Shown: positions 1 through 61,073 of the stretch, piece by piece
Position numbering within the stretch: position 1 is the first letter of the stretch
Layout: every line of letters begins with the position of its first letter
Virus record (IMG/VR): IMGVR_UViG_3300022747_000019
Coordinates: 1-61,073 of that record
Length of the DNA stretch: 61,073 nucleotides
Direction: 5' to 3' (one strand)
DNA from: a virus
Notes under the pieces: generated by a model
What the model was told of the DNA's origin: nothing
Database searches by the model: none
What the model saw: only the letters and a program-made list of their open reading frames with translations
Made by a program: the position numbers and the translations under genes

Positions 1-3000
1 TAGGGGCATAATAGCTTCAGGGCCTGCTTCTCCCATTAAGCCTGTACCGTGTGCAAACTTAAATAGAGTTGGAGAAGTTACTAAAGAATTAGTAAACATT
101 CCGCCTTTTGCAAATGCCTGAATACCGCCTTCATAAGCTTTACCAAGTGCAGCAGTAGTACTCATTGCTGTTATACCAGCGTCCATATTAGGCACATTAG
201 TAACACCAGGGATACTTCCGGCACTTGGACCACCAAACATAGATTTTAGGAAACCACCAATACCCGGTTGCATTACGCTAAATAATGCTTCCATTTGTTT
301 ACGTAACTGAATACGGATCAGGTCGGCCAGCATAGAATCAACTAAACTCTTGAAGTTTAGTTTACCAGTTCTTGTAAACTCTACAAGAGCATCGGCCATG
401 CTTGTAAAGGCACCTTTCACAACATTATTCATTTCCATAAATGTGGAAGCCATATCTGCTGTAGCATTAATAGAATATCTTTGTGCTTGATTTACTGTAT
501 CAAGAGCAATTTTCTTTCTATTTAAAGCTTCGGTTTCTTGGTCAATAATACCTTGAGCAATCTTTAATTCAGATTCTGGGATTTCTTTATTTCGTTTGGC
601 TTGATCTAATAAGTCTTGGCTTTTCTGTATAGCTAACTTTTCTGTTTCTAAATCTTTAGATTTAGCTAGATATTCGTTGTCTACCTTCTGTAGTTCAATG
701 TTAGCTCTTTGACGAGCAGCTTCTTCATTAGAAATTAAACCTAGAGCATTTCTATAAGAGATTTCTGCTTCTTGTTGCTGAGCTTTTCCAGCCGCTATTT
801 CTAAATCTGCCTGTCTTACTGCTTTAGCAGCAGCTTCTTGTCTTTGTTTAATAGATTCGATACCAGTGATTCTATCACTTTCAAACTTACTATTTACGTT
901 AGCAATATCAGTAGCATTTTTTAACTTTAGATTCTTAAGATCAGTTTCTAACTGTGTCTTTCTATCAATATCTTCTTTATTCTTAGATCCTGCTAGTTTT
1001 AGAATCTGAGTATTGATGGCATCTTCTTCTTTAAGGGCTTGTAGTCTTAATACTTCTACATCAGCAGCTCTCTTAGATTCTGATAATGTATTACTATAGA
1101 TACCTAACTGTCTAGAAGCTTCATCAACAGTTTTTAACTTTGTTTGTTGTTCTAAAATTGCTGCATCGTTTATGGCATTTTGCTTCTTTAGATTCTCATC
1201 TAGCAGTTTAGCACCTAATTCGAGACCTGCAGATTTCTTCTGACCAGTAATACCTGCTACAGCCGCTTCTCTCTGCTTCTCTATTAAACCATAAGCGCCT
1301 AGAGATTGTCTTGCTGCTTCCATAGCTACAGGACTAAATCCTTGCGTAGATGCTTTGCTCTGAATTGCACTTCTTGCTGCAAACATTTCCAAAGTAGCAG
1401 TACCAGAAGTAACCATATTTTCAGCAGCGATCTTTTCAGTCTCACTAACTTTTCCACCAGTTCTAGCGGATTCTAAAATACGTTTACCTGTTTCTACACT
1501 TTGTACGGCTGTTAGTCTTGTTAACTCATCAGTGTTTTTCTGAGTGGCTAATTGTTGTGCATACGAAGCTTTTACAAGTTCTTCCTGAATATTAAGTTCA
1601 CGAATCTTTAGATCATATTCACGCTTAGCAGTGCCAGACCCGGCTTGACCGTAAATACCTACTTGCGTACGTTCTACACCTATTTGAGCTAATTCCTTAG
1701 CCTTCTTAAGACCTAATTCAATTTTCTCAAATGCAACAGAGTAGATATCTGCTAACAGTTTAGGTCCTGTTTCTTTTACGAAAGATTCGGCTTCTTTCTT
1801 TAAGCTCGCTAAACTATTCTTAGAGTTACTTACGGCTGTTTTTGCCTCAATTCTAGCACGAATTAATTCTGCGGCAGACTGACCAGGAGTTGCTCTAGCT
1901 GACTCAATATCTTTAGCAGCTATAGTAGATTTGTTAACAGCTTCATTAGCTTGATTAATTCTTTCTACATATTCTGCGGCTTTAGCCGCCTGCTTAAAAC
2001 TAGTCTCGCTAAGGCTAGCTAGCATCTGTGGATTTTTTGCGATCTCAGCAATAGCGCTGAGTGCTTTTAAAGGATCCATTAATGCCATAGAAAATCTATT
2101 AGCAGCTGTTACTAATTCAGTACCTAACTTACCCTGTAAGTCAGTAAAAGCATTGGATAAAGAAATCTGATCACTGATCTTATCAATTTCTTTTAAACTC
2201 TCTGTAAAAGCTTTAGTTGCATTAGCAGAATATGCTTCTTGTTTAGCTACTTCTTCAAACGCACGATGTAACTCTTTAATTTTTGCGATTTTCTGAGTTT
2301 CAGACATACCGCTGAATACTTTTTCAAGTACGGAAGCATTATTAATATCTTTAGGATCTATCTTCAATACTTTACTAGCAATATTACCTAATTGTTCAGA
2401 CTTTCTAGAACTACTTTCTAGTAGATTAGATAATGATTGAATATCCTCAATAGTACTAGCTACTAGTTTCTGAGTATTAGATCCACCCCAGATACTAGCG
2501 AAAGAATCTTTAAATTTATCCCAGCCATTGGCAGCTTGGTTAAACTTATAGACTGCTAACAATTGATTACCTAAAGCTTCTGTAACTTGGGTTAGAGCGT
2601 TACTGAAAGCAGCTACACTCTCTACACTAAATGCTTGCTTCTTTTTAGTAGTATATAGATCAAAAGTATCAGCGGCAGTTTTTACTGCGGCTGTATTTTC
2701 CTGTGTAGCATTATTAAATTCTTCTTGCTGTTTAGTAGCTTTAGAAGCCCAGCCATCAAAAATAGAATATGCTGCAGATAGCAGTGCAAATAATTCTAAG
2801 TAAGGTGCTATAGCGGATAATGCAGTACCGATAGCGGAACCCATAATGATAAAACTACCAGATACTAACGTAGTGATAGCTCTTAGACCTCTTAGTCCCG
2901 TGCCTGTATGCCCAATCTTTTCGCCAAGTTCATCAAATACTGGAACACCGCTTTTGATGTTTTCAAATAGGTTTTTAAAGGCTTGACCCATACCTTTTGT

Positions 3001-4560
3001 AGCAGTGTCTACACCAACCTGTGCTAATACTGCTGATGAAAGAGCCTTTTGTTGTGCGTGTTCTGCAACTAATCCACGCATACCTTCACCAGTGAACCAT
3101 TTAGGCTTTTTCTCTTCTACTTTAGAAGTAGCTTCATTAATCTTAACCTGCTCTTTAGCAGCGTCAGCAAGAACATCTTTAGTAATGCGTAGATTAGCAA
3201 TACGCTTTTCTTCGGCTGCAATTATATCTCTATAAGCAGACAGCTTACTAGCATCACCTTTATCTGTTTCTTTATATAGTTCTTTAGTTTTATCTAAAAG
3301 AGTTGTTCTGCGCTTAATCTCTGTGTCTACACTTTTGCCTAGAGCTTCTGAGTCTACAGAGCCTGACATAGCTTGTGCTACTATCTTAGATTTTTTAGAC
3401 AGGGTAGTAGCTAATAGTGTTTGAGCTTGTGCGATTTTACTATTGATAGACTGTTGGATCGGTCCGATCTTTTTATCTAACTCAGCTAGATCTTTTTCTA
3501 CAGAATAAATCTGGAATGCATCATGTACTCGCTTAGCGTTGGCCGCAGAATCTGCTGCTGTTTTAGCTAAGTTTTCACGCCAAGCACCTAGTGCTGGTAA
3601 TGCTTGTTTAATTAGTGTAGTACCTATCAGTGCAAATACACCTGCTAGTGCAGTAGGCGATTCTGACAATACTTTTACGATAGGCCCTAGTACATTGTTT
3701 ACCAAACCTAACCCAGCATTTGCTAAGTTAGTCATAGAAGCTAATAGCTTATCGTAAGGATTAGCCGGTATATCTATGTTACTGAATTTTTCTTTACCTT
3801 GCTGCAGTACTTCATTAGCAAAGGCTTGGCGCTTTTCTAGATCGGATAGCGAATTAGCAGTTTTACCAATAGACATAGCATATTTAGCTGTAGCTGTATC
3901 TACTCGAACTAAAATACCCAATTCGTCTAATAATTCTGGTTCTAGCTTTGTAATACCGCGACTTAGACGACTAACGGCATCTGGCATTGAAATACCAAGT
4001 GCCTGAGAGGCTTTCTTGGCTACTTCAGCCATTTCTAAAATTTGCTTGTTTCCCATTCCGCCTGCGCTACTTAAAGCAACGGCGGACATAGCATCCTTTA
4101 AACTAACTGCACCGTCAGTTGCTTTAACTAACTGCTCAGATAGAGTTCCCAAACTTTTACCACTAGCTGCACCTAACTGGTCAAGACCTTTGACCATATT
4201 AGCAGACTCCATAGCGGAGCTTAGTGCGCGAAATGCTGCGCCAACAGCAAATAAGTTAGCAGCAAATGTAGCATAGACGTGAACAAGCCCGCCTAAACCT
4301 TGTGCTTGTTTAGCGAAATCGCGTCCTGCAGCACCGGTACCGACAGCAGCACGGGCTACCCCGAATTCTGCGCCTTCTGCGGTGCTCATGCTTGCTCCTT
4401 TTAAGGCACTAGTGGTTTTAGGTGCCATGGCCGCTTTAACAGCGGTTGCTGAAGCTGCTACACTATCGTAAGCCCTGCGTAAATCTTGCGCATCTTTAAC
4501 CACTTTCTTGGTGCTGCCGTTGTCATCAACGTCTACACCAATTTTAATATTTTCTGCCAT
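1..4560 (-). CDS. Tail tape measure protein (partial, C-terminus off the left edge)
   Basis: Sets tail length and helps eject DNA. At least 1520 codons stay open to position 1. The start (ATG at 4560) has GGAG upstream and gives MAENIKIGVDVDD. Long helical, Ala/Lys/Glu-rich coiled-coil stretches surround a hydrophobic segment near residue 600 (FIIMGSAIGTALSAIAPYL). The visible end reads GLMGEAGPEAIMPL, a motif typical of lambda gpH-type tape measure C-terminal domains. It lies downstream of the frameshifted tail chaperones, as in lambda, but has its own promoter and is separated from them by a terminator. Several plus-strand ORFs inside it are shadows. Confidence 0.93.
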   Translation of the reverse strand, partial: MAENIKIGVDVDDNGSTKKVVKDAQDLRRAYDSVAASATAVKAAMAPKTTSALKGASMSTAEGAEFGVARAAVGTGAAGRDFAKQAQGLGGLVHVYATFAANLFAVGAAFRALSSAMESANMVKGLDQLGAASGKSLGTLSEQLVKATDGAVSLKDAMSAVALSSAGGMGNKQILEMAEVAKKASQALGISMPDAVSRLSRGITKLEPELLDELGILVRVDTATAKYAMSIGKTANSLSDLEKRQAFANEVLQQGKEKFSNIDIPANPYDKLLASMTNLANAGLGLVNNVLGPIVKVLSESPTALAGVFALIGTTLIKQALPALGAWRENLAKTAADSAANAKRVHDAFQIYSVEKDLAELDKKIGPIQQSINSKIAQAQTLLATTLSKKSKIVAQAMSGSVDSEALGKSVDTEIKRRTTLLDKTKELYKETDKGDASKLSAYRDIIAAEEKRIANLRITKDVLADAAKEQVKINEATSKVEEKKPKWFTGEGMRGLVAEHAQQKALSSAVLAQVGVDTATKGMGQAFKNLFENIKSGVPVFDELGEKIGHTGTGLRGLRAITTLVSGSFIIMGSAIGTALSAIAPYLELFALLSAAYSIFDGWASKATKQQEEFNNATQENTAAVKTAADTFDLYTTKKKQAFSVESVAAFSNALTQVTEALGNQLLAVYKFNQAANGWDKFKDSFASIWGGSNTQKLVASTIEDIQSLSNLLESSSRKSEQLGNIASKVLKIDPKDINNASVLEKVFSGMSETQKIAKIKELHRAFEEVAKQEAYSANATKAFTESLKEIDKISDQISLSNAFTDLQGKLGTELVTAANRFSMALMDPLKALSAIAEIAKNPQMLASLSETSFKQAAKAAEYVERINQANEAVNKSTIAAKDIESARATPGQSAAELIRARIEAKTAVSNSKNSLASLKKEAESFVKETGPKLLADIYSVAFEKIELGLKKAKELAQIGVERTQVGIYGQAGSGTAKREYDLKIRELNIQEELVKASYAQQLATQKNTDELTRLTAVQSVETGKRILESARTGGKVSETEKIAAENMVTSGTATLEMFAARSAIQSKASTQGFSPVAMEAARQSLGAYGLIEKQREAAVAGITGQKKSAGLELGAKLLDENLKKQNAINDAAILEQQTKLKTVDEASRQLGIYSNTLSESKRAADVEVLRLQALKEEDAINTQILKLAGSKNKEDIDRKTQLETDLKNLKLKNATDIANVNSKFESDRITGIESIKQRQEAAAKAVRQADLEIAAGKAQQQEAEISYRNALGLISNEEAARQRANIELQKVDNEYLAKSKDLETEKLAIQKSQDLLDQAKRNKEIPESELKIAQGIIDQETEALNRKKIALDTVNQAQRYSINATADMASTFMEMNNVVKGAFTSMADALVEFTRTGKLNFKSLVDSMLADLIRIQLRKQMEALFSVMQPGIGGFLKSMFGGPSAGSIPGVTNVPNMDAGITAMSTTAALGKAYEGGIQAFAKGGMFTNSLVTSPTLFKFAHGTGLMGEAGPEAIMPL

Positions 4561-4635
4561 AGTTTCTCCTATTAGCAATATGATCTAAAGGTACGATGGC
4601 CTTTAAATTTTTAGCGTATTTTCCATATCCACCTT

Positions 4636-4664
4636 ATTATATCACTTAAGGATGCCAAAGTCAA
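4636..4664 (-). promoter_or_regulatory. Promoter of the tape measure gene
   Basis: Minus strand reads TTGACT, 17 nt, TATAAT, about 75 nt upstream of the tape measure start and just after the terminator of the preceding tail genes. The gene can therefore be transcribed independently. Confidence 0.75.
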
Positions 4665-4691
4665 TACCGAAATTTTTTGAACCAAAAAAGA

Positions 4692-4721
4692 AAGCCCCGT
4701 AAGGGTTAGCTTACGGGGCTT
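4692..4721 (-). terminator. Intrinsic terminator after the tail chaperone genes
   Basis: A perfect 12-bp stem (AAGCCCCGTAAG and its complement) with a 6-nt loop is followed on the minus strand by TTCTTTTTT. It separates the chaperones from the tape measure gene. Confidence 0.85.
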
Positions 4722-4728
4722 CTTAATT

Positions 4729-5501
4729 TTATTCAGATTTTGTTTTCTGAGCGGCTATAAGTTTGCTTCTTGTGGAGTCCATAAGGGATATCCAGTCTAA
4801 AACATACTTACGATCACGCTTCTCTATTTCTAATATATCTAAAATTTCGGATAGGCCTACATAGCTTTTACCCATATAACTACCACCGAATGTATCCCAT
4901 TCGTCTCGTAGTTTGTAGTAAACGCCAATAGCTTCCTGAACTAAATCTGGGAAGTCGTCTATTTCAACGGGAACTTCATCCGGATCGGGTTCGTTGCCTA
5001 GAGCCTCACACATCTCAAAATACTGCTCTTTTGTCATTCCAACAGATCCATTCTGAAAGAATGACACTAGCATTTTATTTATTTCTGTGCGCTGCTCTTC
5101 TGAAAGTTTCCCAAATCGGTAACAATCTCGGAAATGAATGCATCGAAATTAGAAGAATTCTTCATTAAGAAAAGAGCATTTTCTTCAGAATATTCTAGTT
5201 CTGCATCAGGGTCTTGACCAGTTAAATCAACAGGAGCTAATTGTTCAAGATAAGAAAGCTTTAAACCGTCCCAACCTTGAATCGATTCTTTAACATAAAG
5301 TTGTAAGAATAGCTCGTCATTAAGTTCTTCTACTGGCTGACGATTTTTAAAAGAGGTTTTAGTAGCTTTCTTACGGATATTAATTAATGTCTCACGAGAC
5401 AAGAAGCTTACTGTAACTGTAAAACCAGGTAGTCCTGGATAATCAACGTCTACAGTTTTTGAAGGTACTAAAAGTGCTTTAAGCGAAATATTTGTTGCCA
5501 T
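4729..5501 (-). CDS. Tail assembly chaperone, -1 frameshift product (gpG-T type)
   Basis: The downstream frame (4729-5073 from its first ATG) is open upstream without a stop back past the slippery heptamer at 5112-5106. Slipping -1 there joins about 132 residues of the first ORF to about 125 residues beginning LSEEQRTEINK, giving a product of about 257 aa. In lambda-like phages the short and long forms together coat the tape measure protein during tail assembly. The order (tail tube, G/GT, tape measure) and the reading frames match that arrangement. The second part might also be translated alone from ATG 5073, but I see no convincing ribosome binding site there. Confidence 0.85.
5079..5501 (-). 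CDS. Tail assembly chaperone, short form (gpG-like)
   Basis: 140 aa; zero-frame product of the frameshift pair. It starts MATNISLKALL and ends NFQKSSAQK just after the slippery site. Position between the tail tube and tape measure genes and the frameshift signal identify the role; sequence similarity to lambda gpG is not obvious by eye. Confidence 0.8.
   Translation of the reverse strand: MATNISLKALLVPSKTVDVDYPGLPGFTVTVSFLSRETLINIRKKATKTSFKNRQPVEELNDELFLQLYVKESIQGWDGLKLSYLEQLAPVDLTGQDPDAELEYSEENALFLMKNSSNFDAFISEIVTDLGNFQKSSAQK
5106..5112 (-). other. Programmed -1 ribosomal frameshift heptamer G GGA AAC
   Basis: In the zero frame the codons are TTG GGA AAC TTT, so GGGAAAC fits the X XXY YYZ slippery pattern (the lambda G-T site is GGGAAAG). 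The -1 frame continues without a stop into the downstream ORF. Confidence 0.88.
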
Positions 5502-5538
5502 TTGGATTTTATCCGATTTTATTATAAGAAGTAAAAAG

Positions 5539-5562
5539 AGAGGTGGTGATCAAGCCACCTCT
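5539..5562 (-). terminator. Terminator after the tail tube gene
   Basis: An AGAGGTGG/CCACCTCT stem is followed on the minus strand by CTTTTTAC, directly after the tail tube stop codon and before the chaperone genes. Confidence 0.75.
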
Positions 5563-5575
5563 ATAAAATTATTGC

Positions 5576-7045
5576 TTATGCGTAGTAACGGATAGCAATA
5601 TCGTTAGTCTGAGTTAAGTCGTAAACGTTGCCGTTTGCAGTTGAACTCGGTACGAAACCTTGACCAGTGAAGTTAATAGCTGTAGAAACAACTTGTTGAA
5701 CGTTAACTGTAGGAACGCCGATTGTTACAGATGGAAGATCTAAAACAACCTTAGTAGCATTTGCAGCACCGCCGATTGCTAACTGTAGAGAGAACATAGG
5801 TTCAACTGTAACAGAAGCAGCAGCCAACATGTCCGCTAGTAACTGACCTGTGCCACCAACGCCTGTACCAGTCTTTAAGTACGCATCAATAGTACCAGTA
5901 ATAGAACGAGTACCTGTGTAATACGTGATAGGTAAGTTAACTGTACCTAGGTTAGCTGGAGTAATGAAGTTGATGTTGTTACTGATAGTGATAGAACCAC
6001 CAGTTAGGGCTAATGTATAACCTGTACCACCTGCAGCAACTGTAGAACCAGTATTATCAACTAAAGCGTTTACTAGGCTTAGGCCAACAGTAGATAGCTT
6101 GTTAGTGATATATTGAGCAGCAGTATTCTTAGGAGCGAAGTTACCGCTTAGTGTACCACCACCGAAAGCACCACCAACAGCGGTTGCGCCAGTAGCAATC
6201 TGACGTAGCTGAGTAGCTTGTCCAGTCCATGCAGCAGTAGCGATAGCATCTAGACCGAAGTCGATAACAACTTGGTTTAGAGCAGAATTGTCAACAGCGT
6301 AAGCAACTTGGTCAACCAAGAAGATTAGACCGAATTTTTGTAGTTGGTTCTTGTTAGATCCGCCAGAAGTAACTAGAGAGTAGTTAGTTCCGCCTGCAGG
6401 AGCCCAGCCAGACTTGTATAACTTGATAGTGCCGTAAGTGATACCAGTAATAGTACCTGCTTTTGGATTTACTAAGTCAGCAGTGATAGAAGTGCCAGAA
6501 ACAGCAGTAACTTTTGCAGCTGCGTTTAAGTACTGTAGGTCACTTGATGGAGCACCAGTTAAACCAGTGATAACTACTACGTCACCAACGTTTACACCAG
6601 CAGCTGTTAGACCTGTACCAGCGATAGTAACTGTACCTGCACCGTTTAGGAAGGAATAAGTAACACCACTTAGTGTACCACCAACAGAAACTGTATTAGC
6701 AGTAGAAATATCTTGGTCAGAGAATAGAGCGTTCCATAGAACACCTTCTTCAGCAGTAACAGCACTACCTGTATTGAATGGGCGAATATAAGTAGAGAAA
6801 GAGAAGTCAACAGGAGCTAAACTCGTGTTGAAAGCGCGCTCGCCACGAGTAGGAGCAACACCAGCTTCAGCAATCGTTACCTTATCGCTGTTTGTATTTT
6901 GTGAGAACGAGAATCCATCTAAAACTTGCAATTCGAAGGTATTAGATGCGGTAAAGCCAGAAGCTTTAACCTTATAACCGTTAGCAGCAGTATCTAGGTT
7001 TGTAGTAAAGAATACCTTACTATTACGGACTAAATTTAATGCCAT
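5576..7045 (-). CDS. Major tail tube protein
   Basis: 489 aa, rich in Gly, Thr, Ala and Val as expected for a beta-rich virion subunit. The N-terminus (MALNLVRNSKVFFTT) and the segment with FELQVLDGFSFSQ followed by TRGERAFNTSLAPVDFSFSTYIRP resemble tail tube proteins of long-tailed phages. The middle, about residues 115-350, is a low-complexity Gly/Thr region that may be an extra immunoglobulin-like decoration domain. It sits between the tail terminator and chaperone genes and has its own terminator, consistent with a highly expressed structural gene. Confidence 0.82.
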   Translation of the reverse strand: MALNLVRNSKVFFTTNLDTAANGYKVKASGFTASNTFELQVLDGFSFSQNTNSDKVTIAEAGVAPTRGERAFNTSLAPVDFSFSTYIRPFNTGSAVTAEEGVLWNALFSDQDISTANTVSVGGTLSGVTYSFLNGAGTVTIAGTGLTAAGVNVGDVVVITGLTGAPSSDLQYLNAAAKVTAVSGTSITADLVNPKAGTITGITYGTIKLYKSGWAPAGGTNYSLVTSGGSNKNQLQKFGLIFLVDQVAYAVDNSALNQVVIDFGLDAIATAAWTGQATQLRQIATGATAVGGAFGGGTLSGNFAPKNTAAQYITNKLSTVGLSLVNALVDNTGSTVAAGGTGYTLALTGGSITISNNINFITPANLGTVNLPITYYTGTRSITGTIDAYLKTGTGVGGTGQLLADMLAAASVTVEPMFSLQLAIGGAANATKVVLDLPSVTIGVPTVNVQQVVSTAINFTGQGFVPSSTANGNVYDLTQTNDIAIRYYA

Positions 7046-7126
7046 AATCTTTCCTTTATGTTTTTGGTTCTACCTGAACACTCTTGCTAGATTTTTATCT
7101 GCGTAGGAGTTTGGATATTACCGTGG

Positions 7127-7564
7127 TTACATGAGTGCATAACGCACTTGTATTGTCATCTCTCCGATTGCATAAGGCGCTAATAGTCCTTCATCGGTGA
7201 TAATTGAACTAACTAGAATCTCAGTAGTTTCGTAGTTGTTATCCGCATCGTACATTAAAACACGATTATCGTGGATTACTTTCTCTACATCTTCTAGTAG
7301 GTTTTCCAGTTGTTGTTGCGAATCTTCTTCTTTACAATAAATTTTTAAAGTAAGATTTAGATACGCCCAGGTAAAATCACCTGGAAGATATTCACGCATT
7401 TCGGAACCTGCCACTGTGTAAACACAAGGAAAGTCGTGTACTTCATCCCAAAACTTTAAATATGGATAAGCATTATTAAAGATATTTGATTTGAAACTAC
7501 CTGTTCCGTCAATTTGTTTTAACTTTTCTGTGAGAGCTTTAATTATTGAAGTTCTACGGCTCAT
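7127..7564 (-). CDS. Putative tail terminator / tail completion protein
   Basis: 145 aa. Its length, its position between the neck-type gene and the tail tube gene, and its composition fit the tail terminator (gpU-like) class that caps the tube. It overlaps the stop of the upstream gene by 4 nt. Assignment rests mainly on synteny. Confidence 0.6.
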   Translation of the reverse strand: MSRRTSIIKALTEKLKQIDGTGSFKSNIFNNAYPYLKFWDEVHDFPCVYTVAGSEMREYLPGDFTWAYLNLTLKIYCKEEDSQQQLENLLEDVEKVIHDNRVLMYDADNNYETTEILVSSIITDEGLLAPYAIGEMTIQVRYALM

Positions 7565-9177
7565 ACTGATACTGCCCTCAATCTATTTGCCACCTTTTCA
7601 GCGGCGATTTCTCGGATCGATCTACTTATTAGCAACTTAGGGTCGCGAGAGGTAGGAATACTTTGTTTTCCACCCTGAGAGAAAGTTGCGTATGGGTTTT
7701 TCATATATGAGTAGAAAATAGTAATTAATCCCTCTCTACTTTGAGATAATCTTTCAACTTTAACTGTAGAAGCGAATCTACCTGTTCTATAATTAAGAAT
7801 ATCTTTACGACTTCCGTCACCCATATTAGCAGAGATAACGTCTTGCAAGTGCGTATTAATTAACGATTGCAAACTTGATAAATTAACCTGTTGGCTAGCA
7901 GATTTCTGAGCAGTAGCTGCTTTTGAAACACTAGATTTAATCTCAGCTAAAAGTTTCTTACCTTCTTGAGCCGACTTTGCTAAACTAGCAGTACTTGCTA
8001 TCTTCTGAGGTGCAGATTTTTGGCTATATACCGTAACAGGATTATGTTGTATTTTTAAAGGCTCTACTGCTTTGCCTTTTATAGTATTGGCAATAGCACT
8101 TGCAATATATTCTTTTACTGTTTTTGAGCTTTTAAGATCTAATATATACTTACCAGGGTCAGCTATATAGCCTTGGAGAACTTTCTCCATTTGACTAGTA
8201 TACTTATCTAGCTTAACTACTAAGTTATCAAATGACTTAGCAGCTTCTGATACAGAACCTATCTTAGGTATACCTATCAGTCTTGTTTTCTTAGTATCGT
8301 ATTCAGCTGTCAGTAATTTCATTAAACTTGAAATTATCTGCAAGCCTTTTGTAATTTTACCAGTATCCTGATTACCGATTCCGCCTTCAGAGTATTTCTC
8401 TTGGAATTCGATATTCATAAAGATTCTACCAGCGGAGAAGTCTTTTTGGATAGCGGCGTTTAGTTCTGAATATATGGGTTTATTAGATAAAGTACTTGAT
8501 GCTCTATCTAAGTCCACGGATAGCTTAATAATTCTATCCAGTAAATCGTTTTCTTCTGTTATACCGCCAGCACTCAGTAACTGACGTCCAGTAGTTTGTG
8601 CGTATATGTGACCGCGTTCAAATAGTGCGGTAACTTCTTTTTTCGCAATTTCAGCAGATTTACCCTGAAAAGCTCCTAGTGTACGCAGAAATTCTACTAT
8701 ATGGTTTAGTGTGTTAGCATGTGAAAAATCAAGTCCGCGGAACGCAGTTGCTTGAGTCTTAACACCTTCTTCAGCCAGTACGCTACCAATAGTTCTATTT
8801 GATTTTCCAATTATATTTGAGCCAGTTTCGGAGTAAACCTCGAAGTGTCGGGCTTTTAATCCACCGTAATTTTGCTGCAAAAATATAAGATATAACTCTA
8901 GCCCCGATTGAGGGTCTAGTCCAGGTACAAATGCGGATATTAAACTAGCCGCACTCTCTTTGGTAATAACTAATCTAGTTCTACCTTGTTGCTCGCCAAC
9001 GTCTCGGAATTTTTCACTGTCTGCACTTAAGATAGACGCTGCACTGAGCATTCGATTCTTACTAGCCAATGCTTTAGTACTATATTCTAGTAATCTACGT
9101 TGCATACTCTGTAAATCAGAGACTGCGGAAGCATTGGCCTTATTACGCAGAGCAGAGCTAAATTCTTGAATACTCAT
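7561..9177 (-). CDS. Putative head-tail joining or neck protein with long N-terminal helical region
   Basis: 538 aa. The last 110 residues (about YRTGRFASTVKVERLSQS, then YSYMKNPYATFSQGG and the SRSIREIAAEKVANRL end) look like short neck or tail-completion proteins, whereas residues 1-400 are helical and unfamiliar. Such a long N-terminal extension is unusual for this position. It overlaps its upstream neighbour by ATGA coupling. Confidence 0.5.
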   Translation of the reverse strand: MSIQEFSSALRNKANASAVSDLQSMQRRLLEYSTKALASKNRMLSAASILSADSEKFRDVGEQQGRTRLVITKESAASLISAFVPGLDPQSGLELYLIFLQQNYGGLKARHFEVYSETGSNIIGKSNRTIGSVLAEEGVKTQATAFRGLDFSHANTLNHIVEFLRTLGAFQGKSAEIAKKEVTALFERGHIYAQTTGRQLLSAGGITEENDLLDRIIKLSVDLDRASSTLSNKPIYSELNAAIQKDFSAGRIFMNIEFQEKYSEGGIGNQDTGKITKGLQIISSLMKLLTAEYDTKKTRLIGIPKIGSVSEAAKSFDNLVVKLDKYTSQMEKVLQGYIADPGKYILDLKSSKTVKEYIASAIANTIKGKAVEPLKIQHNPVTVYSQKSAPQKIASTASLAKSAQEGKKLLAEIKSSVSKAATAQKSASQQVNLSSLQSLINTHLQDVISANMGDGSRKDILNYRTGRFASTVKVERLSQSREGLITIFYSYMKNPYATFSQGGKQSIPTSRDPKLLISRSIREIAAEKVANRLRAVSV

Positions 9178-9755
9178 CCGTAATATGCCGTATGTTGGTC
9201 TAGTACTCTGCGAATATGTGCAGGTAAGCTAGTATTAGTGATATATTCGATTTGTACTGTATTGGCGCCAATAGCTTTCTGCGAGTGAACTGCCGCATCA
9301 TTACGTACATAGTACTGAATCAAATCAGCAATAGCTAATTTTAAATCAGGAGGAATTGCTTCATATCCAGCATTATAAGTAACGCGGAAGGCATTTGTTT
9401 TAAAGTAGTTAAAGTACTGAGCTGCGATTAGTTCGATAGCGCTCTCTTCTGGAACTACTACGTAATCTGCATATTCTGTTAATGTTGTATAAGTTTTTCC
9501 GAAGTCATCGGAGAACTCTACAGAACCTACTTGCATTACTGGAGTTTCTGTTAGCAGCATACGGTTGCCGTGTGCACCGCCTCTAAATGTATCAGTCTTA
9601 GGATCATCAACAAAATCCAAGAAAGTTCTGCGGCAAATATTTTTTACTAAGGCACTTACCTGAGGGATTAGTTGTTTAACTGTCGCATCCTGATTTGTGC
9701 TTGAAATTCCAAGATATGTTTTGTATTCTGCGAGCGTAATTAAATCTAATGCCAT
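9174..9755 (-). CDS. Head-tail connector protein (HK97 gp6-like)
   Basis: 193 aa starting MALDLITLAEYKTYLGIS, with ATVKQLIPQVSALVKNICRRTF and later TYNAGYEAIPPDLKLAIADLIQYY. This pattern is typical of gp6-like connector or DNA-packaging proteins that bind under the portal. It follows the capsid gene, the usual position. Confidence 0.82.
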   Translation of the reverse strand: MALDLITLAEYKTYLGISSTNQDATVKQLIPQVSALVKNICRRTFLDFVDDPKTDTFRGGAHGNRMLLTETPVMQVGSVEFSDDFGKTYTTLTEYADYVVVPEESAIELIAAQYFNYFKTNAFRVTYNAGYEAIPPDLKLAIADLIQYYVRNDAAVHSQKAIGANTVQIEYITNTSLPAHIRRVLDQHTAYYG

Positions 9756-9830
9756 AGAATATCCTTTATGTCTTTTATAAATATACCAGACATTTCCGCT
9801 TCAATTGCGTGGTGTGTAATATACTTATAA

Positions 9831-9857
9831 AAGACAAGGAACCGAAGTTCCTTGTCT
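9831..9857 (-). terminator. Terminator after the capsid gene
   Basis: An AGACAAGGAA/TTCCTTGTCT stem with a 6-nt loop, followed on the minus strand by TTTTATAAG. It lies about 25 nt after the capsid stop codon. Confidence 0.8.
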
Positions 9858-9880
9858 GAGAGATTATCTCAATCGTTAGA

Positions 9881-11260
9881 TTAAGATAGTGTACCCCACT
9901 TGTATGCGCTAACGCCGTTACCAAGGTTAGTAGTAACTTGAGTCATGCCAGTACGTAGAGACGCAACTAGAACACGACGCTGAGTTTCAACTAGCTCTTG
10001 AGTATCCATACGTAGGCCACGTTGGTTACCAGCCATGAAGTTACCTGGAGCGAAAGCGATCGCGCCGGTAGTACCAGTACCCTTAGAAGCGAATTCTGCG
10101 GAAACTAGAACTGGGCTGTTACCGATCTGACCAACTTGGCCAGTTAGTAAAGTAGCCTGAGGACCAACTTGGTTCATTGTCTGGAATGTGCTGTCATCTA
10201 ATAGGTCGTAGTAGACTTCTGTAGAAACAACATAAACAACTTCAGCTGGGTCTAGACCCCATGCACCTAGGTTCTTACGTAGGTTGCGTAGGTTAGCGAT
10301 AGTAGCAACTGTAGAAGCTGCAGCACCGTTAGCGGAAGTTACGTTGGCAGTAGCGTAAGAAGCTAAGCCTTTAACTGGGTCTGCACCAGAACCAGCACCT
10401 AGAAGATAAGCGCGGTCAACAGAACGTGCTAGACGACGGATCATAGCATCGCGAACGATAGGCATAATGACCAATAGGCTGTCTTCTTCTTCTTCGTAGT
10501 TTAGATATTCTTTAGTCGCTACTTTGTAAGCGTTTAAAGTAATTTCTTTTAGAGCGTGTGGGCTGCCAGAACCTGGAGTTTGACCAGTAGTAGCAGTTGT
10601 ACCGCCAGAACTGTTTGCACCACCGAAATCGCTGTTAACAACCCAGCTTGCTAAACCAGCTTCAGGGTTTAGAGGCATAGTCATAACGTTAGTCTTCATG
10701 TTAACTGCGCGAACTAGCGGAGCAACGACTAAACGACGACGAACTTCAGCTTCCATGTTTGTAGAAACTTCTAGTTCCCATGTAGCGCTTGGCATGTGTT
10801 GGCCAGTTTTTTCGATCATTTGTTGACCGAACTTAGTGTCTTGAATAGACTTGCCAGCAATCTTAGCTAGCATAACTGCTTTTTCACGTTCTGCATAGTC
10901 AGAACCAGCAGCAGTACCTTTGTCAGCGAAAGCCATCTTGCTAGCTTGTAACTTAGCAATTTCGTCAGCCTTCTCTTTTAGAGTAGCTTGTAGGCCGTCT
11001 AGAACGCTCTTAGACTCAGCAGCCTGGTCTTCGAAACGCTTAGTAACTTCAGCTAGAAGCTTTTCAGCACCGCTTTGGCCAACTTGGATTTGTGCTTCAA
11101 CAGCACTTTTAACTTTAGCGTCTAGCTCAGCTTGAGCCTTAGCAGCAGCCTCAGCAGCAGCTTTTTCTGCAGCTTGATTGGCTAGTAATTTTTGGGTAGC
11201 TTCTTCAGCGGCCTTAGCAGCAGCGTCAGCAAGCATTTTTTGCATTTCTTCTGGAGTCAT
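9881..11260 (-). CDS. Possible separately initiated scaffold-capsid product (internal start)
   Basis: Within the fusion gene an in-frame ATG at 11260 (MTPEEMQKML) is preceded 7 nt upstream by AAAGGA, a better ribosome binding site than chance would suggest. It lies exactly at the protease/delta-domain boundary. Initiation here would give a 459-aa protein equivalent to free HK97 gp5, so that capsid subunits outnumber protease. This is inference from the binding site and domain boundary. Confidence 0.55.
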   Translation of the reverse strand: MTPEEMQKMLADAAAKAAEEATQKLLANQAAEKAAAEAAAKAQAELDAKVKSAVEAQIQVGQSGAEKLLAEVTKRFEDQAAESKSVLDGLQATLKEKADEIAKLQASKMAFADKGTAAGSDYAEREKAVMLAKIAGKSIQDTKFGQQMIEKTGQHMPSATWELEVSTNMEAEVRRRLVVAPLVRAVNMKTNVMTMPLNPEAGLASWVVNSDFGGANSSGGTTATTGQTPGSGSPHALKEITLNAYKVATKEYLNYEEEEDSLLVIMPIVRDAMIRRLARSVDRAYLLGAGSGADPVKGLASYATANVTSANGAAASTVATIANLRNLRKNLGAWGLDPAEVVYVVSTEVYYDLLDDSTFQTMNQVGPQATLLTGQVGQIGNSPVLVSAEFASKGTGTTGAIAFAPGNFMAGNQRGLRMDTQELVETQRRVLVASLRTGMTQVTTNLGNGVSAYKWGTLS

Positions 11261-11863
11261 GTCCAATTCCTTTGTTGTTGTGCTCTTTGCTTCCGTTGTG
11301 GATTCTAGCCCTTTAGCTGAGTCGCCTTTGGGTGCAAATTGCTGTTTAAACTGTTTATAGTCCGAGTCATTTTCAAATGCTTTGGACAGATCGAATAGAG
11401 TATTTTGATTGCAAGGCACAGAAACTACCGAAATTTCGACAAGTTCAAGTTCCTTAATAACAAACACCTCTGCAGCGCTATTGTATTCTGCATCAAGGAT
11501 GCGGAAACCAATACTGAATGCTGTTAAAACTTTGTCTTTAATAAGACCAAATACTTCCTCAGCAGCTGAAGAAATACGGGCTTTTACCCACAAACCTTTA
11601 TCATCCACTTTATAATCAGTCATGCGTCCGATAGGATCATCATAATCATGCTGAGATAAAATAATTGGATTCTTAAGGTAATTTTGAATACCTTTCTCCC
11701 AAACGGACTTAGGTACAACGTCACCGCTTCTATCAATATCTGTAGTACTTGCGTAACCTTCAATAAAGATAGATTCGATGCCGCTGTCTCCGCTGGCAGG
11801 TAAGGCTTTTTCATTCACGGCAAAAGCACTATTTAATCGTAGTACTTTGTTTTTATCTACCAT
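9881..11863 (-). CDS. Fused prohead protease - scaffold - major capsid protein (HK97 type)
   Basis: 660 aa. Residues about 20-165 are an HK97-family (S78) prohead protease: ILSQHDYDDPIGR carries the expected catalytic His, TAFSIGFR the Ser, and LVEISVVSVPCNQ the conserved strand. Residues about 200-310 are an Ala/Glu/Lys coiled coil matching the delta-domain scaffold. The rest is an HK97-fold capsid protein (MEAEVRRRLVVAPLVRAV, LNYEEEEDSLLVIMPIVRDAMIRRLARSVDRAYL). SD AAGGAAA precedes ATG 11863. Separate protease and capsid genes are commoner; fusions are known in some phages. Confidence 0.9.
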   Translation of the reverse strand: MVDKNKVLRLNSAFAVNEKALPASGDSGIESIFIEGYASTTDIDRSGDVVPKSVWEKGIQNYLKNPIILSQHDYDDPIGRMTDYKVDDKGLWVKARISSAAEEVFGLIKDKVLTAFSIGFRILDAEYNSAAEVFVIKELELVEISVVSVPCNQNTLFDLSKAFENDSDYKQFKQQFAPKGDSAKGLESTTEAKSTTTKELDMTPEEMQKMLADAAAKAAEEATQKLLANQAAEKAAAEAAAKAQAELDAKVKSAVEAQIQVGQSGAEKLLAEVTKRFEDQAAESKSVLDGLQATLKEKADEIAKLQASKMAFADKGTAAGSDYAEREKAVMLAKIAGKSIQDTKFGQQMIEKTGQHMPSATWELEVSTNMEAEVRRRLVVAPLVRAVNMKTNVMTMPLNPEAGLASWVVNSDFGGANSSGGTTATTGQTPGSGSPHALKEITLNAYKVATKEYLNYEEEEDSLLVIMPIVRDAMIRRLARSVDRAYLLGAGSGADPVKGLASYATANVTSANGAAASTVATIANLRNLRKNLGAWGLDPAEVVYVVSTEVYYDLLDDSTFQTMNQVGPQATLLTGQVGQIGNSPVLVSAEFASKGTGTTGAIAFAPGNFMAGNQRGLRMDTQELVETQRRVLVASLRTGMTQVTTNLGNGVSAYKWGTLS

Positions 11864-11878
11864 GTAGTTTCCTTACTT

Positions 11879-13087
11879 TTACGCGCTCTTACCACCGGTT
11901 GGTTCCTTAGGTTTAGGAGGCGCTCCTCCTTGACTCGGATTCGACGCAGAACCCGCAATATTCGCTGGAATTCTTAAATCATCGTTTCCTGGTTTGCTTT
12001 CGTAACGTAGCTGCTCACGAGCTTCGTTAGGGGATATGATACCAGCATTTACTAATGTTGAGTGATATGCTGCAACGTCTTTTAGTTCAGGCTGCAATGC
12101 AGATACTGAAGACGTAACTGGCTCAATGTCATATCCGTAAAATCTTTCAACAGCACTAGCAAACTTAGTTAAAATCGGCATAACCGTTTCTAGATAGAAT
12201 AAACGTAAGTTAGGTGCGATGTTAGCGTTATTGCCACCGTCTAATAAGATTGGTGGTACGCCTAAAGCTTTTAAAATCTTGCTATCATGAGTTTTGATAC
12301 TTTGATCAAAATCCATCTCTTGGAAGGTATCAGCAATATTTGCTGCAGGCTTTAAGCCACTATCCAAAATCATGGGCTTACGAGCACCATTCTTTGGAGA
12401 GTATTTACTCATCCAGTTAGCTACTGTACGATCTTTTGCAACTTGCGACAAAGTATTATCGCTAGTTAAGATTAATCCGGTAACTGCTCCGTTCTCGAAG
12501 AATTGCTCTTGGAACGTTTGCATTTTGTATAAGATCTTAATATTACGATCAGCACTTACTAATCGTGAGGTACCGCGATAGATGCTGGTAGCTGCTAGAT
12601 CTTTTACATGAATAATTTCGTCTGGTTTGAAAACGATTGTCGTATTATAACGATAGTGCGCTATAAACGTTTTAGGGTCGGTTTCAATCTGAACACGAGA
12701 AGCAGGAAGATGATACAAATAAACTCCATCCCAATATATGAAGATATTACCTTCTAGGATGAAGTCAGTGAAAATGTTCGTTCTGAACTCTTGTGCACTT
12801 TGATACGGGTTAGGTGCAAAGTTAAGTAGTGTGTTAATCGTCTTTTGACGAACACCGCTTACGCGACCTTCTATCTTTTTATCTTTTACATCGTAATCCA
12901 TGCTTGCGCATCCGGATACGATCATATTAACGCCACGGTTTACAGTTTCTAGCTTTTCGAACGCTTGATTGTAAGTAATCGCTGAATCGGAGTTAATGAA
13001 AACACCTTGTTCGCGACTAATTAGCTGCTGCGCTGGATTAAGCTTCTCGGAATCAGCAAACCATGTTCTTGGATTATACCAACTCAT
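11879..13087 (-). CDS. Portal protein (HK97 family)
   Basis: 402 aa. Forms the dodecameric vertex through which DNA is packaged. MSWYNPRTWFADSEKL at the start, then NRGVNMIVSGCASMDYDV, FILEGNIFIYWDGVYLYHLPASRV and ILKALGVPPILLDGG are portal features, and the Pro-rich C-terminus is usual. It lies between the HNH and capsid genes. Confidence 0.92.
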   Translation of the reverse strand: MSWYNPRTWFADSEKLNPAQQLISREQGVFINSDSAITYNQAFEKLETVNRGVNMIVSGCASMDYDVKDKKIEGRVSGVRQKTINTLLNFAPNPYQSAQEFRTNIFTDFILEGNIFIYWDGVYLYHLPASRVQIETDPKTFIAHYRYNTTIVFKPDEIIHVKDLAATSIYRGTSRLVSADRNIKILYKMQTFQEQFFENGAVTGLILTSDNTLSQVAKDRTVANWMSKYSPKNGARKPMILDSGLKPAANIADTFQEMDFDQSIKTHDSKILKALGVPPILLDGGNNANIAPNLRLFYLETVMPILTKFASAVERFYGYDIEPVTSSVSALQPELKDVAAYHSTLVNAGIISPNEAREQLRYESKPGNDDLRIPANIAGSASNPSQGGAPPKPKEPTGGKSA

Positions 13088-13096
13088 GAGTTTCCT

Positions 13097-13519
13097 TTAC
13101 AAGAATTTACCAAATAGCGAAATAGAGCTCTTTTCAGGAACTTTACCCTCTGCTTTGGCTTTTTGTTTCTCAATCCAATTTTTCTGTCGTTCCTCGCTAC
13201 CAGGAGCAGGAGCTTTTCCGTAAACACTGTGTAAAGCTACATGATGCTTGTTGCACAGTGTGTACACCAAATCATATAACTCAATTTTATGCTCCGCAAT
13301 AAACTCGTCCCTAACAGCTAAAATTCCGTCGTCCGTACTTATATCGTAACCTTTACGATCAGCCCAACGATTCAACAGTATAGTAATGGAGTGAAGATGA
13401 TGCAGCTCCAGATCTTCTGTCTTGCCACATACGTAACAATGCGACTGTTTCTCATAGGCTGCTTTGGCTTTATCCCTGATCCATTTTACAGGGATACGAT
13501 TATTAGTATTTTTAGCCAT
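13097..13519 (-). CDS. HNH endonuclease of the packaging region
   Basis: 140 aa. CYVCGKTEDLELHHLHS and CNKHHVALHSVYG supply two CxxC-type zinc ligand pairs and the HH/H catalytic pattern of HNH nucleases. HNH proteins next to terminase and portal genes often assist terminase cleavage in HK97-type phages; position favours that over a homing role. Confidence 0.85.
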   Translation of the reverse strand: MAKNTNNRIPVKWIRDKAKAAYEKQSHCYVCGKTEDLELHHLHSITILLNRWADRKGYDISTDDGILAVRDEFIAEHKIELYDLVYTLCNKHHVALHSVYGKAPAPGSEERQKNWIEKQKAKAEGKVPEKSSISLFGKFL

Positions 13520-13552
13520 TTATTTTTTAGGCACGTTTTTGCAATTCTTCAT

Positions 13553-13581
13553 ATTATATCACTGGAGCAGCATAATGTCAA
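13553..13581 (-). promoter_or_regulatory. Promoter of the HNH-portal-capsid operon
   Basis: Minus strand TTGACA, 17 nt, TATAAT: a perfect consensus promoter about 35 nt upstream of the HNH start, back-to-back with a plus-strand promoter for the GIY-YIG gene. Confidence 0.85.
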
Positions 13582-13616
13582 CTACGAAATTTTTTTATCT
13601 GGTAAGAAATACAAAG

Positions 13617-13645
13617 TTGAACTAGCCTGGCTAATATGATAAAAT
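13617..13645 (+). promoter_or_regulatory. Promoter of the GIY-YIG gene
   Basis: TTGAAC, 17 nt, TAAAAT, ending 21 nt before the chosen start codon. Confidence 0.7.
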
Positions 13646-13666
13646 ATGTTTTTAATTAAGGAAAAT

Positions 13667-14248
13667 ATGACCTCTGGAATCTATAGATTAACATTTTCAT
13701 CAGGTAAATACTACGTAGGTAAATCCCTTGATATTGACACTAGATGGAAGCAACACTTTAACAAGTTCGCGCTAGGCAAGGCTGCGCGACCTATGCAACT
13801 TGAGTTCGACCGATGCGGGCCACCCAAAACTGAGGTACTTTTTGAGTGCCACAAAGACCATATCGACATTCTAGAAGAGTGGCTGATTGATCAACTTAAG
13901 GGTCCGGATATGCTTAATACTACATATCCGGATATTGTCCGTACCGAGGCAATCGCGGACATTATTAACACCAACACAGGTGAGCTACAGCTTAGTACTT
14001 GGGAGCACCTTGAACTTATTCAAAACTATAAAGTTATTGCGGATGAAGCTATTAAACTTTCCAAGCGATGGGAGGATAAGGTTCAAGAGTACAAAAAAGA
14101 CGGCTATATCATTGACGCAGACTACGAAGACGCGGTCGATGTTGCAGCTAGATACCACACAGAAGCCATAGAGTACAAAGACGAACTCACCAGACTTAAA
14201 AACCTAAACTGGTGGGAACGTCTATTCAATTATAGTGTAAACGTATAA
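13667..14248 (+). CDS. GIY-YIG nuclease-domain protein
   Basis: 193 aa from ATG 13667, chosen over ATG 13646 because AAGGAAA lies just upstream of it. Residues 1-75 hold a GIY-YIG core: GIYRLTF, KYYVGKS, then the DTRWKQH arginine/histidine motif. Residues 100-190 are helical and unassigned. It is the only plus-strand gene inside the virion module, has its own promoter and ends 19 bp inside the terminase gene on the opposite strand, so it looks like a mobile insertion (homing-type nuclease). The catalytic Glu is not certain by eye. Confidence 0.8.
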   Translation: MTSGIYRLTFSSGKYYVGKSLDIDTRWKQHFNKFALGKAARPMQLEFDRCGPPKTEVLFECHKDHIDILEEWLIDQLKGPDMLNTTYPDIVRTEAIADIINTNTGELQLSTWEHLELIQNYKVIADEAIKLSKRWEDKVQEYKKDGYIIDADYEDAVDVAARYHTEAIEYKDELTRLKNLNWWERLFNYSVNV

Positions 14249-15531
14249 AGTGCGTATCTTAACGCGTCAGCCATGTGAGAGAACTCATCATGTAGAGGCT
14301 TCTCAGTAGTTAGGGTCTCTTTAGTATCCCAGCGATACTGATCCAACATAGCCAGGGTATGGCTGCAGTGGGGTGAAACCACTAAACGACCAGTTTCTAC
14401 TAATGTTTGCACATAGGCGATTCCAGGCAGAACGTCTTTCTTCGCCTTTATAGTTGCTATATCGTAAAGATAAGCTAAGTCCGACGCAAACTGTGGCGCT
14501 GCGGAGTCGATGAAGATAGGGTCGATTGCCCATTTTGCTATTAGCTCCTGAAATGCAACTGCATGTTTATCTGTGGTCGCCTCTGACTTTAAGTACTCGT
14601 CTACAACGTGGTACTTGTCAACCGAAGGTTGGTATACCACAACCACGAAAGCCGTAGGGTCTCGGTATCCGGGGTCGCAACCGGCAATGGCTTCATCACC
14701 ATCACACGGTACGTAATCCATAACTTGAGTTTCTGCATCCAACGCATAAATCTGACCCTGGAACGTTGTAAACGAAGCCATGTACTCTTGCTCAAACTCG
14801 GCTTTCGACATAGCCTTACGAGCTTCTGCAACGTCCGATTCAGCCATACGAGCATTCTCAGTATAGTCAGCAGTAATCGAACACCACTCAGGGAAGTCAC
14901 TAGAAAATCCACGCTCAAAGAATCGACTAAACCAATTATTCTTACCACGAGGTGTACTAATAAAGATAGCTTTAGAATTAGGTTTATCTAGAGTAGGACG
15001 CAGAGCAACGTTAAACGCAGCTTCTCCATCGGCTCCTAGTGCAGCCTCATCAAAGATAATCAGGTCATACGAACGACCAACACACGAGTCAACAGTCGAC
15101 AACGAACCCATACGAATAGTCGATCCATTCGAAAGTTCAATAATTCTGTCCTTTAAGTTATCTCGGGCAATTTCTAAGTCGAAATGCTTAATCAATCTAC
15201 GCTGAAGCTCAAAAGAAATAGTACTAAGATTATAGTTAGGCGAAATAATAAGTACGTTAGCACCAGGCACTAAGGTGACAAGCTGTCCAATAACGTTTGC
15301 AATGTATGTTTTACCCAATCGGCGAGCTAGTGCAGCACAAACAAAACGATACTTAGGGTCGTTTACGGCATTAATTAAAGCAATCTGAGGCTCGTTAATA
15401 GTTTCCCAAATATTCAACAACTTTAGGTAGTTGGTAATAGGTAACTTAATAAAGCGCTTATCTGCTGGAAATTCACGTATAGCACTACGTTCAACATCAG
15501 GTCTAGAGATAGTTAACATCTTACGAAGCAT
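14230..15531 (-). CDS. terL: Terminase large subunit
   Basis: 433 aa; packaging ATPase and nuclease. Walker A is CAALARRLGKT, Walker B DLIIFDEAALG, coupling motif FISTPRG. Nuclease acidic residues are in AGCDPGYRDPTAF, IFIDSAAPQ and the terminal DEFSHMADALRYAL. It overlaps the small-subunit gene by 11 nt and ends convergent with the GIY-YIG gene. Confidence 0.95.
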   Translation of the reverse strand: MLRKMLTISRPDVERSAIREFPADKRFIKLPITNYLKLLNIWETINEPQIALINAVNDPKYRFVCAALARRLGKTYIANVIGQLVTLVPGANVLIISPNYNLSTISFELQRRLIKHFDLEIARDNLKDRIIELSNGSTIRMGSLSTVDSCVGRSYDLIIFDEAALGADGEAAFNVALRPTLDKPNSKAIFISTPRGKNNWFSRFFERGFSSDFPEWCSITADYTENARMAESDVAEARKAMSKAEFEQEYMASFTTFQGQIYALDAETQVMDYVPCDGDEAIAGCDPGYRDPTAFVVVVYQPSVDKYHVVDEYLKSEATTDKHAVAFQELIAKWAIDPIFIDSAAPQFASDLAYLYDIATIKAKKDVLPGIAYVQTLVETGRLVVSPHCSHTLAMLDQYRWDTKETLTTEKPLHDEFSHMADALRYALYTFTL

Positions 15532-16018
15532 CTCCAGTTAGTAATTTACTAATAAGGGCACCATACTTAGTACCATCACCTAAACCGTCATTAATCTGAA
15601 CGTTCACTTGAGACTTGATTGCCGCAGCTTGGTTACCTTGACGCAATTTTTCAAGTGCGATTTCTTTGTCGAGCATTTCCATCGTCATCTTATGTGATAG
15701 CGCGATCAAATCGGTAATATCTTTATTTGAACCAGTTTCGGATTCCGACATATCTTCAAGTTTTTTCTTGATAAGCGTATCCATCAAATCGCGCATACGA
15801 AAACGATTGTTGAAACCAACTTCATAGAAAACTTGGTTAACATATGCTTTGATCTCATTTCGGGCAAGTGTGCGAGTTACAAAGTCCAGAGGCACATCGA
15901 GGGCGTCAGCGACTTTTTGGGAATCTTGTAATTCCAGGAAACAATTGGCTATCTCCAGATTTTCGGGGGAGATTTGTAAGGCTTCAGCGGGAGCCTGAGT
16001 TGCGGGTAAATTTGACAT
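15521..16018 (-). CDS. terS: Terminase small subunit
   Basis: 165 aa from ATG 16018, which has AAAGGA 8 nt upstream; the longer ATG 16048 has no such site. Residues about 20-75 form an N-terminal helix-turn-helix (QKVADALDVPLDFVTRTLARNEI), followed by helices for oligomerisation (DLIALSHKMTMEMLDKEIALEKLRQGNQ). It recognises packaging-site DNA and hands it to the large subunit, with which it overlaps. Confidence 0.85.
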   Translation of the reverse strand: MSNLPATQAPAEALQISPENLEIANCFLELQDSQKVADALDVPLDFVTRTLARNEIKAYVNQVFYEVGFNNRFRMRDLMDTLIKKKLEDMSESETGSNKDITDLIALSHKMTMEMLDKEIALEKLRQGNQAAAIKSQVNVQINDGLGDGTKYGALISKLLTGDAS

Positions 16019-16038
16019 AGGTGTAATCCTTTTATGGA

Positions 16039-16068
16039 AGTATATCACTTAGGGACAGCTGTGTGCAA
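16039..16068 (-). promoter_or_regulatory. Promoter of the terminase operon
   Basis: Minus strand TTGCAC, 18 nt, TATACT, about 20 nt upstream of the terS start. Confidence 0.6.
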
Positions 16069-16091
16069 GTTGATTTTTTGTGGGGAGGTTT

Positions 16092-16124
16092 GGGACGATT
16101 TGGGCAGTTTAGGGACGATTTGGG
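16092..16124. repeat. Tandem 13-bp direct repeat upstream of terS
   Basis: GGGACGATTTGGG occurs at 16092-16104 and 16112-16124, exactly 20 bp apart (two helical turns). The core GGGACGATTTG recurs at 24516-24526. Position next to terS suggests a terminase or regulator binding site. The rest of 16125-16300 shows nothing else convincing. Confidence 0.6.
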
Positions 16125-16301
16125 TGGTCTGCTATGTAATGGCACCTTAGTCGTTTTGAAATTATTTTGGTGTAACTTACGTGTGGTGGTGCCTTATAGC
16201 GTGTGTATACTTATTAGTCAATTAACCGCCCCCCATAGTATAGTCTATTGTGGTGTATCTGTCAATAGGGGTAAACACCTAGAAAATAATTTAATAAATG
16301 C

Positions 16302-16329
16302 TTGCACGACTGGAATTCTTTGATATAAT
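16302..16329 (+). promoter_or_regulatory. Promoter of the left plus-strand cluster
   Basis: TTGCAC, 16 nt, TATAAT. Only six bases separate the -10 box from the next ATG (16336), so the transcript probably starts at or next to the start codon (leaderless). Confidence 0.7.
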
Positions 16330-16335
16330 AAACAC

Positions 16336-16500
16336 ATGACAACGAAACAACAAGCTGAACAAGCAATCCTCGCACATGATCCCAAAGCGTGGGGTATTTG
16401 CAACACTGGCGGTAATTATTTTATGGCCAGTGTTGGGCGATGCACTGCATATTATGTTATAATTGACGGACAGATTGTAGGAGATGTTTGGTATGAATAA
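16336..16500 (+). CDS. Small hypothetical protein (leaderless)
   Basis: 54 aa (MTTKQQAEQAIL...). Unrecognised. ATG lies 6 nt after the -10 box, with no room for a ribosome binding site. It overlaps the next small gene by 8 nt. First gene of the plus-strand early-type cluster. Confidence 0.6.
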   Translation: MTTKQQAEQAILAHDPKAWGICNTGGNYFMASVGRCTAYYVIIDGQIVGDVWYE

Positions 16501-16585
16501 AAAAGAATTTTTCGATGCACTTGGGTTTGCGGCTTGCATTGCCCTGCCCTTTGTGTTATACTTTGTTTTTGTGATGAAACCTTAA
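16493..16585 (+). CDS. 30-aa single-span membrane peptide
   Basis: MNKKEFFDALG followed by a hydrophobic span (FAACIALPFVLYFVFVM). AGGAG lies about 10 nt upstream within the previous gene. Function unknown; such peptides are common in phage early regions. Confidence 0.55.
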   Translation: MNKKEFFDALGFAACIALPFVLYFVFVMKP

Positions 16586-16604
16586 CTTTTTAGGAGAAAA
16601 TGAA

Positions 16605-16928
16605 ATGACTACAAAAGCTGTGAATTATACCGCCGAACAAACGGCGAAGATGGTTACCGACTATGCCAACGGCGTGACCGTTGAAGCTATGGCTAAAGAA
16701 CTGGGTAAATCTGTTCGCTCTATCGTTGCGAAACTTTCACGCGAAAAGGTTTACAAAGCTAAGGCATACGTTAGCAAGACTGGCGAGGCCGTGGTTAAAA
16801 AGGACGAATGGGCTGATTACATTGGCGAGGCTTTGGGCTTGGCTGAAGCTGATACCGATTCGCTGACAAAAGCAAATAAAAATGCACTGAAGGCAATCGC
16901 TGACTTTATCAAGACTGAAAAGACTTGA
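16605..16928 (+). CDS. HTH protein, paralogue 1 of 5
   Basis: 107 aa with an AGGAG site. MTTKAVNYTAEQTAKMVTDY, then a helix-turn-helix (VEAMAKELGKSVRSIVAKLSRE), the GVY-type VYKAKAYVSKTGE hinge, and a C-terminal helical domain (DSLTKANKNALKAIADF). The same architecture recurs at 20420, 21407, 23078 (minus) and 53073. Similar small proteins are frequent in phages as putative transcriptional regulators. Function is inferred from the fold pattern only. Confidence 0.75.
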   Translation: MTTKAVNYTAEQTAKMVTDYANGVTVEAMAKELGKSVRSIVAKLSREKVYKAKAYVSKTGEAVVKKDEWADYIGEALGLAEADTDSLTKANKNALKAIADFIKTEKT

Positions 16929-16953
16929 CAATAAGGGCTTCGGCCCTTATAAT
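16925..16953 (+). promoter_or_regulatory. Consensus promoter whose spacer is a terminator hairpin
   Basis: TTGACA, 17 nt, TATAAT is a perfect consensus. The spacer ATAAGGGC-TTCG-GCCCTTAT is itself a UUCG-capped 8-bp hairpin that would terminate or pause transcripts from the upstream gene. The -35 box overlaps the HTH gene's last codons and stop. It drives the next two genes. Confidence 0.8.
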
Positions 16954-16978
16954 TTAATCTTTCACCGGAGAATTTAAA

Positions 16979-17134
16979 ATGAAAAAATGGGCTTATATTG
17001 TTATATATATGGGTAAGGCTGTAGGGGCTGGAACTCTGGCCGCTGACCGTGAAACATTCATCACTTCACGGCTTGGCAAAATGTACGGCAGAAAATCCCA
17101 AGGCTTTTCATGGATTATCCGGGAGATGTTGTAA
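16979..17134 (+). CDS. Small hypothetical protein
   Basis: 51 aa (MKKWAYIVIYMGKAVGAG...). GGAG lies 9-12 nt upstream. Stop and next start overlap as TAATG. No recognised family. Confidence 0.6.
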   Translation: MKKWAYIVIYMGKAVGAGTLAADRETFITSRLGKMYGRKSQGFSWIIREML

Positions 17135-17493
17135 TGATTAAATCGGCTGAAATGCGTTTGTTCCAATTGATTTTACAAGATGAATTCAAGCTAAAATCAC
17201 GGGTTAACTTTGTGAAAACAAAGATACTACGTTTTGACGGTGATTCGTGCATGGGTATGTATGAGGGCGAATCAATGGGCAAAAACAAATTTAATCATAA
17301 AATCAGAATCGCCACTTCTGAGGTTAAGACTAGCGAAGACTTATTTTCTACATTAGCGCATGAATATGTTCACGCTTGGCAAATGGAAAAGGGCAAAGAC
17401 TTAGACCACGATACAAAATCAGGTTTTGTTAATTGGCGTAATTATTTCAAGGCTTATTATAATTCTGATATTGTTTCATTTGGCAGGGTGTAA
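17134..17493 (+). CDS. SprT-like zinc metalloprotease-fold protein
   Basis: 119 aa. LAHEYVHAWQME contains the HExxH zinc-binding and catalytic motif, with a further candidate ligand in the DHDTKSGF region. Small SprT-like proteins are often phage encoded; substrates are unknown. Translation is coupled to the preceding gene by TAATG. A second protein of this type lies at 19710. Confidence 0.75.
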   Translation: MIKSAEMRLFQLILQDEFKLKSRVNFVKTKILRFDGDSCMGMYEGESMGKNKFNHKIRIATSEVKTSEDLFSTLAHEYVHAWQMEKGKDLDHDTKSGFVNWRNYFKAYYNSDIVSFGRV

Positions 17494-17510
17494 TACCTTT
17501 GTTTGCAAAA

Positions 17511-17579
17511 CGAAATGAGAAACAAAAGTTCTCATTTTCGTGCGCCAAAATTATAACATATAATTTTGGGGCGTGTCAA
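17511..17579 (-). repeat. Promoter-hairpin repeat unit, copy 1
   Basis: On the minus strand: TTGACA (17579-17574), 18 nt, TATAAT (17555-17550) with extended -10 TGT, then within 10 nt an 11-bp hairpin (17511-17540) followed by TTTTG. The promoter faces the end of a plus-strand gene and has no gene to drive. Two further copies lie at 19553 and 20802. Confidence 0.7.
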
Positions 17580-17670
17580 GGGTTTTTCGATTAATTTTTT
17601 CAATCACGGCGATAGATATTTTCAATGATGAAATTGTGCATAGGGGCGAAAAATGCGCTATAATCTAGGC

Positions 17671-17796
17671 ATGAAAACGAAATACACTGAACAACAAATT
17701 TCACGGTTTCACCGATTCTGTGATCGTCACGGGCTTGCGTTCGCTACAATTAGCGAGTATAATGGCGCTATCGAACAATTTTTTTCTGAGGACTGA
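17671..17796 (+). CDS. Small hypothetical protein (leaderless)
   Basis: 41 aa (MKTKYTEQQISRFHRFCDRHG...). ATG follows TATAAT (17659-17664) by 6 nt. Unrecognised. The HAD gene begins 3 nt after its stop. Confidence 0.6.
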   Translation: MKTKYTEQQISRFHRFCDRHGLAFATISEYNGAIEQFFSED

Positions 17797-17799
17797 AAA

Positions 17800-18276
17800 A
17801 TGGCTAAAATCAATCGCGTGGCAGTTTATGACATGGACGGCACAATTGTAGATTCTTCGCATCGTTATCGCACAATCACGGACGAAAACGGCGAACGAAT
17901 CGACCTTGATTATTGGCGCGAAAACGAACACCTAGCAATGAATGACGGACTTTTGCCCATGTTCGAACAATATCGGGCAGACCTTGCAGACGAAAACTGT
18001 TATGTGATTATTGCAACTGCGCGGGTTATGAATGCCCCAGATTGGCAATTTGTCAAGGAAATTTTGGGTGAACCTGATTATTTTATTAGCCGAAAATCAG
18101 GCGATACACAATCAGGGAAAACCCTTAAAATCAACGGCTTGGCAAAATTCTTCAATTTGGTTACATTCAAAAACGCGGATTTTGTTTTTTATGAGGACAA
18201 TGTAAGCTATTTGAAAGCCGTTTGTGATCGGTTCAAAATTCGAGGCGTTTACATTCCATCGGTTCAAGGCCACTAA
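17800..18276 (+). CDS. HAD-family phosphatase, PNK 3'-phosphatase-like
   Basis: 158 aa. VAVYDMDGTIVDSS is HAD motif I (Asp nucleophile and acid), YVIIATAR is motif II, and FVFYEDNVSYLKAV carries the acidic motif III/IV. Size and motif spacing resemble the 3'-phosphatase half of phage polynucleotide kinases, without a kinase domain. The substrate may be RNA or DNA ends or a nucleotide. Confidence 0.78.
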   Translation: MAKINRVAVYDMDGTIVDSSHRYRTITDENGERIDLDYWRENEHLAMNDGLLPMFEQYRADLADENCYVIIATARVMNAPDWQFVKEILGEPDYFISRKSGDTQSGKTLKINGLAKFFNLVTFKNADFVFYEDNVSYLKAVCDRFKIRGVYIPSVQGH

Positions 18277-18385
18277 AAAATTTTTTAGGATTCTGGCAAA
18301 ATCCTAAAATTTGGTGTATAATAACTTCATTGTCGCAAAACGTGACAATCAGCGAATTCCGACTGTATCGGTAATTGGAAACAAA

Positions 18386-19084
18386 ATGGCTAAAAAACAA
18401 TTCTTCGCAATTCTGGACACTGAAACCACGATTAATGACACCGTGGCAGATTTTGCGATTATTATCGTTGACCGTGAAGGCACGATTTACAACCAATGCG
18501 CGGTTTTGGTGAAAGACCACTTCGATAAAATGGAATTGTTCCACGATAAAAATGCTAATGATATCTGGGGTTATGGTGGACTGATTAAACGCAAAGCCGC
18601 ATATGATAATATGCTTGATAATGGCGTCAGAATGTTGGCTTCTACTAATGCCATTAATAAATGGATTAATCAGGCAATTGGCAAATATAACCCAACTCTT
18701 ACCGCATATAATCTGGCTTTTGATAAATCAAAATGTGCCAATACTGGAATTGATCTTTCGGGTTTTAATTCTGAATTTTGTTTGTGGCAAGCGGCAATCG
18801 GCAATATTTGCAATAAAAAGCAATTTAAACAATTTGCCCTTGATAATCACGCTTTTAATAATGTTACATCGCATGGCAATATGACATTTAAAACTAATGC
18901 CGAAATTGTTTGCGGTTTTATTAATGGCGAATTTAAAACCGAACCGCATACGGCATTTGAAGACGCAAAAGATTTTGAATTGCCGATTCTCACCGCGATT
19001 ATTAAAAAGCGTGATTGGCGCGATAATATCAAGCCTTATAACTGGAAAGAATTTCAAACCAAAAACCATTTTAAACCGATGTAA
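18386..19084 (+). CDS. DEDD-type 3'-5' exonuclease (DnaQ-like)
   Basis: 232 aa from ATG 18386, with GGAAAC upstream. ILDTETT is exo motif I (Asp, Glu), AYNLAFDKSK motif II (Asp), and HTAFEDAKDFELPIL motif III with the His/Asp of the DEDDh class. Likely a nuclease acting on RNA or DNA. A promoter-like TATAAT at 18303 and a hairpin (ATTGTC/GACAAT) lie upstream. Codons here are richer in TTG, CTG and CTT Leu than in the virion genes. Confidence 0.8.
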   Translation: MAKKQFFAILDTETTINDTVADFAIIIVDREGTIYNQCAVLVKDHFDKMELFHDKNANDIWGYGGLIKRKAAYDNMLDNGVRMLASTNAINKWINQAIGKYNPTLTAYNLAFDKSKCANTGIDLSGFNSEFCLWQAAIGNICNKKQFKQFALDNHAFNNVTSHGNMTFKTNAEIVCGFINGEFKTEPHTAFEDAKDFELPILTAIIKKRDWRDNIKPYNWKEFQTKNHFKPM

Positions 19085-19122
19085 AATATAATCGGGGCTA
19101 ATAACCCCGATTATTTGAGAAA

Positions 19123-19245
19123 ATGAAAACTTTTTGGGTTATCGCGCTTGTGTTGCATTTATACAACGACAAAAAATTAAATGATGAATTTCAGGTTAAT
19201 GCGTGTTATAATGTGCCAACGGTAGACGAAATTTATAGGGGTTGA
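19123..19245 (+). CDS. Small hypothetical protein
   Basis: 40 aa (MKTFWVIALVLHLYNDKK...) with a hydrophobic N-terminal segment. Preceded by an AATCGGGG/CCCCGATT hairpin after the exonuclease stop. Function unknown. Confidence 0.5.
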   Translation: MKTFWVIALVLHLYNDKKLNDEFQVNACYNVPTVDEIYRG

Positions 19246-19247
19246 AA

Positions 19248-19505
19248 ATGGAAAATATCGGCTGGCTTGGTTCTGTATTATTGGCATTTTGTGGACTGCC
19301 ACAGGCCATAGAATCATTTAAAACTAAAAATTCAGACGGGTTAACGTGGGGTTTTTTGCTAATGTGGTTCTGGGGCGAGGTGTTTACGTTTGTTTACGTT
19401 TTCCCGACCATGCTGTTACCTTTGGTTTTCAATTATACGGCTAATCTGATTTTTCTTGTAATTATTTTGTATTTCAAAATAAAACCCGCGAGAAATAAAA
19501 GTTAA
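19248..19505 (+). CDS. PQ-loop (SemiSWEET-like) membrane protein
   Basis: 85 aa with three predicted spans. LPQAIESFKTKNSDGLTWGFLLMWFWGE is a PQ-loop motif (Pro-Gln followed by K-x-S-x-G), typical of SemiSWEET and related small transporters. ATG 19248 has AGGGG upstream. Unusual in a phage; possible roles are small-metabolite transport or altering the membrane. Confidence 0.72.
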   Translation: MENIGWLGSVLLAFCGLPQAIESFKTKNSDGLTWGFLLMWFWGEVFTFVYVFPTMLLPLVFNYTANLIFLVIILYFKIKPARNKS

Positions 19506-19513
19506 CATTTTCT

Positions 19514-19537
19514 AACCCGCTTCGGCGGGTTATTTTT
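19514..19537 (+). terminator. Intrinsic terminator
   Basis: AACCCGC-TTCG-GCGGGTT stem-loop followed by ATTTTTT, 10 nt after the PQ-loop gene. Confidence 0.9.
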
Positions 19538-19552
19538 TGGCCAAAATAAAAT

Positions 19553-19641
19553 GTAATACTTTTGTTTTCAGATAAAATTGAAAACAAAAGTATTACTTTT
19601 GGGGCGCCAAAATTATAACATATAATTTTGGCCGGTGTCAA
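19553..19641 (-). repeat. Promoter-hairpin repeat unit, copy 2
   Basis: Minus-strand TTGACA (19641-19636), 18 nt, TGTTATAAT (-10 at 19617-19612), then a perfect 18-bp hairpin (19553-19570 with 19579-19596). Nearly identical to copy 3 and related to copy 1. No gene lies downstream on that strand, so a hairpin RNA of roughly 60 nt is the likely product. Confidence 0.75.
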
Positions 19642-19709
19642 GGAATTTTTTATAACATATTTTTTGTGGGGTTATTATTTTTTGGTCTTTTTTGGTGTAT
19701 AATTTCCAC

Positions 19710-20087
19710 ATGGACAAGCAAACACTAATTAAGATTTTGAACCGCGAAGCCGTAGCGGTTTGGGATAGCCTGAGCGAGATTTATCCGGCTTTGGTGCAAT
19801 ACGATTGCCCCAAAATTATTTTGAATGGTAGGCTTTGGCGCGTGGCTGGCTATTGTGACCAACCGCAAAACGTGATAGAATTGGGATATAAATTTTTTAC
19901 CAATGGTAAAAAATACGCAAATAACATGATTGACGTTATTTTACCACATGAGATAATTCACCAAGCCGACTACAATTTATTTGGCAATTCTGAAAAAATT
20001 TGTGGACATGGCGAAAACTGGTGTAAAATTATGGTACAATATGGACTCAAACCCGAACCCTTTCACACAATGGACATTAAACGATGA
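19710..20087 (+). CDS. SprT-like zinc metalloprotease-fold protein (leaderless)
   Basis: 125 aa. ILPHEIIHQADYNLFG carries HExxH and HGENWCK a probable third ligand His. ATG follows TATAAT (19698-19703) by 6 nt. Related in fold to the protein at 17134 but divergent. Its stop overlaps the next start (ATGA). Confidence 0.75.
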   Translation: MDKQTLIKILNREAVAVWDSLSEIYPALVQYDCPKIILNGRLWRVAGYCDQPQNVIELGYKFFTNGKKYANNMIDVILPHEIIHQADYNLFGNSEKICGHGENWCKIMVQYGLKPEPFHTMDIKR

Positions 20088-20182
20088 TTGAGAATAAATT
20101 TTTTGTTGCTTGGTGTATTTTTACCCTTGTTTATGCTATAATCGTTGGAATGATAGAATTTTACAAGGATTTTATAAAATGA
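20084..20182 (+). CDS. 32-aa membrane peptide
   Basis: MIENKFFVAWCIFTLVYAIIVGMIEFYKDF: one hydrophobic span. Coupled by ATGA overlaps at both ends. Unknown function. Confidence 0.5.
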   Translation: MIENKFFVAWCIFTLVYAIIVGMIEFYKDFIK

Positions 20183-20394
20183 CAAATAAAATTTCATGGC
20201 TTGGCACAATCGCCTCAATTATCGGGGCTTTTGTTGTCGCTTCACAATTGTTTTTTGTGGGCTATTGCTTTTTTATCGTGGGTTCTGTATCATGGCTTAT
20301 CGTGGGTTTTGCCCGCCGTGACAAAAGCCTGATCGTTTTGAATGGTACTTTTTTTGTTGCGAATTTGCTAGGTTTGGCGAATTCTGTGGTATAA
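20179..20394 (+). CDS. Small two-span membrane protein
   Basis: 71 aa; hydrophobic spans at about residues 6-26 and 28-45 plus a third weak one. Start at 20179 follows AAGGA and overlaps the previous stop. Unknown function. Confidence 0.6.
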   Translation: MTNKISWLGTIASIIGAFVVASQLFFVGYCFFIVGSVSWLIVGFARRDKSLIVLNGTFFVANLLGLANSVV

Positions 20395-20419
20395 TTAATT
20401 TTTTAAAGGAGCTTTGAAA

Positions 20420-20746
20420 ATGACTGCAAAAACCGTAAACTACACCGCCGAACAAACCACTAAAATGGTGTCCGATTATGCGGCTGGCGTAACCCCTGAA
20501 ACTATCGCGCAAGAATTGGGCAAATCGGTGCGCTCGATTGTCGCTAAACTTTCACGCGAGGGCGTTTATAAGAAAAAAGAATATAAAACCAAAACGGGCG
20601 CTCCCGTTGTGAAAAAAGACGCGCACGCCGATGCAATTGGCGCGATTCTGAAAATGACCGAGGCCGAGACTGAAAGCCTTACAAAAGCGAATAAAACCGC
20701 TTTGGAAAAGATTTTCCAAGCCTTGGCGAATTCTCGCCCACTGTAA
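20420..20746 (+). CDS. HTH protein, paralogue 2 of 5
   Basis: 108 aa, very close to paralogue 1 through the N-terminal half (VNYTAEQT, QELGKSVRSIVAKLSREGVY, KKDAHAD). AAAGGAG ribosome site. A TGGTATAAT extended -10 sits just upstream at the end of the preceding gene. Confidence 0.78.
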   Translation: MTAKTVNYTAEQTTKMVSDYAAGVTPETIAQELGKSVRSIVAKLSREGVYKKKEYKTKTGAPVVKKDAHADAIGAILKMTEAETESLTKANKTALEKIFQALANSRPL

Positions 20747-20760
20747 GCCGAAAGGCTTAC

Positions 20761-20790
20761 AAAAGCCCCACAAAATGTGGGGCTTTTTTC
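20761..20790 (+). terminator. Intrinsic terminator
   Basis: AAGCCCCACA-AAA-TGTGGGGCTTTTTT just after paralogue 2. Confidence 0.92.
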
Positions 20791-20801
20791 GTCTCAAAAT
20801 G

Positions 20802-20889
20802 AATACTTTTGTTTTCAGAATAATTTGAAAACAAAAGTATTACTTTTTGCTGCGCCAAAATTATACCATAATTTTGCGGCGCGTGTCAA
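20802..20889 (-). repeat. Promoter-hairpin repeat unit, copy 3
   Basis: Minus-strand TTGACA (20889-20884), 18 nt, TGGTATAAT (-10 at 20865-20860), then a 16-bp hairpin (20802-20817 with 20826-20841). The hairpin is almost identical to copy 2. Confidence 0.75.
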
Positions 20890-21160
20890 GAACTTTTTTG
20901 TAGGTGTTTTCCCCTATGTTGTTTTTATGCAACCTGGCACGATTCTTGCGCCACGCCCGTAATTATTAATTCATAATTATGGAACCAAATGTGAATGATT
21001 CTCATTCGCTATTGACTAACGGGTCAGTAGACGTAAGCGCGCTGCGCCAGTGCAAAAGTGGCAAGCCTAAATTTTTGAGCGTGCGCTGCGCCAGTGCGCG
21101 ATCAAGTGCAAAATCTAGCATGTCATCCGCGATTAATAGTGCGCAAGTGAATTTTTTCTC
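20890..21160. repeat. Non-coding stretch with a 15-bp direct repeat
   Basis: GCGCTGCGCCAGTGC occurs at 21039-21053 and 21083-21097. An 81-codon ORF crosses it but lacks a ribosome site and has poor codon character, so I see no gene. A replication or regulator site is possible. Confidence 0.4.
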
Positions 21161-21162
21161 AC

Positions 21163-21191
21163 TTGGCAAAGTTTTTGAAAAGTTTTATAAT
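21163..21191 (+). promoter_or_regulatory. Promoter
   Basis: TTGGCA, 17 nt, TATAAT, followed 6 nt later by the ATG of an 8-codon leader ORF. Confidence 0.7.
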
Positions 21192-21197
21192 TTCTTT

Positions 21198-21224
21198 ATG
21201 AAATCGAGAAAGGGACTGAGATGA
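21198..21224 (+). CDS. Eight-residue leader peptide (leaderless)
   Basis: ATG lies 6 nt after the -10 box; the ORF encodes MKSRKGLR. AAAGGGA inside it serves the next gene, whose ATG overlaps the leader stop (AGATGA). The arrangement suggests translational coupling. Confidence 0.4.
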   Translation: MKSRKGLR

Positions 21225-21355
21225 CAGACAGCGAATTTTTCCAACAAATTCAGGAAGACTGGTTCAATGAATTTGCTTGTGACGAACGTGATAAAATTTT
21301 CATCGCTACCATCGTACAAGACGAAAATTTTGAATTTGACGATGTTCCCCTTTGA
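21221..21355 (+). CDS. Small acidic hypothetical protein
   Basis: 44 aa (MTDSEFFQQIQEDWFNEF...DDVPL). Ribosome site AAAGGGA. Its last codons contain the -35 region of the next promoter. Confidence 0.6.
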   Translation: MTDSEFFQQIQEDWFNEFACDERDKIFIATIVQDENFEFDDVPL

Positions 21356-21364
21356 GAGTATAAT
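21336..21364 (+). promoter_or_regulatory. Promoter of HTH paralogue 3
   Basis: TTGACG, 17 nt, TATAAT, overlapping the end of the upstream gene. Confidence 0.7.
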
Positions 21365-21406
21365 AGAATCTTAGACAGCGCAGAAACCAATTTGAAAGGA
21401 CATATG

Positions 21407-21718
21407 ATGACTGCAACCAAAACCGTAAACTACACCGCCGAGATGACCGCCGAGATCGTGGAGGCCTACAAAGCTGGTGAAGCAGTGGAAACTATCGCCA
21501 CTCGCATGAACCGTACCACTCGCTCGATCGTGGCTAAGCTGGCGCGTGAAGGCGTGTACAAAGCTAAGACCAAAGCTAAGGGTGAGCACGCTCCCCGTAA
21601 AGCTGAGCTGATTACCGAAATTGCTCACAGCATCGGTACTAACGAAGAACTGATCGAGTCGCTTGAGAAAGCTACCCGTGAAGCTCTGGAGCTGATTGCC
21701 AAGGCTGTTCGTGCCTGA
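21407..21718 (+). CDS. HTH protein, paralogue 3 of 5
   Basis: 103 aa. VNYTAEMTAEIVEAYKAGE, then TRSIVAKLAREGVYKAKTKAKG and a helical C-terminus. ATG 21407 preferred over 21404 from AAAGGA spacing and alignment with the paralogues. Higher GC and more common codons than its relatives, suggesting strong expression. Confidence 0.78.
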   Translation: MTATKTVNYTAEMTAEIVEAYKAGEAVETIATRMNRTTRSIVAKLAREGVYKAKTKAKGEHAPRKAELITEIAHSIGTNEELIESLEKATREALELIAKAVRA

Positions 21719-21724
21719 TGCAAT

Positions 21725-21774
21725 TGAGGGTCAGAAAATTTATACTTGATGACCCTCACTTTTCTTGATATAAT
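21725..21774 (+). promoter_or_regulatory. Terminator hairpin with embedded promoter
   Basis: TGAGGGTCA and TGACCCTCA form a 9-bp hairpin after paralogue 3. Its right arm carries the -35 box (TTGATG 21746-21751) of a promoter with 17-nt spacing and TATAAT (21769-21774), driving the RNA region beyond. Confidence 0.7.
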
Positions 21775-21800
21775 ATATACTTATAAAACGAAATAACAGC

Positions 21801-21862
21801 CGAGACGGCCGGCCACGCTAACAATTATTATCTTGATTATGCCAGCCGTCTCGTGTTATAAT
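21801..21862 (+). promoter_or_regulatory. Hairpin with overlapping promoter before the RNA region
   Basis: CGAGACGG (21801-21808) pairs with CCGTCTCG (21846-21853). Overlapping it is TTGATT (21833-21838), 18 nt, TGTTATAAT (-10 at 21857-21862). Same promoter-in-hairpin design as elsewhere. Confidence 0.65.
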
Positions 21863-22209
21863 ACTATATAGATTACGCGATTTGTTAAATAATTAACTAG
21901 TCTGAATTCTGGGTGACAGCGGTCGGCATTAGATAGCCAAACGTCTTAATTGTGGGAAAACAGTATATACCGAGCCACAGCCCTTAGCAACCATAATAAA
22001 TTACTTAAACTGTGCTAGCCAGGTCTGACTTGCTACACTATCGAAATGGGGCCACTAGTAGGTACTCTGCAGAAGTACGCGAAAGGGTATATGTTCGAAT
22101 TTAGCAAGCAGTTTGTTAAGTAATTTATTATGGGTGTTATGAGGTCTGCATTTATTGCAGAGTAGCAACTTAATGGCTGAGGAATTCTCTAGCAGCCGCC
22201 CAATCTAAT
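21863..22209 (+). ncRNA. Structured RNA with an 18-bp terminal stem
   Basis: CCATAATAAATTACTTAA (21991-22008) pairs perfectly with 22116-22133. Inside, CTTGCTA/TAGCAAG forms a second 7-bp stem, and GTACT-CTGCAGA-AGTAC resembles an anticodon arm (GCA, Cys). No coding potential. It starts a series of long-stem elements seen again in the tRNA array. Confidence 0.5.
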
Positions 22210-22285
22210 GTCGCGTTGGACTTCTGGTGAGGTCAGTACCCTTTCAAGGTACCCAGGCAGGGTTCGAATCCCGCACGCGATACCA
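22210..22285 (+). tRNA. tRNA-Glu (TTC)
   Basis: Acceptor GTCGCGT/ACGCGAT, anticodon arm GTACC-CTTTCAA-GGTAC, T-loop TTCGAAT, encoded CCA. The T-stem has two mismatches, so function is probable but not certain. Confidence 0.85.
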
Positions 22286-22286
22286 A

Positions 22287-22388
22287 ATCCACTGACGAGT
22301 AGCCTGCAATGGCACGAAACTCTCAACCTTCGTAGTAGGTGTGCGTGATTCTCCCAAGTCACCGCCTGCCGCAGTTGAGGGTCTGGAT
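22287..22388 (+). ncRNA. Type I hammerhead ribozyme
   Basis: Core CTGACGA (22292-22298) and GAA (22316-22318). Stem II GT-a-GCC/GGCAC (22299-22304 with 22311-22315, one bulged A) starts with the conserved G-C pair. Stem III is 9 bp, ACTCTCAAC (22319-22327) with GTTGAGGGT (22374-22382). The cleavage triplet is GTC, with cut after 22383. Stem I is ATCCA (22287-22291) with TGGAT (22384-22388). All invariant positions are present. It starts one base after the CCA of tRNA-Glu, so it could trim tRNA precursors. The 46-nt stem III loop has its own hairpins. Confidence 0.88.
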
Positions 22389-22796
22389 GAAACCGAACCC
22401 GGTCATAGACTGGTCTCAAAGTAGTAATTCAAGGGAGCCGACCCTATACCCCTTGCAGGGCTCCGCTATGAGTCGAACCATTAAACTAGAACCCGACCCT
22501 AAACTGTAGCGAGGTCGATAAATACAAGCACAGTCGGAGTAGCCGTGATCACCTGGAAGGTAGTATGTAAGCTTCGGCTGTGTACATCCAGTTAGTGCAG
22601 GCGTTTAGAGCGTAGCACATTTGCGTTGAGGAACGATAAACCTACCAAGTCTCCCCTTACCATGAAAACAGTTAGCCGATTAACCATCAGGCTCAGATGA
22701 GTAGTTTAGGGTCAATGCAGTCAGCGGATTGGTCATCCCCGTAAGTCGTTGTGTGAGCACCCGCAAAAACACAGTGCTGTTGCAACAGCCAATGTT
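22389..22796 (+). ncRNA. Structured non-coding region with long-range stem
   Basis: GACCCTAAACT (22495-22505) pairs with AGTTTAGGGTC (22703-22713) around about 200 nt. A GGAGCC/GGGCTCC hairpin lies near 22436-22471. No tRNA with a complete set of arms and no coding potential was found. Confidence 0.45.
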
Positions 22797-22832
22797 CAAA
22801 GCCCCACACGGTCGCTCCGTGGTGGGGCTTTG
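22797..22832 (+). terminator. Terminator of the RNA region
   Basis: CAAAGCCCCAC and GTGGGGCTTTG arms, followed by TTTTG on the plus strand. Confidence 0.8.
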
Positions 22833-22879
22833 TTTTGCCCCAAAATACCAACCCGCAAAATTTTGTGCGTCTTGCGCCC

Positions 22880-22909
22880 ATTATACAGTGCCTAACCTAC
22901 ATTTGTCAA
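22880..22909 (-). promoter_or_regulatory. Minus-strand promoter facing the RNA region
   Basis: TTGACA, 18 nt, TATAAT on the minus strand, resembling the three promoter-hairpin units. It would make a short transcript ending in the 22797-22832 hairpin. Confidence 0.6.
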
Positions 22910-22925
22910 GTGAATTTTCTGCACA

Positions 22926-23015
22926 CTGACCCTAAACCGCATAAATTATAGCAAGTCCACGCATCTGACCCTAAATTGTAGCAAACCAGAGCAAATTTGT
23001 GCGGTTTAGGGTCAG
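22926..23015. repeat. 22-bp inverted repeat built on TGACCCTAAACC
   Basis: CTGACCCTAAACCGCATAAATT (22926-22947) pairs with 22994-23015 with a single G-T wobble. A third TGACCCTAAA lies inside. The same word recurs in other stems and in promoters at 56288 and 58803. Confidence 0.7.
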
Positions 23016-23024
23016 GACGAAAAA

Positions 23025-23054
23025 AAGCCCACTTAAATCAAATTAAGTGGGCTT
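23025..23054. terminator. Bidirectional terminator
   Basis: AAGCCCACTTAA/TTAAGTGGGCTT stem with T tracts on both sides, at the meeting point of the plus-strand RNA region and the minus-strand operon. Confidence 0.88.
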
Positions 23055-23077
23055 TTGTGCATTTAAGTGCAATTAAG

Positions 23078-23404
23078 TCAAATTTTCTGCAATTTAGGGT
23101 CAGATTTAGCCACCAAATTGCGTTCGATCATGATTAGGACCTGTTTATTTACTTTTTCGAGCGATTCTAGCAATTCTAGGTTACAATCGAGCAATTCTGC
23201 AATCCGTTCGATGTGGGTGCTCTTTTTTGTTGGCACCTCACCGCGTTTGTTGAGGTATTGCTTTTTTTGGTAGACGCCGAGGCTGCTAAGCTTAGCAATA
23301 ATGCTACGTTCTGGCACCTCGAACTGCTGGGCTAGCTCAGATACGGTCACACCGGCCTGATAGTCTTCAATCAACTGCTTGGTAGATTCATTAGTGTATT
23401 TCAT
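23078..23404 (-). CDS. HTH protein, paralogue 4 of 5
   Basis: 108 aa. MKYTNESTKQLIEDYQAG, ELAQQFEVPERSIIAKLSSLGVYQKK and a C-terminal helical domain. The only member on the minus strand; last gene of a two-gene operon. Confidence 0.75.
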   Translation of the reverse strand: MKYTNESTKQLIEDYQAGVTVSELAQQFEVPERSIIAKLSSLGVYQKKQYLNKRGEVPTKKSTHIERIAELLDCNLELLESLEKVNKQVLIMIERNLVAKSDPKLQKI

Positions 23405-23416
23405 GTTCTTGACTCC

Positions 23417-24433
23417 TTACCATGGCAGCTCTGGATTGAAATTAGAGCCCCTAAAGGGCTTACTAACTGCAATAGGCATGACTGGTTGATGCATGAAAAT
23501 ATCTCTGGCGACCAAAGGCTCTGGAATATTGTCCCAATTGTTAGGGTCTAGAATCGTGTACTCATTACGATTACTTGGGTGTGCTGCCCAGGTTTGTAAT
23601 ACCATAAATTTAGCGAGCTTAGGCAAGTGTCCAATTGCTGTATCGCCAAGGTGATTCAATTTAGTACAAGTAGCAGGGTTGTTAGGGATACCAGCTCGTG
23701 AGCCTGTTTTATCTGTGATTGCAGTGTTGCGTAGTGCTAGTAGATCGCTGTGAGGAATATCAGGGACTGTAACACCAACAAGTTTACTCAGTTCAGGGTC
23801 AAGTAGAGTTTCTAATCCTAAAATGCTCCACTCAGAATACTTGATACCTTGAAATTTCTTAAATCCAGCTAGAATAATTGGTACTAGTGGGTTGATGACA
23901 GACTTATATTGTTGATTACCCTTAGGTGCATCTTTGAAGAAGTTTTGGCGAGCACTAGTAGCCAAGAGTCCCGACCCTAAGGCAAAGTAATCTTCACGCA
24001 AGCGTGTATTTGCATCCCATGTAGCGTGTGCATCGTACAAGCCATGTTCGTTCTTGACAGCCTTCCATGTACCAAAATAAGCTAACATCTGGTGTGGAAG
24101 CCAGGTTAGCTTTTGTGGAATCATATTTTTAAGTGCCCAAGCTTCTACAACTGCAGCTTTTGCTTCCAACTTACATTGCTGGATTATAGTGTCACTGAGC
24201 TGAATTTGATCTGGATCGAAACTACCCATTGATTCTATAACGGATTCTTCAACACCGTCACTGCCACCTTCTCCATAGGACTGGAGCTGATCTACTAATC
24301 GCTGTTTAGTGAGCTCATACTTGCGTTCTGCAGCTCGTCTAGCCATATCTAGGCGTTCTGAGCGTAGTTGCAAGTAAAATTGCTGAAAGTCTCTTGCGAG
24401 ACCTGGAAAATCTAATAGTTTAATATCGTTCAT
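23417..24433 (-). CDS. Hypothetical protein, 338 aa
   Basis: Not recognised. Helical N-terminus (residues 1-60, Arg/Lys rich), acidic patch GEGGSDGVEESVIE, then a mixed domain with LPHQMLAYFGTWKAVKNEHG. No catalytic motif is evident. It is the largest gene of the region, is read from the promoter at 24740 through a 300-nt structured leader and is followed by HTH paralogue 4. Confidence 0.6.
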   Translation of the reverse strand: MNDIKLLDFPGLARDFQQFYLQLRSERLDMARRAAERKYELTKQRLVDQLQSYGEGGSDGVEESVIESMGSFDPDQIQLSDTIIQQCKLEAKAAVVEAWALKNMIPQKLTWLPHQMLAYFGTWKAVKNEHGLYDAHATWDANTRLREDYFALGSGLLATSARQNFFKDAPKGNQQYKSVINPLVPIILAGFKKFQGIKYSEWSILGLETLLDPELSKLVGVTVPDIPHSDLLALRNTAITDKTGSRAGIPNNPATCTKLNHLGDTAIGHLPKLAKFMVLQTWAAHPSNRNEYTILDPNNWDNIPEPLVARDIFMHQPVMPIAVSKPFRGSNFNPELPW

Positions 24434-24735
24434 TGTTAAAAAGAAAGAATGACCCTAAGTTGGATCAGTTGAGGGTCTAGGATTTTTGCCCTAGAGTGGG
24501 GGAGTGGCAGAGGGTGGGACGATTTGCTTTAAAATCCCAATTATCAAACCACAATAAAGTTTTTAATATATAAAAGACGTAATTGCCCTAAATTGGGTAA
24601 ATTTTGAGGGCAGGAGAGTTAGTTTGATTAGATTGCGTAATCGTGAAAGATTGAAAAGATCATATGTGACTATTTCAACTTTCCCGTCGCTACTAATACT
24701 AACTCCTGCCCTAGTATCTTATCTTCTTAAGTTAC
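24434..24735 (-). promoter_or_regulatory. Long structured 5' leader
   Basis: About 300 nt between promoter and start codon. GGGCAGGAG (from 24609) pairs with CTCCTGCCC (to 24712), extended by TTAGT/ACTAA, closing a hairpin of about 100 nt. The iteron-like GGGACGATTTG (24516) and two CCCTAA words lie in it. Possible control RNA; no known riboswitch recognised. Confidence 0.45.
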
Positions 24736-24739
24736 TATA

Positions 24740-24769
24740 ATTATAGCACATTCGATAACAAAAAAGCAA
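24740..24769 (-). promoter_or_regulatory. Promoter of the 24.4 kb operon
   Basis: Minus strand TTGCTT, 18 nt, TGCTATAAT (extended -10). Confidence 0.7.
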
Positions 24770-24835
24770 GCGTATTTTTTATATTCGTGATAATTTGTGT
24801 TTTTTCGTTAATCTGGTTGTAGATTTGTATGAATG

Positions 24836-25099
24836 TTACAGCTTAGGGTCGACTAAGATTTTGAATTTGTCGATGATGTTTTGATCAGATTTCTTTAGAT
24901 CTATGAAGTTCGTGTACTCTAGTGCCGCAAGTAGGGCAAGAAAATCTTCAACCTCTCCGATGAATTCTTGCTTGTTGGTCTCTTTTCTCTCTGGGTGATG
25001 ATTATCTGGCCCAAATCTGCGGATTTTGGAGACAGCTTGAATAATCTCAGCGGATTCTTCCTGAAGTTTGTCTAGGTAATATTGGATTTTGTCGTTCAT
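24836..25099 (-). CDS. MazG-like nucleotide pyrophosphohydrolase
   Basis: 87 aa. LQEESAEIIQAVSKIRRFG and EFIGEVEDFLALLAAL form the EExxE...ExxD helix pair that binds Mg in all-alpha NTP pyrophosphatases. Likely hydrolyses (d)NTPs. ATGA overlap with the upstream gene. Confidence 0.75.
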   Translation of the reverse strand: MNDKIQYYLDKLQEESAEIIQAVSKIRRFGPDNHHPERKETNKQEFIGEVEDFLALLAALEYTNFIDLKKSDQNIIDKFKILVDPKL

Positions 25100-25575
25100 T
25101 TGCTTCCTTGTTCAGTCCAGCGTTTGTCGCAATCTGGGCAGTAAAAATCTGTTGAGAAGTTGGTATGTGAGTCGTAGTGCTCGTTACGCTTATGCGTTTT
25201 CTTGACTGCTGGGTGTGTGCACTTTTGTTGTAGTTCTGTTTCTAGCTCATTAAGTCGATCACGGTGCGTTTTAATGTCTTGTGCTTCGTCACGAATTTTA
25301 CGACGTTTAAGTACTAGTCGGGCAATTTCTTCTTGCTCGGCTTGTGGCAGGTTAAAAAATTCTTCGATGTTCATGGCAGGGTTCATTTTGTTTTTTGCGG
25401 TTTCTTGGCCCAATAGTTGTTCTAGACCCTCAATTGCTAAAGCTCGGGCATTATGTGCACTGCGGCCGGTTGCGGTGTACTCTAGTCCAGTGGGAATGTG
25501 TCGGGCTGTTATAACAGGCTTGTTTTTAATCCAGCTTGAGTATGCTAGCGTAATTTGTATGTCTGCTGGGTTCAT
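25096..25575 (-). CDS. Hypothetical protein with C-terminal zinc ribbon
   Basis: 159 aa. N-terminal alpha/beta segment, a central helical coiled part, then CTHPAVKKTHKRNEHY...YCPDCDKRW, one lone Cys and a CxxC pair that could bind zinc. Overlaps both neighbours by 4 nt. Function unknown. Confidence 0.6.
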   Translation of the reverse strand: MNPADIQITLAYSSWIKNKPVITARHIPTGLEYTATGRSAHNARALAIEGLEQLLGQETAKNKMNPAMNIEEFFNLPQAEQEEIARLVLKRRKIRDEAQDIKTHRDRLNELETELQQKCTHPAVKKTHKRNEHYDSHTNFSTDFYCPDCDKRWTEQGSK

Positions 25576-25778
25576 ATATACTCTACCTCTATCGGAATTT
25601 CTTTCCAGGTACCGTTGCCAAAGTGATCAAAAGCTTCCCAGTACTGGAGTCGTTTATGAGTGTTGTCAGCTTCTAGCTCTGCTTTAGCTTGCATAAGGGG
25701 CATTTGCCACTTAGTTGCATACTCTCTGACTTGTTCAGCTGTGGTACGTTTTTTGATTATAAGCCAACGTAGTTTCAT
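25572..25778 (-). CDS. Hypothetical protein, 68 aa
   Basis: Basic N-terminus (MKLRWLIIKKRTTAEQ) and a helical segment. No known family. Coupled to its neighbours by 4-nt overlaps. Confidence 0.6.
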   Translation of the reverse strand: MKLRWLIIKKRTTAEQVREYATKWQMPLMQAKAELEADNTHKRLQYWEAFDHFGNGTWKEIPIEVEYI

Positions 25779-26071
25779 TTGCCAGTCCTCAACGGGTGGT
25801 ATATTGGGAGTTTAAGTCGGCCACAAGCTGGAGTGCGACATACATGTCCCTTAGTGCAGTTGGGGCAAGGGTCTTCTGGTTTGACCTTATTTTTTAGCAT
25901 ATCCTCTTTGTGTGCTTCTTTAGCTCGCTTGGTTCCTAAATCGTAGCCAATTTCCCAAGCTTCGTGACATTCGCTAGTCTCAAGATATGGGTTCTCAACT
26001 TGGCGTAGCTGCTGGCCTTTGCCGTATCCGGCTTCGTAGGCGTCGCAGATCATGAAGACTTTTGAGACCAT
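25775..26071 (-). CDS. Hypothetical protein with CPNC zinc motif
   Basis: 98 aa from ATG 26071, chosen for GGAGG 8-13 nt upstream. YEAGYGKGQQLRQ and WEIGYDLGTKRAKEA are two similar Gly/Tyr helices; the C-terminus has CPNCTKGHVCRTPAC, a likely zinc knuckle. Confidence 0.65.
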   Translation of the reverse strand: MVSKVFMICDAYEAGYGKGQQLRQVENPYLETSECHEAWEIGYDLGTKRAKEAHKEDMLKNKVKPEDPCPNCTKGHVCRTPACGRLKLPIYHPLRTGK

Positions 26072-26193
26072 GCTGTAATCCTCCAAGCAACATACCACAG
26101 ATCAACCCTAGCAAACCACTGGCCGCTATTTTTGCCAAAGCCAATACGCAGCATACGATTATCTTTTGTTAGTGTAAGTTTAAGTAATTTCAT
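26050..26193 (-). CDS. Small hypothetical protein, 47 aa
   Basis: MKLLKLTLTKDNRMLRIGFG...WFARVDLWYVAWRIT. Small Trp/Arg-rich proteins of this type occur in other phages without known role. Overlaps the next gene by 22 nt. Confidence 0.55.
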   Translation of the reverse strand: MKLLKLTLTKDNRMLRIGFGKNSGQWFARVDLWYVAWRITAWSQKSS

Positions 26194-26366
26194 CCTCGTT
26201 CCTTTAGAATAGCGTCTTCATATCCTGCATCGTAGCCATCTTGAAAGCCTTCTTGGTAGCAAAGCTTGGCAAACGCTTCTATTAGCGCAATCTGTTTAGT
26301 ATTTGTTAGGTACTCTGCACTAATGCCTACATCTGACATATACTTTTTAATTAATTCTTGCTTCAT
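26190..26366 (-). CDS. Small hypothetical protein, 58 aa
   Basis: MKQELIKKYMSDVG...YQEGFQDGYDAGYEDAILKERG. The repeated G-x3-GY helix resembles its neighbour at 25775. ATGA overlaps at both ends. Confidence 0.55.
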   Translation of the reverse strand: MKQELIKKYMSDVGISAEYLTNTKQIALIEAFAKLCYQEGFQDGYDAGYEDAILKERG

Positions 26367-26638
26367 TGGTCGACTCCAAAATGTTGTTTAATCTTATCTA
26401 CAATTTGTTGGCTTTGCTGTATTCTTGCCCGGTTCCAGACCTCATCCTGAAGGTTATACACTTCCATTTCCTCCACCTGTTTCTTCTGCCCATCTGCAAT
26501 ATTCATACATTCTTTCACAATCAACTCGGAGAACTTTTCAGCAAACTTTGTGACTTGTTCAGGTGTTAGGGTTGTCCAAGTTTCTGGCACAGCTTGGTCT
26601 AGTGCCTGTGCAAATAATTTATTGGTTTGTGGGTTCAT
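26363..26638 (-). CDS. Hypothetical protein, 91 aa
   Basis: Helical, with ELIVKECMNIADGQKKQ in the middle, a stretch common in small phage proteins of unknown role. First gene after the promoter at 26662. Confidence 0.6.
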   Translation of the reverse strand: MNPQTNKLFAQALDQAVPETWTTLTPEQVTKFAEKFSELIVKECMNIADGQKKQVEEMEVYNLQDEVWNRARIQQSQQIVDKIKQHFGVDQ

Positions 26639-26661
26639 GTTATTTCTCTTTCTTATAGAAT

Positions 26662-26691
26662 ATTATAACACAAAACAAAAGGGGCAAGCAA
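26662..26691 (-). promoter_or_regulatory. Promoter embedded in terminator
   Basis: Minus strand TTGCTT, 18 nt, TGTTATAAT. The -35 box is inside the right arm of the hairpin at 26681-26719. Confidence 0.75.
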
Positions 26692-26719
26692 CTCCGAAAT
26701 AATCGGCGTTACTTGCCCC
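26681..26719 (-). terminator. Terminator upstream of promoter 26662
   Basis: GGGGCAAG...CTTGCCCC hairpin followed on the minus strand by TTTTGTTTTG. Ends the operon that includes 26727. Confidence 0.8.
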
Positions 26720-26726
26720 AATGGTA

Positions 26727-26924
26727 TTATATATCCCATTCACGATCTGCGTGTTGAATTGATGTGCGAATATCTTTAGTTTGGATGTAATCTTCTAGGA
26801 ACGAGCCTAACCATTCAGCATCCAAGTGATTGTCTTTAGCCCATTTAATTGAGACTAAGAGTGCGTTGAGATCTTCAAAATGCTGGTTGTATTCATCTAA
26901 GCGATGTTTAAGGCTATCATTCAA
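26727..26924 (-). CDS. Hypothetical protein, 65 aa
   Basis: Acidic and helical (MNDSLKHRLDEYNQHFEDLNALL...). Last gene before the terminator; overlaps the upstream gene by 8 nt. Confidence 0.55.
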   Translation of the reverse strand: MNDSLKHRLDEYNQHFEDLNALLVSIKWAKDNHLDAEWLGSFLEDYIQTKDIRTSIQHADREWDI

Positions 26925-27174
26925 TTTTAAACTCCCGTTTGATCTGATATCGAATTACTTTTAGTGCATCGTACGTCCATTCACATGCTAGTTCGCCTGA
27001 GCTGGAGTTGCCTACCGGAATCTTATAAGTTTCAATGTGGTCAATGCATCTCTGTGCTACAGCTTGAGCTACAAGTTCTAGGTATTTAGTATCATCAAAG
27101 TGTAGGCTAAACTTATCTCCTAGCGGAGTAGGAATCCAAGCCTTTTCACGTAGTGCTTTCAGTTGTTGTATCAT
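26917..27174 (-). CDS. Hypothetical protein, 85 aa
   Basis: MIQQLKALREKAW..., with LVAQAVAQRCIDHIETYKIP. Small phage proteins of this pattern are frequent; role unknown. Confidence 0.55.
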   Translation of the reverse strand: MIQQLKALREKAWIPTPLGDKFSLHFDDTKYLELVAQAVAQRCIDHIETYKIPVGNSSSGELACEWTYDALKVIRYQIKREFKIE

Positions 27175-27292
27175 TTTTATTATTCTGCCAATATGTAAAG
27201 CGTCCCTTTACTAGCACTTTCTTTAGTCTTGAATTACTTTTGCCACCACTGAGGTAATAGTGAGCTTTAGTTACTTGTGTATAGTTAATCAT
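27146..27292 (-). CDS. Small basic hypothetical protein, 48 aa
   Basis: MINYTQVTKAHYYLSGGKSN followed by a basic stretch (RLKKVLVKGRFTYW). Overlaps the downstream gene by 29 nt and the upstream one by 8 nt. Confidence 0.5.
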   Translation of the reverse strand: MINYTQVTKAHYYLSGGKSNSRLKKVLVKGRFTYWQNNKNDTTTESTT

Positions 27293-27599
27293 CTACAAGC
27301 TCCAGGAACTTGTATAGTGTTATTTGTGTGGGATCGTAATCTACACCGTTAATGTTAAAGTGCATAGACTTCATACCCATATCACATTCCCACATCCACC
27401 ACATCAACCAATCAAATAGTTCTTCGCCAATGAGTTCAGCAACTAGATTGGTATAAGCACCCTCAATTGGTTCAGCTAGGCCAAAGATCGAATTGTCTGA
27501 CCCTAAACTAGAGAAAGCTTTACTAACCATTTCTTCCCCTGCACGCTGAGTAATCATAGCCATGCAGTAATCGTATGCAATTTTATGTGTTTGTTTCAT
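27285..27599 (-). CDS. Hypothetical protein, 104 aa
   Basis: Acidic with a Trp-rich stretch (FDWLMWWMWECDMGM). Unrecognised. Overlaps the upstream gene by 4 nt. Confidence 0.55.
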   Translation of the reverse strand: MKQTHKIAYDYCMAMITQRAGEEMVSKAFSSLGSDNSIFGLAEPIEGAYTNLVAELIGEELFDWLMWWMWECDMGMKSMHFNINGVDYDPTQITLYKFLELVDD

Positions 27600-27721
27600 G
27601 ATATAAGAGGTCTGATATTGTCTAAGTATGCCTTACCTTTGCTATAGGCGTGTGAGAGATGGTGTCCGTGTGAGCCCATGTATTTGACCATTTCTTCGAC
27701 TACACAGAACGCCTCTTTCAT
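27596..27721 (-). CDS. Small hypothetical protein, 41 aa
   Basis: MKEAFCVVEEMVKYMGSHGHHLSHAYSKGK... from ATG 27721, which overlaps the stop of the previous ORF as TAATG. A longer version of this frame opens at 27949, but its middle part is an unlikely Cys-rich stretch, so I prefer the short form. Confidence 0.45.
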   Translation of the reverse strand: MKEAFCVVEEMVKYMGSHGHHLSHAYSKGKAYLDNIRPLIS

Positions 27722-27888
27722 TATTTGTATCTCATTTTCACGTCTTCGGCACGTTGGTCCACATCCTTCAGATGAGCATCCAGAGCAGCCTTGTCCTTTG
27801 GATCGTTGCTCTTCTTCCAGGTCTCCCATAATTTGAATGCTTCGCTGGAGTGTGCTAGATTGTGCTGCTTGTACTGTACGGTTTTCAT
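27721..27888 (-). CDS. Small hypothetical protein, 55 aa
   Basis: MKTVQYKQHNLAHSSEAF..., Lys/Asp rich and helical. AAGGA lies 7 nt before ATG 27888. The frame at 27949 overlaps it fully; one of the two must be wrong or the genes are nested. Confidence 0.5.
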   Translation of the reverse strand: MKTVQYKQHNLAHSSEAFKLWETWKKSNDPKDKAALDAHLKDVDQRAEDVKMRYK

Positions 27889-27938
27889 ATGGTTTATCCT
27901 TAAAAATGTCCCATTTGTTCTGGGCAATTAACTCCTCT

Positions 27939-28100
27939 TTAGTCGGCATCTTTTTCTACCTCGTACCAGAATGAGTAACTATCTGGCTCGTCATCGAAGT
28001 CTTTCTCCATTCGTGCATGTTTGTCGCAATATGGATGATCTCCTGCAAATTGTGTAGATCTAACCCACTCTGCTGGCTTGTCGCATTCAATACATTTCAT
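27939..28100 (-). CDS. Small zinc-finger-like protein, 53 aa
   Basis: MKCIECDKPAEW...HPYCDKHARM: CxxC with CxxH, a compact zinc-binding module. Acidic C-terminus. Overlaps the upstream gene by 4 nt. Confidence 0.6.
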   Translation of the reverse strand: MKCIECDKPAEWVRSTQFAGDHPYCDKHARMEKDFDDEPDSYSFWYEVEKDAD

Positions 28101-28318
28101 TTGAACTCCCAGTGATTACGTACTTGATCTACTACACGGCCAATAATGCCATGCACTCGGTCTTGATCGTAAGTTGTGTAAATAATATCTTTGCAATTAG
28201 TGGCCAAGATAGCTAGAATGGTCTCGCCAACTACTTCTCGTGCGTATAGTTCAACCAGCGCAGCTTGCTCCTGGCTAACCCCAACATATTCTATAATACT
28301 ATTAATTCGTGTATTCAT
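28097..28318 (-). CDS. Hypothetical protein, 73 aa
   Basis: Helical (NSIIEYVGVSQEQAALVELYAREVV). Unrecognised; within a chain of 1-4 nt overlaps. Confidence 0.55.
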   Translation of the reverse strand: MNTRINSIIEYVGVSQEQAALVELYAREVVGETILAILATNCKDIIYTTYDQDRVHGIIGRVVDQVRNHWEFK

Positions 28319-28491
28319 TAGTATCTTTCGTTAATCCAGTCTGCAATCTTGCAAGACCAAGTACCGATTTGCCAACCAGCAATACATGACATAATGCCAC
28401 TAGCAAGATTAACACCGAACAGTGCATCACGGTTTACCAAGAAAGCCAGCATAAGAATCAATACGCTAGCATGTACAAATAGTTTTTTCAT
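28318..28491 (-). CDS. Small membrane protein, 57 aa
   Basis: MKKLFVHASVLILMLAFLVN then a second hydrophobic stretch. ATG 28491 overlaps the previous stop (ATGA); the longer ORF start at 28521 would overlap much more. Confidence 0.55.
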   Translation of the reverse strand: MKKLFVHASVLILMLAFLVNRDALFGVNLASGIMSCIAGWQIGTWSCKIADWINERY

Positions 28492-28682
28492 TTCAGATCC
28501 ACCACAGTTGCATGAACACACTTCCAGCCGTTAGTATACGTTTGCACATATACACCTTCAACCTTATTGCATAGTTGCTCTCGGGCGTTATGCACGCCAC
28601 TTACGTAGCAAACCCAGCAGAACAGAGCGAGTAGACCAGCACCGCAAATCCAACCCACATAATCAAAAATTTTGTCAGACAT
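28488..28682 (-). CDS. Small membrane protein, 64 aa
   Basis: One span at about residues 9-28 (GWICGAGLLALFCWVCYVSG), then a soluble Cys-containing tail. First gene after the promoter at 28706. A lysis or membrane role is possible but unsupported. Confidence 0.55.
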   Translation of the reverse strand: MSDKIFDYVGWICGAGLLALFCWVCYVSGVHNAREQLCNKVEGVYVQTYTNGWKCVHATVVDLK

Positions 28683-28705
28683 AGTTTTTCCTTTTTCAAT
28701 CTTAT

Positions 28706-28734
28706 ATTATATTCCAAAAAGCAAAAGCCCTCAA
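28706..28734 (-). promoter_or_regulatory. Promoter embedded in terminator
   Basis: Minus strand TTGAGG, 17 nt, TATAAT; the -35 box lies in the arm of the hairpin 28726-28755 (AGCCCTCA/TGAGGGCT). Confidence 0.72.
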
Positions 28735-28755
28735 GTGCATAAACACTGAGGGCTT
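28726..28755 (-). terminator. Terminator upstream of promoter 28706
   Basis: AGCCCTCAaGTG/CACtGAGGGCT hairpin, followed on the minus strand by TTTTGCTTTTTGG. Confidence 0.75.
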
Positions 28756-28780
28756 AAAATTTGTTGCATAAAAACAACAT

Positions 28781-28945
28781 TTAGGGCTTTGTGGTCGGGA
28801 ATGGCCAGTTAGCATTAATATCTTCTTTAGGCTGTTCCTGAACCGGTTCCTGATAAGGAGGAATAGGAGCAGAACCTACAACTACTAGAAGATAGCCAAT
28901 AATTGCAATTACTGCGAGGATTGAGATAAAAACGATTAGTCCCAT
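28781..28945 (-). CDS. Small Pro-rich membrane protein, 54 aa
   Basis: An N-terminal span (LIVFISILAVIAIIGYLLVVV) is followed by a Pro/Gln-rich tail (PIPPYQEPVQEQP). This layout resembles small anchored envelope peptides such as spanin subunits, but no lipobox Cys is present. Confidence 0.55.
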   Translation of the reverse strand: MGLIVFISILAVIAIIGYLLVVVGSAPIPPYQEPVQEQPKEDINANWPFPTTKP

Positions 28946-29547
28946 AGTGTTTGAAAATACTTTCCGAACATATTAAATGCATGCTGTTTGCGTTTATTAT
29001 GAGCGTCTAGGCCAGCATGGTCAACCTTGAGCAGCTTAATAGATTCGTTGAGATCCTCAACTTTATTAGATTCAGTATGATCGTAGAACTTGCCAGTTTC
29101 ATCGTCACTTTTGTGTTGGCTGAAGGCCCAAATAAGTTCATCAAGGAACCATTCGTAACGCTTCTCAGCAAGAGAGTCCCAACCGTAGTCGTCTTTCTTG
29201 ATTCCGAAGGTGCTACGCAGATACTCTGGAACATCTTCATCGTCAATAATGCCAAAGCCGTGCTTATGGGCCTTGAGGTTTACCAGTAGAGGTGCGATGA
29301 TAACTGCTAGAGTGTGGTCAACGTTCCAGTGGTCGTAGTAGTCAATCTTGACATACTCTTGACGCTTCTTGAAACTGTGAATCCACTGGCAGAAATCATT
29401 GACCCAAGTCTTGCTAAGCCATTCACCGAAAGCATAAGAGCGATCTGCCCAAATAGATTCTTCGTACTTATCTACCCAGAAGAAAATCTTCTCAGCGATT
29501 TGATAAGGGCCAATCCAGCTAGTGTAGGGGCCGAGTTTAACTTTCAT
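28936..29547 (-). CDS. Conserved-type phage hypothetical protein, 203 aa
   Basis: Acidic, Trp and Asp rich. DHTLAVIIAPLLVNLKAHKHGFG followed by YEWFLDELIWAFSQHK resembles a widespread uncharacterised phage family, as far as I can tell by eye. Overlaps both neighbours. Confidence 0.6.
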   Translation of the reverse strand: MKVKLGPYTSWIGPYQIAEKIFFWVDKYEESIWADRSYAFGEWLSKTWVNDFCQWIHSFKKRQEYVKIDYYDHWNVDHTLAVIIAPLLVNLKAHKHGFGIIDDEDVPEYLRSTFGIKKDDYGWDSLAEKRYEWFLDELIWAFSQHKSDDETGKFYDHTESNKVEDLNESIKLLKVDHAGLDAHNKRKQHAFNMFGKYFQTLWD

Positions 29548-29786
29548 CAGTGGTCTCCGTATTGTCTAGAAGTTACTTCAGTTGAACACCAAACAGTATT
29601 TGGGTTAGGCCAAAAGCCTGGATCAGGAATAGTACCAGGAGTAAAACCTGGAGGCTTAGGCTGATTAAACCAGAAGCTGCCTTCCAGTTTAGTTACGCGT
29701 TCTTTTAGATGTTTGTTTTCATTTTCAAGATAGCCGAGTTTCTTTTCCAAGAAATCCAACTTATCTAGCATTTCTTTATAGTTCAT
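29547..29786 (-). CDS. Small coiled-coil protein, 79 aa
   Basis: Residues 1-52 are a coiled coil (LDKLDFLEKKLGYLENENKHLKE); the rest is Pro/Gly rich. Unknown. Confidence 0.55.
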   Translation of the reverse strand: MNYKEMLDKLDFLEKKLGYLENENKHLKERVTKLEGSFWFNQPKPPGFTPGTIPDPGFWPNPNTVWCSTEVTSRQYGDH

Positions 29787-30043
29787 TGATGTACCTTTGT
29801 AATTTTCTTGGAGCTAATAGTTGCACGAAGACTAATAATTTCTAGCAAAGATTGTGCCATTTCTTTAGTATCTACTTGAAACCATTTATTATGGACATTA
29901 TCCCACCACCAATAATCGTCTTCTTTAACTCTTTGGCTATCGTAAAACTTCCATCCACTCATGGTAAGCTTACGAACTGCAAACTTACCATTAGCGAACT
30001 CTACAATGTGCGGCTTAAATGGGTTAAAGAACTCACGTTTCAT
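29783..30043 (-). CDS. Hypothetical protein, 86 aa
   Basis: FANGKFAVRKLTMSGWKFYD and DDYWWWDNVHNKWFQV suggest a small beta protein. Common in phages, function unknown. Confidence 0.55.
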   Translation of the reverse strand: MKREFFNPFKPHIVEFANGKFAVRKLTMSGWKFYDSQRVKEDDYWWWDNVHNKWFQVDTKEMAQSLLEIISLRATISSKKITKVHQ

Positions 30044-30366
30044 TTAAACAGCTCCAGCTGTTCATAAACGTAAGAGTGCAGGTTTTCACGAGCACGATCA
30101 AAGATTTCACATGGCTCAACCATTTCAGGGTCTAGACCCTCAACCGCAGTAGCATAAGCAAGCAGAGTGTAATTGATATCATCCCACATAGCCTGTGCAC
30201 CTTGCTTAAACGCTTGGCGCATCCAATAGTCGCGGGTTTCTACGTTCGGAGTAAGATTAAAGCTGTGGCCTTGAACAGCACTACGATTGCTACCAATTTC
30301 GGGATACGGATCTTCGTAGAACCATTTAATAAATTCGCGGTCTAGGTTTAGTTTTTCTTTTCTCAT
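30040..30366 (-). CDS. Hypothetical protein, 108 aa
   Basis: No recognised motif; contains YWMRQAFKQGAQAMWDD. In an overlap chain with its downstream neighbour. Confidence 0.55.
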   Translation of the reverse strand: MRKEKLNLDREFIKWFYEDPYPEIGSNRSAVQGHSFNLTPNVETRDYWMRQAFKQGAQAMWDDINYTLLAYATAVEGLDPEMVEPCEIFDRARENLHSYVYEQLELFK

Positions 30367-30367
30367 A

Positions 30368-30538
30368 TTATTTCAATTCGTAGTCGTCGGCGTCATATAC
30401 ATCACGCAACTTGCAAGCTAGCAGGTGTGCGTGGTCTTCTGTGTCACTTTTGATTTCAACCAATACTGTAGCCTGATGGTCAGTATATAAGCTGTTATCA
30501 AGGTTATTAAATAGCAGTGTAACTTTGTAAATCTTCAT
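30368..30538 (-). CDS. Small hypothetical protein, 56 aa
   Basis: MKIYKVTLLFNNLDNSLYTD...DTEDHAHLLACKLRDVY: ferredoxin-like beta-alpha pattern. Role unknown. Confidence 0.55.
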   Translation of the reverse strand: MKIYKVTLLFNNLDNSLYTDHQATVLVEIKSDTEDHAHLLACKLRDVYDADDYELK

Positions 30539-30744
30539 TAGTAAGCACCTAGATGGTTATCGGCAGAAATGCACAGTTCAGGGAAGAAGTCTTGCACTAC
30601 TTTGAGCACCTCTGCATCAGTACCATGTTTCTGAGCATTACGAAGTGCATGACGAAAATCACTAATAAGATTATGATACTGGGGTGCATTAAGATACATC
30701 CGAGCTTCGTCAGGCGTTTCACATTGAATTTTAAGTTCTAGCAT
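30538..30744 (-). CDS. Hypothetical protein, 68 aa
   Basis: MLELKIQCETPDEARMYLN...: similar beta-then-helix layout to its downstream neighbour. Unknown. Confidence 0.55.
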   Translation of the reverse strand: MLELKIQCETPDEARMYLNAPQYHNLISDFRHALRNAQKHGTDAEVLKVVQDFFPELCISADNHLGAY

Positions 30745-30928
30745 ATTTGTTCAGTTGTTTAAGTGTGTTAAGATCTGTTACTGGCTGATAGTTTGATTTA
30801 GCCAATGGAACGATACAGTGCTTGAAATTTCTAGCATGCTTCTCTCCACACTTAAGACACGTATGGTAGCCTAGTTTCCATCGGGCTGTGAGAACAGGTT
30901 CAGCACAGTTTACGCAATAATTTTGCAT
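30731..30928 (-). CDS. Small zinc-ribbon protein
   Basis: 65 aa. YCVNCAEPVLTARWKLGYHTCLKCGEKHA has two CxxC pairs. Similar zinc ribbons are common in phages. Confidence 0.65.
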   Translation of the reverse strand: MQNYCVNCAEPVLTARWKLGYHTCLKCGEKHARNFKHCIVPLAKSNYQPVTDLNTLKQLNKYART

Positions 30929-30950
30929 AGTTTTCCCTTGTTAAAGAATA

Positions 30951-30979
30951 ATTATACGGGAAACCGACTAACAAATCAA
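30951..30979 (-). promoter_or_regulatory. Promoter
   Basis: Minus strand TTGATT, 17 nt, TATAAT, before the zinc-ribbon operon. Confidence 0.7.
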
Positions 30980-30982
30980 GTC

Positions 30983-31309
30983 TCAATCATCTGATCTTAA
31001 TTTCTTTAGCTTTTCAGTTAAAATATTCAGTGTACGTTGGTACGCTCTAATAACTGCTTTTTGGCCAACTAACCATTCAGGCTTAAGTAACAGTGCTAGT
31101 TCTTCGTCTTTGGTAACAAGCACAGATTTCTGAGTGCCATCAATCCAAGTAATTTTATGGCAATCTACCTTAATAAATGGATTGCTTTCATCAGATCGTT
31201 TTAGTGCTAACATAATGCCGCCTCGCTGCTCAGCAGACTCGATAACGGCCAGAGGGAGTTCGATTGCTGTAATTGGCTCGAAATCCTCAGTGTAAATAAT
31301 AGTGTTCAT
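30983..31309 (-). CDS. Hypothetical protein, 108 aa
   Basis: FEPITAIELPLAVIESAEQRGG and CHKITWIDGTQKSVLVTKDEE. Resembles an uncharacterised phage family; role unknown. Last gene before the promoter at 30951. Confidence 0.6.
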   Translation of the reverse strand: MNTIIYTEDFEPITAIELPLAVIESAEQRGGIMLALKRSDESNPFIKVDCHKITWIDGTQKSVLVTKDEELALLLKPEWLVGQKAVIRAYQRTLNILTEKLKKLRSDD

Positions 31310-31342
31310 GGAATATATACATATTAATTCTCCAGTACACTT

Positions 31343-31372
31343 ATTCTAGCACGCAAACAAAAAGGCCAGCAA
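31343..31372 (-). promoter_or_regulatory. Promoter embedded in terminator
   Basis: Minus strand TTGCTG, 18 nt, TGCTAGAAT; its -35 box lies in the AAGGCCAG/CTGGCCTT hairpin (31362-31399) that ends the upstream operon. Confidence 0.7.
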
Positions 31373-31399
31373 GTACATTTATTTGTACCTACTGGCCTT
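31362..31399 (-). terminator. Terminator after the ThyX operon
   Basis: AAGGCCAG...CTGGCCTT stem followed by TTTTG on the minus strand. Confidence 0.75.
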
Positions 31400-31402
31400 A
31401 CG

Positions 31403-31651
31403 TTAATTTCCTCTGGCGTCGTAACATCCAGGATGTGTGCATTTACCTACATCGCACTCACAGTATGGAGAACGGCATGGGCGTAATTCTAGGCGTGCAG
31501 ACTCAAAAGCAGCTCGTAGCCACATTTCAATGTTTGCTACTTTACCGTTGTCAGATGTAAATTGATCTAGGCTATCCCAGAATCTCTCGGCTCTGGTACC
31601 GTAGTTTTCAATTTCAAAGAACCAATCTTCAAAATCTTTATAGATTACCAT
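31403..31651 (-). CDS. Cys-rich hypothetical protein, 82 aa
   Basis: C-terminal CRSPYCECDVGKCTHPGC is a compact Cys cluster. Overlaps the thyX start region by 7 nt. Confidence 0.55.
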   Translation of the reverse strand: MVIYKDFEDWFFEIENYGTRAERFWDSLDQFTSDNGKVANIEMWLRAAFESARLELRPCRSPYCECDVGKCTHPGCYDARGN

Positions 31652-32571
31652 TGTGCCTCGCCTGGAATAAGTTTACGGAACTGAATCCAGCCTTTCAAGT
31701 TACCAGACCATAAGCTATAATCTGAAGTCATATGCGTAACACCGTAACCCTTCCAATTTTCGGGCTCATATGCACTAATCTGCAATAGATTCATAGGAGT
31801 AGCTTGATGCTCCACAGGACTAGCATGACATGGTTGAGATTCAATCAGCTGTGAGTAGATTTTCTTGGCTTTATCGAAGGAGTCGTCGTTTTTGCGATAA
31901 CTGACTTGGGCGCAGCAGCTTGAGGAGACAATTCTAGCATCCTCGGCAGAAATTCTGGATCCATTAGTATCCAAATAGCATAGCTCACCAGTGGCCACAT
32001 CGCGAGTAGTAGAAACATAAGGTACATGCCACTCTCCTGGGTTTAGTTGTTGGGGCGTTGATTTATTGTACGCATCTAGCATTTTAATAGCCAACTCATG
32101 GATCTCTGGCTGGGCATCGGCATGAGCACGCAACCAGAAAAAGTTCTTCCATTCAGTACCGCTAATGACGGTTTTCATAATCATCCACGGTTCAGTAATG
32201 CGATTGGTAATTTGTTTGTGTGACCCTAAATCAGAGAGTTCTTTAGAATAATTAATCGCATAATCTCGGGCAGTTGTCCACAGGTACTGAGCCCAGGACT
32301 TATCAGCACCTTGCAATTCTTCTTTAGCCTGCATACCTGACTGGTTTTTACCCCAAAACACAGGAGTTGCAGTATTATTACGTATATGCTCATGCATAGC
32401 TGCAACAGGGATAGCACGACTAGAGGCAGAATTCTTGCTCAACATTCGGTGAGTGTTAAGTTCAGCAAGAATGAAGCGAGGATACTCAATCTCCATAGTA
32501 GTCATGCGTACTCCATCTGTGGAGATAGAGTCAGCAATAATCTTAGCTGTAATCAAATCTTTGGGGTTCAT
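31645..32571 (-). CDS. thyX: Flavin-dependent thymidylate synthase (ThyX)
   Basis: 308 aa. Methylates dUMP using FAD, NADPH and CH2-THF. THRMLSKNSASSRAIP is the phage-type version of the RHRxxSxNxxS signature; HKQITNRITEPWMIM and ARIVSSSCCAQVSYR fit the fold. Longer than cellular ThyX (about 220-250 aa). Together with the MazG-like enzymes it points to dNTP pool control. Confidence 0.87.
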   Translation of the reverse strand: MNPKDLITAKIIADSISTDGVRMTTMEIEYPRFILAELNTHRMLSKNSASSRAIPVAAMHEHIRNNTATPVFWGKNQSGMQAKEELQGADKSWAQYLWTTARDYAINYSKELSDLGSHKQITNRITEPWMIMKTVISGTEWKNFFWLRAHADAQPEIHELAIKMLDAYNKSTPQQLNPGEWHVPYVSTTRDVATGELCYLDTNGSRISAEDARIVSSSCCAQVSYRKNDDSFDKAKKIYSQLIESQPCHASPVEHQATPMNLLQISAYEPENWKGYGVTHMTSDYSLWSGNLKGWIQFRKLIPGEAQW

Positions 32572-32752
32572 TTAATAAAACTTTGGTAATAGTTAAGGGG
32601 AACTGAGAGGTACTATTTGGAGAAAACAGCGCTCGGTATTCGTGGGTGTCGTCTTGGTAGATTTCAATCCATAAAGCACACTTAGCTGCAAGCTTATAAA
32701 CGTAGTCTACAAGCTTGCAGGTTTCACGGATTTCGTTATAGCCTTTGTTCAT
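32543..32752 (-). CDS. Hypothetical protein, 69 aa
   Basis: MNKGYNEIRETCKLVDYVYKLA..., no known motif. Overlaps ThyX by 29 nt and its upstream gene by 4. Confidence 0.5.
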   Translation of the reverse strand: MNKGYNEIRETCKLVDYVYKLAAKCALWIEIYQDDTHEYRALFSPNSTSQFPLTITKVLLNEPQRFDYS

Positions 32753-33501
32753 ACTTCAATCTGCATATGTGGCTGAAAGTCGTGGCCTTCGTCCATAGCA
32801 GTCCAGTAGCCGTGAGGGTTAGCAACCACACGAGTGTCACCAATCATAAGGTCTACATGGTCATGTGTATGTCCAAACATCCAAGTAGTATCTTTCAGAT
32901 CAAAAATCCAGTCGCCTAGATTGTTAGCAAAGTAGTCGTTAAGACCACTATGGTCATTTTTAAAACGAGGACTGATACACTCACGAGCAGGCAGAAAGTG
33001 TGTAACAATAACTTTCTTTTCAGTAAAGTTTTCATAGCACATCTTGATATACTCACGATCAAGATAGAATTGCTCAATAGCATCATCAGGACGAAAGTCT
33101 TTGATTAAGCGGAAGTCAGCAATCATCTTGCGTGCAGCGTGCATGCTCAGTGGGTCTTTATTGAAGTTAGTCCACAGAGTAGCTCCGATAAAGCGCACAT
33201 CATCAATCAATACGTTATCGCGGTGCAGATAGTGAATGTTATCATAGTTAAGGGCTTTTTCGATCATCTTATCGTTGAACTCTTCAAAGCTAGTACCATA
33301 GTATTCGTGATTACCAGGCACATATACAACTTCTGGAAAGATACCGGCAAAGTATTTCAGTACGTCAATAGTATTCTTAGAACCACTAGCAATGTCGCCA
33401 GCAAGAACAAGAACGTCTTCGCCCTTATACTCGCTAAGAGCGTGGCTTTTATACGGCAGACGAAACTCCGTATGAAGGTCTGACATTAGTCTAATTTTCA
33501 T
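32749..33501 (-). CDS. Calcineurin-like metallophosphoesterase
   Basis: 250 aa from ATG 33501 (GGAG 9 nt upstream). SDLHTEF, LAGDIASG, VPGNHEYYG, VTHFLPA and MFGHTHDHVD are the five metal-binding motifs. Substrate could be nucleic acid or a nucleotide; a shorter relative lies at 49821. Confidence 0.9.
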   Translation of the reverse strand: MKIRLMSDLHTEFRLPYKSHALSEYKGEDVLVLAGDIASGSKNTIDVLKYFAGIFPEVVYVPGNHEYYGTSFEEFNDKMIEKALNYDNIHYLHRDNVLIDDVRFIGATLWTNFNKDPLSMHAARKMIADFRLIKDFRPDDAIEQFYLDREYIKMCYENFTEKKVIVTHFLPARECISPRFKNDHSGLNDYFANNLGDWIFDLKDTTWMFGHTHDHVDLMIGDTRVVANPHGYWTAMDEGHDFQPHMQIEV

Positions 33502-33522
33502 AATTTCTCCAATCAAGCCTAT

Positions 33523-33551
33523 ATTATATCAAAAAACAAAAAGCCCAGCAA
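33523..33551 (-). promoter_or_regulatory. Promoter embedded in terminator
   Basis: Minus strand TTGCTG, 17 nt, TATAAT; -35 box in the right arm of the 33541-33575 hairpin. Confidence 0.78.
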
Positions 33552-33575
33552 GCGCAAAATTGGCAAGCTGGGCTT
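33541..33575 (-). terminator. Terminator after the lysin gene
   Basis: AAGCCCAGCTTGC/GCTTGCTGGGCTT-type stem, then TTTTTGTTTTTT on the minus strand. Confidence 0.88.
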
Positions 33576-33578
33576 TAC

Positions 33579-34034
33579 TTAGGCATAAAATATATGAGAA
33601 CCGATTTGGGCTATAATTTGTTTAGTACGGCTCCAACGTGGTTTAACATAGTCGGCGTGATAATAAAGAGCATTGAAGTTAGGTATATGATTATACCCAT
33701 CTAACACAGACTGTGCCAAGGCTTTAGTTTGTCGCCATGCAGGGCTGTCTTTAATCTTTCTAGGCTTATTTAAAGTCCAAGAAAACTGTGATTTTTCGTA
33801 CACAACACCACAGATGCTAGACTGGAAATGTGTGTCGTGACGCATACGATTAATGGTAACCAATGCTACTGCAATTTGCCCCTTAACTGATTCACCTCGT
33901 GCTTCGTGGTAAATGTTTTCAGCTAAGCAGTTAACATCACGTTCACTAACCTTAAGTGGCACTGCCCTCGGTATTAGTCCCTGGCCCAGTACCATTGGTA
34001 TCACTAGTAGTATTGCTGCTAGTTTTAGTTTCAT
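33579..34034 (-). CDS. Endolysin, SleB-like cell-wall hydrolase
   Basis: 151 aa. Signal-like N-terminus (MKLKLAAILLVIPMVLGQG) followed by a SleB/Hydrolase_2 domain: CLAENIYHEARGESVKGQIAVALVTINR with the catalytic Glu, then FSWTLN and FNALYYHADYVKP. Likely degrades peptidoglycan at lysis. Its first 83 nt overlap the upstream gene in another frame. Confidence 0.85.
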   Translation of the reverse strand: MKLKLAAILLVIPMVLGQGLIPRAVPLKVSERDVNCLAENIYHEARGESVKGQIAVALVTINRMRHDTHFQSSICGVVYEKSQFSWTLNKPRKIKDSPAWRQTKALAQSVLDGYNHIPNFNALYYHADYVKPRWSRTKQIIAQIGSHIFYA

Positions 34035-34278
34035 GATATTCCTTTAGTTCTTGTCTGAGCTGTGCGTTTTCATTATGTAATAGTTGCATTTCCTGTGCAA
34101 GTCTATTAATAGTATGCTGATCCATTTCAACACGTTGAGCTAGATGTTGAAGGGCGCGAGCAGCCTGTAGTGCCGTCCGTGTTGGCGGGCGGATTTCATC
34201 ATAAGAGTTTTCGCCGTTTGTAACACGGTGGCGTTCCCCATTATTTAGGGTTTGTATGAGAATATTTACGTCAGACAT
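33952..34278 (-). CDS. Coiled-coil protein overlapping the lysin gene
   Basis: 108 aa. Central heptads (TINRLAQEMQLLHNENAQLRQELKEY), then a Ser/Thr/Gly/Asn-rich tail encoded by the DNA that also encodes the lysin signal peptide. Could be a lysis regulator; no membrane span. Confidence 0.6.
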   Translation of the reverse strand: MSDVNILIQTLNNGERHRVTNGENSYDEIRPPTRTALQAARALQHLAQRVEMDQHTINRLAQEMQLLHNENAQLRQELKEYHETKTSSNTTSDTNGTGPGTNTEGSAT

Positions 34279-34304
34279 ATTGATTAAAATTTAAATGAGT
34301 TGCT

Positions 34305-34333
34305 ATTATAGCATTTGGGCAATGACAAATCAA
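34305..34333 (-). promoter_or_regulatory. Promoter of the lysis genes
   Basis: Minus strand TTGATT, 17 nt, TGCTATAAT. Confidence 0.75.
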
Positions 34334-34362
34334 GCCAAAATTTCAGGGACAAAAATTTTAGT

Positions 34363-34391
34363 TTGAAAGTAAGAAGCTTTGGTGATATAAT
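34363..34391 (+). promoter_or_regulatory. Divergent promoter, plus strand
   Basis: TTGAAA, 17 nt, TATAAT, starting the right-hand plus-strand genes. Confidence 0.75.
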
Positions 34392-34415
34392 GTGAGGAAC
34401 TGAGGGCTAAAACAT

Positions 34416-34604
34416 ATGTCAAATTCTTACTCGTATACAACGGAATTAGAGCAGCTTATAATGCATACACTGCTACCCGTTTATGAAAGGCATTGTCTAG
34501 AGCACAATATTAAAGAAATGTATAAAGACATTAATCCAGAGTTGTTAAGACAGCTCAGACGTAAGAAACAAGTAGCAGCACTATTTAGACCCAAAGAAAT
34601 TTAA
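34416..34604 (+). CDS. Small basic hypothetical protein, 62 aa
   Basis: MSNSYSYTTELEQLIMHTLLPVYERHCLEHNI..., basic C-terminus (LRQLRRKKQVAALFR). Unknown. Confidence 0.55.
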   Translation: MSNSYSYTTELEQLIMHTLLPVYERHCLEHNIKEMYKDINPELLRQLRRKKQVAALFRPKEI

Positions 34605-34606
34605 AA

Positions 34607-34635
34607 TTGAATTATATTGCTGATAGTAGTATAAT
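34607..34635 (+). promoter_or_regulatory. Promoter before a long leader
   Basis: TTGAAT, 17 nt, TATAAT, about 227 nt upstream of the next start codon. Confidence 0.7.
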
Positions 34636-34861
34636 AGAAAGTTCTCGGGGTGTTTGCCATTGACCTCGAACCGGCAAGTGCTAAGAAACAACTCAATCCG
34701 CTAAATCCAGTATCAAATTTAGGCCTGGCAAGGCTTAGAGGGACAACTGCGATGACGAACATAAAAGCCTGTTGCCACAGGAGTTCAGGGCTGCGCTGCT
34801 CATACCAGTGCAGTTTCTTAAGCATACATTCGTGTGCTTAACAAACTTTAAAAGAATCCTT
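34636..34861 (+). promoter_or_regulatory. Long structured 5' leader
   Basis: TTGCC/GGCAA and CCTGT-tgcc-ACAGG hairpins and a 10-bp hairpin TTAAGCATAC/GTGTGCTTAA 30 nt before the start codon. Not matched to a riboswitch I know. May control the dNTP pyrophosphatase-like gene or be a separate RNA. Confidence 0.45.
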
Positions 34862-35359
34862 ATGCCAAAAATCGAAGAAATTGATACAGCAGTTGCTACA
34901 TTAACACCAGAACAAGAAGATCAGATTAAATCTGCTATGGCAGCTTATAATGTAGATAACTTTAAAGCCGCAATACAAGATTTAGCACCTAAAGCTGGTG
35001 CATTAAAATTTGATACTGATAAACTACCACTTAATCTGCTATCTACTGAAGCAATGAATCAAACAGCCGCTGTGCTTAAGTTTGGTGCTCAAAAGTATGC
35101 AGAACACAATTGGCGTAAAGGTTTTACCTGGAGCCGACCCTTAGCTGCAGCGATGCGACATTTGACCGCATTTAACGACGGTGAAGATAAAGACCCAGAG
35201 TCTGGTCTATCGCACCTAGCCCACGCGGCATGCTGCATTATGTTCCTTTTGGAGTTCGAGAAGACTCATAAAGAATTAGATGACCGATACAAATCCGATG
35301 TACCGCAGACTAGCGCGACACCTAAACAAGACACGAAAAACCCTTACACAGGCCTGTAA
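34862..35359 (+). CDS. dATP/dGTP diphosphohydrolase-like protein
   Basis: 165 aa. LKFDTDKLPLNLLSTEAMNQ, FGAQKYAEHNWRKGFTWSR, AAMRHLTAFNDGEDKDPESG and LAHAACCIMFLLEFE match the phage family annotated as dATP/dGTP diphosphohydrolase. The His/Glu/Asp helices would bind metal. Fits the nucleotide-pool theme. Confidence 0.75.
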   Translation: MPKIEEIDTAVATLTPEQEDQIKSAMAAYNVDNFKAAIQDLAPKAGALKFDTDKLPLNLLSTEAMNQTAAVLKFGAQKYAEHNWRKGFTWSRPLAAAMRHLTAFNDGEDKDPESGLSHLAHAACCIMFLLEFEKTHKELDDRYKSDVPQTSATPKQDTKNPYTGL

Positions 35360-35513
35360 TGAACTAGAGATTGATCTAGATGATGTAGAAGATGAGTTTC
35401 TTCAAGCGTCTATTGATCAATGCTCACACTGTAACATATGGTCTACTGACTTAAAAGATGATGATGACGGCAACTTAGTATGTGCGTTATGCTTTAGGTT
35501 AGTAGGCAAATAA
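35298..35513 (+). CDS. Small zinc-ribbon protein, 71 aa
   Basis: MYRRLARHLNKTRKTLTQACNEL..., then CSHCNIWSTDLKDDDDGNLVCALC, a two-CxxC ribbon. Start 35298 chosen over 35280 to limit overlap; uncertain. Confidence 0.6.
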   Translation: MYRRLARHLNKTRKTLTQACNELEIDLDDVEDEFLQASIDQCSHCNIWSTDLKDDDDGNLVCALCFRLVGK

Positions 35514-35521
35514 TTTTTTAT

Positions 35522-35550
35522 TTGAATTAGTAGTCGATATTTTATATAAT
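35522..35550 (+). promoter_or_regulatory. Promoter with very short leader
   Basis: TTGAAT, 17 nt, TATAAT; the next ATG is 7 nt after the -10 box. Confidence 0.7.
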
Positions 35551-35557
35551 AGAGGCT

Positions 35558-36046
35558 ATGAATATATTTTACTTAGACCGCGACATACAAAAATGTGCTC
35601 AAGCGCATTGTGACAAGCACGTCAATAAAATGATACTAGAAGGCGCGCAGCTACTTGCTAGCGCTCACCATCTTACGAATCCAGAAGCGTCGATGATAAC
35701 CGACATGTATAGACTTACACATAAAAATCATCCTGATGCTATCTGGGTTCGTTCTTCTATTAATCATTATCTTTATCTAATGGATTTAATGGAGGCTCTC
35801 AATGAAGAATGCCAGTACCGATACGAACACTCAAAGATTCATGTATCACTTGCTAAAGTCCAATCCTGGCCTTTCCCAAACTTACCAGATGTTCCATTCA
35901 CTGAGCCACCTAAATGTGTCCATGACGACTGGAAACAAGTCCCAGACACAGTTGAAGCCTACCGACAATACTACAGACGAGACAAAGCAGACATTGTAGG
36001 CTGGACCAAACGACAACCACCAGAGTGGTATTATGTACAGCAATAA
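35558..36046 (+). CDS. Phage conserved protein, often called pyrimidine-dimer DNA glycosylase
   Basis: 162 aa. MNIFYLDRDIQKCAQAHCDKHVNKMILEGAQLLASAHH, LTHKNHPDAIWVRSS and the PPKCVHDDWK and PPEWY motifs match a common phage family carrying that annotation. The enzymatic role is not proven by the sequence. Probably leaderless. Confidence 0.65.
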   Translation: MNIFYLDRDIQKCAQAHCDKHVNKMILEGAQLLASAHHLTNPEASMITDMYRLTHKNHPDAIWVRSSINHYLYLMDLMEALNEECQYRYEHSKIHVSLAKVQSWPFPNLPDVPFTEPPKCVHDDWKQVPDTVEAYRQYYRRDKADIVGWTKRQPPEWYYVQQ

Positions 36047-36512
36047 CTATTTTACTAAAATGAACTCGAACAACCCAAATTTACGCGAATTTAGCGAAGG
36101 CACTAGAAATGCTGCAATCTTTAAAACAAATGCACCTTATAATAACATTTATCAGGGTGCTGCTGATCGCTGGCTGTTTGTGTGTAGTGCTGGCCTCCTT
36201 CGCAGTCCCACTGGCGCTACTATGGCAGCCCAATACGGGATTAATGCACGTAGTTGTGGCAGTAATTTTAACTACGCACTTGTGCCATGCAGTGCGAATC
36301 TTATCAACTGGGCTGATAAGATCATTTTCGTAAATAAAGAGAACCTGTGGCAACTAGAAGAAAACTTCTTAGGTCACAAGGATTTGCTAGATCAGCTTGA
36401 GCGTAAGCAAATTGTGCTTAATATTCCAGACAACTTTGAATACATGGACAAAACGCTACAGCGTATGTTCCGTGAAGAATTGTTCGATGAACACGCTCCA
36501 GTAAGCATCTAA
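36033..36512 (+). CDS. Low-molecular-weight protein-tyrosine-phosphatase-like protein
   Basis: 159 aa. LFVCSAGLLRSPTGATMAAQYG is a P-loop with CxxxxxR, followed by NARSCGSN. The DP general-acid motif is not evident, so activity is uncertain. Overlaps the previous gene by 14 nt and ends 1 nt before tRNA-Arg. Confidence 0.72.
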   Translation: MYSNNYFTKMNSNNPNLREFSEGTRNAAIFKTNAPYNNIYQGAADRWLFVCSAGLLRSPTGATMAAQYGINARSCGSNFNYALVPCSANLINWADKIIFVNKENLWQLEENFLGHKDLLDQLERKQIVLNIPDNFEYMDKTLQRMFREELFDEHAPVSI

Positions 36513-36513
36513 T

Positions 36514-36589
36514 CCGGCGTTGGTCCAATGGATAAGACAAGGGTCTTCTACACCCTCAGATGTGGGTTCGAATCCTGCACGCCGGGCCA
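36514..36589 (+). tRNA. tRNA-Arg (TCT)
   Basis: Acceptor CCGGCGT/ACGCCGG, anticodon loop CTTCTAC, T-loop TTCGAAT, encoded CCA. Reads AGA codons. Confidence 0.93.
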
Positions 36590-36601
36590 GAAAATTCAAA
36601 C

Positions 36602-36631
36602 TTGATATGTTTGTCTGAATCAGCTTATAAT
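36602..36631 (+). promoter_or_regulatory. Promoter
   Basis: TTGATA, 18 nt, TATAAT. Confidence 0.65.
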
Positions 36632-36654
36632 ATAGGCTGATTTGGAGAAATAAT

Positions 36655-36828
36655 ATGGATAAAACAGTATACATTGTAACCAGCATAGAATTGGGTTGGG
36701 ATTGCGTTGTTGGTGTTTTCGAGGATGTAAATCCCGATGAATTGCAAAAATGCTTCCCATCACCTCCCTACGTCATTACAGATACAACTGTGCAATATAA
36801 CCTAGAAGGGTGGGGCGAAGATGAGTGA
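36655..36828 (+). CDS. Small hypothetical protein, 57 aa
   Basis: MDKTVYIVTSIELGWDCVVGVFEDVN..., a beta-rich phage small-protein type. GGAG upstream; overlaps the next gene by 8 nt. Confidence 0.6.
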   Translation: MDKTVYIVTSIELGWDCVVGVFEDVNPDELQKCFPSPPYVITDTTVQYNLEGWGEDE

Positions 36829-37153
36829 TTACACACCAGACGTTTGGGTCGTCCTTGAATTTGACGCTCCTGAATTAGAAACACCTATGCGCAAAGTTTT
36901 TGCTGGTTGGTACGGCGGTTTCGCTGGTAGCAATAGCTGGAAACTTAATAGTGGCATTACTAATGTTCGTATTGACGATGAAGGGCATTACGAGTTTGAT
37001 GGTTATAGTGGCAGTACTTACTACTGCCATTTCAATAACTATCATATGAGTTCGCTGATGCACGATATTCTGGCTAAATGGCTTAAACAAGCTGATGAAC
37101 GTGGTGACACAACCATTAGAATTTTGAATATTGACGAGATTGTTGAAACTTGA
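36821..37153 (+). CDS. Conserved-type phage hypothetical protein, 110 aa
   Basis: FAGWYGGFAGSNSWKLNSGI and YCHFNNYHMSSLMHDILAKW. Looks like a widespread uncharacterised family. Confidence 0.6.
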   Translation: MSDYTPDVWVVLEFDAPELETPMRKVFAGWYGGFAGSNSWKLNSGITNVRIDDEGHYEFDGYSGSTYYCHFNNYHMSSLMHDILAKWLKQADERGDTTIRILNIDEIVET

Positions 37154-37159
37154 TATAAT
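37131..37159 (+). promoter_or_regulatory. Promoter
   Basis: TTGACG, 17 nt, TATAAT, overlapping the end of the upstream gene. Confidence 0.7.
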
Positions 37160-37180
37160 AATGGCTTCTTTGGAGATATT

Positions 37181-37378
37181 ATGGCTGGATATTCTAAACA
37201 ATTTTTGATTGATGCGTTTATGAGTCGGTACATTGAGTGCTCGCTCATTAGTATCGAGCAACTCGAAGCGATGGAATCTATGGCCGATAAATTCTATGAT
37301 GAAGTTGGTCGTGATAAGTTCAGACTTTATGCTAGTCTTGATGCTGAGGCAATCAGGGTCTACAAAAATAAGTGTTGA
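37181..37378 (+). CDS. Hypothetical protein, 65 aa
   Basis: MAGYSKQFLIDAFMSRYIEC..., helical. GGAG site. Its stop overlaps the next -35 box. Confidence 0.55.
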   Translation: MAGYSKQFLIDAFMSRYIECSLISIEQLEAMESMADKFYDEVGRDKFRLYASLDAEAIRVYKNKC

Positions 37379-37403
37379 CGTTGATTGCCAATTTTGATAT
37401 AAT
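37375..37403 (+). promoter_or_regulatory. Main promoter of the tRNA array
   Basis: TTGACG, 17 nt, TATAAT at the head of the RNA region. Confidence 0.75.
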
Positions 37404-37712
37404 ATATGTTCTAATTTGATAAATAGCCCGGTGCCTGCGCTTACCAATTATCCCTTTATGGTAATCAGTCCCGTAAAATGCAGCGTAGTGATGGTGGACT
37501 AACCTGTGGCAGTCTAGACCTGAGGGCGGTCGTCCCAACTGGTATTAACCCAGACAAGACATTATAGTGACACTTTAGGGAGTGTCCCTATATTTTAGTA
37601 TAATTGACGGGAACTTTCTGCCTAACGGTTGGTGGAAAGTATCTCGGTGGTTTTGACGGACTGTGAATATCCATAGCGTCAACTATGGAATATATTGATT
37701 GTACTAAAATAT
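37404..37712 (+). ncRNA. Structured RNA with a 14-bp long stem
   Basis: CCTATATTTTAGTA (37587-37600) pairs perfectly with 37702-37715, enclosing hairpins CTTTC/GAAAG, TTGACG/CGTCAA and CATAG/CTATG. Upstream, GACACT/AGTGTC forms another hairpin. The right arm runs 3 nt into the following tRNA-like gene. No coding potential seen. Confidence 0.5.
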
Positions 37713-37892
37713 AGGTCGGTAGCTTAACAAGGCTAGAGCGCAAATCCGGACTACATACCCCCTGAACGTAGATATGCTGACCCTGTGACCGCCGCAACGG
37801 TACATTCAGAAACAGTTCAGCCTGAATTCGAATACATGGCCACGGGATGTAGAATTAATGAGGTGCAGGTTCGATCCCTGCCTGACCTACCA
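37713..37892 (+). tRNA. Interrupted or degenerate tRNA (180 nt between CCA and 5' end)
   Basis: Acceptor AGGTCGG/CTGACCT, D-arm GCTT/GAGC, T-arm GCAGG-TTCGATC-CCTGC and CCA are intact, but about 115 extra nt lie where the anticodon arm should be and no standard anticodon arm is visible. It is too short for a typical group I intron. Confidence 0.45.
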
Positions 37893-38010
37893 TATTTAAA
37901 TTGACTGATTAGTGTAGTGGCAAACACGCAAGGGCCAACATCGTACGCGATATGGTTGGAATCGCCAGTGTAACGTAGGTTCGAATCCTGCATTAGTCAA
38001 TTTAAATATG
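37891..38010 (+). ncRNA. tRNA-like RNA in a 19-bp stem
   Basis: CATATTTAAATTGACTGAT (37891-37909) pairs with 37992-38010 with one wobble. Inside are a D-arm (GTGT/ACAC) and a T-arm (GTAGG-TTCGAAT-CCTGC), but the anticodon region is replaced by a CCAAC/GTTGG hairpin and no CCA follows. Confidence 0.5.
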
Positions 38011-38092
38011 GGCGTGTGGTGTAATTGGTAGCCACGCTGGTCTTAGAAGCCAGTGCGTAAGCGTGTCAGTTCGAGTCTGACCATGCCCACCA
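38010..38092 (+). tRNA. tRNA-Leu (TAG)
   Basis: Acceptor GGGCGTG/CATGCCC, anticodon arm CTGGT-CTTAGAA-GCCAG, class II variable arm, CCA. Serves the CTA codons frequent in the phage. Confidence 0.93.
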
Positions 38093-38184
38093 TATTTAAG
38101 TGATCTGGCTTGGCCAGCGGCGAGAGACTGTGGCTCCGGTGAATGCCACCTTTTGTGACGCAGTAACAGATTACTTAAATATGG
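38090..38184 (+). ncRNA. Long-stem RNA element
   Basis: CCATATTTAAGTGATCTG, beginning at the CCA of tRNA-Leu, pairs with 38167-38184 (18 bp, one G-U). The loop holds CTGGC/GCCAG and GTGGC/GCCAC hairpins. From 38185 to 38348 there is no gene; GTGACGCA there could pair alternatively with TGCGTCAC near 38261. Confidence 0.5.
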
Positions 38185-38348
38185 GTCAAAACGAAAGATA
38201 CCAACCCGAACTAACACGGGAGAACACAGCCATTTAGCAGAGGACGGGAAAGTCTGCTTTGCGTCACGGATGCTTGACATTCGCAGATATTGGTGAATAA
38301 TGTAATTCTTAAAATGAAGTTAGTACCCATAACTAATTAAAGGTAATT

Positions 38349-38489
38349 ATGAAAGTCTATACTAAATTGAATGGCAAGCTAGCTTGTTGGGATGTAGAGG
38401 CCAATAACTATGGTTTTGCAATTAAACTTGTACGAGACGAGCTAGGTGTAGGACACAAACCAGCAATCCTAGCACTAGTAAAGTATTGA
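38349..38489 (+). CDS. Small hypothetical protein, 46 aa
   Basis: MKVYTKLNGKLACWDVEANN...VGHKPAILALVKY with AAAGG upstream. Unknown. Confidence 0.6.
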   Translation: MKVYTKLNGKLACWDVEANNYGFAIKLVRDELGVGHKPAILALVKY

Positions 38490-38559
38490 TTTCTGACCTT
38501 GCTTCCGCCGACAGGTCTCTATATCGGGGAGATTTCGCACTACTCTAAAAAGTGTATAT

Positions 38560-38638
38560 CCGAGTATAGGAAAGTCTGGCTCAATCCGCCACTTTTGGGA
38601 AGTGGAGATCGAAGGTTCGAATCCTTCTACTCGGACCA
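38560..38638 (+). tRNA. tRNA-Pro (TGG)
   Basis: Acceptor CCGAGTA/TACTCGG, anticodon arm CCACT-TTTGGGA-AGTGG, T-loop TTCGAAT, CCA. Confidence 0.88.
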
Positions 38639-38664
38639 CCTCGACCAAATTTTGATTTGTAAAA

Positions 38665-38693
38665 TTTTTCCACACATGGTATAATATTTATAT
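38665..38693 (+). promoter_or_regulatory. Promoter of the HNH gene
   Basis: Approximate position: TTGTAA, 17 nt, TGGTATAAT (extended -10). Confidence 0.6.
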
Positions 38694-38708
38694 CGGCTGG
38701 GAGATTTT

Positions 38709-39218
38709 ATGAGTAAAAATTTAACTAATAAACTCTTTGATACATTAGAATCAGGAGATTTATTTATATATGTAGATGACTCGCTTGCTATTGCACAAGT
38801 ATTGTCTAAATTGGGTTTTTCCAATAAAGGCCAATATGGGCAAATAGTAAGGCAGTTTCTGCACGATAACGAGATAGACACCTCACATTTTACACCAAAT
38901 GGTAGACCTTTAGTACCAAAAATCAAAAAGATTTGCCCTGTGTGCAATTCTAAGTTCAAAACTGAACCTAGAAAAGAAAGTGAACAGATAACTTGTTCTA
39001 GAAGTTGTAGTAATACCTATTTTAGAACTAAAGATGGTGCTAGTTCTTACCGCGATCGTGCATTAAAGCACTATGGTTGTAAATGCCAAAAATGCGGATT
39101 TAATAATGTACTCGCATTAGAAGTTCATCACATAGACAAGAATAGAGAGAATAATTCTATCGACAATTTAGCAGTTTTATGTGCTAACTGTCATAGGATT
39201 GAACATGGAACCGCCTGA
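38709..39218 (+). CDS. HNH homing-type endonuclease
   Basis: 169 aa. CPVCNSKF...CSRSCSN is a zinc finger; CQKCGFNNVLALEVHHIDKNRENNSIDNLAVLCANCHRIEH is a full HNH domain with HH, N and H. Own promoter, AT-rich codons and position in the tRNA array mark it as a mobile free-standing nuclease. A CCGCCTG/CAGGCGG hairpin follows the stop. Confidence 0.88.
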   Translation: MSKNLTNKLFDTLESGDLFIYVDDSLAIAQVLSKLGFSNKGQYGQIVRQFLHDNEIDTSHFTPNGRPLVPKIKKICPVCNSKFKTEPRKESEQITCSRSCSNTYFRTKDGASSYRDRALKHYGCKCQKCGFNNVLALEVHHIDKNRENNSIDNLAVLCANCHRIEHGTA

Positions 39219-39228
39219 TACAGGCGGA

Positions 39229-39416
39229 CCATTTTAGTTTGTATACTGCTAGAACACCGATTCAGTTGCGGGGCTTTGCATACTTGAGACTCATAGCACC
39301 TAGGAAGGCTTATGGGAGATAGTATGAATCTTGATATAGGTGGGCGTCATAAACCTGGCAAATCAAGATCACATCCTTAGCGGGATGGGCAGTAAACAGT
39401 ATGCAAACTAAAATGG
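39229..39416 (+). ncRNA. Long-stem RNA element, largest of the array
   Basis: CCATTTTAGTTTGTATACTG pairs with 39397-39416 (20 bp, one G-U). The 148-nt interior has nested stems ATCTTGAT/ATCAAGAT, CATACT/AGTATG and CATCC/GGATG. Right arm runs 2 nt into tRNA-Ala. Confidence 0.55.
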
Positions 39417-39489
39417 GCTGATAGTGATAATGGGAGCACAGTGGCTTTGCAAGCCTCGGGCGGGAGTTCGATCCTCCCTCGGTCCACCA
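39415..39489 (+). tRNA. tRNA-Ala (TGC)
   Basis: Acceptor GGGCTGA/TCGGTCC with wobbles, anticodon loop TTTGCAA, T-arm GGGAG-TTCGATC-CTCCC, CCA. Confidence 0.85.
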
Positions 39490-39504
39490 TCTTTAGGAAA
39501 TGAT

Positions 39505-39630
39505 ATGAAAACACGAAAACCTAGGAATCACGTTGCCTTAGCTTTAATGAAGCGTGGCGGCAGTGGTTCACATACAAAATCGCACAAGCAGTTGCGAAGA
39601 AAACTCAACCGAGAAGGTTGGGACGGCTAA
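39505..39630 (+). CDS. Small basic phage protein, 41 aa
   Basis: MKTRKPRNHVALALMKRGGSGSHTKSHKQLRRK...: a short basic protein type found in many phages near tRNAs. AGGAAA site upstream. Possibly nucleic-acid binding. Confidence 0.65.
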   Translation: MKTRKPRNHVALALMKRGGSGSHTKSHKQLRRKLNREGWDG

Positions 39631-39631
39631 T

Positions 39632-39706
39632 GGACGCATAACTTAACGGCTAAAGTATCTGGCTTTTAACCAGGAAATCAGAGTTCGATTCTCTGTGCGT
39701 CTACCA
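39632..39706 (+). tRNA. tRNA-Lys (TTT)
   Basis: Acceptor GGACGCA/TGCGTCT, anticodon arm TCTGG-CTTTTAA-CCAGG, T-loop TTCGATT, CCA. Confidence 0.92.
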
Positions 39707-39785
39707 TATAAAAATACACTAGAATCACTGGTCAAGTCCAGTCAAGTTGTAGTTTAGTGAAAAACGCTAGTGTGTTTCTATATGG
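39704..39785 (+). ncRNA. Long-stem RNA element
   Basis: CCATATAAAAATACACTAG starts at the CCA of tRNA-Lys and pairs with 39767-39785 (18 of 19, incl. one wobble). The start codon of the next gene (39782) lies inside the right arm. Confidence 0.55.
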
Positions 39786-39946
39786 TACAAAACTACACAG
39801 TAGTTCGTGCCCGTGATATGGCAGAACTTATAACAAAAGTTAATGCCCTCATTGCTATGGGATGGCAACCACAAGGCTCTATTGCAGTTGATCCTATTAA
39901 TCATCTGTATTTACAAGCTATGTGGACAGAAATGACGGCCCTATAG
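39782..39946 (+). CDS. DUF1737-like protein
   Basis: 54 aa. YTVVRARDMAELITKVNALIAMGWQPQGSIAVDP matches the DUF1737 pattern (VV...L...VN..I..GW.P.G). Start codon is in the long stem above and the stop lies 10 nt inside the next tRNA. Confidence 0.75.
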   Translation: MVQNYTVVRARDMAELITKVNALIAMGWQPQGSIAVDPINHLYLQAMWTEMTAL

Positions 39947-40028
39947 TTTAACGGTAAAACGGCGGATTTATATCCCGTAAGCAACAGATAATTGGTTCAT
40001 CTGGGTTCGATTCCCGGTGGGGCTACCA
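39937..40028 (+). tRNA. Class II-like tRNA, apparent anticodon TAT (Ile?)
   Basis: Acceptor GGCCCTA/TGGGGCT, anticodon loop TTTATAT, long variable arm CAGAT/ATCTG, T-arm CTGGG-TTCGATT-CCCGG, CCA. A long variable arm is unusual for isoleucine, so isotype is uncertain. Confidence 0.75.
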
Positions 40029-40033
40029 AATAT

Positions 40034-40405
40034 ATGAATACAAAACAAAAAGGTAACGCGGGTATAGGGGCAGCAATAGCTTACTTTACTCGTCAAGGCC
40101 ATAATGTACTAATACCGTTAACAGACAGTCAAGATTATGATTTAATCATAGATATTGACGGGTTTTTAAATAAAGTACAAATTAAATATACTACACAAAA
40201 AGCACCTTCTGGAAATTATTTAATCGCTCTGAGAAGCATTAGTGGTTCTAGCGGTAAAGCTTACAAAACAGTATCTGAAACAGATATTGATTATTTATTT
40301 TGTGTAACTGAAAATAACGATTGTTATTTGTTACCTATTACGGATTTAACAAATAGTAACTGTATTACTATTACTTCCGAATTTAGTAGTAAATATAAAG
40401 TATAA
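40034..40405 (+). CDS. PD-(D/E)XK homing-type endonuclease
   Basis: 123 aa. MNTKQKGNAGIGAAIAYFTRQGHNVLIPLTDSQDYDLIIDIDG then KVQIKYT: the D...xVQxK core of group I intron-type PD-(D/E)XK nucleases. Starts 5 nt after a tRNA CCA, without an obvious ribosome site. AT-rich; likely a selfish gene targeting tRNA DNA. Confidence 0.78.
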   Translation: MNTKQKGNAGIGAAIAYFTRQGHNVLIPLTDSQDYDLIIDIDGFLNKVQIKYTTQKAPSGNYLIALRSISGSSGKAYKTVSETDIDYLFCVTENNDCYLLPITDLTNSNCITITSEFSSKYKV

Positions 40406-40406
40406 T

Positions 40407-40494
40407 GGAACACTGGCCGACCGGTTAAGGCATTTGATTGCTAATCAAACATTCAGTAATGGGTGAGTAGGTTCGATTCCTACGTGTTCCGCCA
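40407..40494 (+). tRNA. tRNA-Ser (GCT)
   Basis: Acceptor GGAACAC/GTGTTCC, anticodon arm TTTGA-TTGCTAA-TCAAA, long variable arm, T-loop TTCGATT, GCCA. Confidence 0.93.
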
Positions 40495-40501
40495 AATTTA
40501 T

Positions 40502-40578
40502 GCAGGGAATAGTGTCAGTGGCAAGCACACTTGTCTGTGAAACAAGAAGTCAGGGATCGAAACCCGTTCTCCTGCCCA
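40502..40578 (+). tRNA. tRNA-His (GTG)
   Basis: Extra G-1 opposite C73 as in genuine tRNA-His, anticodon arm CTTGT-CTGTGAA-ACAAG, CCA. T-loop begins ATCGAAA rather than TTCG. Confidence 0.88.
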
Positions 40579-40585
40579 AAATATT

Positions 40586-40795
40586 ATGAACATTCAAGAA
40601 TTACTAGATAAAGAAGCCAGTTTAGGCAATCGTCGTTATCATGTTATTCAGCAAATCAAAGCAGAGCGTGGTACAGAACCTCCTCGTTGCTGGGGTATGG
40701 ATGACTGTTCAATTCAAATTATGAGTACTTGCCCTTGGCGTATAGATTGTGGTGATTACGAAGCGACTCACTGGCAGGAAAAACAGCCTTGGTAA
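40586..40795 (+). CDS. Small Cys-containing phage protein, 69 aa
   Basis: MNIQELLDKEASLGNRRYH..., then CWGMDDCSIQIMSTCPWRIDCG with four Cys that may bind a metal. Resembles small phage proteins of unknown role. Confidence 0.6.
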   Translation: MNIQELLDKEASLGNRRYHVIQQIKAERGTEPPRCWGMDDCSIQIMSTCPWRIDCGDYEATHWQEKQPW

Positions 40796-40801
40796 GTATA
40801 C

Positions 40802-40877
40802 GCAACTCTAGCTGATGTGGTCATAGCGGCGGTCTGAAGAGCCGTTGAAACAGGTTCGATCCCTGTGGGTTGCACCA
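40802..40877 (+). tRNA. tRNA-Phe (GAA)
   Basis: Acceptor GCAACTC/GGGTTGC, anticodon loop CTGAAGA, T-arm ACAGG-TTCGATC-CCTGT, CCA. Confidence 0.92.
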
Positions 40878-40932
40878 GAATTTTTGGTTGAAGTATCGCA
40901 CTTCGATCTTTTTAGCTAAAAAAGGAAATCAT

Positions 40933-41208
40933 ATGATTAAAACTAAAGCAACTGATGCTGGCAAGGTTGGTGGAAACTACCCAGCAGGCGAAACCCTAAC
41001 AGGTACTGAAAAGACTCGTGTTGGTGGTCAAATGCCTTCTACAGACCCACTACCAACTATGGCCGACCAATTCCCTTGGTTAACTGCCACAGCTTCTGCT
41101 CAAACTGCTCAAGCACAAGATTCACAAACATTACCAATGTTTAGTCCAAGTGCTGGTTTCACAGATACCGGCGCTTCTAGCACTGGCGATCTAGGTGGAG
41201 CAGCTTAA
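40933..41208 (+). CDS. Hypothetical protein ending GDLGGAA, first of a pair
   Basis: 91 aa, low complexity (Thr, Ala, Gln, Pro), with AAAGGA upstream. Its C-terminus STGDLGGAA is nearly repeated by the next gene. Possibly a small structural protein; unknown. Confidence 0.55.
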   Translation: MIKTKATDAGKVGGNYPAGETLTGTEKTRVGGQMPSTDPLPTMADQFPWLTATASAQTAQAQDSQTLPMFSPSAGFTDTGASSTGDLGGAA

Positions 41209-41209
41209 T

Positions 41210-41431
41210 ATGGCCACGGATCGTACTAATATACCAGTTACTGGCGTACACCTTGTCAGTAACAACATGGCAATTGCACATACACCGGCATACTTAGTAG
41301 ATAATCCAGTAGGTCTAGCAGTAGAAGGTACTTCTACTCCTAATGCTGGACTGTCTGTATTTATGAATCCTGTTGAAGGAAACGTAGATACTGGCGTAAG
41401 CCATGAAGGTGATTTAGGCGGAGCCGCTTAA
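41210..41431 (+). CDS. Hypothetical protein ending GDLGGAA, second of a pair
   Basis: 73 aa from ATG 41210. Beta-type composition; C-terminus HEGDLGGAA like its neighbour, suggesting a shared recognition tail. AGGTGGAG upstream. Confidence 0.55.
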   Translation: MATDRTNIPVTGVHLVSNNMAIAHTPAYLVDNPVGLAVEGTSTPNAGLSVFMNPVEGNVDTGVSHEGDLGGAA

Positions 41432-41438
41432 TTTACCT

Positions 41439-41462
41439 AATAGCCCTAGCAATAGGGCTATT
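41439..41462 (+). terminator. Terminator
   Basis: AATAGCCCTA-GCAA-TAGGGCTATT stem-loop after the gene pair. Its 3' flank merges into the next long stem. Confidence 0.75.
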
Positions 41463-41535
41463 TAATATAGAGACTGGTGTTGTTATGGTGGAACAACTAA
41501 AGGGACGCCCAATCCCAACAGTCTTTATATTAAAT
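41460..41535 (+). ncRNA. Long-stem RNA element
   Basis: ATTTAATATAGAGACTG pairs with 41519-41535 (17 bp, one G-U). Inside are GTTGTT/AACAAC and GGG/CCC hairpins, giving a three-way junction. It ends 4 nt before tRNA-Glu. Confidence 0.55.
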
Positions 41536-41539
41536 ATAT

Positions 41540-41614
41540 GCTCCCGTCGTCTACTGGCTAGGACGCTGCCCTTTCAAGGCGGAAAAGACGGATCGAAACC
41601 GTTCGGGAGTACCA
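41540..41614 (+). tRNA. tRNA-Glu (TTC), second copy
   Basis: Acceptor GCTCCCG/CGGGAGT, anticodon loop CTTTCAA, CCA; T-loop ATCGAAA. Confidence 0.88.
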
Positions 41615-41619
41615 ATTAC

Positions 41620-41695
41620 ATCCTATTCATCTAGAGGCCAAGGATAACTGGTTTTCATCCAGTTCACGTCGGTTCGAATCCGGCATAGGATGCCA
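41620..41695 (+). tRNA. tRNA-Glu (TTC), third copy
   Basis: Acceptor ATCCTAT/ATAGGAT, anticodon arm ACTGG-TTTTCAT-CCAGT, Glu-type D-arm (TTCATCTAGAGG), CCA. Confidence 0.88.
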
Positions 41696-41748
41696 GAACT
41701 CGCCTGACTGGTGGCGTACAATGAGATAAGTAACCAGTCACAAATTTC

Positions 41749-41823
41749 ACTGATGTAGCTCAGCGGCAGAGCAATCGCTTGATAAGCGATAGGTCGAGGT
41801 CTCGGAATCCTCCATCAGTACCA
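41749..41823 (+). tRNA. tRNA-Ile (GAT)
   Basis: Acceptor ACTGATG/CATCAGT, anticodon arm ATCGC-TTGATAA-GCGAT, CCA. The T-loop is enlarged (GAGG-TCTCGGAAT-CCTC), so it may be defective. Confidence 0.8.
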
Positions 41824-41924
41824 AAACAATCATGCAGGTAGATAGACGCCAGAATGATCTTTAGTCCAATAGTGTTTATGGCTAATAACTATACACCTTT
41901 TTACACATCACACAAGGAATTATT

Positions 41925-42152
41925 ATGAATCCATTTGAAATCCGCGCTCAGCTGATTGAACAAGCTGCTGACTTCCTAAAGCGTCAGCACGAAATCAATA
42001 CTGAGTTCGCTAAGAAAACATTCGACGAACTGGTTAAGCAAGGCCAAAAAGTGCAAGCCGATTACAAAGCATACATGCCAGAAATGTATAGCTTTGAAGA
42101 CGTTATTGCTCAGGCTGAGAAGCTATACGGGTTTGTCAAAAATGCTAAGTGA
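41925..42152 (+). CDS. Conserved-type small phage protein, 75 aa
   Basis: MNPFEIRAQLIEQAADFLKRQHEINTEF..., helical. The MNPFEIR start recurs in many large phages without known function. AAGGA upstream. Confidence 0.65.
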   Translation: MNPFEIRAQLIEQAADFLKRQHEINTEFAKKTFDELVKQGQKVQADYKAYMPEMYSFEDVIAQAEKLYGFVKNAK

Positions 42153-42303
42153 GTTAATGAGCCGTGTGCAGGAAATGTTCAAGCCCTACACATTAGATCA
42201 ATTCATAGCAGACGGTAATCCACAAGATCATAATGACGTTCAGCGTCTAGAAAGAATCTGGCAGGATTATCAGAACAAGCGTTTATTCAACACTTGTTAT
42301 TGA
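42142..42303 (+). CDS. Small hypothetical protein, 53 aa
   Basis: MLSELMSRVQEMFKPYTLDQFI..., with a helix DVQRLERIWQDYQ. Overlaps the previous stop by 11 nt. Confidence 0.6.
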   Translation: MLSELMSRVQEMFKPYTLDQFIADGNPQDHNDVQRLERIWQDYQNKRLFNTCY

Positions 42304-42311
42304 ACATATAT

Positions 42312-42382
42312 CGCGGTGAGTCAGGGTAGAAGCAAGTCTCATAAGCTCCGCTTAGATGGTTCGAGTCCATCCACCGCAACCA
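42312..42382 (+). tRNA. tRNA-Met (CAT), initiator-like and short
   Basis: C1-A72 mismatch (CGCGGTG/CACCGCA) is the initiator hallmark; anticodon loop CTCATAA; T-arm intact; CCA. Only 71 nt: the D-arm and anticodon stem are reduced, so function is doubtful. Confidence 0.65.
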
Positions 42383-42415
42383 AAACCAGTGCAGCTGCGA
42401 TGATTAAGATCGCAC

Positions 42416-42490
42416 GGAAATATAGCACAGCGGTAGTGCACATCCTTCATACGGATTAGGTCGGGAGTTCGAATCTCTCTATTTCCACCA
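42416..42490 (+). tRNA. tRNA-Met (CAT)
   Basis: Acceptor GGAAATA/TATTTCC, D-arm GCAC/GTGC, anticodon loop TTCATAC, T-loop TTCGAAT, CCA. A TGCGAT/ATCGCA hairpin precedes it. Confidence 0.88.
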
Positions 42491-42505
42491 CAAAAAATAT
42501 TGGCT

Positions 42506-42534
42506 TGTTTTAAAATGCCAAAGCCTGTATAATT
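42506..42534 (+). promoter_or_regulatory. Promoter
   Basis: Approximate position: TTGTTT, 17 nt, TATAAT. Confidence 0.55.
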
Positions 42535-42588
42535 ATTGTTTTCGGTGAGAGAAGTAAAGTTACAATGAACAGATTCTGAAATTTGTAC

Positions 42589-42617
42589 TTGTTCTCTCAT
42601 TGATTTTCAAGTATAAT
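42589..42617 (+). promoter_or_regulatory. Promoter of the long-stem RNA before Ro60
   Basis: TTGTTC, 17 nt, TATAAT. Expected start near 42624 coincides with the first base of the long stem below. Confidence 0.7.
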
Positions 42618-42622
42618 TTATA

Positions 42623-42870
42623 CTTAAATTAAACACTCTGACCGTAGCGACAGAAGTCAGTTACTTCATAACTTAAAGTACTATGATGTAACGACTATAC
42701 CGCCGAATTGGTCGCGGCTGTGAAACCTAAGGGCTTGTTCCCGTTCACATTAATCTAGGTAGTGAGCAATACACTTAAAAATAAGAAGTGGTTTAGGTAA
42801 AGCAACCACTTTAATCAAAAACTCCAGAACTGTTTTCGAACATTCTCGGTTTAGTGTGTTTAATTTAGGT
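42623..42870 (+). ncRNA. Candidate Y-type RNA: about 245 nt, paired ends
   Basis: A 14-bp helix joins 42623-42636 with 42856-42869 (two wobbles). Interior hairpins: CTGAC/GTCAG, GTTAC/GTAAC, CCGC/GCGG, GTGAA/TTCAC and AGTGGTT/AACCACT. Paired 5' and 3' ends next to a TROVE gene are the Y RNA layout. The Ro60-binding consensus was not confirmed. Confidence 0.5.
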
Positions 42871-42990
42871 ATAGTGAAAGAAACAGCTACTTCTGACTGT
42901 TAATCAGGGAGTCTAGGTTCGAATCCTAGCAGGTCGTCTTAGATCTGTAATGTAATGGTAGCATCCTTCCGTTCTGTTTCGCCTTGTTCT
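42871..42990 (+). ncRNA. Permuted tRNA-like RNA (Asn-type), candidate YrlA-like Y RNA
   Basis: In order: anticodon arm TCTGA-CTGTTAA-TCAGG (42892-42908, GTT), T-arm CTAGG-TTCGAAT-CCTAG (42913-42929), acceptor 3' strand CAGGTC (42930-42935), loop GTCTTA, acceptor 5' strand GATCTG (42942-42947), D-arm ATGT-AATGGTA-GCAT (42950-42964). This is a tRNA with its acceptor ends joined and opened between D and anticodon arms. GAAACAG (42880) can pair CTGTTTC (42974) to close it. It ends in the leader of the Ro60 gene. YrlA Y RNAs carry such tRNA-like modules. Confidence 0.7.
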
Positions 42991-43011
42991 TATCTATTTA
43001 AAAGGAATCAA

Positions 43012-44322
43012 ATGTCTTCGATCAATCGTGTTGTTCGTACACCTGCATTTAACTCTGTGGGTACAAAAGTGCCTGCTATTAATGCAGAGCGTCAACTAAA
43101 GCGTGTTACTCTTGCAGCTATGCTGTGGGATAATCAGTTTTATCTTGATGGTAAAACTCACGCAGAACTGGTCAAAGACCTTGTGGCTAAAGTCGCTCCT
43201 GAAAAGGTAACGGCTCTAGCTGAGGAAGCCCGTACAAAGTTCAAACTGCGTCACATTCCTCTGTTGCTTGCCCGCGAGCTTGCTCGAAACGGAAAACTGC
43301 AAGCAAACGCGTTGACTAATGTCATTCAGCGTCCAGACGAAATGTCTGAGTTCCTGTCCATTTATTGGAAGGAAGGCAAATCTGCTGTGTCGAACCAGGT
43401 TAAAAAAGGCTTAGCGGCTTGTTTTAACAAGTTCAATGAGTACCAGCTTGCCAAATGGAATAAGAACTCTGCCGCAATCAAATTGCGTGATGTGATGTTC
43501 ATTTCCCACCCTAAACCGCAAAATGCCGAGCAAGAGGCGCTTTTCAAGCGCATCGCGGCTGATACACTTGAGACACCAGACACATGGGAAACTCAACTAT
43601 CTAGCGGCGCAGATAAGTGTGGTACGTTTACCCGTCTTATGACGGAAAAGAAACTAGGAGCCCTAGCTTTCTTGCGTAATCTGCGTAATATGCGCGACAG
43701 TGGTGTTTCGGATTCCCTTATCCGTAGTTATGCATCTACTGTTGACGTTAGCAAAGTCCTGCCATTCCGCTATATTGCGGCGGCTCGTATTGTACCACAA
43801 TACGAAGACATGCTAGAAACAATGATGTTCCGTAGCCTAGCTACACATCAAAAAATCCCTGGAAAGACAGTCTTGTTAATCGACGTTAGCGGCAGCATGT
43901 TCGGTACCAAGATTTCCGCAAAATCAGATCTAGATCGCTTCGATGCGGCAGCAGCACTCGCTATGTTGTGCCGTGAAGTATGCGAAGAAGTCGAGATTTA
44001 TAGCTTTAGTAACAATGCTGTGCGTGTCGCACCTCGTCGCGGATTTGCTCTCCGTGAAGCTATTACAAACTCTCAAGGTCACGGTGGAACTGCCTTAGGC
44101 AATTCCATGAAGACTGTGAACGGCAATGGTTCGTATGATCGTTGTATCGTGTTCACTGACGAGCAAAGCTATGATCGCCCAGGTGCTCCTCGTGGCCGTG
44201 GTTACGTTGTTAACGTAGCAAGCTACCAAAACGGAGTTAACCATAGTGCATGGACAGAGATTAACGGCTTTAGCGAGTCTGTTATCGACTATATCCAAGC
44301 CTTGGAGCAGGAAGCTGCTTAA
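43012..44322 (+). CDS. Ro60/TROVE-domain protein with vWA domain
   Basis: 436 aa from ATG 43012 (AAAAGGA upstream). Residues about 1-280 are helical repeats of a TROVE ring (LARELARNGKLQANALTN, AFLRNLRNMRDSGVSD). Residues about 280-430 are a von Willebrand A fold with MIDAS (LLIDVSGSMFG, GGTALG, FTDEQSYD). Ro60 orthologues bind Y RNAs and misfolded RNA and can tether them to polynucleotide phosphorylase. Candidate tRNA-mimic RNAs lie on both sides. Some other phages with tRNA arrays also carry Ro60. Confidence 0.9.
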   Translation: MSSINRVVRTPAFNSVGTKVPAINAERQLKRVTLAAMLWDNQFYLDGKTHAELVKDLVAKVAPEKVTALAEEARTKFKLRHIPLLLARELARNGKLQANALTNVIQRPDEMSEFLSIYWKEGKSAVSNQVKKGLAACFNKFNEYQLAKWNKNSAAIKLRDVMFISHPKPQNAEQEALFKRIAADTLETPDTWETQLSSGADKCGTFTRLMTEKKLGALAFLRNLRNMRDSGVSDSLIRSYASTVDVSKVLPFRYIAAARIVPQYEDMLETMMFRSLATHQKIPGKTVLLIDVSGSMFGTKISAKSDLDRFDAAAALAMLCREVCEEVEIYSFSNNAVRVAPRRGFALREAITNSQGHGGTALGNSMKTVNGNGSYDRCIVFTDEQSYDRPGAPRGRGYVVNVASYQNGVNHSAWTEINGFSESVIDYIQALEQEAA

Positions 44323-44384
44323 TTAACTTACCCACGACCCAAGCCTGTAGCCAGTCAGGTGTTAGAAAGGTGGGGCTCTAAGCT
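44323..44384 (+). other. Short hairpin region after Ro60
   Basis: CCCAC/GTGGG encloses CCTG/CAGG between 44330 and 44375. No T tract, so probably not a terminator. Confidence 0.35.
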
Positions 44385-44481
44385 AAGGGCTTAGATTAGC
44401 ATATGGTGCACAAGTACAGTTACTTCTATTTGGTTTGAAAACACACTGTACTTACTTATTCCTATGTTAATCTAAGCCCTT
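44385..44481 (+). ncRNA. Candidate Y-type RNA after Ro60
   Basis: AAGGGCTTAGATTAGCATA pairs with 44463-44481 (19 bp, one G-U). After an internal loop a 9-bp stem AAGTACAGT/ACTGTACTT closes a 24-nt loop. Stem-loop-stem RNA of 97 nt with paired ends, directly downstream of the Ro60 gene. Confidence 0.55.
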
Positions 44482-44489
44482 TGTGTTTT

Positions 44490-44587
44490 TAACAGATACA
44501 TCCTCCAAAAACCGCCCAACTCGCGGTTCTACCGGCTGTGACGGGAGTCCAGCCTCTGTTATTGTTGTTCAAGGGTTTAACCTTTAT
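44490..44587 (+). ncRNA. Three-way-junction RNA segment
   Basis: AACAGA/TCTGTT encloses ACCGC-ccaactc-GCGGT and GGCT/AGCC hairpins. Possibly part of the next RNA. Unassigned. Confidence 0.35.
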
Positions 44588-44723
44588 TGCTTTGGCGATA
44601 GTTGCAGTTTCATCAAAAGTTCGATTCTTTTATTTCCAGCCAAAAATTTTTGGAAATTCGCCAAGTGGTATGGCACCGGAACTGATAATCCGGCAAAAAC
44701 TCTGTAACGCCCTATTCCAAGCA
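44588..44723 (+). ncRNA. Permuted tRNA-like RNA (Ile-type), candidate Y RNA
   Basis: In order: T-arm AAAAG-TTCGATT-CTTTT (44615-44631), acceptor 3' strand ATTTCCA (44632-44638), discriminator G and CCA (44639-44642), linker AAAATTTT, acceptor 5' strand TGGAAAT (44651-44657, 7 of 7 pairs), D-arm GCCA-AGTGGTA-TGGC (44660-44674), anticodon arm CCGGA-ACTGATAA-TCCGG (44676-44693, GAT, 8-nt loop). Ends close by GTTGCAG (44601) with CTGTAAC (44702), plus TGCTT/AAGCA. Opened in the variable region, unlike the Asn-type copy. Confidence 0.75.
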
Positions 44724-44726
44724 TTT

Positions 44727-44800
44727 ATCTCGCTAGTGTAATGGCAGCATACCGGTCTCCAAAACCGTTGGTCGGGGTTCGAGTCCCTGGCGGGATGCCA
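44727..44800 (+). tRNA. tRNA-Trp (CCA)
   Basis: Acceptor ATCTCGC/GCGGGAT, anticodon loop CTCCAAA, T-loop TTCGAGT, GCCA. Its 3' end starts the 161-bp duplication. Confidence 0.9.
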
Positions 44801-44810
44801 AATTTTAGAT

Positions 44811-44839
44811 TTGTCGCGGATTGCTTTTTGCGATATAAT
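44811..44839 (+). promoter_or_regulatory. Promoter between tRNAs
   Basis: TTGTCG, 17 nt, TATAAT; repeated at 45037-45065 in the second copy. Confidence 0.7.
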
Positions 44840-44852
44840 TATTCTTTAAATC

Positions 44853-44936
44853 GGAGTGAACGGAACAACGGTGTTCTAGCGGGCTGTAACCCCGTGGCCT
44901 TATGGTAGGTAGGTTCGATCCCTACTCACTCCACCA
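44853..44936 (+). tRNA. tRNA-Tyr (GTA), copy 1
   Basis: Acceptor GGAGTGA/TCACTCC, anticodon arm GCGGG-CTGTAAC-CCCGT, class II variable arm, CCA. Confidence 0.93.
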
Positions 44937-44942
44937 AATTAT

Positions 44943-45026
44943 GGGACTGTGGTGTAATAGGTAGCCACAGGAGACTTAAAATCTCCCGCCTTGTGCGTGC
45001 CGGTTCGAGTCCCTGGCGGGATGCCA
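44943..45026 (+). pseudogene. Chimeric tRNA-Leu (TAA) with tRNA-Trp 3' end
   Basis: Positions to the T-loop match the intact tRNA-Leu at 45266 (loop CTTAAAA, same variable arm), but from GGTTCGAGTCC onward it is the 3' end of tRNA-Trp. The acceptor (GGGACTG vs GCGGGAT) and T-stem no longer pair, so it is probably non-functional. Confidence 0.8.
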
Positions 45027-45078
45027 AATTTTAGATTTGTCGCGGATTGCTTTTTGCGATATAATTATTCTTTAAATC

Positions 45079-45162
45079 GGAGTGAATGGAACAATGGCGT
45101 TCTAGCCGGCTGTAACCCGGTGGCCTTATGGCAGGTAGGTTCGATCCCTACTCACTCCACCA
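45079..45162 (+). tRNA. tRNA-Tyr (GTA), copy 2
   Basis: As copy 1, with substitutions such as anticodon stem CCGG/CCGG that keep pairing. Confidence 0.92.
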
Positions 45163-45163
45163 G

Positions 45164-45257
45164 TTTTCTTTAACGTGCTGACTTTCTGAGTTAGATTCAA
45201 TGGAGGGCTGATTTGAATCTCAGCCAAGACTTAGTGTAAGCGGCACGTTAAAGAAAA
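45164..45257 (+). ncRNA. Long-stem RNA element
   Basis: TTTTCTTTAACGTGC pairs perfectly with 45243-45257 (15 bp). Inside, CTGA(gtta)GATTCAA pairs TTGAATCTCAG. Between tRNA-Tyr and tRNA-Leu. Confidence 0.6.
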
Positions 45258-45265
45258 TTACAAAT

Positions 45266-45349
45266 GCGACTGTGGCGTAATTGGTAGCCGCAAGGGACTT
45301 AAAATCCCTCGCCTTGTGCGTGCCGGTTCGAGTCCGGCCAGTCGTACCA
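45266..45349 (+). tRNA. tRNA-Leu (TAA)
   Basis: Acceptor GCGACTG/CAGTCGT, anticodon arm AGGGA-CTTAAAA-TCCCT, class II variable arm, T-arm GCCGG-TTCGAGT-CCGGC, CCA. Confidence 0.93.
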
Positions 45350-45353
45350 TATT

Positions 45354-45429
45354 GGGTCTAAAGTGTTCATGGACGCACGCGGCACTGTCACTGCCGAAGA
45401 GTGGGGATCGTTACCCCCTAGACCCGCCA
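45354..45429 (+). tRNA. tRNA-Asp (GTC), divergent T-loop
   Basis: Acceptor GGGTCTA/TAGACCC, D-arm GTGT/GCAC, anticodon arm CGGCA-CTGTCAC-TGCCG, GCCA. T-loop is ATCGTTA in a GGGG/CCCC stem instead of TTCGANY; the same loop occurs in tRNA-Gly at 48876. Confidence 0.72.
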
Positions 45430-45518
45430 AAACCTGCCTTAGGTCCGTGTCGTTCCGGTTAGAGCGTCCGTAACTCATCCGTTGGATACGATAAGTCCAA
45501 GCTGGAACCGTAACCAGC
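45430..45518 (+). ncRNA. Unassigned structured spacer
   Basis: GCTGG-AACCGTAA-CCAGC hairpin, plus ATCC-GTT-GGAT and a GGTCCG word. tRNA-like in parts but no acceptor stem. Confidence 0.3.
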
Positions 45519-45623
45519 ATAATTAATTCTAGCGAGAATGCGCTATAGTGTGTAGGTTGATTTCCTCCTTCCGTCAACTGAAGCTCACTCGGGGATTGCG
45601 CACCGGGCGCTAGAATTAATTAT
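45519..45623 (+). ncRNA. Long-stem RNA element
   Basis: ATAATTAATTCTAGCG pairs perfectly with 45608-45623 (16 bp). Inside are TGCGC/GCGCA and GTTGA/TCAAC stems. Confidence 0.6.
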
Positions 45624-45634
45624 GAGGAACATAA

Positions 45635-45814
45635 ATGACTCCAAATAACATACGAGAACTGCTACTTCCCTTAGTTGGAGAAGATTTAGTAGATTCTTGG
45701 TATACTAGCCCTAACAAGGCTTTTGATAATAAAACTCCTGAACAGATGTTCGAGGAAGGTAAGCGCAAAGAAGTCTTTGATTACCTTATCGCGCAAATGG
45801 ATCAAGGTAGTTAA
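45635..45814 (+). CDS. Small protein resembling MbcA/ParS/Xre toxin-binding domain
   Basis: 59 aa. SWYTSPNKAFDNKTPEQMFEEGKRKEVFDYLI matches the C-terminal antitoxin pattern (W...PN.AF...TP.......G....V...L). No HTH and no adjacent RES-type toxin gene, so perhaps an orphan anti-toxin-system decoy. GAGGAA upstream. Confidence 0.65.
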   Translation: MTPNNIRELLLPLVGEDLVDSWYTSPNKAFDNKTPEQMFEEGKRKEVFDYLIAQMDQGS

Positions 45815-45822
45815 CCGAATAT

Positions 45823-45897
45823 TCCAGAGTAGCACAGCGGTAGTGCAGTTGACTGTTAATCAATTGGTCGTAGGTTCGATCCCTGCCTCTGGAGCCA
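45823..45897 (+). tRNA. tRNA-Asn (GTT)
   Basis: Acceptor TCCAGAG/CTCTGGA, anticodon loop CTGTTAA, T-loop TTCGATC, GCCA. Confidence 0.93.
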
Positions 45898-46029
45898 GAA
45901 TTTTTAGTCTTAGCGACTTGATTAGTTACTTCTTTTTACTTTTAATAAAAACGACTGGGGTTCGATTCCCTGGAGGCCGCTGGTGCATGGGCCAATTTCT
46001 AATCTATCTATTCTAGACTAATTTCATGT
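45898..46029 (+). ncRNA. Spacer with orphan T-arm and imperfect long stem
   Basis: CTGGGG-TTCGATT-CCCTGG near 45951-45970 is a complete T-arm without matching acceptor. Flanks TTAGTCT/AGACTAA can pair. Possibly a decayed tRNA or another tRNA-like RNA. Confidence 0.35.
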
Positions 46030-46103
46030 TGGGGAATGGTGTAATGGTAGCACTTGTGATTTTGATTCAGACAGTCTAGGTTCGATCCCTAGTTCCCCTG
46101 CCA
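46030..46103 (+). tRNA. tRNA-Gln (TTG)
   Basis: Acceptor TGGGGAA/TTCCCCT (first pair U-U), D-arm GGTGTAATGGTAGCAC, anticodon loop TTTTGAT, T-loop TTCGATC, GCCA. Confidence 0.88.
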
Positions 46104-46116
46104 CCTAATCTAATAA

Positions 46117-46193
46117 CCGTCTTTAGCACAACTGGAAAGTGTCCTGGCCTACGAAGTCATGGGGTGGGAGTTCGAATCTCTCAGGACGGACCA
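46117..46193 (+). tRNA. tRNA-Arg (ACG)
   Basis: Acceptor CCGTCTT/AGGACGG, anticodon loop CTACGAA, T-loop TTCGAAT, CCA. A34 would need deamination by host TadA. Confidence 0.88.
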
Positions 46194-46199
46194 TATATC

Positions 46200-46670
46200 A
46201 TGCGTAAATTTAACATTGAAGAAGTGAAAGAGTTCATTCGTAATTCTAGTCCTGAAACTAAGATTTATCTTGGTGCGGATTCAGAACGCGTTATGGCACA
46301 CGGAAAATGGTACGCTGATTATACCTTAGCTATTGTTGTACACATTGATGGTAAACATGGCTGTAAGATTTTCGGTGACGTTCAACGTGAAAGAGATTGG
46401 GATCAAAAAGCTAATAAGCCTTCTATGCGTCTAATGCAAGAAGTTTATAAGATTAGTGATTTGTTCCATGAACTGTCAGACGTTCTAGAAGATCGTTATG
46501 TTGAAGTTCACTTGGATATTAACCCTAATGAACGGTATAAATCCTCAGCAGTTGTACAACAAGCTGTTGGATATATCAAAGGCACTTGTAACATTGATGC
46601 ACAAGTTAAGCCAAAAGCCTTCGCAGCTTCCTATGCTGCGGATCGTTTAAAATTTGTATTGAGTAATTAA
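46200..46670 (+). CDS. RNase H-like YkuK/DUF458 family protein
   Basis: 156 aa. IYLGADSERV, YTLAIVVHIDG, VEVHLDINPN, SSAVVQQAVGYIKG and KPKAFAASYAADRL follow the DUF458 (YkuK) RNase H-like pattern with conserved acidic residues. Begins 6 nt after tRNA-Arg. Confidence 0.75.
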   Translation: MRKFNIEEVKEFIRNSSPETKIYLGADSERVMAHGKWYADYTLAIVVHIDGKHGCKIFGDVQRERDWDQKANKPSMRLMQEVYKISDLFHELSDVLEDRYVEVHLDINPNERYKSSAVVQQAVGYIKGTCNIDAQVKPKAFAASYAADRLKFVLSN

Positions 46671-46671
46671 A

Positions 46672-46875
46672 ATGACTGATAGATTTGATCTTGAGCAGAA
46701 TATTATGCAATGCTGGAATGTTTGTGATGACATTCAGCTAATGCTTGATAGCTGGGATAAGATGACTGAAGACGAGAAGCAGAACTTGCTAATCGGAGTG
46801 AAGCAAATGTATCAGTTGAAGTTTGAAAAGTGCTGGGACAACTTTGAAAAGTGTGTCAGTACAAGACAGATTTAA
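46672..46875 (+). CDS. Small acidic phage protein, 67 aa
   Basis: MTDRFDLEQNIMQCWNVCDDIQLML...; this small family is common in large phages. One nt after the previous stop. Confidence 0.65.
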   Translation: MTDRFDLEQNIMQCWNVCDDIQLMLDSWDKMTEDEKQNLLIGVKQMYQLKFEKCWDNFEKCVSTRQI

Positions 46876-46876
46876 T

Positions 46877-46952
46877 GTTGGTGTGACCCGAACGGTGAGG
46901 GCCCGGATTGCAAATCCGTAGTATGCAGGTTCGAGTCCTGTCACCAACTCCA
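46877..46952 (+). tRNA. tRNA-Cys (GCA)
   Basis: Acceptor GTTGGTG/CACCAAC, anticodon arm CGGA-TTGCAAA-TCCG, T-loop TTCGAGT, TCCA. Begins 1 nt after a stop codon. Confidence 0.93.
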
Positions 46953-46953
46953 T

Positions 46954-47028
46954 GCCGGTTTAGCTCAGTGGTAGAGCATCCGCCTTGTAAGCGGGAGGTC
47001 GTAAGTTCAATCCCTACAACCGGCACCA
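46954..47028 (+). tRNA. tRNA-Thr (TGT)
   Basis: Acceptor GCCGGTT/AACCGGC, anticodon loop CTTGTAA, T-loop TTCAATC, CCA. One nt after tRNA-Cys. Confidence 0.93.
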
Positions 47029-47113
47029 TATTTTAGCACTTTAGAAGCCCACGCCTGTGCACAGGTACGTGAATGTGGTTACGACGCTTGTCCGTTAGAG
47101 TGCTAAAATATGG
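47026..47113 (+). ncRNA. Long-stem RNA element abutting the tmRNA
   Basis: CCATATTTTAGCACT starts at the CCA of tRNA-Thr and pairs perfectly with 47099-47113. Inside, CACG-CCTG-TGCA-CAGG-TA-CGTG forms a hairpin. The tmRNA acceptor piece starts right after it. Confidence 0.6.
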
Positions 47114-47172
47114 TTGTATGAAGCAGACAGAAAAGTGTTCTGGACGCGGGTTCGACTCCCGCCATCTCCACC
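47114..47172 (+). ncRNA. ssrA: Permuted tmRNA, acceptor piece
   Basis: Carries the T-arm GCGGG-TTCGACT-CCCGC (47146-47162), the acceptor 3' strand CATCTCC (47163-47169), discriminator A and CC(G). CATCTCC pairs with GGGGATG at the start of the coding piece (7 of 7, one G-U). It precedes the coding piece, the gene order of two-piece tmRNAs. CTGGACGCGGGTTCGACTCC is typical of tmRNA 3' ends. CCA is not fully encoded (CCG). Confidence 0.88.
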
Positions 47173-47241
47173 GAAGCATACTGAGCCGACTGTAGAATTC
47201 AGTAAGCATTTAGGGAAGATCCACGTTTAGTGTGTTTCGTT
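47173..47241 (+). other. tmRNA intervening segment
   Basis: 69 nt expected to be removed from the precursor to give the two mature pieces. No gene. Confidence 0.6.
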
Positions 47242-47430
47242 GGGGATGTCATGGTTTCGACAGGGCAAAGAGTAAACAAGTAGACAACTCGGCAATGTAG
47301 AAGCCGTAGGGTTGGGTAACCGGCCGCAGAAGCAAAACAAAAATAAACGCAAACGAATCAGTTTACGCATTAGCAGCTTAATTGCCGCTTAGGGTTTTTG
47401 TCGGTTCCTCGTAACAGAATACCGACTCTA
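47242..47430 (+). ncRNA. ssrA: Permuted tmRNA, coding piece
   Basis: Starts GGGGATGTCATGGTTTCGACAGGG (tRNA-like 5' half). The tag frame at 47349-47381 encodes A-N-E-S-V-Y-A-L-A-A then TAA, with the resume GCA in an AAACGCAAACGA context. The GTCGGT/ACCGAC hairpin lies near the 3' end. Together with SmpB it rescues stalled ribosomes and adds the tag that directs products to ClpXP-type proteolysis. The 3' end is approximate. Confidence 0.9.
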
Positions 47431-47441
47431 TTAAGGAATTT

Positions 47442-48056
47442 ATGAAAAAACGAAGTATACTTGACCCTAAGCTGTTCCAAGAGGACGGTAGTAGCAATAG
47501 CTTTACTAAAACAGTAGCAAGAACTCATGAATTCTACCTAAGCGGCCCTATTGAGGACGCAGAGAATTATATTGATTGGTTTGATACCATTCGTAATGCT
47601 AGTAGTAATGATGCTATCCGTATTTACATTAACTCACCTGGTGGCGATCTTTATACTACGCTACAGTTTTTACGAGTTATGAGTGATACAGAAGCCCATG
47701 TAACTACTAGTGTTGAAGGCGCTTGTATGAGTGCCGCAACTATGATCTTCTTGCATGGACACGCACAAGAAGTAACTCCACACAGCCTGTTTATGTTCCA
47801 CGATTATTCTAGTGGCACTTTTGGCAAAGGTGGAGAACAGTATGACCAGATTCAGTTTGAACGTCAATGGTCTAAGAAATTTATGTCGGAAGTTTATAAA
47901 GACTTCTTGACCGACTCCGAAATCGAATCCATGATGCACAATAAAGACATTTGGATGGATTCTGACGAAGTAGTCAAGCGTTTAACTACGCTCGCTGAAA
48001 AGCGAAACAAAGATTTGGGTGATGATGCAGCTGGGAAGGCCGGCGACCAGCCTTGA
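47442..48056 (+). CDS. clpP: ClpP-like serine protease
   Basis: 204 aa. IYINSPGGDLYTTLQFLRVM is the oxyanion-hole region, SVEGACMSAATMIFLHG carries the catalytic Ser, and TPHSLFMFHDYSSGTFG the His; the Asp is likely in the later helical part. AAGGAA upstream, 11 nt after the tmRNA. Natural partner of tmRNA tagging. Its last 13 codons lie inside tRNA-Ser(TGA), and its TGA stop is the anticodon. An alternative role is prohead-type processing, but position argues against it. Confidence 0.88.
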   Translation: MKKRSILDPKLFQEDGSSNSFTKTVARTHEFYLSGPIEDAENYIDWFDTIRNASSNDAIRIYINSPGGDLYTTLQFLRVMSDTEAHVTTSVEGACMSAATMIFLHGHAQEVTPHSLFMFHDYSSGTFGKGGEQYDQIQFERQWSKKFMSEVYKDFLTDSEIESMMHNKDIWMDSDEVVKRLTTLAEKRNKDLGDDAAGKAGDQP

Positions 48057-48110
48057 AAACTGGGTTCTTGTGAAGAGCAGGATGGGGTTCGACTCCTCCG
48101 TCACCCGCCA
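48017..48110 (+). tRNA. tRNA-Ser (TGA) overlapping the clpP 3' end
   Basis: Acceptor GGGTGAT/GTCACCC, anticodon arm CCAG(C)-CTTGAAA-(A)CTGG, long variable arm, T-loop TTCGACT, GCCA. Anticodon bases 48054-48056 are the clpP stop codon. Confidence 0.9.
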
Positions 48111-48116
48111 TATATT

Positions 48117-48275
48117 ATGAAAAAATTTTGGAGATTATGGGCAAATGCTCTCGGCGCCAAAGCCGGAAAATCTGACAGTGAAGCCGATATGGTCGCTTAC
48201 ATCAGAACAGTAATTGTCCTTAGTTATATAGTCACTAACTGCTTTATTGTAGCAGGTGTTATAAGGCATTGGTAA
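48117..48275 (+). CDS. Small single-span membrane protein, 52 aa
   Basis: MKKFWRLWANALGAKAGKSDSEADMVAYIRT then a C-terminal span. The stop overlaps the next start (TAATG). A recurrent phage small protein; role unknown. Confidence 0.65.
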   Translation: MKKFWRLWANALGAKAGKSDSEADMVAYIRTVIVLSYIVTNCFIVAGVIRHW

Positions 48276-48442
48276 TGAGTGGAAAAGGTTCTGGTCGTAG
48301 ACCTACAGAAGTTGATGAAGATCAAGCAGCAGCTAATTGGGCCACTACTTTTGGAGAAACTTGGCTACAGCGTAAAGCACGTTTAGAGCGAGAAGCAAAA
48401 GAAAATGATACAGTTCAAGAATCTAAAGAAAGTAACTCTTGA
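48275..48442 (+). CDS. Small hydrophilic phage protein, 55 aa
   Basis: MSGKGSGRRPTEVDEDQAAANWATTFG... The SGKGSxRRP start recurs in many phages. Overlaps the next gene by 38 nt. Confidence 0.65.
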   Translation: MSGKGSGRRPTEVDEDQAAANWATTFGETWLQRKARLEREAKENDTVQESKESNS

Positions 48443-48707
48443 TTTTCAAGATAAGATTCCTAGCGGTAAGCTAAAAGACTGTAGAATTTGCGATGTTATT
48501 GAAGATCATTACGAGTACCTAATCTGGGCTAATCGTAACGGAATGCTTCACTACTCTAAACCAGTAATTGCTAAACTACACCAAGTTGCGGCATACCAAG
48601 AGAATCAAGAATATTTTGATAACGAAGTAGCTCCTTTTATGAAGGAAGACTATGAAGAATCAGACTACGATATTCAGATAGGTGATTTGGATGACGTCCC
48701 ATTTTAA
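48405..48707 (+). CDS. Hypothetical protein, ExoX-C-terminal-like
   Basis: 100 aa. KIPSGKLKDCRICDVIEDHYEYLIWANRNGML resembles the small domain attached to ExoX-type exonucleases. No catalytic motif. Acidic C-terminus. Confidence 0.5.
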   Translation: MIQFKNLKKVTLDFQDKIPSGKLKDCRICDVIEDHYEYLIWANRNGMLHYSKPVIAKLHQVAAYQENQEYFDNEVAPFMKEDYEESDYDIQIGDLDDVPF

Positions 48708-48804
48708 ATACGCAATGTTATTCCCTCCAACTGAGTTTTTACAGTGGAGTATAGACGAATACGGATTCGTCAGTGTTACTTATTTAGATTTTTCGCAGGA
48801 TTAA
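48691..48804 (+). CDS. Possible small protein, 37 aa
   Basis: MTSHFKYAMLFPPTEFLQWSIDEYG...; overlaps the previous gene by 17 nt and tRNA-Gly by 10 nt. No clear ribosome site. Confidence 0.35.
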   Translation: MTSHFKYAMLFPPTEFLQWSIDEYGFVSVTYLDFSQD

Positions 48805-48869
48805 TTCAGTGGTAGAATGTCTCGTTGCCAACGAGAATGTCATCGGTTCGAGCCCGATATCCTGCTCCA
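48795..48869 (+). tRNA. tRNA-Gly (GCC)
   Basis: Acceptor GCAGGAT/ATCCTGC, anticodon arm TCTCG-TTGCCAA-CGAGA, T-loop TTCGAGC, TCCA. Confidence 0.93.
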
Positions 48870-48875
48870 CAATTC

Positions 48876-48951
48876 GCGGGTAAAGTGTTTACGGATACAC
48901 ACGAGTCTTCCAAACTTGAGTAGACCAGATCGTTACTGGCTACCCGCTCCA
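48876..48951 (+). tRNA. tRNA-Gly (TCC), divergent T-loop
   Basis: Acceptor GCGGGTA/TACCCGC, D-arm GTGT/ACAC, anticodon arm CGAGT-CTTCCAA-ACTTG, TCCA; T-loop ATCGTTA in a CCAG/CTGG stem. Same aberrant loop as tRNA-Asp. Confidence 0.75.
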
Positions 48952-48957
48952 ATTTAT

Positions 48958-49032
48958 GCCTCGTTAGCTCAGTGGTAGAGCTACGCCTTTACACGGCGAG
49001 GGTCGGCAGTTCGAACCTGTCACGAGGTACCA
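48958..49032 (+). tRNA. tRNA-Val (TAC)
   Basis: Acceptor GCCTCGT/ACGAGGT, anticodon loop TTTACAC, T-loop TTCGAAC, CCA. Confidence 0.93.
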
Positions 49033-49082
49033 ATTCAACCACTAAAGACTTACTCCTGCGCAGGAACTCTAGGGGATGTGGC

Positions 49083-49111
49083 TTGAGGGAATACCCTGAC
49101 CCTCAATTTTA
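49083..49111 (+). terminator. Terminator of the tRNA array
   Basis: TTGAGGG/CCCTCAA stem followed by TTTTATAAA. Confidence 0.75.
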
Positions 49112-49116
49112 TAAAC

Positions 49117-49145
49117 TTGATTCAAATCCCCAAAGCAAGTATAAT
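49117..49145 (+). promoter_or_regulatory. Promoter inside a second hairpin
   Basis: TTGATT, 17 nt, TATAAT. The spacer ATCCCCAAAG...AAGTA pairs with TACTTCTTTGGGGAT just downstream, so read-through RNA would form a terminator-like hairpin. Confidence 0.7.
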
Positions 49146-49171
49146 AATTACTTCTTTGGGGATTTTTCATT

Positions 49172-49519
49172 ATGAACGATACACCTATTACTAACTTAGG
49201 CGAGTTTCTTAGACAGAGACTAATCGAGTCTATCGCCGAACAACGAATTAACGAACTGGATAATGAAATGAACATTATTAAAATTAACAACGAATCCACT
49301 ATGCACAGCGTTGTGCGTAATAAACAATATATTGTAGGTAGTTTTGCCCCAGGTGCGGGTGTTAGCTTTAATCCTACTCCTACAGTGCAGTATAGCATCG
49401 GACAAGCTCGTACTGAGTGCAAACGTCTTGCTAAACTGTATCCAGGTAAAACCTTCTTCTTCGTTAAGATGGAAGGTGCTGAAATGACTGTGGCTCAACC
49501 TCGCGAAGTATCAATCTAA
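49172..49519 (+). CDS. Hypothetical protein, 115 aa
   Basis: Coiled coil at residues 15-45 (EQRINELDNEMNIIKINNE), then a Gly/Pro segment and YSIGQARTECKRLAKLYPGKTFFFVKMEG. Unknown. Confidence 0.6.
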   Translation: MNDTPITNLGEFLRQRLIESIAEQRINELDNEMNIIKINNESTMHSVVRNKQYIVGSFAPGAGVSFNPTPTVQYSIGQARTECKRLAKLYPGKTFFFVKMEGAEMTVAQPREVSI

Positions 49520-49528
49520 GGAATTAAA

Positions 49529-49821
49529 ATGCGTAAGATTGTTATTGGAATGGATGCTGGAATGGCCGGTACTGATGCCTGGGAATTCTATGAAGTTCCG
49601 GACGATGTTACCGATGAAGAGCTGAGCGATTTTGCCTGGCAGTGTGGCAAAGACCATGCTGAAATGTATGGTATTTACCCCTGCACGAATATACCGACGA
49701 AGAAGTTGATGAAGATCCAGAATCTTACAGCGACAATATCGAAGGTTGGTGGGAAGAATACGATCCAGTTAAACATGATGGTCATACTACGACCGGAACT
49801 CCTGTGTGGAATCAATACTAA
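49529..49821 (+). CDS. Phage conserved protein with internal -1 frameshift
   Basis: The first frame gives MRKIVIGMDAGMAGTDAWEFYE...HAEMYGIYP and then meaningless sequence. A -1 shift at TACCCC (about 49681) restores LHEYTDEEVDEDPES...DNIEGWWEEYDPVKHDGH and a stop that overlaps the next start (TAATG). The joined protein (about 98 aa) looks like a family seen in other phages. Either a programmed frameshift or a one-base assembly error. Confidence 0.65.
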
Positions 49822-50360
49822 TGGCCAATATATTTTTTGCAAGCGATCATCATTTTGGCCATGCTAACATTCTCACCTTCAAACGTGATGATGGAACTCC
49901 GCTACGAGAGTTCACCGATATTGACCACATGAATGAAATTATCGTCCAGCGTCACAATCTAGTTGTGCGTCCAAACGATAAAGTGTATTTTCTAGGCGAT
50001 GTGGTTATGAGTAAGAAGTCTAGTGCTCTAGAGATTCTTGGCCGCATGAATGGCGAAAAAGTGCTCATTAAAGGCAATCACGATCAGTGTAAGCCAGAAG
50101 CATATCTAAAGTATTTTAAGGATATTCGTGGTAGTCATCAGTTTGAGGGTTTGATTATGACCCACATCCCAATTCATCCAGAATCTCTGGCTCGTTGGGG
50201 TTTAAATGTACACGGTCACCTTCACCACAATGTAGTGAAGCGAGAACTGTCGTATCTACCAGACCCACGCTATTTTAACGTGAGCATGGAACGAATCAAT
50301 TACACTCCAATCTCACTAGAAGAAGTTAAGAAACATGTTAGAATGTCTAATCCTAGGTGA
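49821..50360 (+). CDS. Calcineurin-like metallophosphoesterase
   Basis: 179 aa from ATG 49821. ASDHHFGHANI, FLGDVVM, IKGNHDQ, MTHIPI and HGHLHH are the metal motifs; resembles small YfcE/phage phosphoesterases. Confidence 0.88.
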   Translation: MANIFFASDHHFGHANILTFKRDDGTPLREFTDIDHMNEIIVQRHNLVVRPNDKVYFLGDVVMSKKSSALEILGRMNGEKVLIKGNHDQCKPEAYLKYFKDIRGSHQFEGLIMTHIPIHPESLARWGLNVHGHLHHNVVKRELSYLPDPRYFNVSMERINYTPISLEEVKKHVRMSNPR

Positions 50361-50727
50361 TAGTATTGCATACGGCATTGCCCAGCATCGACCCGAATGT
50401 GTAGCGTATGCACAAGTAGGTATCACTAGTAGTGGCTGGAATAATAAGTTCCTATCCAAAAAGCTAGATGCTAAGAATACAATCATTAGTCTTGGTACTA
50501 ATGATTACAATGCTTTTAAAAGTTTTGAAGAACTGTATGCGCTTCGTCAAAACTTGACAGGTAATGTAATCTGGATTCTTCCAGCGAACGGTACTGATCG
50601 TCAAACAGTAGTAGTAAAAGTGGCACATATGTTTGCTGATAGCACTATTGTTATTCCAGAACTATCTAAAGATAAGATTCATCCCACAGCTAGAGGGTAT
50701 AAGGATTTAGCACAACAAACGCGCTGA
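50335..50727 (+). CDS. SGNH/GDSL-hydrolase-like protein
   Basis: 130 aa. LILGDSIAYG (Ser block), SLGTNDYN (Asn block) and DKIHPTARGY (Asp-x-x-His block) in the expected order. Short for the family. Overlaps the previous gene by 26 nt. Substrate unknown; cell-surface deacetylation is possible. Confidence 0.75.
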   Translation: MLECLILGDSIAYGIAQHRPECVAYAQVGITSSGWNNKFLSKKLDAKNTIISLGTNDYNAFKSFEELYALRQNLTGNVIWILPANGTDRQTVVVKVAHMFADSTIVIPELSKDKIHPTARGYKDLAQQTR

Positions 50728-50743
50728 TAGCTTAATAAAAAGT

Positions 50744-50818
50744 ACGCCCGTAGTTTAAAGGGGAAACATTCGACTCATAATCGAACGAGTGCTGGTTCGA
50801 GTCCAGCCGGGCGTACCA
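50744..50818 (+). tRNA. tRNA with CAT anticodon (Met or Ile2)
   Basis: Acceptor ACGCCCG/CGGGCGT, anticodon arm TTCGA-CTCATAA-TCGAA, T-loop TTCGAGT, CCA. Isolated from the array. With two other CAT tRNAs present, an Ile2 (lysidine) identity is plausible. Confidence 0.88.
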
Positions 50819-50835
50819 CTTACCAAAATTTTGGT

Positions 50836-50864
50836 ATTGACTTTTTGAGTTTTCTGCACTATAA
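50836..50864 (+). promoter_or_regulatory. Promoter of the HNH gene
   Basis: Approximate position: TTGACT, 17 nt, TATAAT. Confidence 0.7.
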
Positions 50865-50891
50865 TATACGTATAGGTTTAAAAAGTATATT

Positions 50892-51512
50892 ATGGACAAA
50901 CGCCAAGCAATAGTAGAATCATTAGAGATCTTTTATCCAAATACTTCTAATATTTTGGATAAATATGCTAAATCTTGTAAAAAAGCATATATTAATTTTG
51001 ACTTCTTTATAGACATTATATGTAAAGAATCATATAATCTAAGTACCGATATGAGTATATCTGCAGGTACAGTGACTAAGTTAATGAAAGAGTTATTCCC
51101 TGACAGAATGACCGGAAATACTGGAAGTAAGCCACACGTACATATACTAGAAAAAGCAGAGTTAAAGTACTGTGCTAGGTGTAGTGAAGTAAAACCTTTT
51201 GAAGATTTTAGGAAAAATAAATCTCAAAGGCTAGGCTTAAATTCATATTGCAAAGTATGTCATCAAGAGACAACTACAAATACTCAGGCAGGTAGACAGT
51301 CTGAGTATAAAACTAATAAAATACAAAGAACAGTGTCTTGGTCGGAAGTAGAAGCTATAAAAATTTTCTATAATAATTGTCCAGAAGGGTATCATGTTGA
51401 CCACATACTACCATTAAACGGCAAACTTGTATCAGGGCTACACGTAATGAGTAACCTACAATACTTGCCTGCAGCAGAAAATTGCTCTAAAAGCAATAAA
51501 TACACAATATGA
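50892..51512 (+). CDS. HNH homing-type endonuclease
   Basis: 206 aa. Middle zinc finger CARCSEVKPFEDFRKNKS...CKVCH, then HVDHILPLNGKLVSGLHVMSNLQYLPAAEN as the HNH core. AT-rich codons with its own promoter and terminator: a self-contained mobile gene. Confidence 0.85.
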   Translation: MDKRQAIVESLEIFYPNTSNILDKYAKSCKKAYINFDFFIDIICKESYNLSTDMSISAGTVTKLMKELFPDRMTGNTGSKPHVHILEKAELKYCARCSEVKPFEDFRKNKSQRLGLNSYCKVCHQETTTNTQAGRQSEYKTNKIQRTVSWSEVEAIKIFYNNCPEGYHVDHILPLNGKLVSGLHVMSNLQYLPAAENCSKSNKYTI

Positions 51513-51515
51513 CCA

Positions 51516-51541
51516 AGCCCCTCATATAGAGGGGCTTTTTC
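51516..51541 (+). terminator. Terminator of the HNH gene
   Basis: AGCCCCTC-atata-GAGGGGCTTTTT. Confidence 0.9.
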
Positions 51542-51559
51542 GTATGTATAAATATTCAC

Positions 51560-51588
51560 TTGAAACAGTGAACACTTTTTGATATAAT
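51560..51588 (+). promoter_or_regulatory. Promoter
   Basis: Approximate position: TTGAAA, 17 nt, TATAAT before the 51.6 kb operon. Confidence 0.7.
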
Positions 51589-51623
51589 TATATTTTACCG
51601 CGCAATTAACAACAAGGAAACAC

Positions 51624-51923
51624 ATGAAATATTATTTTGGTAAAGTCTCGGAACGTGACGTAGAAATGTTCGGCAGTGACGATCTTTTCGAACACGATGG
51701 AGCTTACTATTACAATCAGATCGAAATTGGTTCTAACCCAGGTGGTACAGAAGACTTTATGATTTCTGATACCTGTGGTCGCAGTATTCCAATTAGTACC
51801 GATATGATTAGTTCTCTTGGTCGAGTACTGCTTGACATTAAAATGATGCTAGTTCAAATCCAAGAAGCCCAAGCCCTTCAAGACGATCTGGACGATGCAG
51901 ATGTTGTGGTAGTTTTTGAATAA
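51624..51923 (+). CDS. Hypothetical protein, 99 aa
   Basis: Acidic; MKYYFGKVSERDVEMFG..., helical end with DDLDDADVVVVFE. AAGGAA site. Unknown. Confidence 0.6.
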   Translation: MKYYFGKVSERDVEMFGSDDLFEHDGAYYYNQIEIGSNPGGTEDFMISDTCGRSIPISTDMISSLGRVLLDIKMMLVQIQEAQALQDDLDDADVVVVFE

Positions 51924-51934
51924 TTAGGAATATA

Positions 51935-52228
51935 ATGGCAACCAAAGGAAAAGCAAAACCCGCCCCAGCAGCTAAGCCTACTGGAACACGTAAGAAACCG
52001 GTAACTCCATTTTGGTCACACACTATGATTCGTGAAGCCAAGCTGTTCAAGGAGTTTACTGGTAAGGTTGATCGTAACATCTTCTCTAGTACTGATTCTG
52101 TTCGTGCTAACGCGCGCCTCCACTCTACTCGTGCTGATTGGTCTCAGATTAAACTACCTGAGGGCAAGGTTAGTTTCACGCTCGGAGCGCGTGCACACGA
52201 CAAATATGGTAAATTGGTATGGGGTTGA
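51935..52228 (+). CDS. Hypothetical protein with basic N-terminal tail, 97 aa
   Basis: Residues 1-26 are Lys/Ala/Pro rich (like nucleic-acid binding tails), followed by a compact domain. Unknown. Confidence 0.6.
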   Translation: MATKGKAKPAPAAKPTGTRKKPVTPFWSHTMIREAKLFKEFTGKVDRNIFSSTDSVRANARLHSTRADWSQIKLPEGKVSFTLGARAHDKYGKLVWG

Positions 52229-52485
52229 TTGAGTACTATCTTATCTTTGCCTTCACAACGTCAATCTTTGCATTGATTGACGTATTTGGCCCGATTCTAT
52301 CAAAGGCCAGAGAAGATGGCATTAGTAATGTACTCACTGAAAATCCGAAACTTTCGATTCTAGTATATTTGTGCATTACTACGCTAATCGCACCTCTAGT
52401 TATCCTACCACTACTTATTCCTAGCATGAATGCTAGGTTTAGGGATAGTCTAGCTACTACGGTTCGAGAACAAGAAAAAATTTAA
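52219..52485 (+). CDS. Two-span membrane protein, 88 aa
   Basis: Spans at about residues 3-23 and 46-68, charged C-terminus. Overlaps the previous gene by 10 nt. Confidence 0.6.
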   Translation: MGLIEYYLIFAFTTSIFALIDVFGPILSKAREDGISNVLTENPKLSILVYLCITTLIAPLVILPLLIPSMNARFRDSLATTVREQEKI

Positions 52486-52490
52486 ATTTG

Positions 52491-52528
52491 CGCTGTTACG
52501 CGGTTTGCTATATAATATATACTTATTC
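52491..52528 (+). promoter_or_regulatory. Promoter
   Basis: TTGCGC, 17 nt, TATAAT within this stretch. Confidence 0.6.
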
Positions 52529-52543
52529 AACGAAAAGAACATC

Positions 52544-52816
52544 ATGAAAATCAAAGAATTTACCTACACTAAACCCAATGGCGAAGTTTCTCAACGTACC
52601 CTCGTTGAGCTGGTTTCTCCAACTGAGCATATCGAAGGTATTGATGTTAGCGGTCTGGATATGGATAGCTATGCTGAGTTTACTAAGAAACTTAATGCTC
52701 TGGAAAATCTTATTACTGAGCAACGCATGGCGCTTTATGCCGAATTTGACCTTAGCCACAACTACCGTCGTTTCGTGCCTAGCCGCATGACTAATGTCAC
52801 CACTGAGTATGCGTAA
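52544..52816 (+). CDS. Hypothetical protein, 90 aa
   Basis: MKIKEFTYTKPNGEVSQRTLVELVSPTEHIEGID...; a small mixed domain found in other phages, role unknown. Confidence 0.6.
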   Translation: MKIKEFTYTKPNGEVSQRTLVELVSPTEHIEGIDVSGLDMDSYAEFTKKLNALENLITEQRMALYAEFDLSHNYRRFVPSRMTNVTTEYA

Positions 52817-53063
52817 ATTTAGAATTTGGGATTCGGCCAAATTAGCTAAGAATCTCAAGATAGCAATTCAGATACGAGCAAAAATACAAGAAATTGCAAT
52901 AGAGTCTAAGGTTCCAATTAATGAAGTTCCTCAGTCTCTGGTTCCCACATCTACATTATACGACTTGACTGTATGCTATGAAGCGTTGTATAATAAACTT
53001 TTAGATTTAGATCTAGTAGAAACCGGCGATTTCAAACAACCCAACAAAAATAATTTACACTAA
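52809..53063 (+). CDS. Hypothetical protein, 84 aa
   Basis: MRKFRIWDSAKLAKNLKIAIQIRAKIQEIAIES..., basic and helical. ATG overlaps the previous stop by 8 nt. Confidence 0.55.
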   Translation: MRKFRIWDSAKLAKNLKIAIQIRAKIQEIAIESKVPINEVPQSLVPTSTLYDLTVCYEALYNKLLDLDLVETGDFKQPNKNNLH

Positions 53064-53072
53064 GGAAATAAA

Positions 53073-53438
53073 ATGGCAGCCACTTGGACTGATGAACTGA
53101 AACAAGACGTTATCGCTAAATACGAGGCCGCAGGTCCTACTCCTGAGAACTCGACTGAAATTATCAAAGACATTGCAGAAGAAATCGAAATGAGCCCTAA
53201 CGGTGTTCGTATGGTTCTTGTGCAAGCAGGCGTATATGTTAAGAAAGATGCAAGCGCATCTACTAGCAAAACTACTGCTAAGAAAGAAGGCGGCGAAGGC
53301 ACTAAGCGTGTCTCTAAAGAAGCTGCTATTGCTGAACTGCGTGAAGCTATCGAAGAAGCTAATAAGCCTGTTGACGACGACATTCTGTCTAAGTTGACTG
53401 GTAAGGCCGCTGTATACTTCCTGTCCGTTCTCAAGTAA
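53073..53438 (+). CDS. HTH protein, paralogue 5 of 5
   Basis: 121 aa. Divergent member: DIAEEIEMSPNGVRMVLVQAGVYVKKDA aligns with the HTH and GVY-KK hinge of the others; a Ser/Thr/Lys linker and helical C-terminus follow. A GGCGGC-ttcg-GCCGCC hairpin terminator lies at 53442-53460. Confidence 0.68.
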   Translation: MAATWTDELKQDVIAKYEAAGPTPENSTEIIKDIAEEIEMSPNGVRMVLVQAGVYVKKDASASTSKTTAKKEGGEGTKRVSKEAAIAELREAIEEANKPVDDDILSKLTGKAAVYFLSVLK

Positions 53439-53441
53439 TCT

Positions 53442-53464
53442 AGGCGGCTTCGGCCGCCTTTTCT
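53442..53464 (+). terminator. Terminator
   Basis: AGGCGGC-TTCG-GCCGCCTT followed by TTCT. Confidence 0.75.
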
Positions 53465-53467
53465 ATT

Positions 53468-53776
53468 ATGGAATACATAAAATTTAAAGTAAAACATACA
53501 GATATTACCACTAAGGACTATTCTAATCGAATTACGACGGGCCCACAAGTACAAGATCCAGAGCTTTGGATACTTGCTGAGAATAGTGGTGCAGTATTGG
53601 TATTTCCAGATAGAATGTACTGCTGGGTTGGTAATAATACTTTGCAGTACTTAACTGAAATTAAGGGATCTAATGATCCAGTTCCCGTATCGCAAGGTAT
53701 TGATGGTAATATTTTGTTAAAAGCAATAGCTATTGCTCAAGACCCAACTCTAGCAATGCAACTAATTAAGGAATAA
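53468..53776 (+). CDS. Hypothetical protein, 102 aa
   Basis: Beta-rich N-terminal half; ENSGAVLVFPDRMYCWVG. No ribosome site seen. Unknown. Confidence 0.55.
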   Translation: MEYIKFKVKHTDITTKDYSNRITTGPQVQDPELWILAENSGAVLVFPDRMYCWVGNNTLQYLTEIKGSNDPVPVSQGIDGNILLKAIAIAQDPTLAMQLIKE

Positions 53777-53777
53777 T

Positions 53778-54404
53778 ATGGCAACAAGAAAGCGTAGTGA
53801 ACTTGAAGAAGAATTGATGACTGATGCTAATATCAGCAAAGTAATTCGTCTGCTCGAACCTCAAGAAGAAGGTGCAAAACCTATCACTAAAAAGGATGCG
53901 TGTGCTATGCTTGGCATGGCGTATAACACTACGCGTCTTGGAACCATTATTGAGCAATTCAAAGATCGTCAAGCTAAATCAGCTAAGCGACGTGCTGAGT
54001 TGCGAGGTAAACCTGCCACCAAAGAAGATACCGTATTCATTATTAGTGAATACTTGAGTGGCGAAACTGTAGACGGTATTTCTAAAATGACTTATCGTAG
54101 TCCAGCTTTTATTAAGCGTCTTCTAGAAGAAAACAATGTGCCTATTCGCGTTCCTGGGCATAGTTACTTCGACCCTCAACTGGTGCCAGAGGGCGCAGTG
54201 CGCGAACGCTTCAAAGTAGGCGAAGTCGTATATTCTGCGCGATACGACAGCACTGCCCGTATTGAGGCAGAACAAACACATCCCAAATATGGTTTTATTT
54301 ATCGTGTTTGGCTGTTAAGTGATAAGTGGCTACAAGCCGCATGGCAAGAAGCCTACGAGTTGGCTTCACTGGAACATCTTCGTGAACTCGGTGTACGTAT
54401 TTAA
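53778..54404 (+). CDS. Putative HTH DNA-binding protein, 208 aa
   Basis: Two HTH-like segments (ITKKDACAMLGMAYNTTRLGTII and EYLSGETVDGISKMTYRSPAFIKRLLEENN) followed by a beta domain (FKVGEVVYSARYDSTARIEAE). Phage conserved type; possibly regulatory. Confidence 0.65.
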   Translation: MATRKRSELEEELMTDANISKVIRLLEPQEEGAKPITKKDACAMLGMAYNTTRLGTIIEQFKDRQAKSAKRRAELRGKPATKEDTVFIISEYLSGETVDGISKMTYRSPAFIKRLLEENNVPIRVPGHSYFDPQLVPEGAVRERFKVGEVVYSARYDSTARIEAEQTHPKYGFIYRVWLLSDKWLQAAWQEAYELASLEHLRELGVRI

Positions 54405-54417
54405 TTAAGGAAATAAA

Positions 54418-55263
54418 ATGTTTGGTTTGTTTATTACTATTGTGATTGCACTAGCTATTCTAGTATCTATCTGGATTCTGTTTGGTCAGAAAACTCTGGG
54501 CGTTGCCACAGGCACGCTTTTCTTTGTAATTGCAATCGCTGTGCAAAGTTTTACAGTTATCTCTGCCGGTCATACTGGTGTGCAAGTAACTCTTGGTGAA
54601 GTTAATCCTAATCCGCTAACTGAAGGTGTTCACTTCGTGAATCCTATTAGTTCTGTGAAGGACATTGACGTTCGTGTTCAAAAAGCTCAACTGACTGGTG
54701 CTAGTGCAGGTACTAAAGATTTGCAACAAGTTCATACTGATATTGTGGTTAACTACCGCATGAGTCCTAAGAATTTGCCACATATCTATAAAGAGTTTGG
54801 TCTAGATATTGACAATAAAATTCTTGGCCCAGCTATTAACGACGCTTTCAAAGCAGTAACAGGTCACTTCACTAGCGAAGAACTTATTACTAAACGTGAT
54901 GAAGTGTCTACAGGTATTCTACAACATTTAAGTGCCAAGGTTGCTCCATTCAATATTGAAGTATCTAACATTAGCTTGGTAAACTTTGGCTTTAGTGCCG
55001 AATATCAGAAAGCTATTGAAGCTAAAGTTATCTCTACCCAACAAACTGCTAAAGCTCAACAAGACTTGGAACGTATCAAAATTGAAGCCGCTTCTCGTGT
55101 TGCACAAGCTAAGGGTGAGGCCGAAGCTATCGCTATTCAAGCACAAGCTATTCAGTCTAATGGTGGTCAAAACTACGTTCAACTGCAGTGGATTGAAAAA
55201 TGGGATGGTAAGCTTCCAAGCACCGTTCTTGGAGACAAAACATCTTTTATGATGAGCAAGTAA
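54418..55263 (+). CDS. SPFH/prohibitin-family membrane protein
   Basis: 281 aa. Two N-terminal spans, then an SPFH domain (GHTGVQVTLGEVNPNPLTEGVHFVNP, VVNYRMSPKNLPHIYKEFG) and a helical C-terminus (ARKx-type AKAQQDLERIKIEAASRVAQAKGEAEAIAIQAQ). Would form ring scaffolds in the inner membrane, perhaps affecting FtsH-type proteolysis or superinfection. Phage prohibitins are known but their roles are unclear. Confidence 0.85.
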   Translation: MFGLFITIVIALAILVSIWILFGQKTLGVATGTLFFVIAIAVQSFTVISAGHTGVQVTLGEVNPNPLTEGVHFVNPISSVKDIDVRVQKAQLTGASAGTKDLQQVHTDIVVNYRMSPKNLPHIYKEFGLDIDNKILGPAINDAFKAVTGHFTSEELITKRDEVSTGILQHLSAKVAPFNIEVSNISLVNFGFSAEYQKAIEAKVISTQQTAKAQQDLERIKIEAASRVAQAKGEAEAIAIQAQAIQSNGGQNYVQLQWIEKWDGKLPSTVLGDKTSFMMSK

Positions 55264-55264
55264 T

Positions 55265-55666
55265 ATGGACTTAGCACTACTTATATATGGAATCAGTGTA
55301 CTAGGTTCCATCATCCCAATCTTAGGCATTCTAGTAGGTATTTCAGGAGCTGCGTGTTTGGGGTTACTGATCTACTTATCAGATACCTATGAGTCGCAAA
55401 CAGAGAAGAAAGCCTGGGCATGGAAGCGTATCAAATTTTGGTTTGGTACAGGCATATTTATACTTTTTGTTATGGCGTTACTTCCTAGTGAAAAAACTGC
55501 TTATACTATGGTAGGCGCTTATGCCGCACAAAAAGTCGTTGAAAACGATAAAGTGCAGGAAATGTCTGGTAAAGTTCTAAAAGTTATTGAGCAGAAACTT
55601 GACGGCTATATTGAAGAAGGCGTAGAAGCAGCTAAGCAAGCAGTTAAAGAGAAAGTCTCAAAATGA
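55265..55666 (+). CDS. Membrane protein, 133 aa
   Basis: Two or three N-terminal spans up to residue about 75, then an amphipathic helix (VIEQKLDGYIEEGVEAAKQAVKEKV). One nt after the SPFH gene; probably a partner. Confidence 0.65.
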   Translation: MDLALLIYGISVLGSIIPILGILVGISGAACLGLLIYLSDTYESQTEKKAWAWKRIKFWFGTGIFILFVMALLPSEKTAYTMVGAYAAQKVVENDKVQEMSGKVLKVIEQKLDGYIEEGVEAAKQAVKEKVSK

Positions 55667-55929
55667 GACACTGGCTTTTTGCAGAGCCAGCAGGTGAGAG
55701 TAGCGAACCCGTCTGGATGATATATTCAGACGACGCTATTCTTGCCACTTACTGGAATCATTGGGTATCCAAAGGTATGGAATATAACCAAGCTAATGGC
55801 CTAGACCTGGGGGCCGGACTTAACCCACTTCGTTGCATTGATGATTGGGTAGTTATACATTGGGCAGTACCAGCAACTCCGGAGAACCTACTTAACATTA
55901 TCTCGGCGCCAAAACCCGAATTAATTTGA
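55663..55929 (+). CDS. Hypothetical protein, 88 aa
   Basis: MRHWLFAEPAGESSEPVWMIYSDDAILATYWNHW...; Trp rich. ATGA overlap with the previous gene. Unknown. Confidence 0.6.
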   Translation: MRHWLFAEPAGESSEPVWMIYSDDAILATYWNHWVSKGMEYNQANGLDLGAGLNPLRCIDDWVVIHWAVPATPENLLNIISAPKPELI

Positions 55930-55945
55930 ATCTGAAGGATTACGT

Positions 55946-56242
55946 ATGGACGATAACATTCATTATAATAAGCTGATCGAAGAAAACATGGATAAAGGCT
56001 TTCAAGTGAGGCTAGTTATTAATGAGTTTCGTGACGTTCAGTATATTCAGCTTAGAAAGTATTTCCTTACATACGAAGGAGATTGGCAAGCCAGTCGCGA
56101 AGGTATTAGTATCCCAGCTAGTATTGAAAACATTTATGGCTTACTAGATGGTTTACTAGATATTTGTGCTAAAGCTGAGGGCGAAGATATTATTCGGCAT
56201 TATGCTGCTAAAATTCTAAAAGACGAATCACAGGAAGTATGA
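55946..56242 (+). CDS. PC4-like ssDNA-binding / transcription cofactor protein
   Basis: 98 aa. GFQVRLVINEFRDVQYIQLRKYFLTYEGDWQASREGISIPASIENIYGLLDGLLDI follows the PC4 (YdbC) fold: beta sheet with basic and aromatic residues then a dimer helix. Could act in late transcription or replication. Confidence 0.82.
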   Translation: MDDNIHYNKLIEENMDKGFQVRLVINEFRDVQYIQLRKYFLTYEGDWQASREGISIPASIENIYGLLDGLLDICAKAEGEDIIRHYAAKILKDESQEV

Positions 56243-56250
56243 AAAATGAA

Positions 56251-56286
56251 AAGCCTAGCTAACGCTGGGCTTTTTGTTTTTTACAC
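56251..56286 (+). terminator. Terminator
   Basis: AAGCCTAGC/GCTGGGCTTTTTG-type hairpin directly after the PC4-like gene. Confidence 0.7.
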
Positions 56287-56287
56287 T

Positions 56288-56317
56288 TGACCCTAAACTG
56301 TCAAAGTTGTATAATAT
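56288..56317 (+). promoter_or_regulatory. Promoter of the NAD+ salvage operon
   Basis: TTGACC, 17 nt, TATAAT. The spacer begins with CTAAACTGT, so the word GACCCTAAACTG seen in the 22.5 kb RNA stems overlaps -35; a similar CCCTAAACTGT sits in the 58.8 kb promoter. Confidence 0.78.
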
Positions 56318-56367
56318 AATCTGATTCGATAATATTGTCGAGTCGCAACAACGAAAGGAGTTTTCGT

Positions 56368-57345
56368 ATGAAAAAAGAGTTTGGCGTCTTTATTGGACGC
56401 TTTCAGCCCTGCCATGAAGGTCACGTTCATGCGCTGGGTGTAGCCGCTAGTCAGGTAGAGACTTTGATTGTGTTGGTTGGTTCTGCTAACCGCGCTCGAT
56501 CAATTAAGAATCCTTGGACATATACAGAACGTGTGCAATTGCTTCGTAAGAAGTTGCGTACTGCTGGTGTAGAGAACGTGGATTTCATGCCTGTTAACGA
56601 CTACGCATATAATGATGAACAGTGGATTTCGGATGTTAAGGTAACAGTACGATCACGTACTATCTATACTCCAGTGCTGTTTGGGCATACTAAAGAAGGT
56701 AATAACTATCTCAAGTGGTTCCCAGAATGGGAATTCCGCGAGATTAATTCAGAGTATCAGATCAATGCAACGCAAGTTCGTACTGCAATGCTGAAATCAG
56801 AGCATCCCGATATGCCTGATACTGTGAAAGCTGACTGGAAGTTCTATGAGAAAGAGCGTGAGCTGTTTGCTAACTATCCTTTCCCAGAAACTCTTAACTT
56901 CAACTGTAGCGATGCAGTTCTAGTTTGCCAAGGTAAAGTTTTGCTTATTCAGCGTAAACACGCTCCAGGCCAAGGTGCTTGGGCATTGCCAGGCGGTTTC
57001 AAGAACGCTAAGGAAAATTTCCTAGATTGTGCTATCCGTGAGTTGCAAGAAGAAACTAATGTGCGAGTGCCTGAAAAGGTTCTTCGTGGTTCAGTAGTGA
57101 GTCAACAACTATTTGATTCACCTACTCGCAGTTTCGGTCTTCCACGTAACACAATGGCTGTACTAATTAAAGTCCAGCCTGACCCAGACGGCAAGCCTCC
57201 GCGTGCTAACGCGGCAGACGATGCTCAGCACACAGAGTGGGTTGATATTGTCGATGCACTCAACAATTACCGTCTGTATGATGACCATGCAGACATTATT
57301 TCCAAAATGACAGGCACAACTGCCTATCCAGCATTCATTTACTAA
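56368..57345 (+). CDS. nadM: Bifunctional NMN adenylyltransferase / Nudix hydrolase
   Basis: 325 aa from ATG 56368 (AAGGAG upstream). Residues 1-170: nucleotidyltransferase with GRFQPCHEGHVHAL (GxFxPxHxGH) and INATQVRTAM (ISxTxxR-like). Residues 185-325: Nudix box GGFKNAKENFLDCAIRELQEETN (GX5EX7REX2EE-type). Joins NMN and ATP to NAD+; the Nudix half may clear ADP-ribose. Next to NAMPT, forming a two-step salvage route. Confidence 0.93.
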   Translation: MKKEFGVFIGRFQPCHEGHVHALGVAASQVETLIVLVGSANRARSIKNPWTYTERVQLLRKKLRTAGVENVDFMPVNDYAYNDEQWISDVKVTVRSRTIYTPVLFGHTKEGNNYLKWFPEWEFREINSEYQINATQVRTAMLKSEHPDMPDTVKADWKFYEKERELFANYPFPETLNFNCSDAVLVCQGKVLLIQRKHAPGQGAWALPGGFKNAKENFLDCAIRELQEETNVRVPEKVLRGSVVSQQLFDSPTRSFGLPRNTMAVLIKVQPDPDGKPPRANAADDAQHTEWVDIVDALNNYRLYDDHADIISKMTGTTAYPAFIY

Positions 57346-57359
57346 GTAAGGAGCTTACT

Positions 57360-58754
57360 ATGAAATTCGCAAAAAACATCATTCTGAACACTGACAGTTA
57401 CAAAACTTCGATGTTCAAGCAATATCCTGCCGGTACTACTGGTGTATATTCTTATATCGAGAGCCGTGGCGGTCGTTATGACCAAACCGTGTTCTTCGGT
57501 CTTCAAGCCTTTATCAAGGAGTATCTGCTTGACCCTATTACGCAAGCCGACATTGATTTTGCGGGCGAGATTCTACAAGCCCACGGAGAGCCCTTTAATC
57601 GTGAGGGCTGGGAATACATTCTGCGTGAGCACAACGGATTCCTTCCCGTCGTTATTCGTGCAGTACCTGAAGGCACTGTGGTGGGTGTCAAAAACGTTCT
57701 GGCAACAATCGAGAACACAGATCCCAACTGCTTTTGGCTGACTACTTGGTTGGAAACCGCGTTGCTTCGTGCAATCTGGTATCCTACTACAGTAGCTACC
57801 CAGTCGTGGACTATTAAACGTGTAATCTTAGATTACCTGGAGAAAACTGGTGACCCTAGCCTTATTGATTTTAAACTGCACGACTTTGGCGCTCGCGGTG
57901 TATCTTCTATGGAGAGCGCTGGTATCGGTGGTGCCGCGCACCTCGTTAACTTTATGGGTACTGATACTATTAGTGGTATCCTCTTTGCTCGGGAGTATTA
58001 CAACACTTGCGTTGCTGGATTCAGTATCCCGGCCGCAGAGCACAGTACTATTACCAGCTGGGGACGTGATGGTGAAGTTGATGCATACCGAAATATGCTC
58101 AACCAGTTTGCCCGTCCAGCCAGTATCGTCGCCATTGTTTCAGACAGCTATGATATCTTCAACGCTGTCCGCAACCTCTGGGGCGAAGAACTGCGTCAGC
58201 AAGTAATTGACAGTGGTGCTACTATTGTTATCCGCCCAGACAGCGGCGATCCTTTGATTGTTAATCAACAATTGATCGAGATTCTAGGAGAGAAATTTGG
58301 ATACACAACCAACAGCAAAGGCTTCCGAGTCCTCAACAACGTTCGACTTATTCAGGGCGATGGTGTTAACGAGCTTACTATTCGTAGCATTCTCGGAGGG
58401 TTCATGGCTATGGGTTGGAGTGCTGACAATATTGCTTTTGGTATGGGCGGAGCCTTACTACAGCAAGTTGATCGCGATACTCAAAAGTTCGCAATGAAAT
58501 GCTCTAGTGCGGAAGTAAACGGAAAGTGGATTGATGTACAAAAAGATCCTGTCACTGATAGTGGCAAGAAGTCTAAAGCAGGCCGTGTTTCGCTTTGGGA
58601 ATCCGGCGGAGAGTACGTTAGTGCAGTTGATGCACCACGCACTTGGACTGATAGAGGGTTTGGTTGGAAAAATGCCCTGGAAACTGTTTACTGTGACGGT
58701 AAACTCGTAACTGAGTATACCTTCGATCAAGTACGTGCTAATGCTCGTGCCTGA
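57360..58754 (+). CDS. nampt: Nicotinamide phosphoribosyltransferase (NAMPT)
   Basis: 464 aa. LNTDSYKTSMFKQYPAGTTGVYSYIESRGG, HDFGARGVSSMESAGIGGAAHLVNFMGTDT, PAAEHSTITSWGRDGE, VSDSYDIFNAV and RPDSGDP are NAMPT signatures for nicotinamide, phosphate and PRPP binding. Makes NMN from nicotinamide. Length typical (about 465-490). Fourteen nt after the NMNAT gene with GGAG; a hairpin GCCCGGCTTCGGCTGGGC terminates the pair. Confidence 0.96.
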   Translation: MKFAKNIILNTDSYKTSMFKQYPAGTTGVYSYIESRGGRYDQTVFFGLQAFIKEYLLDPITQADIDFAGEILQAHGEPFNREGWEYILREHNGFLPVVIRAVPEGTVVGVKNVLATIENTDPNCFWLTTWLETALLRAIWYPTTVATQSWTIKRVILDYLEKTGDPSLIDFKLHDFGARGVSSMESAGIGGAAHLVNFMGTDTISGILFAREYYNTCVAGFSIPAAEHSTITSWGRDGEVDAYRNMLNQFARPASIVAIVSDSYDIFNAVRNLWGEELRQQVIDSGATIVIRPDSGDPLIVNQQLIEILGEKFGYTTNSKGFRVLNNVRLIQGDGVNELTIRSILGGFMAMGWSADNIAFGMGGALLQQVDRDTQKFAMKCSSAEVNGKWIDVQKDPVTDSGKKSKAGRVSLWESGGEYVSAVDAPRTWTDRGFGWKNALETVYCDGKLVTEYTFDQVRANARA

Positions 58755-58758
58755 TCTA

Positions 58759-58785
58759 AGCCCGGCTTCGGCTGGGCTTTTTAAT
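58759..58785 (+). terminator. Terminator after NAMPT
   Basis: AAGCCCGGC-TTCG-GCTGGGCTT followed by TTTAATTTTTT. Confidence 0.88.
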
Positions 58786-58795
58786 TTTTTACTTG

Positions 58796-58824
58796 TTTTG
58801 CTTACCCTAAACTGTTATAATTAT
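58796..58824 (+). promoter_or_regulatory. Promoter
   Basis: Approximate position: TTGTTT, 17 nt (containing CCCTAAACTGT), TATAAT. Confidence 0.7.
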
Positions 58825-58844
58825 TCTTTAAACAGGGAATGAAC

Positions 58845-59486
58845 ATGAAACCAACATTAGCAATTTTTATCCATGATCCACAATGCGAAACTGAGTGCGC
58901 TTTGGGTATGATTGAAGGCTTGGTTCGTGATTTCGACATTCGTACTTTTGGTATTGATAATCTTACTACTGGTTTCTTAGCTGACTTTGATGCAGTGTGC
59001 TTTCCAGGCGGAATGGGTGATGCTGACGATTTCTTCGATATTTTTACCGAAGACCATATTTCAGCAGTTCAAGAGTATGTACATTGTGGAGGTAAGTATT
59101 TCGGTATTTGCATGGGTGCTTATTGGGCAGGCCCAAACTACTTTGACCTAGTATATGATTTAGAAGTAGGTCAATATATTGAGCGAGCTTCTGGAGATAT
59201 TATTACTGACGGCCCTACTATTGCTAAAGTTGAATGGTTAGGTGTTCCAGAACAAATGTACTTCTATGATGGTTGTGCCATTGTAGGAGAGGATATGGAA
59301 GTAGTTGCAGAGTATTACAACGGTGATGCTATGGCGGCTATTCAGGGTAATGTAGGTATGATTGGTTGTCATCCTGAAAGTCAGGAATGGTGGTTTGAAC
59401 TTGACAATATCCCTAAATCATATTATAATAGTAATCATAGACAGTTAATGTCTGACTTTGTAAAACGACTGATTAATAATGACTAA
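58845..59486 (+). CDS. Class I glutamine-amidotransferase-like protein (BPL_N type)
   Basis: 213 aa. VCFPGGMGDADDFF, YFGICMGAYWAG (nucleophile-elbow Cys) and MIGCHPESQEWW (His, Glu). Resembles the biotin-protein-ligase N-terminal amidotransferase-like family. ATG 58845 preferred over 58839 from AGGGA spacing. Overlaps the ligase gene by 8 nt. Confidence 0.8.
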   Translation: MKPTLAIFIHDPQCETECALGMIEGLVRDFDIRTFGIDNLTTGFLADFDAVCFPGGMGDADDFFDIFTEDHISAVQEYVHCGGKYFGICMGAYWAGPNYFDLVYDLEVGQYIERASGDIITDGPTIAKVEWLGVPEQMYFYDGCAIVGEDMEVVAEYYNGDAMAAIQGNVGMIGCHPESQEWWFELDNIPKSYYNSNHRQLMSDFVKRLINND

Positions 59487-60429
59487 AATCGAACAATTCC
59501 TAGACTCAGCATCAAAAGCATATTACGCAGGTTCGCCTATCATTTCGGACGAGCAGTTTGATCGCCTGGCTGATTCTGTTGGTTATAACTCAGTCGGCTC
59601 TAAGCAACACGAAAACAAGGAGAAGCACCTGTACCAGATGTACAGTCTGCAAAAATACTATGAAGATGAAGGTAACCGTCCTCTCGAAGGCATTCGATCA
59701 GTTGCTACTAGTGTTAAGCTGGATGGGGCAGCTATCAGCCTTCTTTATGTTGACGGTCATCTTGTTCGAGGTCTTACACGCGGTGACGGGGTGGAAGGTC
59801 AGCTAATCACTGATAAACTTCTAGCAACTAACATTGTTCCTCATACTATTCCCCATACTGGTGTAGTGCAGGTTACCGGTGAGTTTGTTGCTCCGCTTAA
59901 CATCGAGAACGCTCGTAACTATGCAGCAGGTTCGCTTAATTTGAAGGACGTCAACGAATTCAAAACTCGTGCCCTTTCGTTCTTCGCCTACGGCGTACAA
60001 CCTACCCTAGCCGATACTTTTAACGAAGATATGAAGCTATTGCAAAGCTACGGCTTCGGAGTAATCAATGAACCAGACCTTGATAAAATCTTCCCATGTG
60101 ACGGAGTGGTCTTCCGTGTAAACGATAACAAGCAGTTTTTTGAAATGGGATATACTAGCAAGCATCCTCGTGGTGCATATGCTAAGAAAGAACGAGCAGC
60201 CCATGTTGAAACAAAACTTCTTGATGTTGAATGGCAAGTTGGCAAAAGCGGCAAAGTCACTCCAGTTGCTATTCTGGAGCCTGTTTATATTGGCGATGCC
60301 CTTGTCAGTCGTGCTACTCTTAATAATCCTGGTTTCATTGAAATGCTGGATCTCCGAATCGGAGATACAGTAGCCATTATCCGTAGTGGGGAAATCATTC
60401 CATGTATTCTCCACAAAGTTGATGCTTAA
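59479..60429 (+). CDS. NAD+-dependent DNA ligase, N-terminal part (split LigA)
   Basis: 316 aa. Residues 1-65 form the Ia-like NMN-binding region (AYYAGSPIISDEQFDRL), SVKLDGAA carries the adenylated Lys, followed by RGLTRGDGVEG, VTGEFVAP and CDGVVFRVND, with the OB fold at the end (ATLNNPGFIEMLDLRIGDTVAIIRSGEIIP). Stops just before the zinc finger, which is encoded by the next gene. Confidence 0.92.
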   Translation: MTKIEQFLDSASKAYYAGSPIISDEQFDRLADSVGYNSVGSKQHENKEKHLYQMYSLQKYYEDEGNRPLEGIRSVATSVKLDGAAISLLYVDGHLVRGLTRGDGVEGQLITDKLLATNIVPHTIPHTGVVQVTGEFVAPLNIENARNYAAGSLNLKDVNEFKTRALSFFAYGVQPTLADTFNEDMKLLQSYGFGVINEPDLDKIFPCDGVVFRVNDNKQFFEMGYTSKHPRGAYAKKERAAHVETKLLDVEWQVGKSGKVTPVAILEPVYIGDALVSRATLNNPGFIEMLDLRIGDTVAIIRSGEIIPCILHKVDA

Positions 60430-60443
60430 GGGAACAGAAATTT

Positions 60444-60473
60444 TGACTTGTCCTATAGTCCCCAAAGCAGTAT
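60444..60473 (+). promoter_or_regulatory. Promoter of the ligase C-terminal gene
   Basis: Approximate position: TTGTCC, 17 nt, TATAAT; the spacer CCCCAAAGCAG resembles that at 49117. Confidence 0.7.
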
Positions 60474-60502
60474 AATATATACTTAGAAATTGATAAAAAA
60501 CC

Positions 60503-61073
60503 ATGAAGATCGAAATCCCGACAACTTGCCCTTGCTGTAACTACCCTCTAGAATTGGTCAATGATCAACTCTTTTGTCGTAACACAGCTTGTGATGCTCA
60601 GCTTTCCAAGAAAGTCGAACATTTTTGCAAGACTCTGGGTATCAAAGGCATTGGTGCAAAAACTATTGAGAAATTGGGCTTAGCTGACATTACAGAGCTT
60701 TTCTATCTCGATGCTAGTACAGTAGAAGAAACCCTAGGTGAAAAGACTACTGCTAAGCTATTGAATGAAATTGAGAAAGCTAAACAAGCTGATCTGGCTA
60801 CAGTCATCGCCTCGTTCTCCATCCCGCTAGTTGGTGGTACAGCCTCTAAAAAGATTTGTGCCGCAGTTAGCAATATTGACGAAATCACTTTTGAAAAATG
60901 CCGTGAGGCTGGTCTAGGTGAGAAAGTCTCGCAAAATCTAGTCGGTTGGCTAGAAACAGAGTTTAACGAAGTAAGAGAGTTTTTACCCTTCTCTTTTACC
61001 TCTCAACAAGTTCCCGTACAGAGTGGCGGAAAGTCCGTCTGTATTACTGGAAAACTATCCTCGTTTAAAACAA
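60503..61073 (+). CDS. NAD+-dependent DNA ligase, C-terminal part (partial, off the right edge)
   Basis: At least 190 aa. CPCC...CRNTACD zinc finger, helix-hairpin-helix repeats (GIKGIGAKTIEKLGLAD, FSIPLVGGTASKKICAAV, AGLGEKVSQNLVGWL) and the start of a BRCT domain (KSVCITGKLSSF). Own start codon and promoter, so the ligase is made as two subunits. Confidence 0.9.
   Translation, partial: MKIEIPTTCPCCNYPLELVNDQLFCRNTACDAQLSKKVEHFCKTLGIKGIGAKTIEKLGLADITELFYLDASTVEETLGEKTTAKLLNEIEKAKQADLATVIASFSIPLVGGTASKKICAAVSNIDEITFEKCREAGLGEKVSQNLVGWLETEFNEVREFLPFSFTSQQVPVQSGGKSVCITGKLSSFKT

Follow-up and report, generated by a model that had tools for sequence, protein, structure and literature searches.

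The viral DNA analysed here, hereafter the window (IMG/VR record IMGVR_UViG_3300022747_000019, a virus of bacteria, positions 1-61,073, that is 61,073 nucleotides), carries a circularly permuted tmRNA at 47112-47426 on the plus strand, recognized by ARAGORN, by Rfam and by direct reading, and immediately followed by a gene for a ClpP-family serine protease, an arrangement which recurs in many related viruses. Judged from its sequence, the tmRNA is a genuine and probably functional two-piece molecule of the betaproteobacterial type. The conserved tmRNA-clpP order, which ties the tag to an enzyme of degradation in the same viruses, makes the role of the phage tmRNA testable with two genes. The locus comprises the following features:

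47112..47172, plus strand: acceptor piece of the tmRNA, from the RF04321 and RF01850 alignments and direct reading, containing the P2 5' strand GGTTGT, the T-arm and, by direct reading, the acceptor 3' strand CATCTCC (47163-47169), the discriminator A73 (47170) and CC (47171-47172)
47173..47241, plus strand: intervening spacer of 69 nt, directly read and predicted to be excised on maturation
47242..47426, plus strand: coding piece of the tmRNA, from ARAGORN, Rfam and direct reading, with a putative mature 3' end, containing the acceptor 5' strand GGGGATG (47242-47248), the resume codon GCA, the tag, the stop codon and a 3' hairpin (47400-47426)
47349..47381, plus strand: tag reading frame ANESVYALAA (codons 47349-47378) and TAA (47379-47381), from ARAGORN and direct reading
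47433..47438, plus strand: AAGGAA, putative clpP ribosome-binding site, located where the beta model has its terminal helix
47442..48056, plus strand: ClpP-family serine protease of 204 aa with the triad S97-H120-D169, from phrog_1827, Pfam and the fold

ARAGORN reports a permuted tmRNA* at 47081-47472 with the tag ANESVYALAA, and the Rfam family RF04321 (tmRNA_permuted) matches 47112-47381 over its full model (1-213) with 122.1 bits against a cut-off of 47 (E 2.3e-23). The family RF01850 (beta_tmRNA) reaches 119.6 bits against a cut-off of 84 (E 7.8e-36) and, as the best clan model above its cut-off, assigns the gene to the betaproteobacterial subtype. The original prediction of a permuted, phage-encoded two-piece tmRNA of beta type, for which a covariance model of permuted forms had been named as the check, is thus confirmed by ARAGORN and by both families; the acceptor half upstream of the coding half, the 69-nt spacer, the 7 of 7 pairing and the tag ANESVYALAA followed by TAA can all be read directly, and the span proposed at that time, 47114-47430, designates the right locus with a 5' end placed about 2 nt too late. 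A one-piece reading was rejected, given the permuted gene order and the lack of any one-piece model among the Rfam matches.

The acceptor strands GGGGATG and CATCTCC pair over 7 of 7 positions and display G3-U70 together with A73, the G3-U70 pair being an identity element for alanyl-tRNA synthetase. The tag frame ends in a proteolysis signal directly before the stop codon. According to the minimum free energy fold, the spacer is predicted to pair with itself and to prolong the acceptor stem (CGAAGCATACT/AGTGTGTTTCG), and the precursor fold beats 100 of 100 shuffles (z -4.7). Among the permuted phage tmRNAs that were read, the acceptor stem is paired at 7 of 7 positions in 102 of 122; script mispicks account for some of the misfits, and a portion of the set was retrieved with a pattern fixing part of the acceptor strand. 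Position 3 is a G-U pair in 14 of the 16 distinct stems, and positions 4 to 6 differ among stems, many of which retain the pairing. The 3' hairpin is also present in relatives. Depending on the phage, the acceptor piece ends mostly in CCA, and in some cases in CCG or CCT. In the window the third 3'-terminal base is a G (CCG), so that a host CCA enzyme would need to complete the incompletely encoded end. It is very likely that the tmRNA is functional.

At the junction with the protease gene, AAGGAA and then the clpP start codon, located 60 nt downstream of the tag stop, come after the hairpin 47400-47426. No terminator-like site was found in this junction, which, together with AAGGAA and the clpP start, makes it likely, on the sequence, that the tRNA array, the tmRNA and clpP are transcribed together. 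Co-transcription is not universal, since one lineage with abutting genes (L184, L196-L205) possesses an intervening terminator. The need for host maturation of both tmRNA pieces, as proposed previously, can soundly be inferred.

The protease matches phrog_1827 (E 6.8e-63) and Pfam CLP_protease. In alignment with solved ClpP, its residues S97, H120 and D169 fall on the catalytic triad, in columns that are invariant in 51 relatives, and the AlphaFold single-chain model (mean pLDDT 86) matches ClpP structures of the PDB. With this Ser-His-Asp triad and the ClpP fold, it belongs to the ClpP protease family (S14). A function as head protease was rejected, a separate head protease occurring at 9881-11863.

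Three baits served to estimate how often a tmRNA precedes clpP: an exact T-arm pattern in IMG/VR, the window ClpP (family A) and a ClpP of a second family (family B), about 30% identical to family A. The contigs gathered in this way are close relatives, and the counts therefore refer to related viruses and not to independent events. The T-arm pattern retrieved at least 119 viral stretches with a tmRNA, in most cases a permuted one. ClpP is present in 28 of 50 records of this bait, and 24 of the ClpP-holding records exceed the RF04321 cut-off; in all 24 both genes lie on the same strand, with clpP 0.3-3.1 kb downstream in 18 and farther away or in the opposite order in the remaining ones. One of these 24 records (G077) is called one-piece by ARAGORN. 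The family A bait returned 80 contigs, of which 9 with too little upstream sequence were set aside; a permuted tmRNA occurs directly upstream of clpP on the same strand in 53 of the 71 informative contigs (39 abutting, 14 upstream at 0.2-2.3 kb), the others having it elsewhere in the record (4) or not at all (14). With family B, a permuted tmRNA is located 1.07-2.53 kb upstream of clpP, on the same strand, in 57 of 58 informative contigs. Permuted tmRNAs located near clpP are all on the same strand and nearly all upstream. On a tree of ClpP, which contains many weak branches, the adjacency label is clustered, yet requires 12 changes. No phage record near-identical to the window was found.

The gene order is found in two kinds of viruses. 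The window-like phages, with contigs of about 100 kb in which no T4-type Gp23 capsid gene was found, display a tRNA array, the tmRNA, clpP and further tRNAs, the tRNA order around the tmRNA-clpP pair being likewise conserved. The larger genomes of the gapped layout, which possess Gp23, consist at this place of the tmRNA, small secreted or outer-membrane-like proteins, a putative SleB-type hydrolase and then clpP. Since the order recurs in both kinds of viruses with two ClpP families, it argues for more than simple inheritance. In the T4-type phages, the gene read as a SleB-like hydrolase precedes clpP at L037 5173-6269, L012 4261-5329 and L178 7492-8675, and the clpP slot holds family A or family B as if they had been exchanged. 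A search for a cultured phage with abutting tmRNA and clpP had no success; the isolates that come closest, XacN1, Phosso and BUCT-ZZ01, whose ClpPs are nearest to families A or B, possess a permuted tmRNA and keep the two genes apart. The jumbo phage XacN1 (AP018399) contains two identically scoring permuted-tmRNA matches, 37231-37530 and 356026-356325, near both genome ends and thus probably within a terminal repeat. Where cultured phages lack an adjacent tmRNA, clpP occurs near phoH in several of them (L220, L223, L225, L229, L217).

No phage-encoded SmpB was detected in 47 records, control genomes matching as expected, and ClpX-type AAA genes exceed the cut-off in only 2 of these 47, so that SmpB, the unfoldase and the maturation enzymes must be supplied by the host, and the binding of phage ClpP to host ClpX or ClpA is an assumption. 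The best explanation, in which we place somewhat better than even confidence, is a phage module for tagging and degradation that would operate with host SmpB and presumably with host ClpX or ClpA. It is suggested by the gene order, the intact acceptor stem with G3-U70, the tag frame, the spacer, the lack of a terminator-like site, the intact ClpP triad and the recurrence in relatives. Host RNase P and 3' processing enzymes would excise the spacer, host tRNA nucleotidyltransferase would complete the CCA end, and host alanyl-tRNA synthetase would charge the tmRNA, which host SmpB would then carry to ribosomes stalled on mRNA broken by phage or host RNases during infection. The ribosomes would be released and the protein fragments would end up bearing ANESVYALAA. 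In the least certain steps, the tagged fragments might be degraded by the phage ClpP, either by itself or in mixture with the host's ClpP, under the drive of host ClpX or ClpA, and their amino acids might return to viral synthesis. Considered separately, the functional link between tmRNA and ClpP falls slightly short of an even chance. It is proposed more tentatively still that permuted tmRNA and ClpP form a portable module in several large-phage lineages, a matched pair of viral tag and protease by which ribosomes and amino acids would be recovered from broken mRNAs, either in the course of infection or following an RNase-based host defence.

A rather unlikely but serious alternative holds that the tmRNA is functional and that its adjacency to clpP is an inherited synteny without functional link, ClpP acting on other proteins in host takeover or viral quality control. 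Each gene does occur without the other: ClpP of the window family is common in phages without tmRNA, no tmRNA match being found in ten more distant ClpP phages (ICP1, T5-like, rv5-like, Barba and others), and the Menderavirus phages have a tmRNA without ClpP. The conserved local tRNA order also favours such synteny, and ClpP of jumbo phages has been proposed to act on host proteins (PMC7824862); nevertheless, both the recurrence of the order in T4-type genomes without tRNA array, whichever of the two ClpP families (about 30% identical) is present, and the uniform strand and nearly uniform upstream position of the neighbouring permuted tmRNAs speak against this alternative. It is very improbable that the tmRNA interferes with host trans-translation as a decoy or as an inhibitor, titrating SmpB for instance, in the manner of the tag-less tmRNA of phage DS6A, which comprises little beyond the tRNA-like domain, a type of molecule that inhibits tmRNA (PMC4131195, PMC11915505), since the window tmRNA has its tag frame, resume codon, stop codon and acceptor stem intact and relatives retain the full tag. 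A recently captured host gene or a functionless pseudogene, as the betaproteobacterial sequence type and the incompletely encoded CCA might suggest, appears highly improbable in view of the permuted tmRNAs with intact acceptor stems in many divergent viral contigs and of the CCT or CCG ends of other phage tmRNAs.

The capture from a betaproteobacterium that had been put forward would fit the sequence type, and many related phages already have the tmRNA gene. In a bacterial comparison, made on too small a set, a match over the cut-off occurred in 1 of 185 and 2 of 46 genomes, and an exact T-arm scan of bacteria yielded, in distant groups, nothing but one-piece tmRNAs or no call.

Other RNA and protein features of the window deserve a mention, among them:

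47025..47114, plus strand: long-stem hairpin (arms of 19 nt, loop of 52 nt) that separates tRNA-Thr from the acceptor piece of the tmRNA
42955-44322: TROVE/Ro60-like gene

About eleven hairpins with outer stems of 15-21 bp occupy the spacers of the tRNA array (37587-47114), compared to 0-1 in shuffles. Orthologous families of these array hairpins occur in relatives with compensatory changes, 13 of 29, 12 of 37 and 18 of 29 pairs being changed on both sides (controls, 0 of 500 shuffles). No Rfam match was obtained for the array hairpins except for the tRNA-like core of 37890-38011, and a one-motif search of the stems gave nothing above chance because they differ in sequence. The 20-bp hairpin at 37890-38011 encloses a tRNA-like sequence without ARAGORN call (41.8 bits with the Rfam tRNA model, 37903-37999), whose acceptor stem would thereby be extended. 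The hairpin 47025-47114, with homologues in 4 contigs, is possibly a processing stem or a separate small RNA. The slot directly before the tmRNA is occupied by one or another of at least two hairpins that are unrelated but have the outer stem ACCATATTTTAGCAC/GTGCTAAAATATGGT in common; the family represented by the window hairpin, L152 7899-7988 and L141 7410-7501 is located upstream of the tmRNA in some phages, whereas in another it separates the tmRNA from clpP. Two covarying families of long hairpins flank the TROVE/Ro60-like gene, 42619-42873 upstream and 44385-44481 downstream. Of 339 loci, the same 14 and no others contain this gene and the latter family, which lies directly downstream of it; the former family lies directly upstream in 12 of the 14, one of the other two (L158) being cut off there; these hairpins are candidate Y-RNA-like partners of the phage Ro60. 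In addition, adjoining NUDIX/nucleotidyltransferase and nicotinamide phosphoribosyltransferase genes at 56335-58754 suggest a NAD salvage pathway.

The idea that phage tmRNAs are one-piece, expressed in the original prediction and consistent with the phage tmRNA list of 2014 (PMC4131195), is outdated. Two-piece molecules account for 53 of 133 distinct phage tmRNA structures (PMC9004378, 2022), they occur in cultured Stenotrophomonas, Xanthomonas, Sinorhizobium and Synechococcus phages, and they predominate among the IMG/VR matches, which corrects the idea of the two-piece tmRNA as an exception in phages. The tmRNA-clpP neighbourhood, in which the original prediction had left the clpP gene unmentioned, appears to be new, phage two-piece tmRNA being already known; in the open-licence papers, no literature linking phage tmRNA with ClpP was found. 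For phage tmRNA, the authors of the Melnitz study suggested the upkeep of the hijacked machinery and the selective degradation of host proteins (PMC9004378).

Compared to known systems, the window shares with the phages ICP1, T5-like and rv5-like the protease family phrog_1827, whereas these phages have no tmRNA in the genomes tested and their clpP often lies beside phoH. The Menderavirus ssrA (Stenotrophomonas phages Mendera, Moby and Bhz51) is also permuted and located in a tRNA cluster beside tRNA-Thr, but differs by its ARAGORN tag VAANDDSYTVRIAA and by the lack of ClpP in the two genomes tested. A permuted tmRNA with a degradation tag, presumably in need of host SmpB as in the window, is also found in marine phages, among them the Methylophilales phage Melnitz; unlike that of the window, the Melnitz tmRNA is of alphaproteobacterial lineage, is associated with a glutamine riboswitch and precedes a transcription coactivator, and ClpP is unmentioned in the paper (PMC9004378). 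Finally, the permuted ssrA of betaproteobacteria (RF01850) resembles the window tmRNA in its tRNA-like domain, its piece order and its tag type ANxxxxALAA, whereas at the window locus the promoter-like leader (consensus TTGAC...TATAAT) is unmatched and the place of the final helix is taken by the clpP ribosome-binding site.
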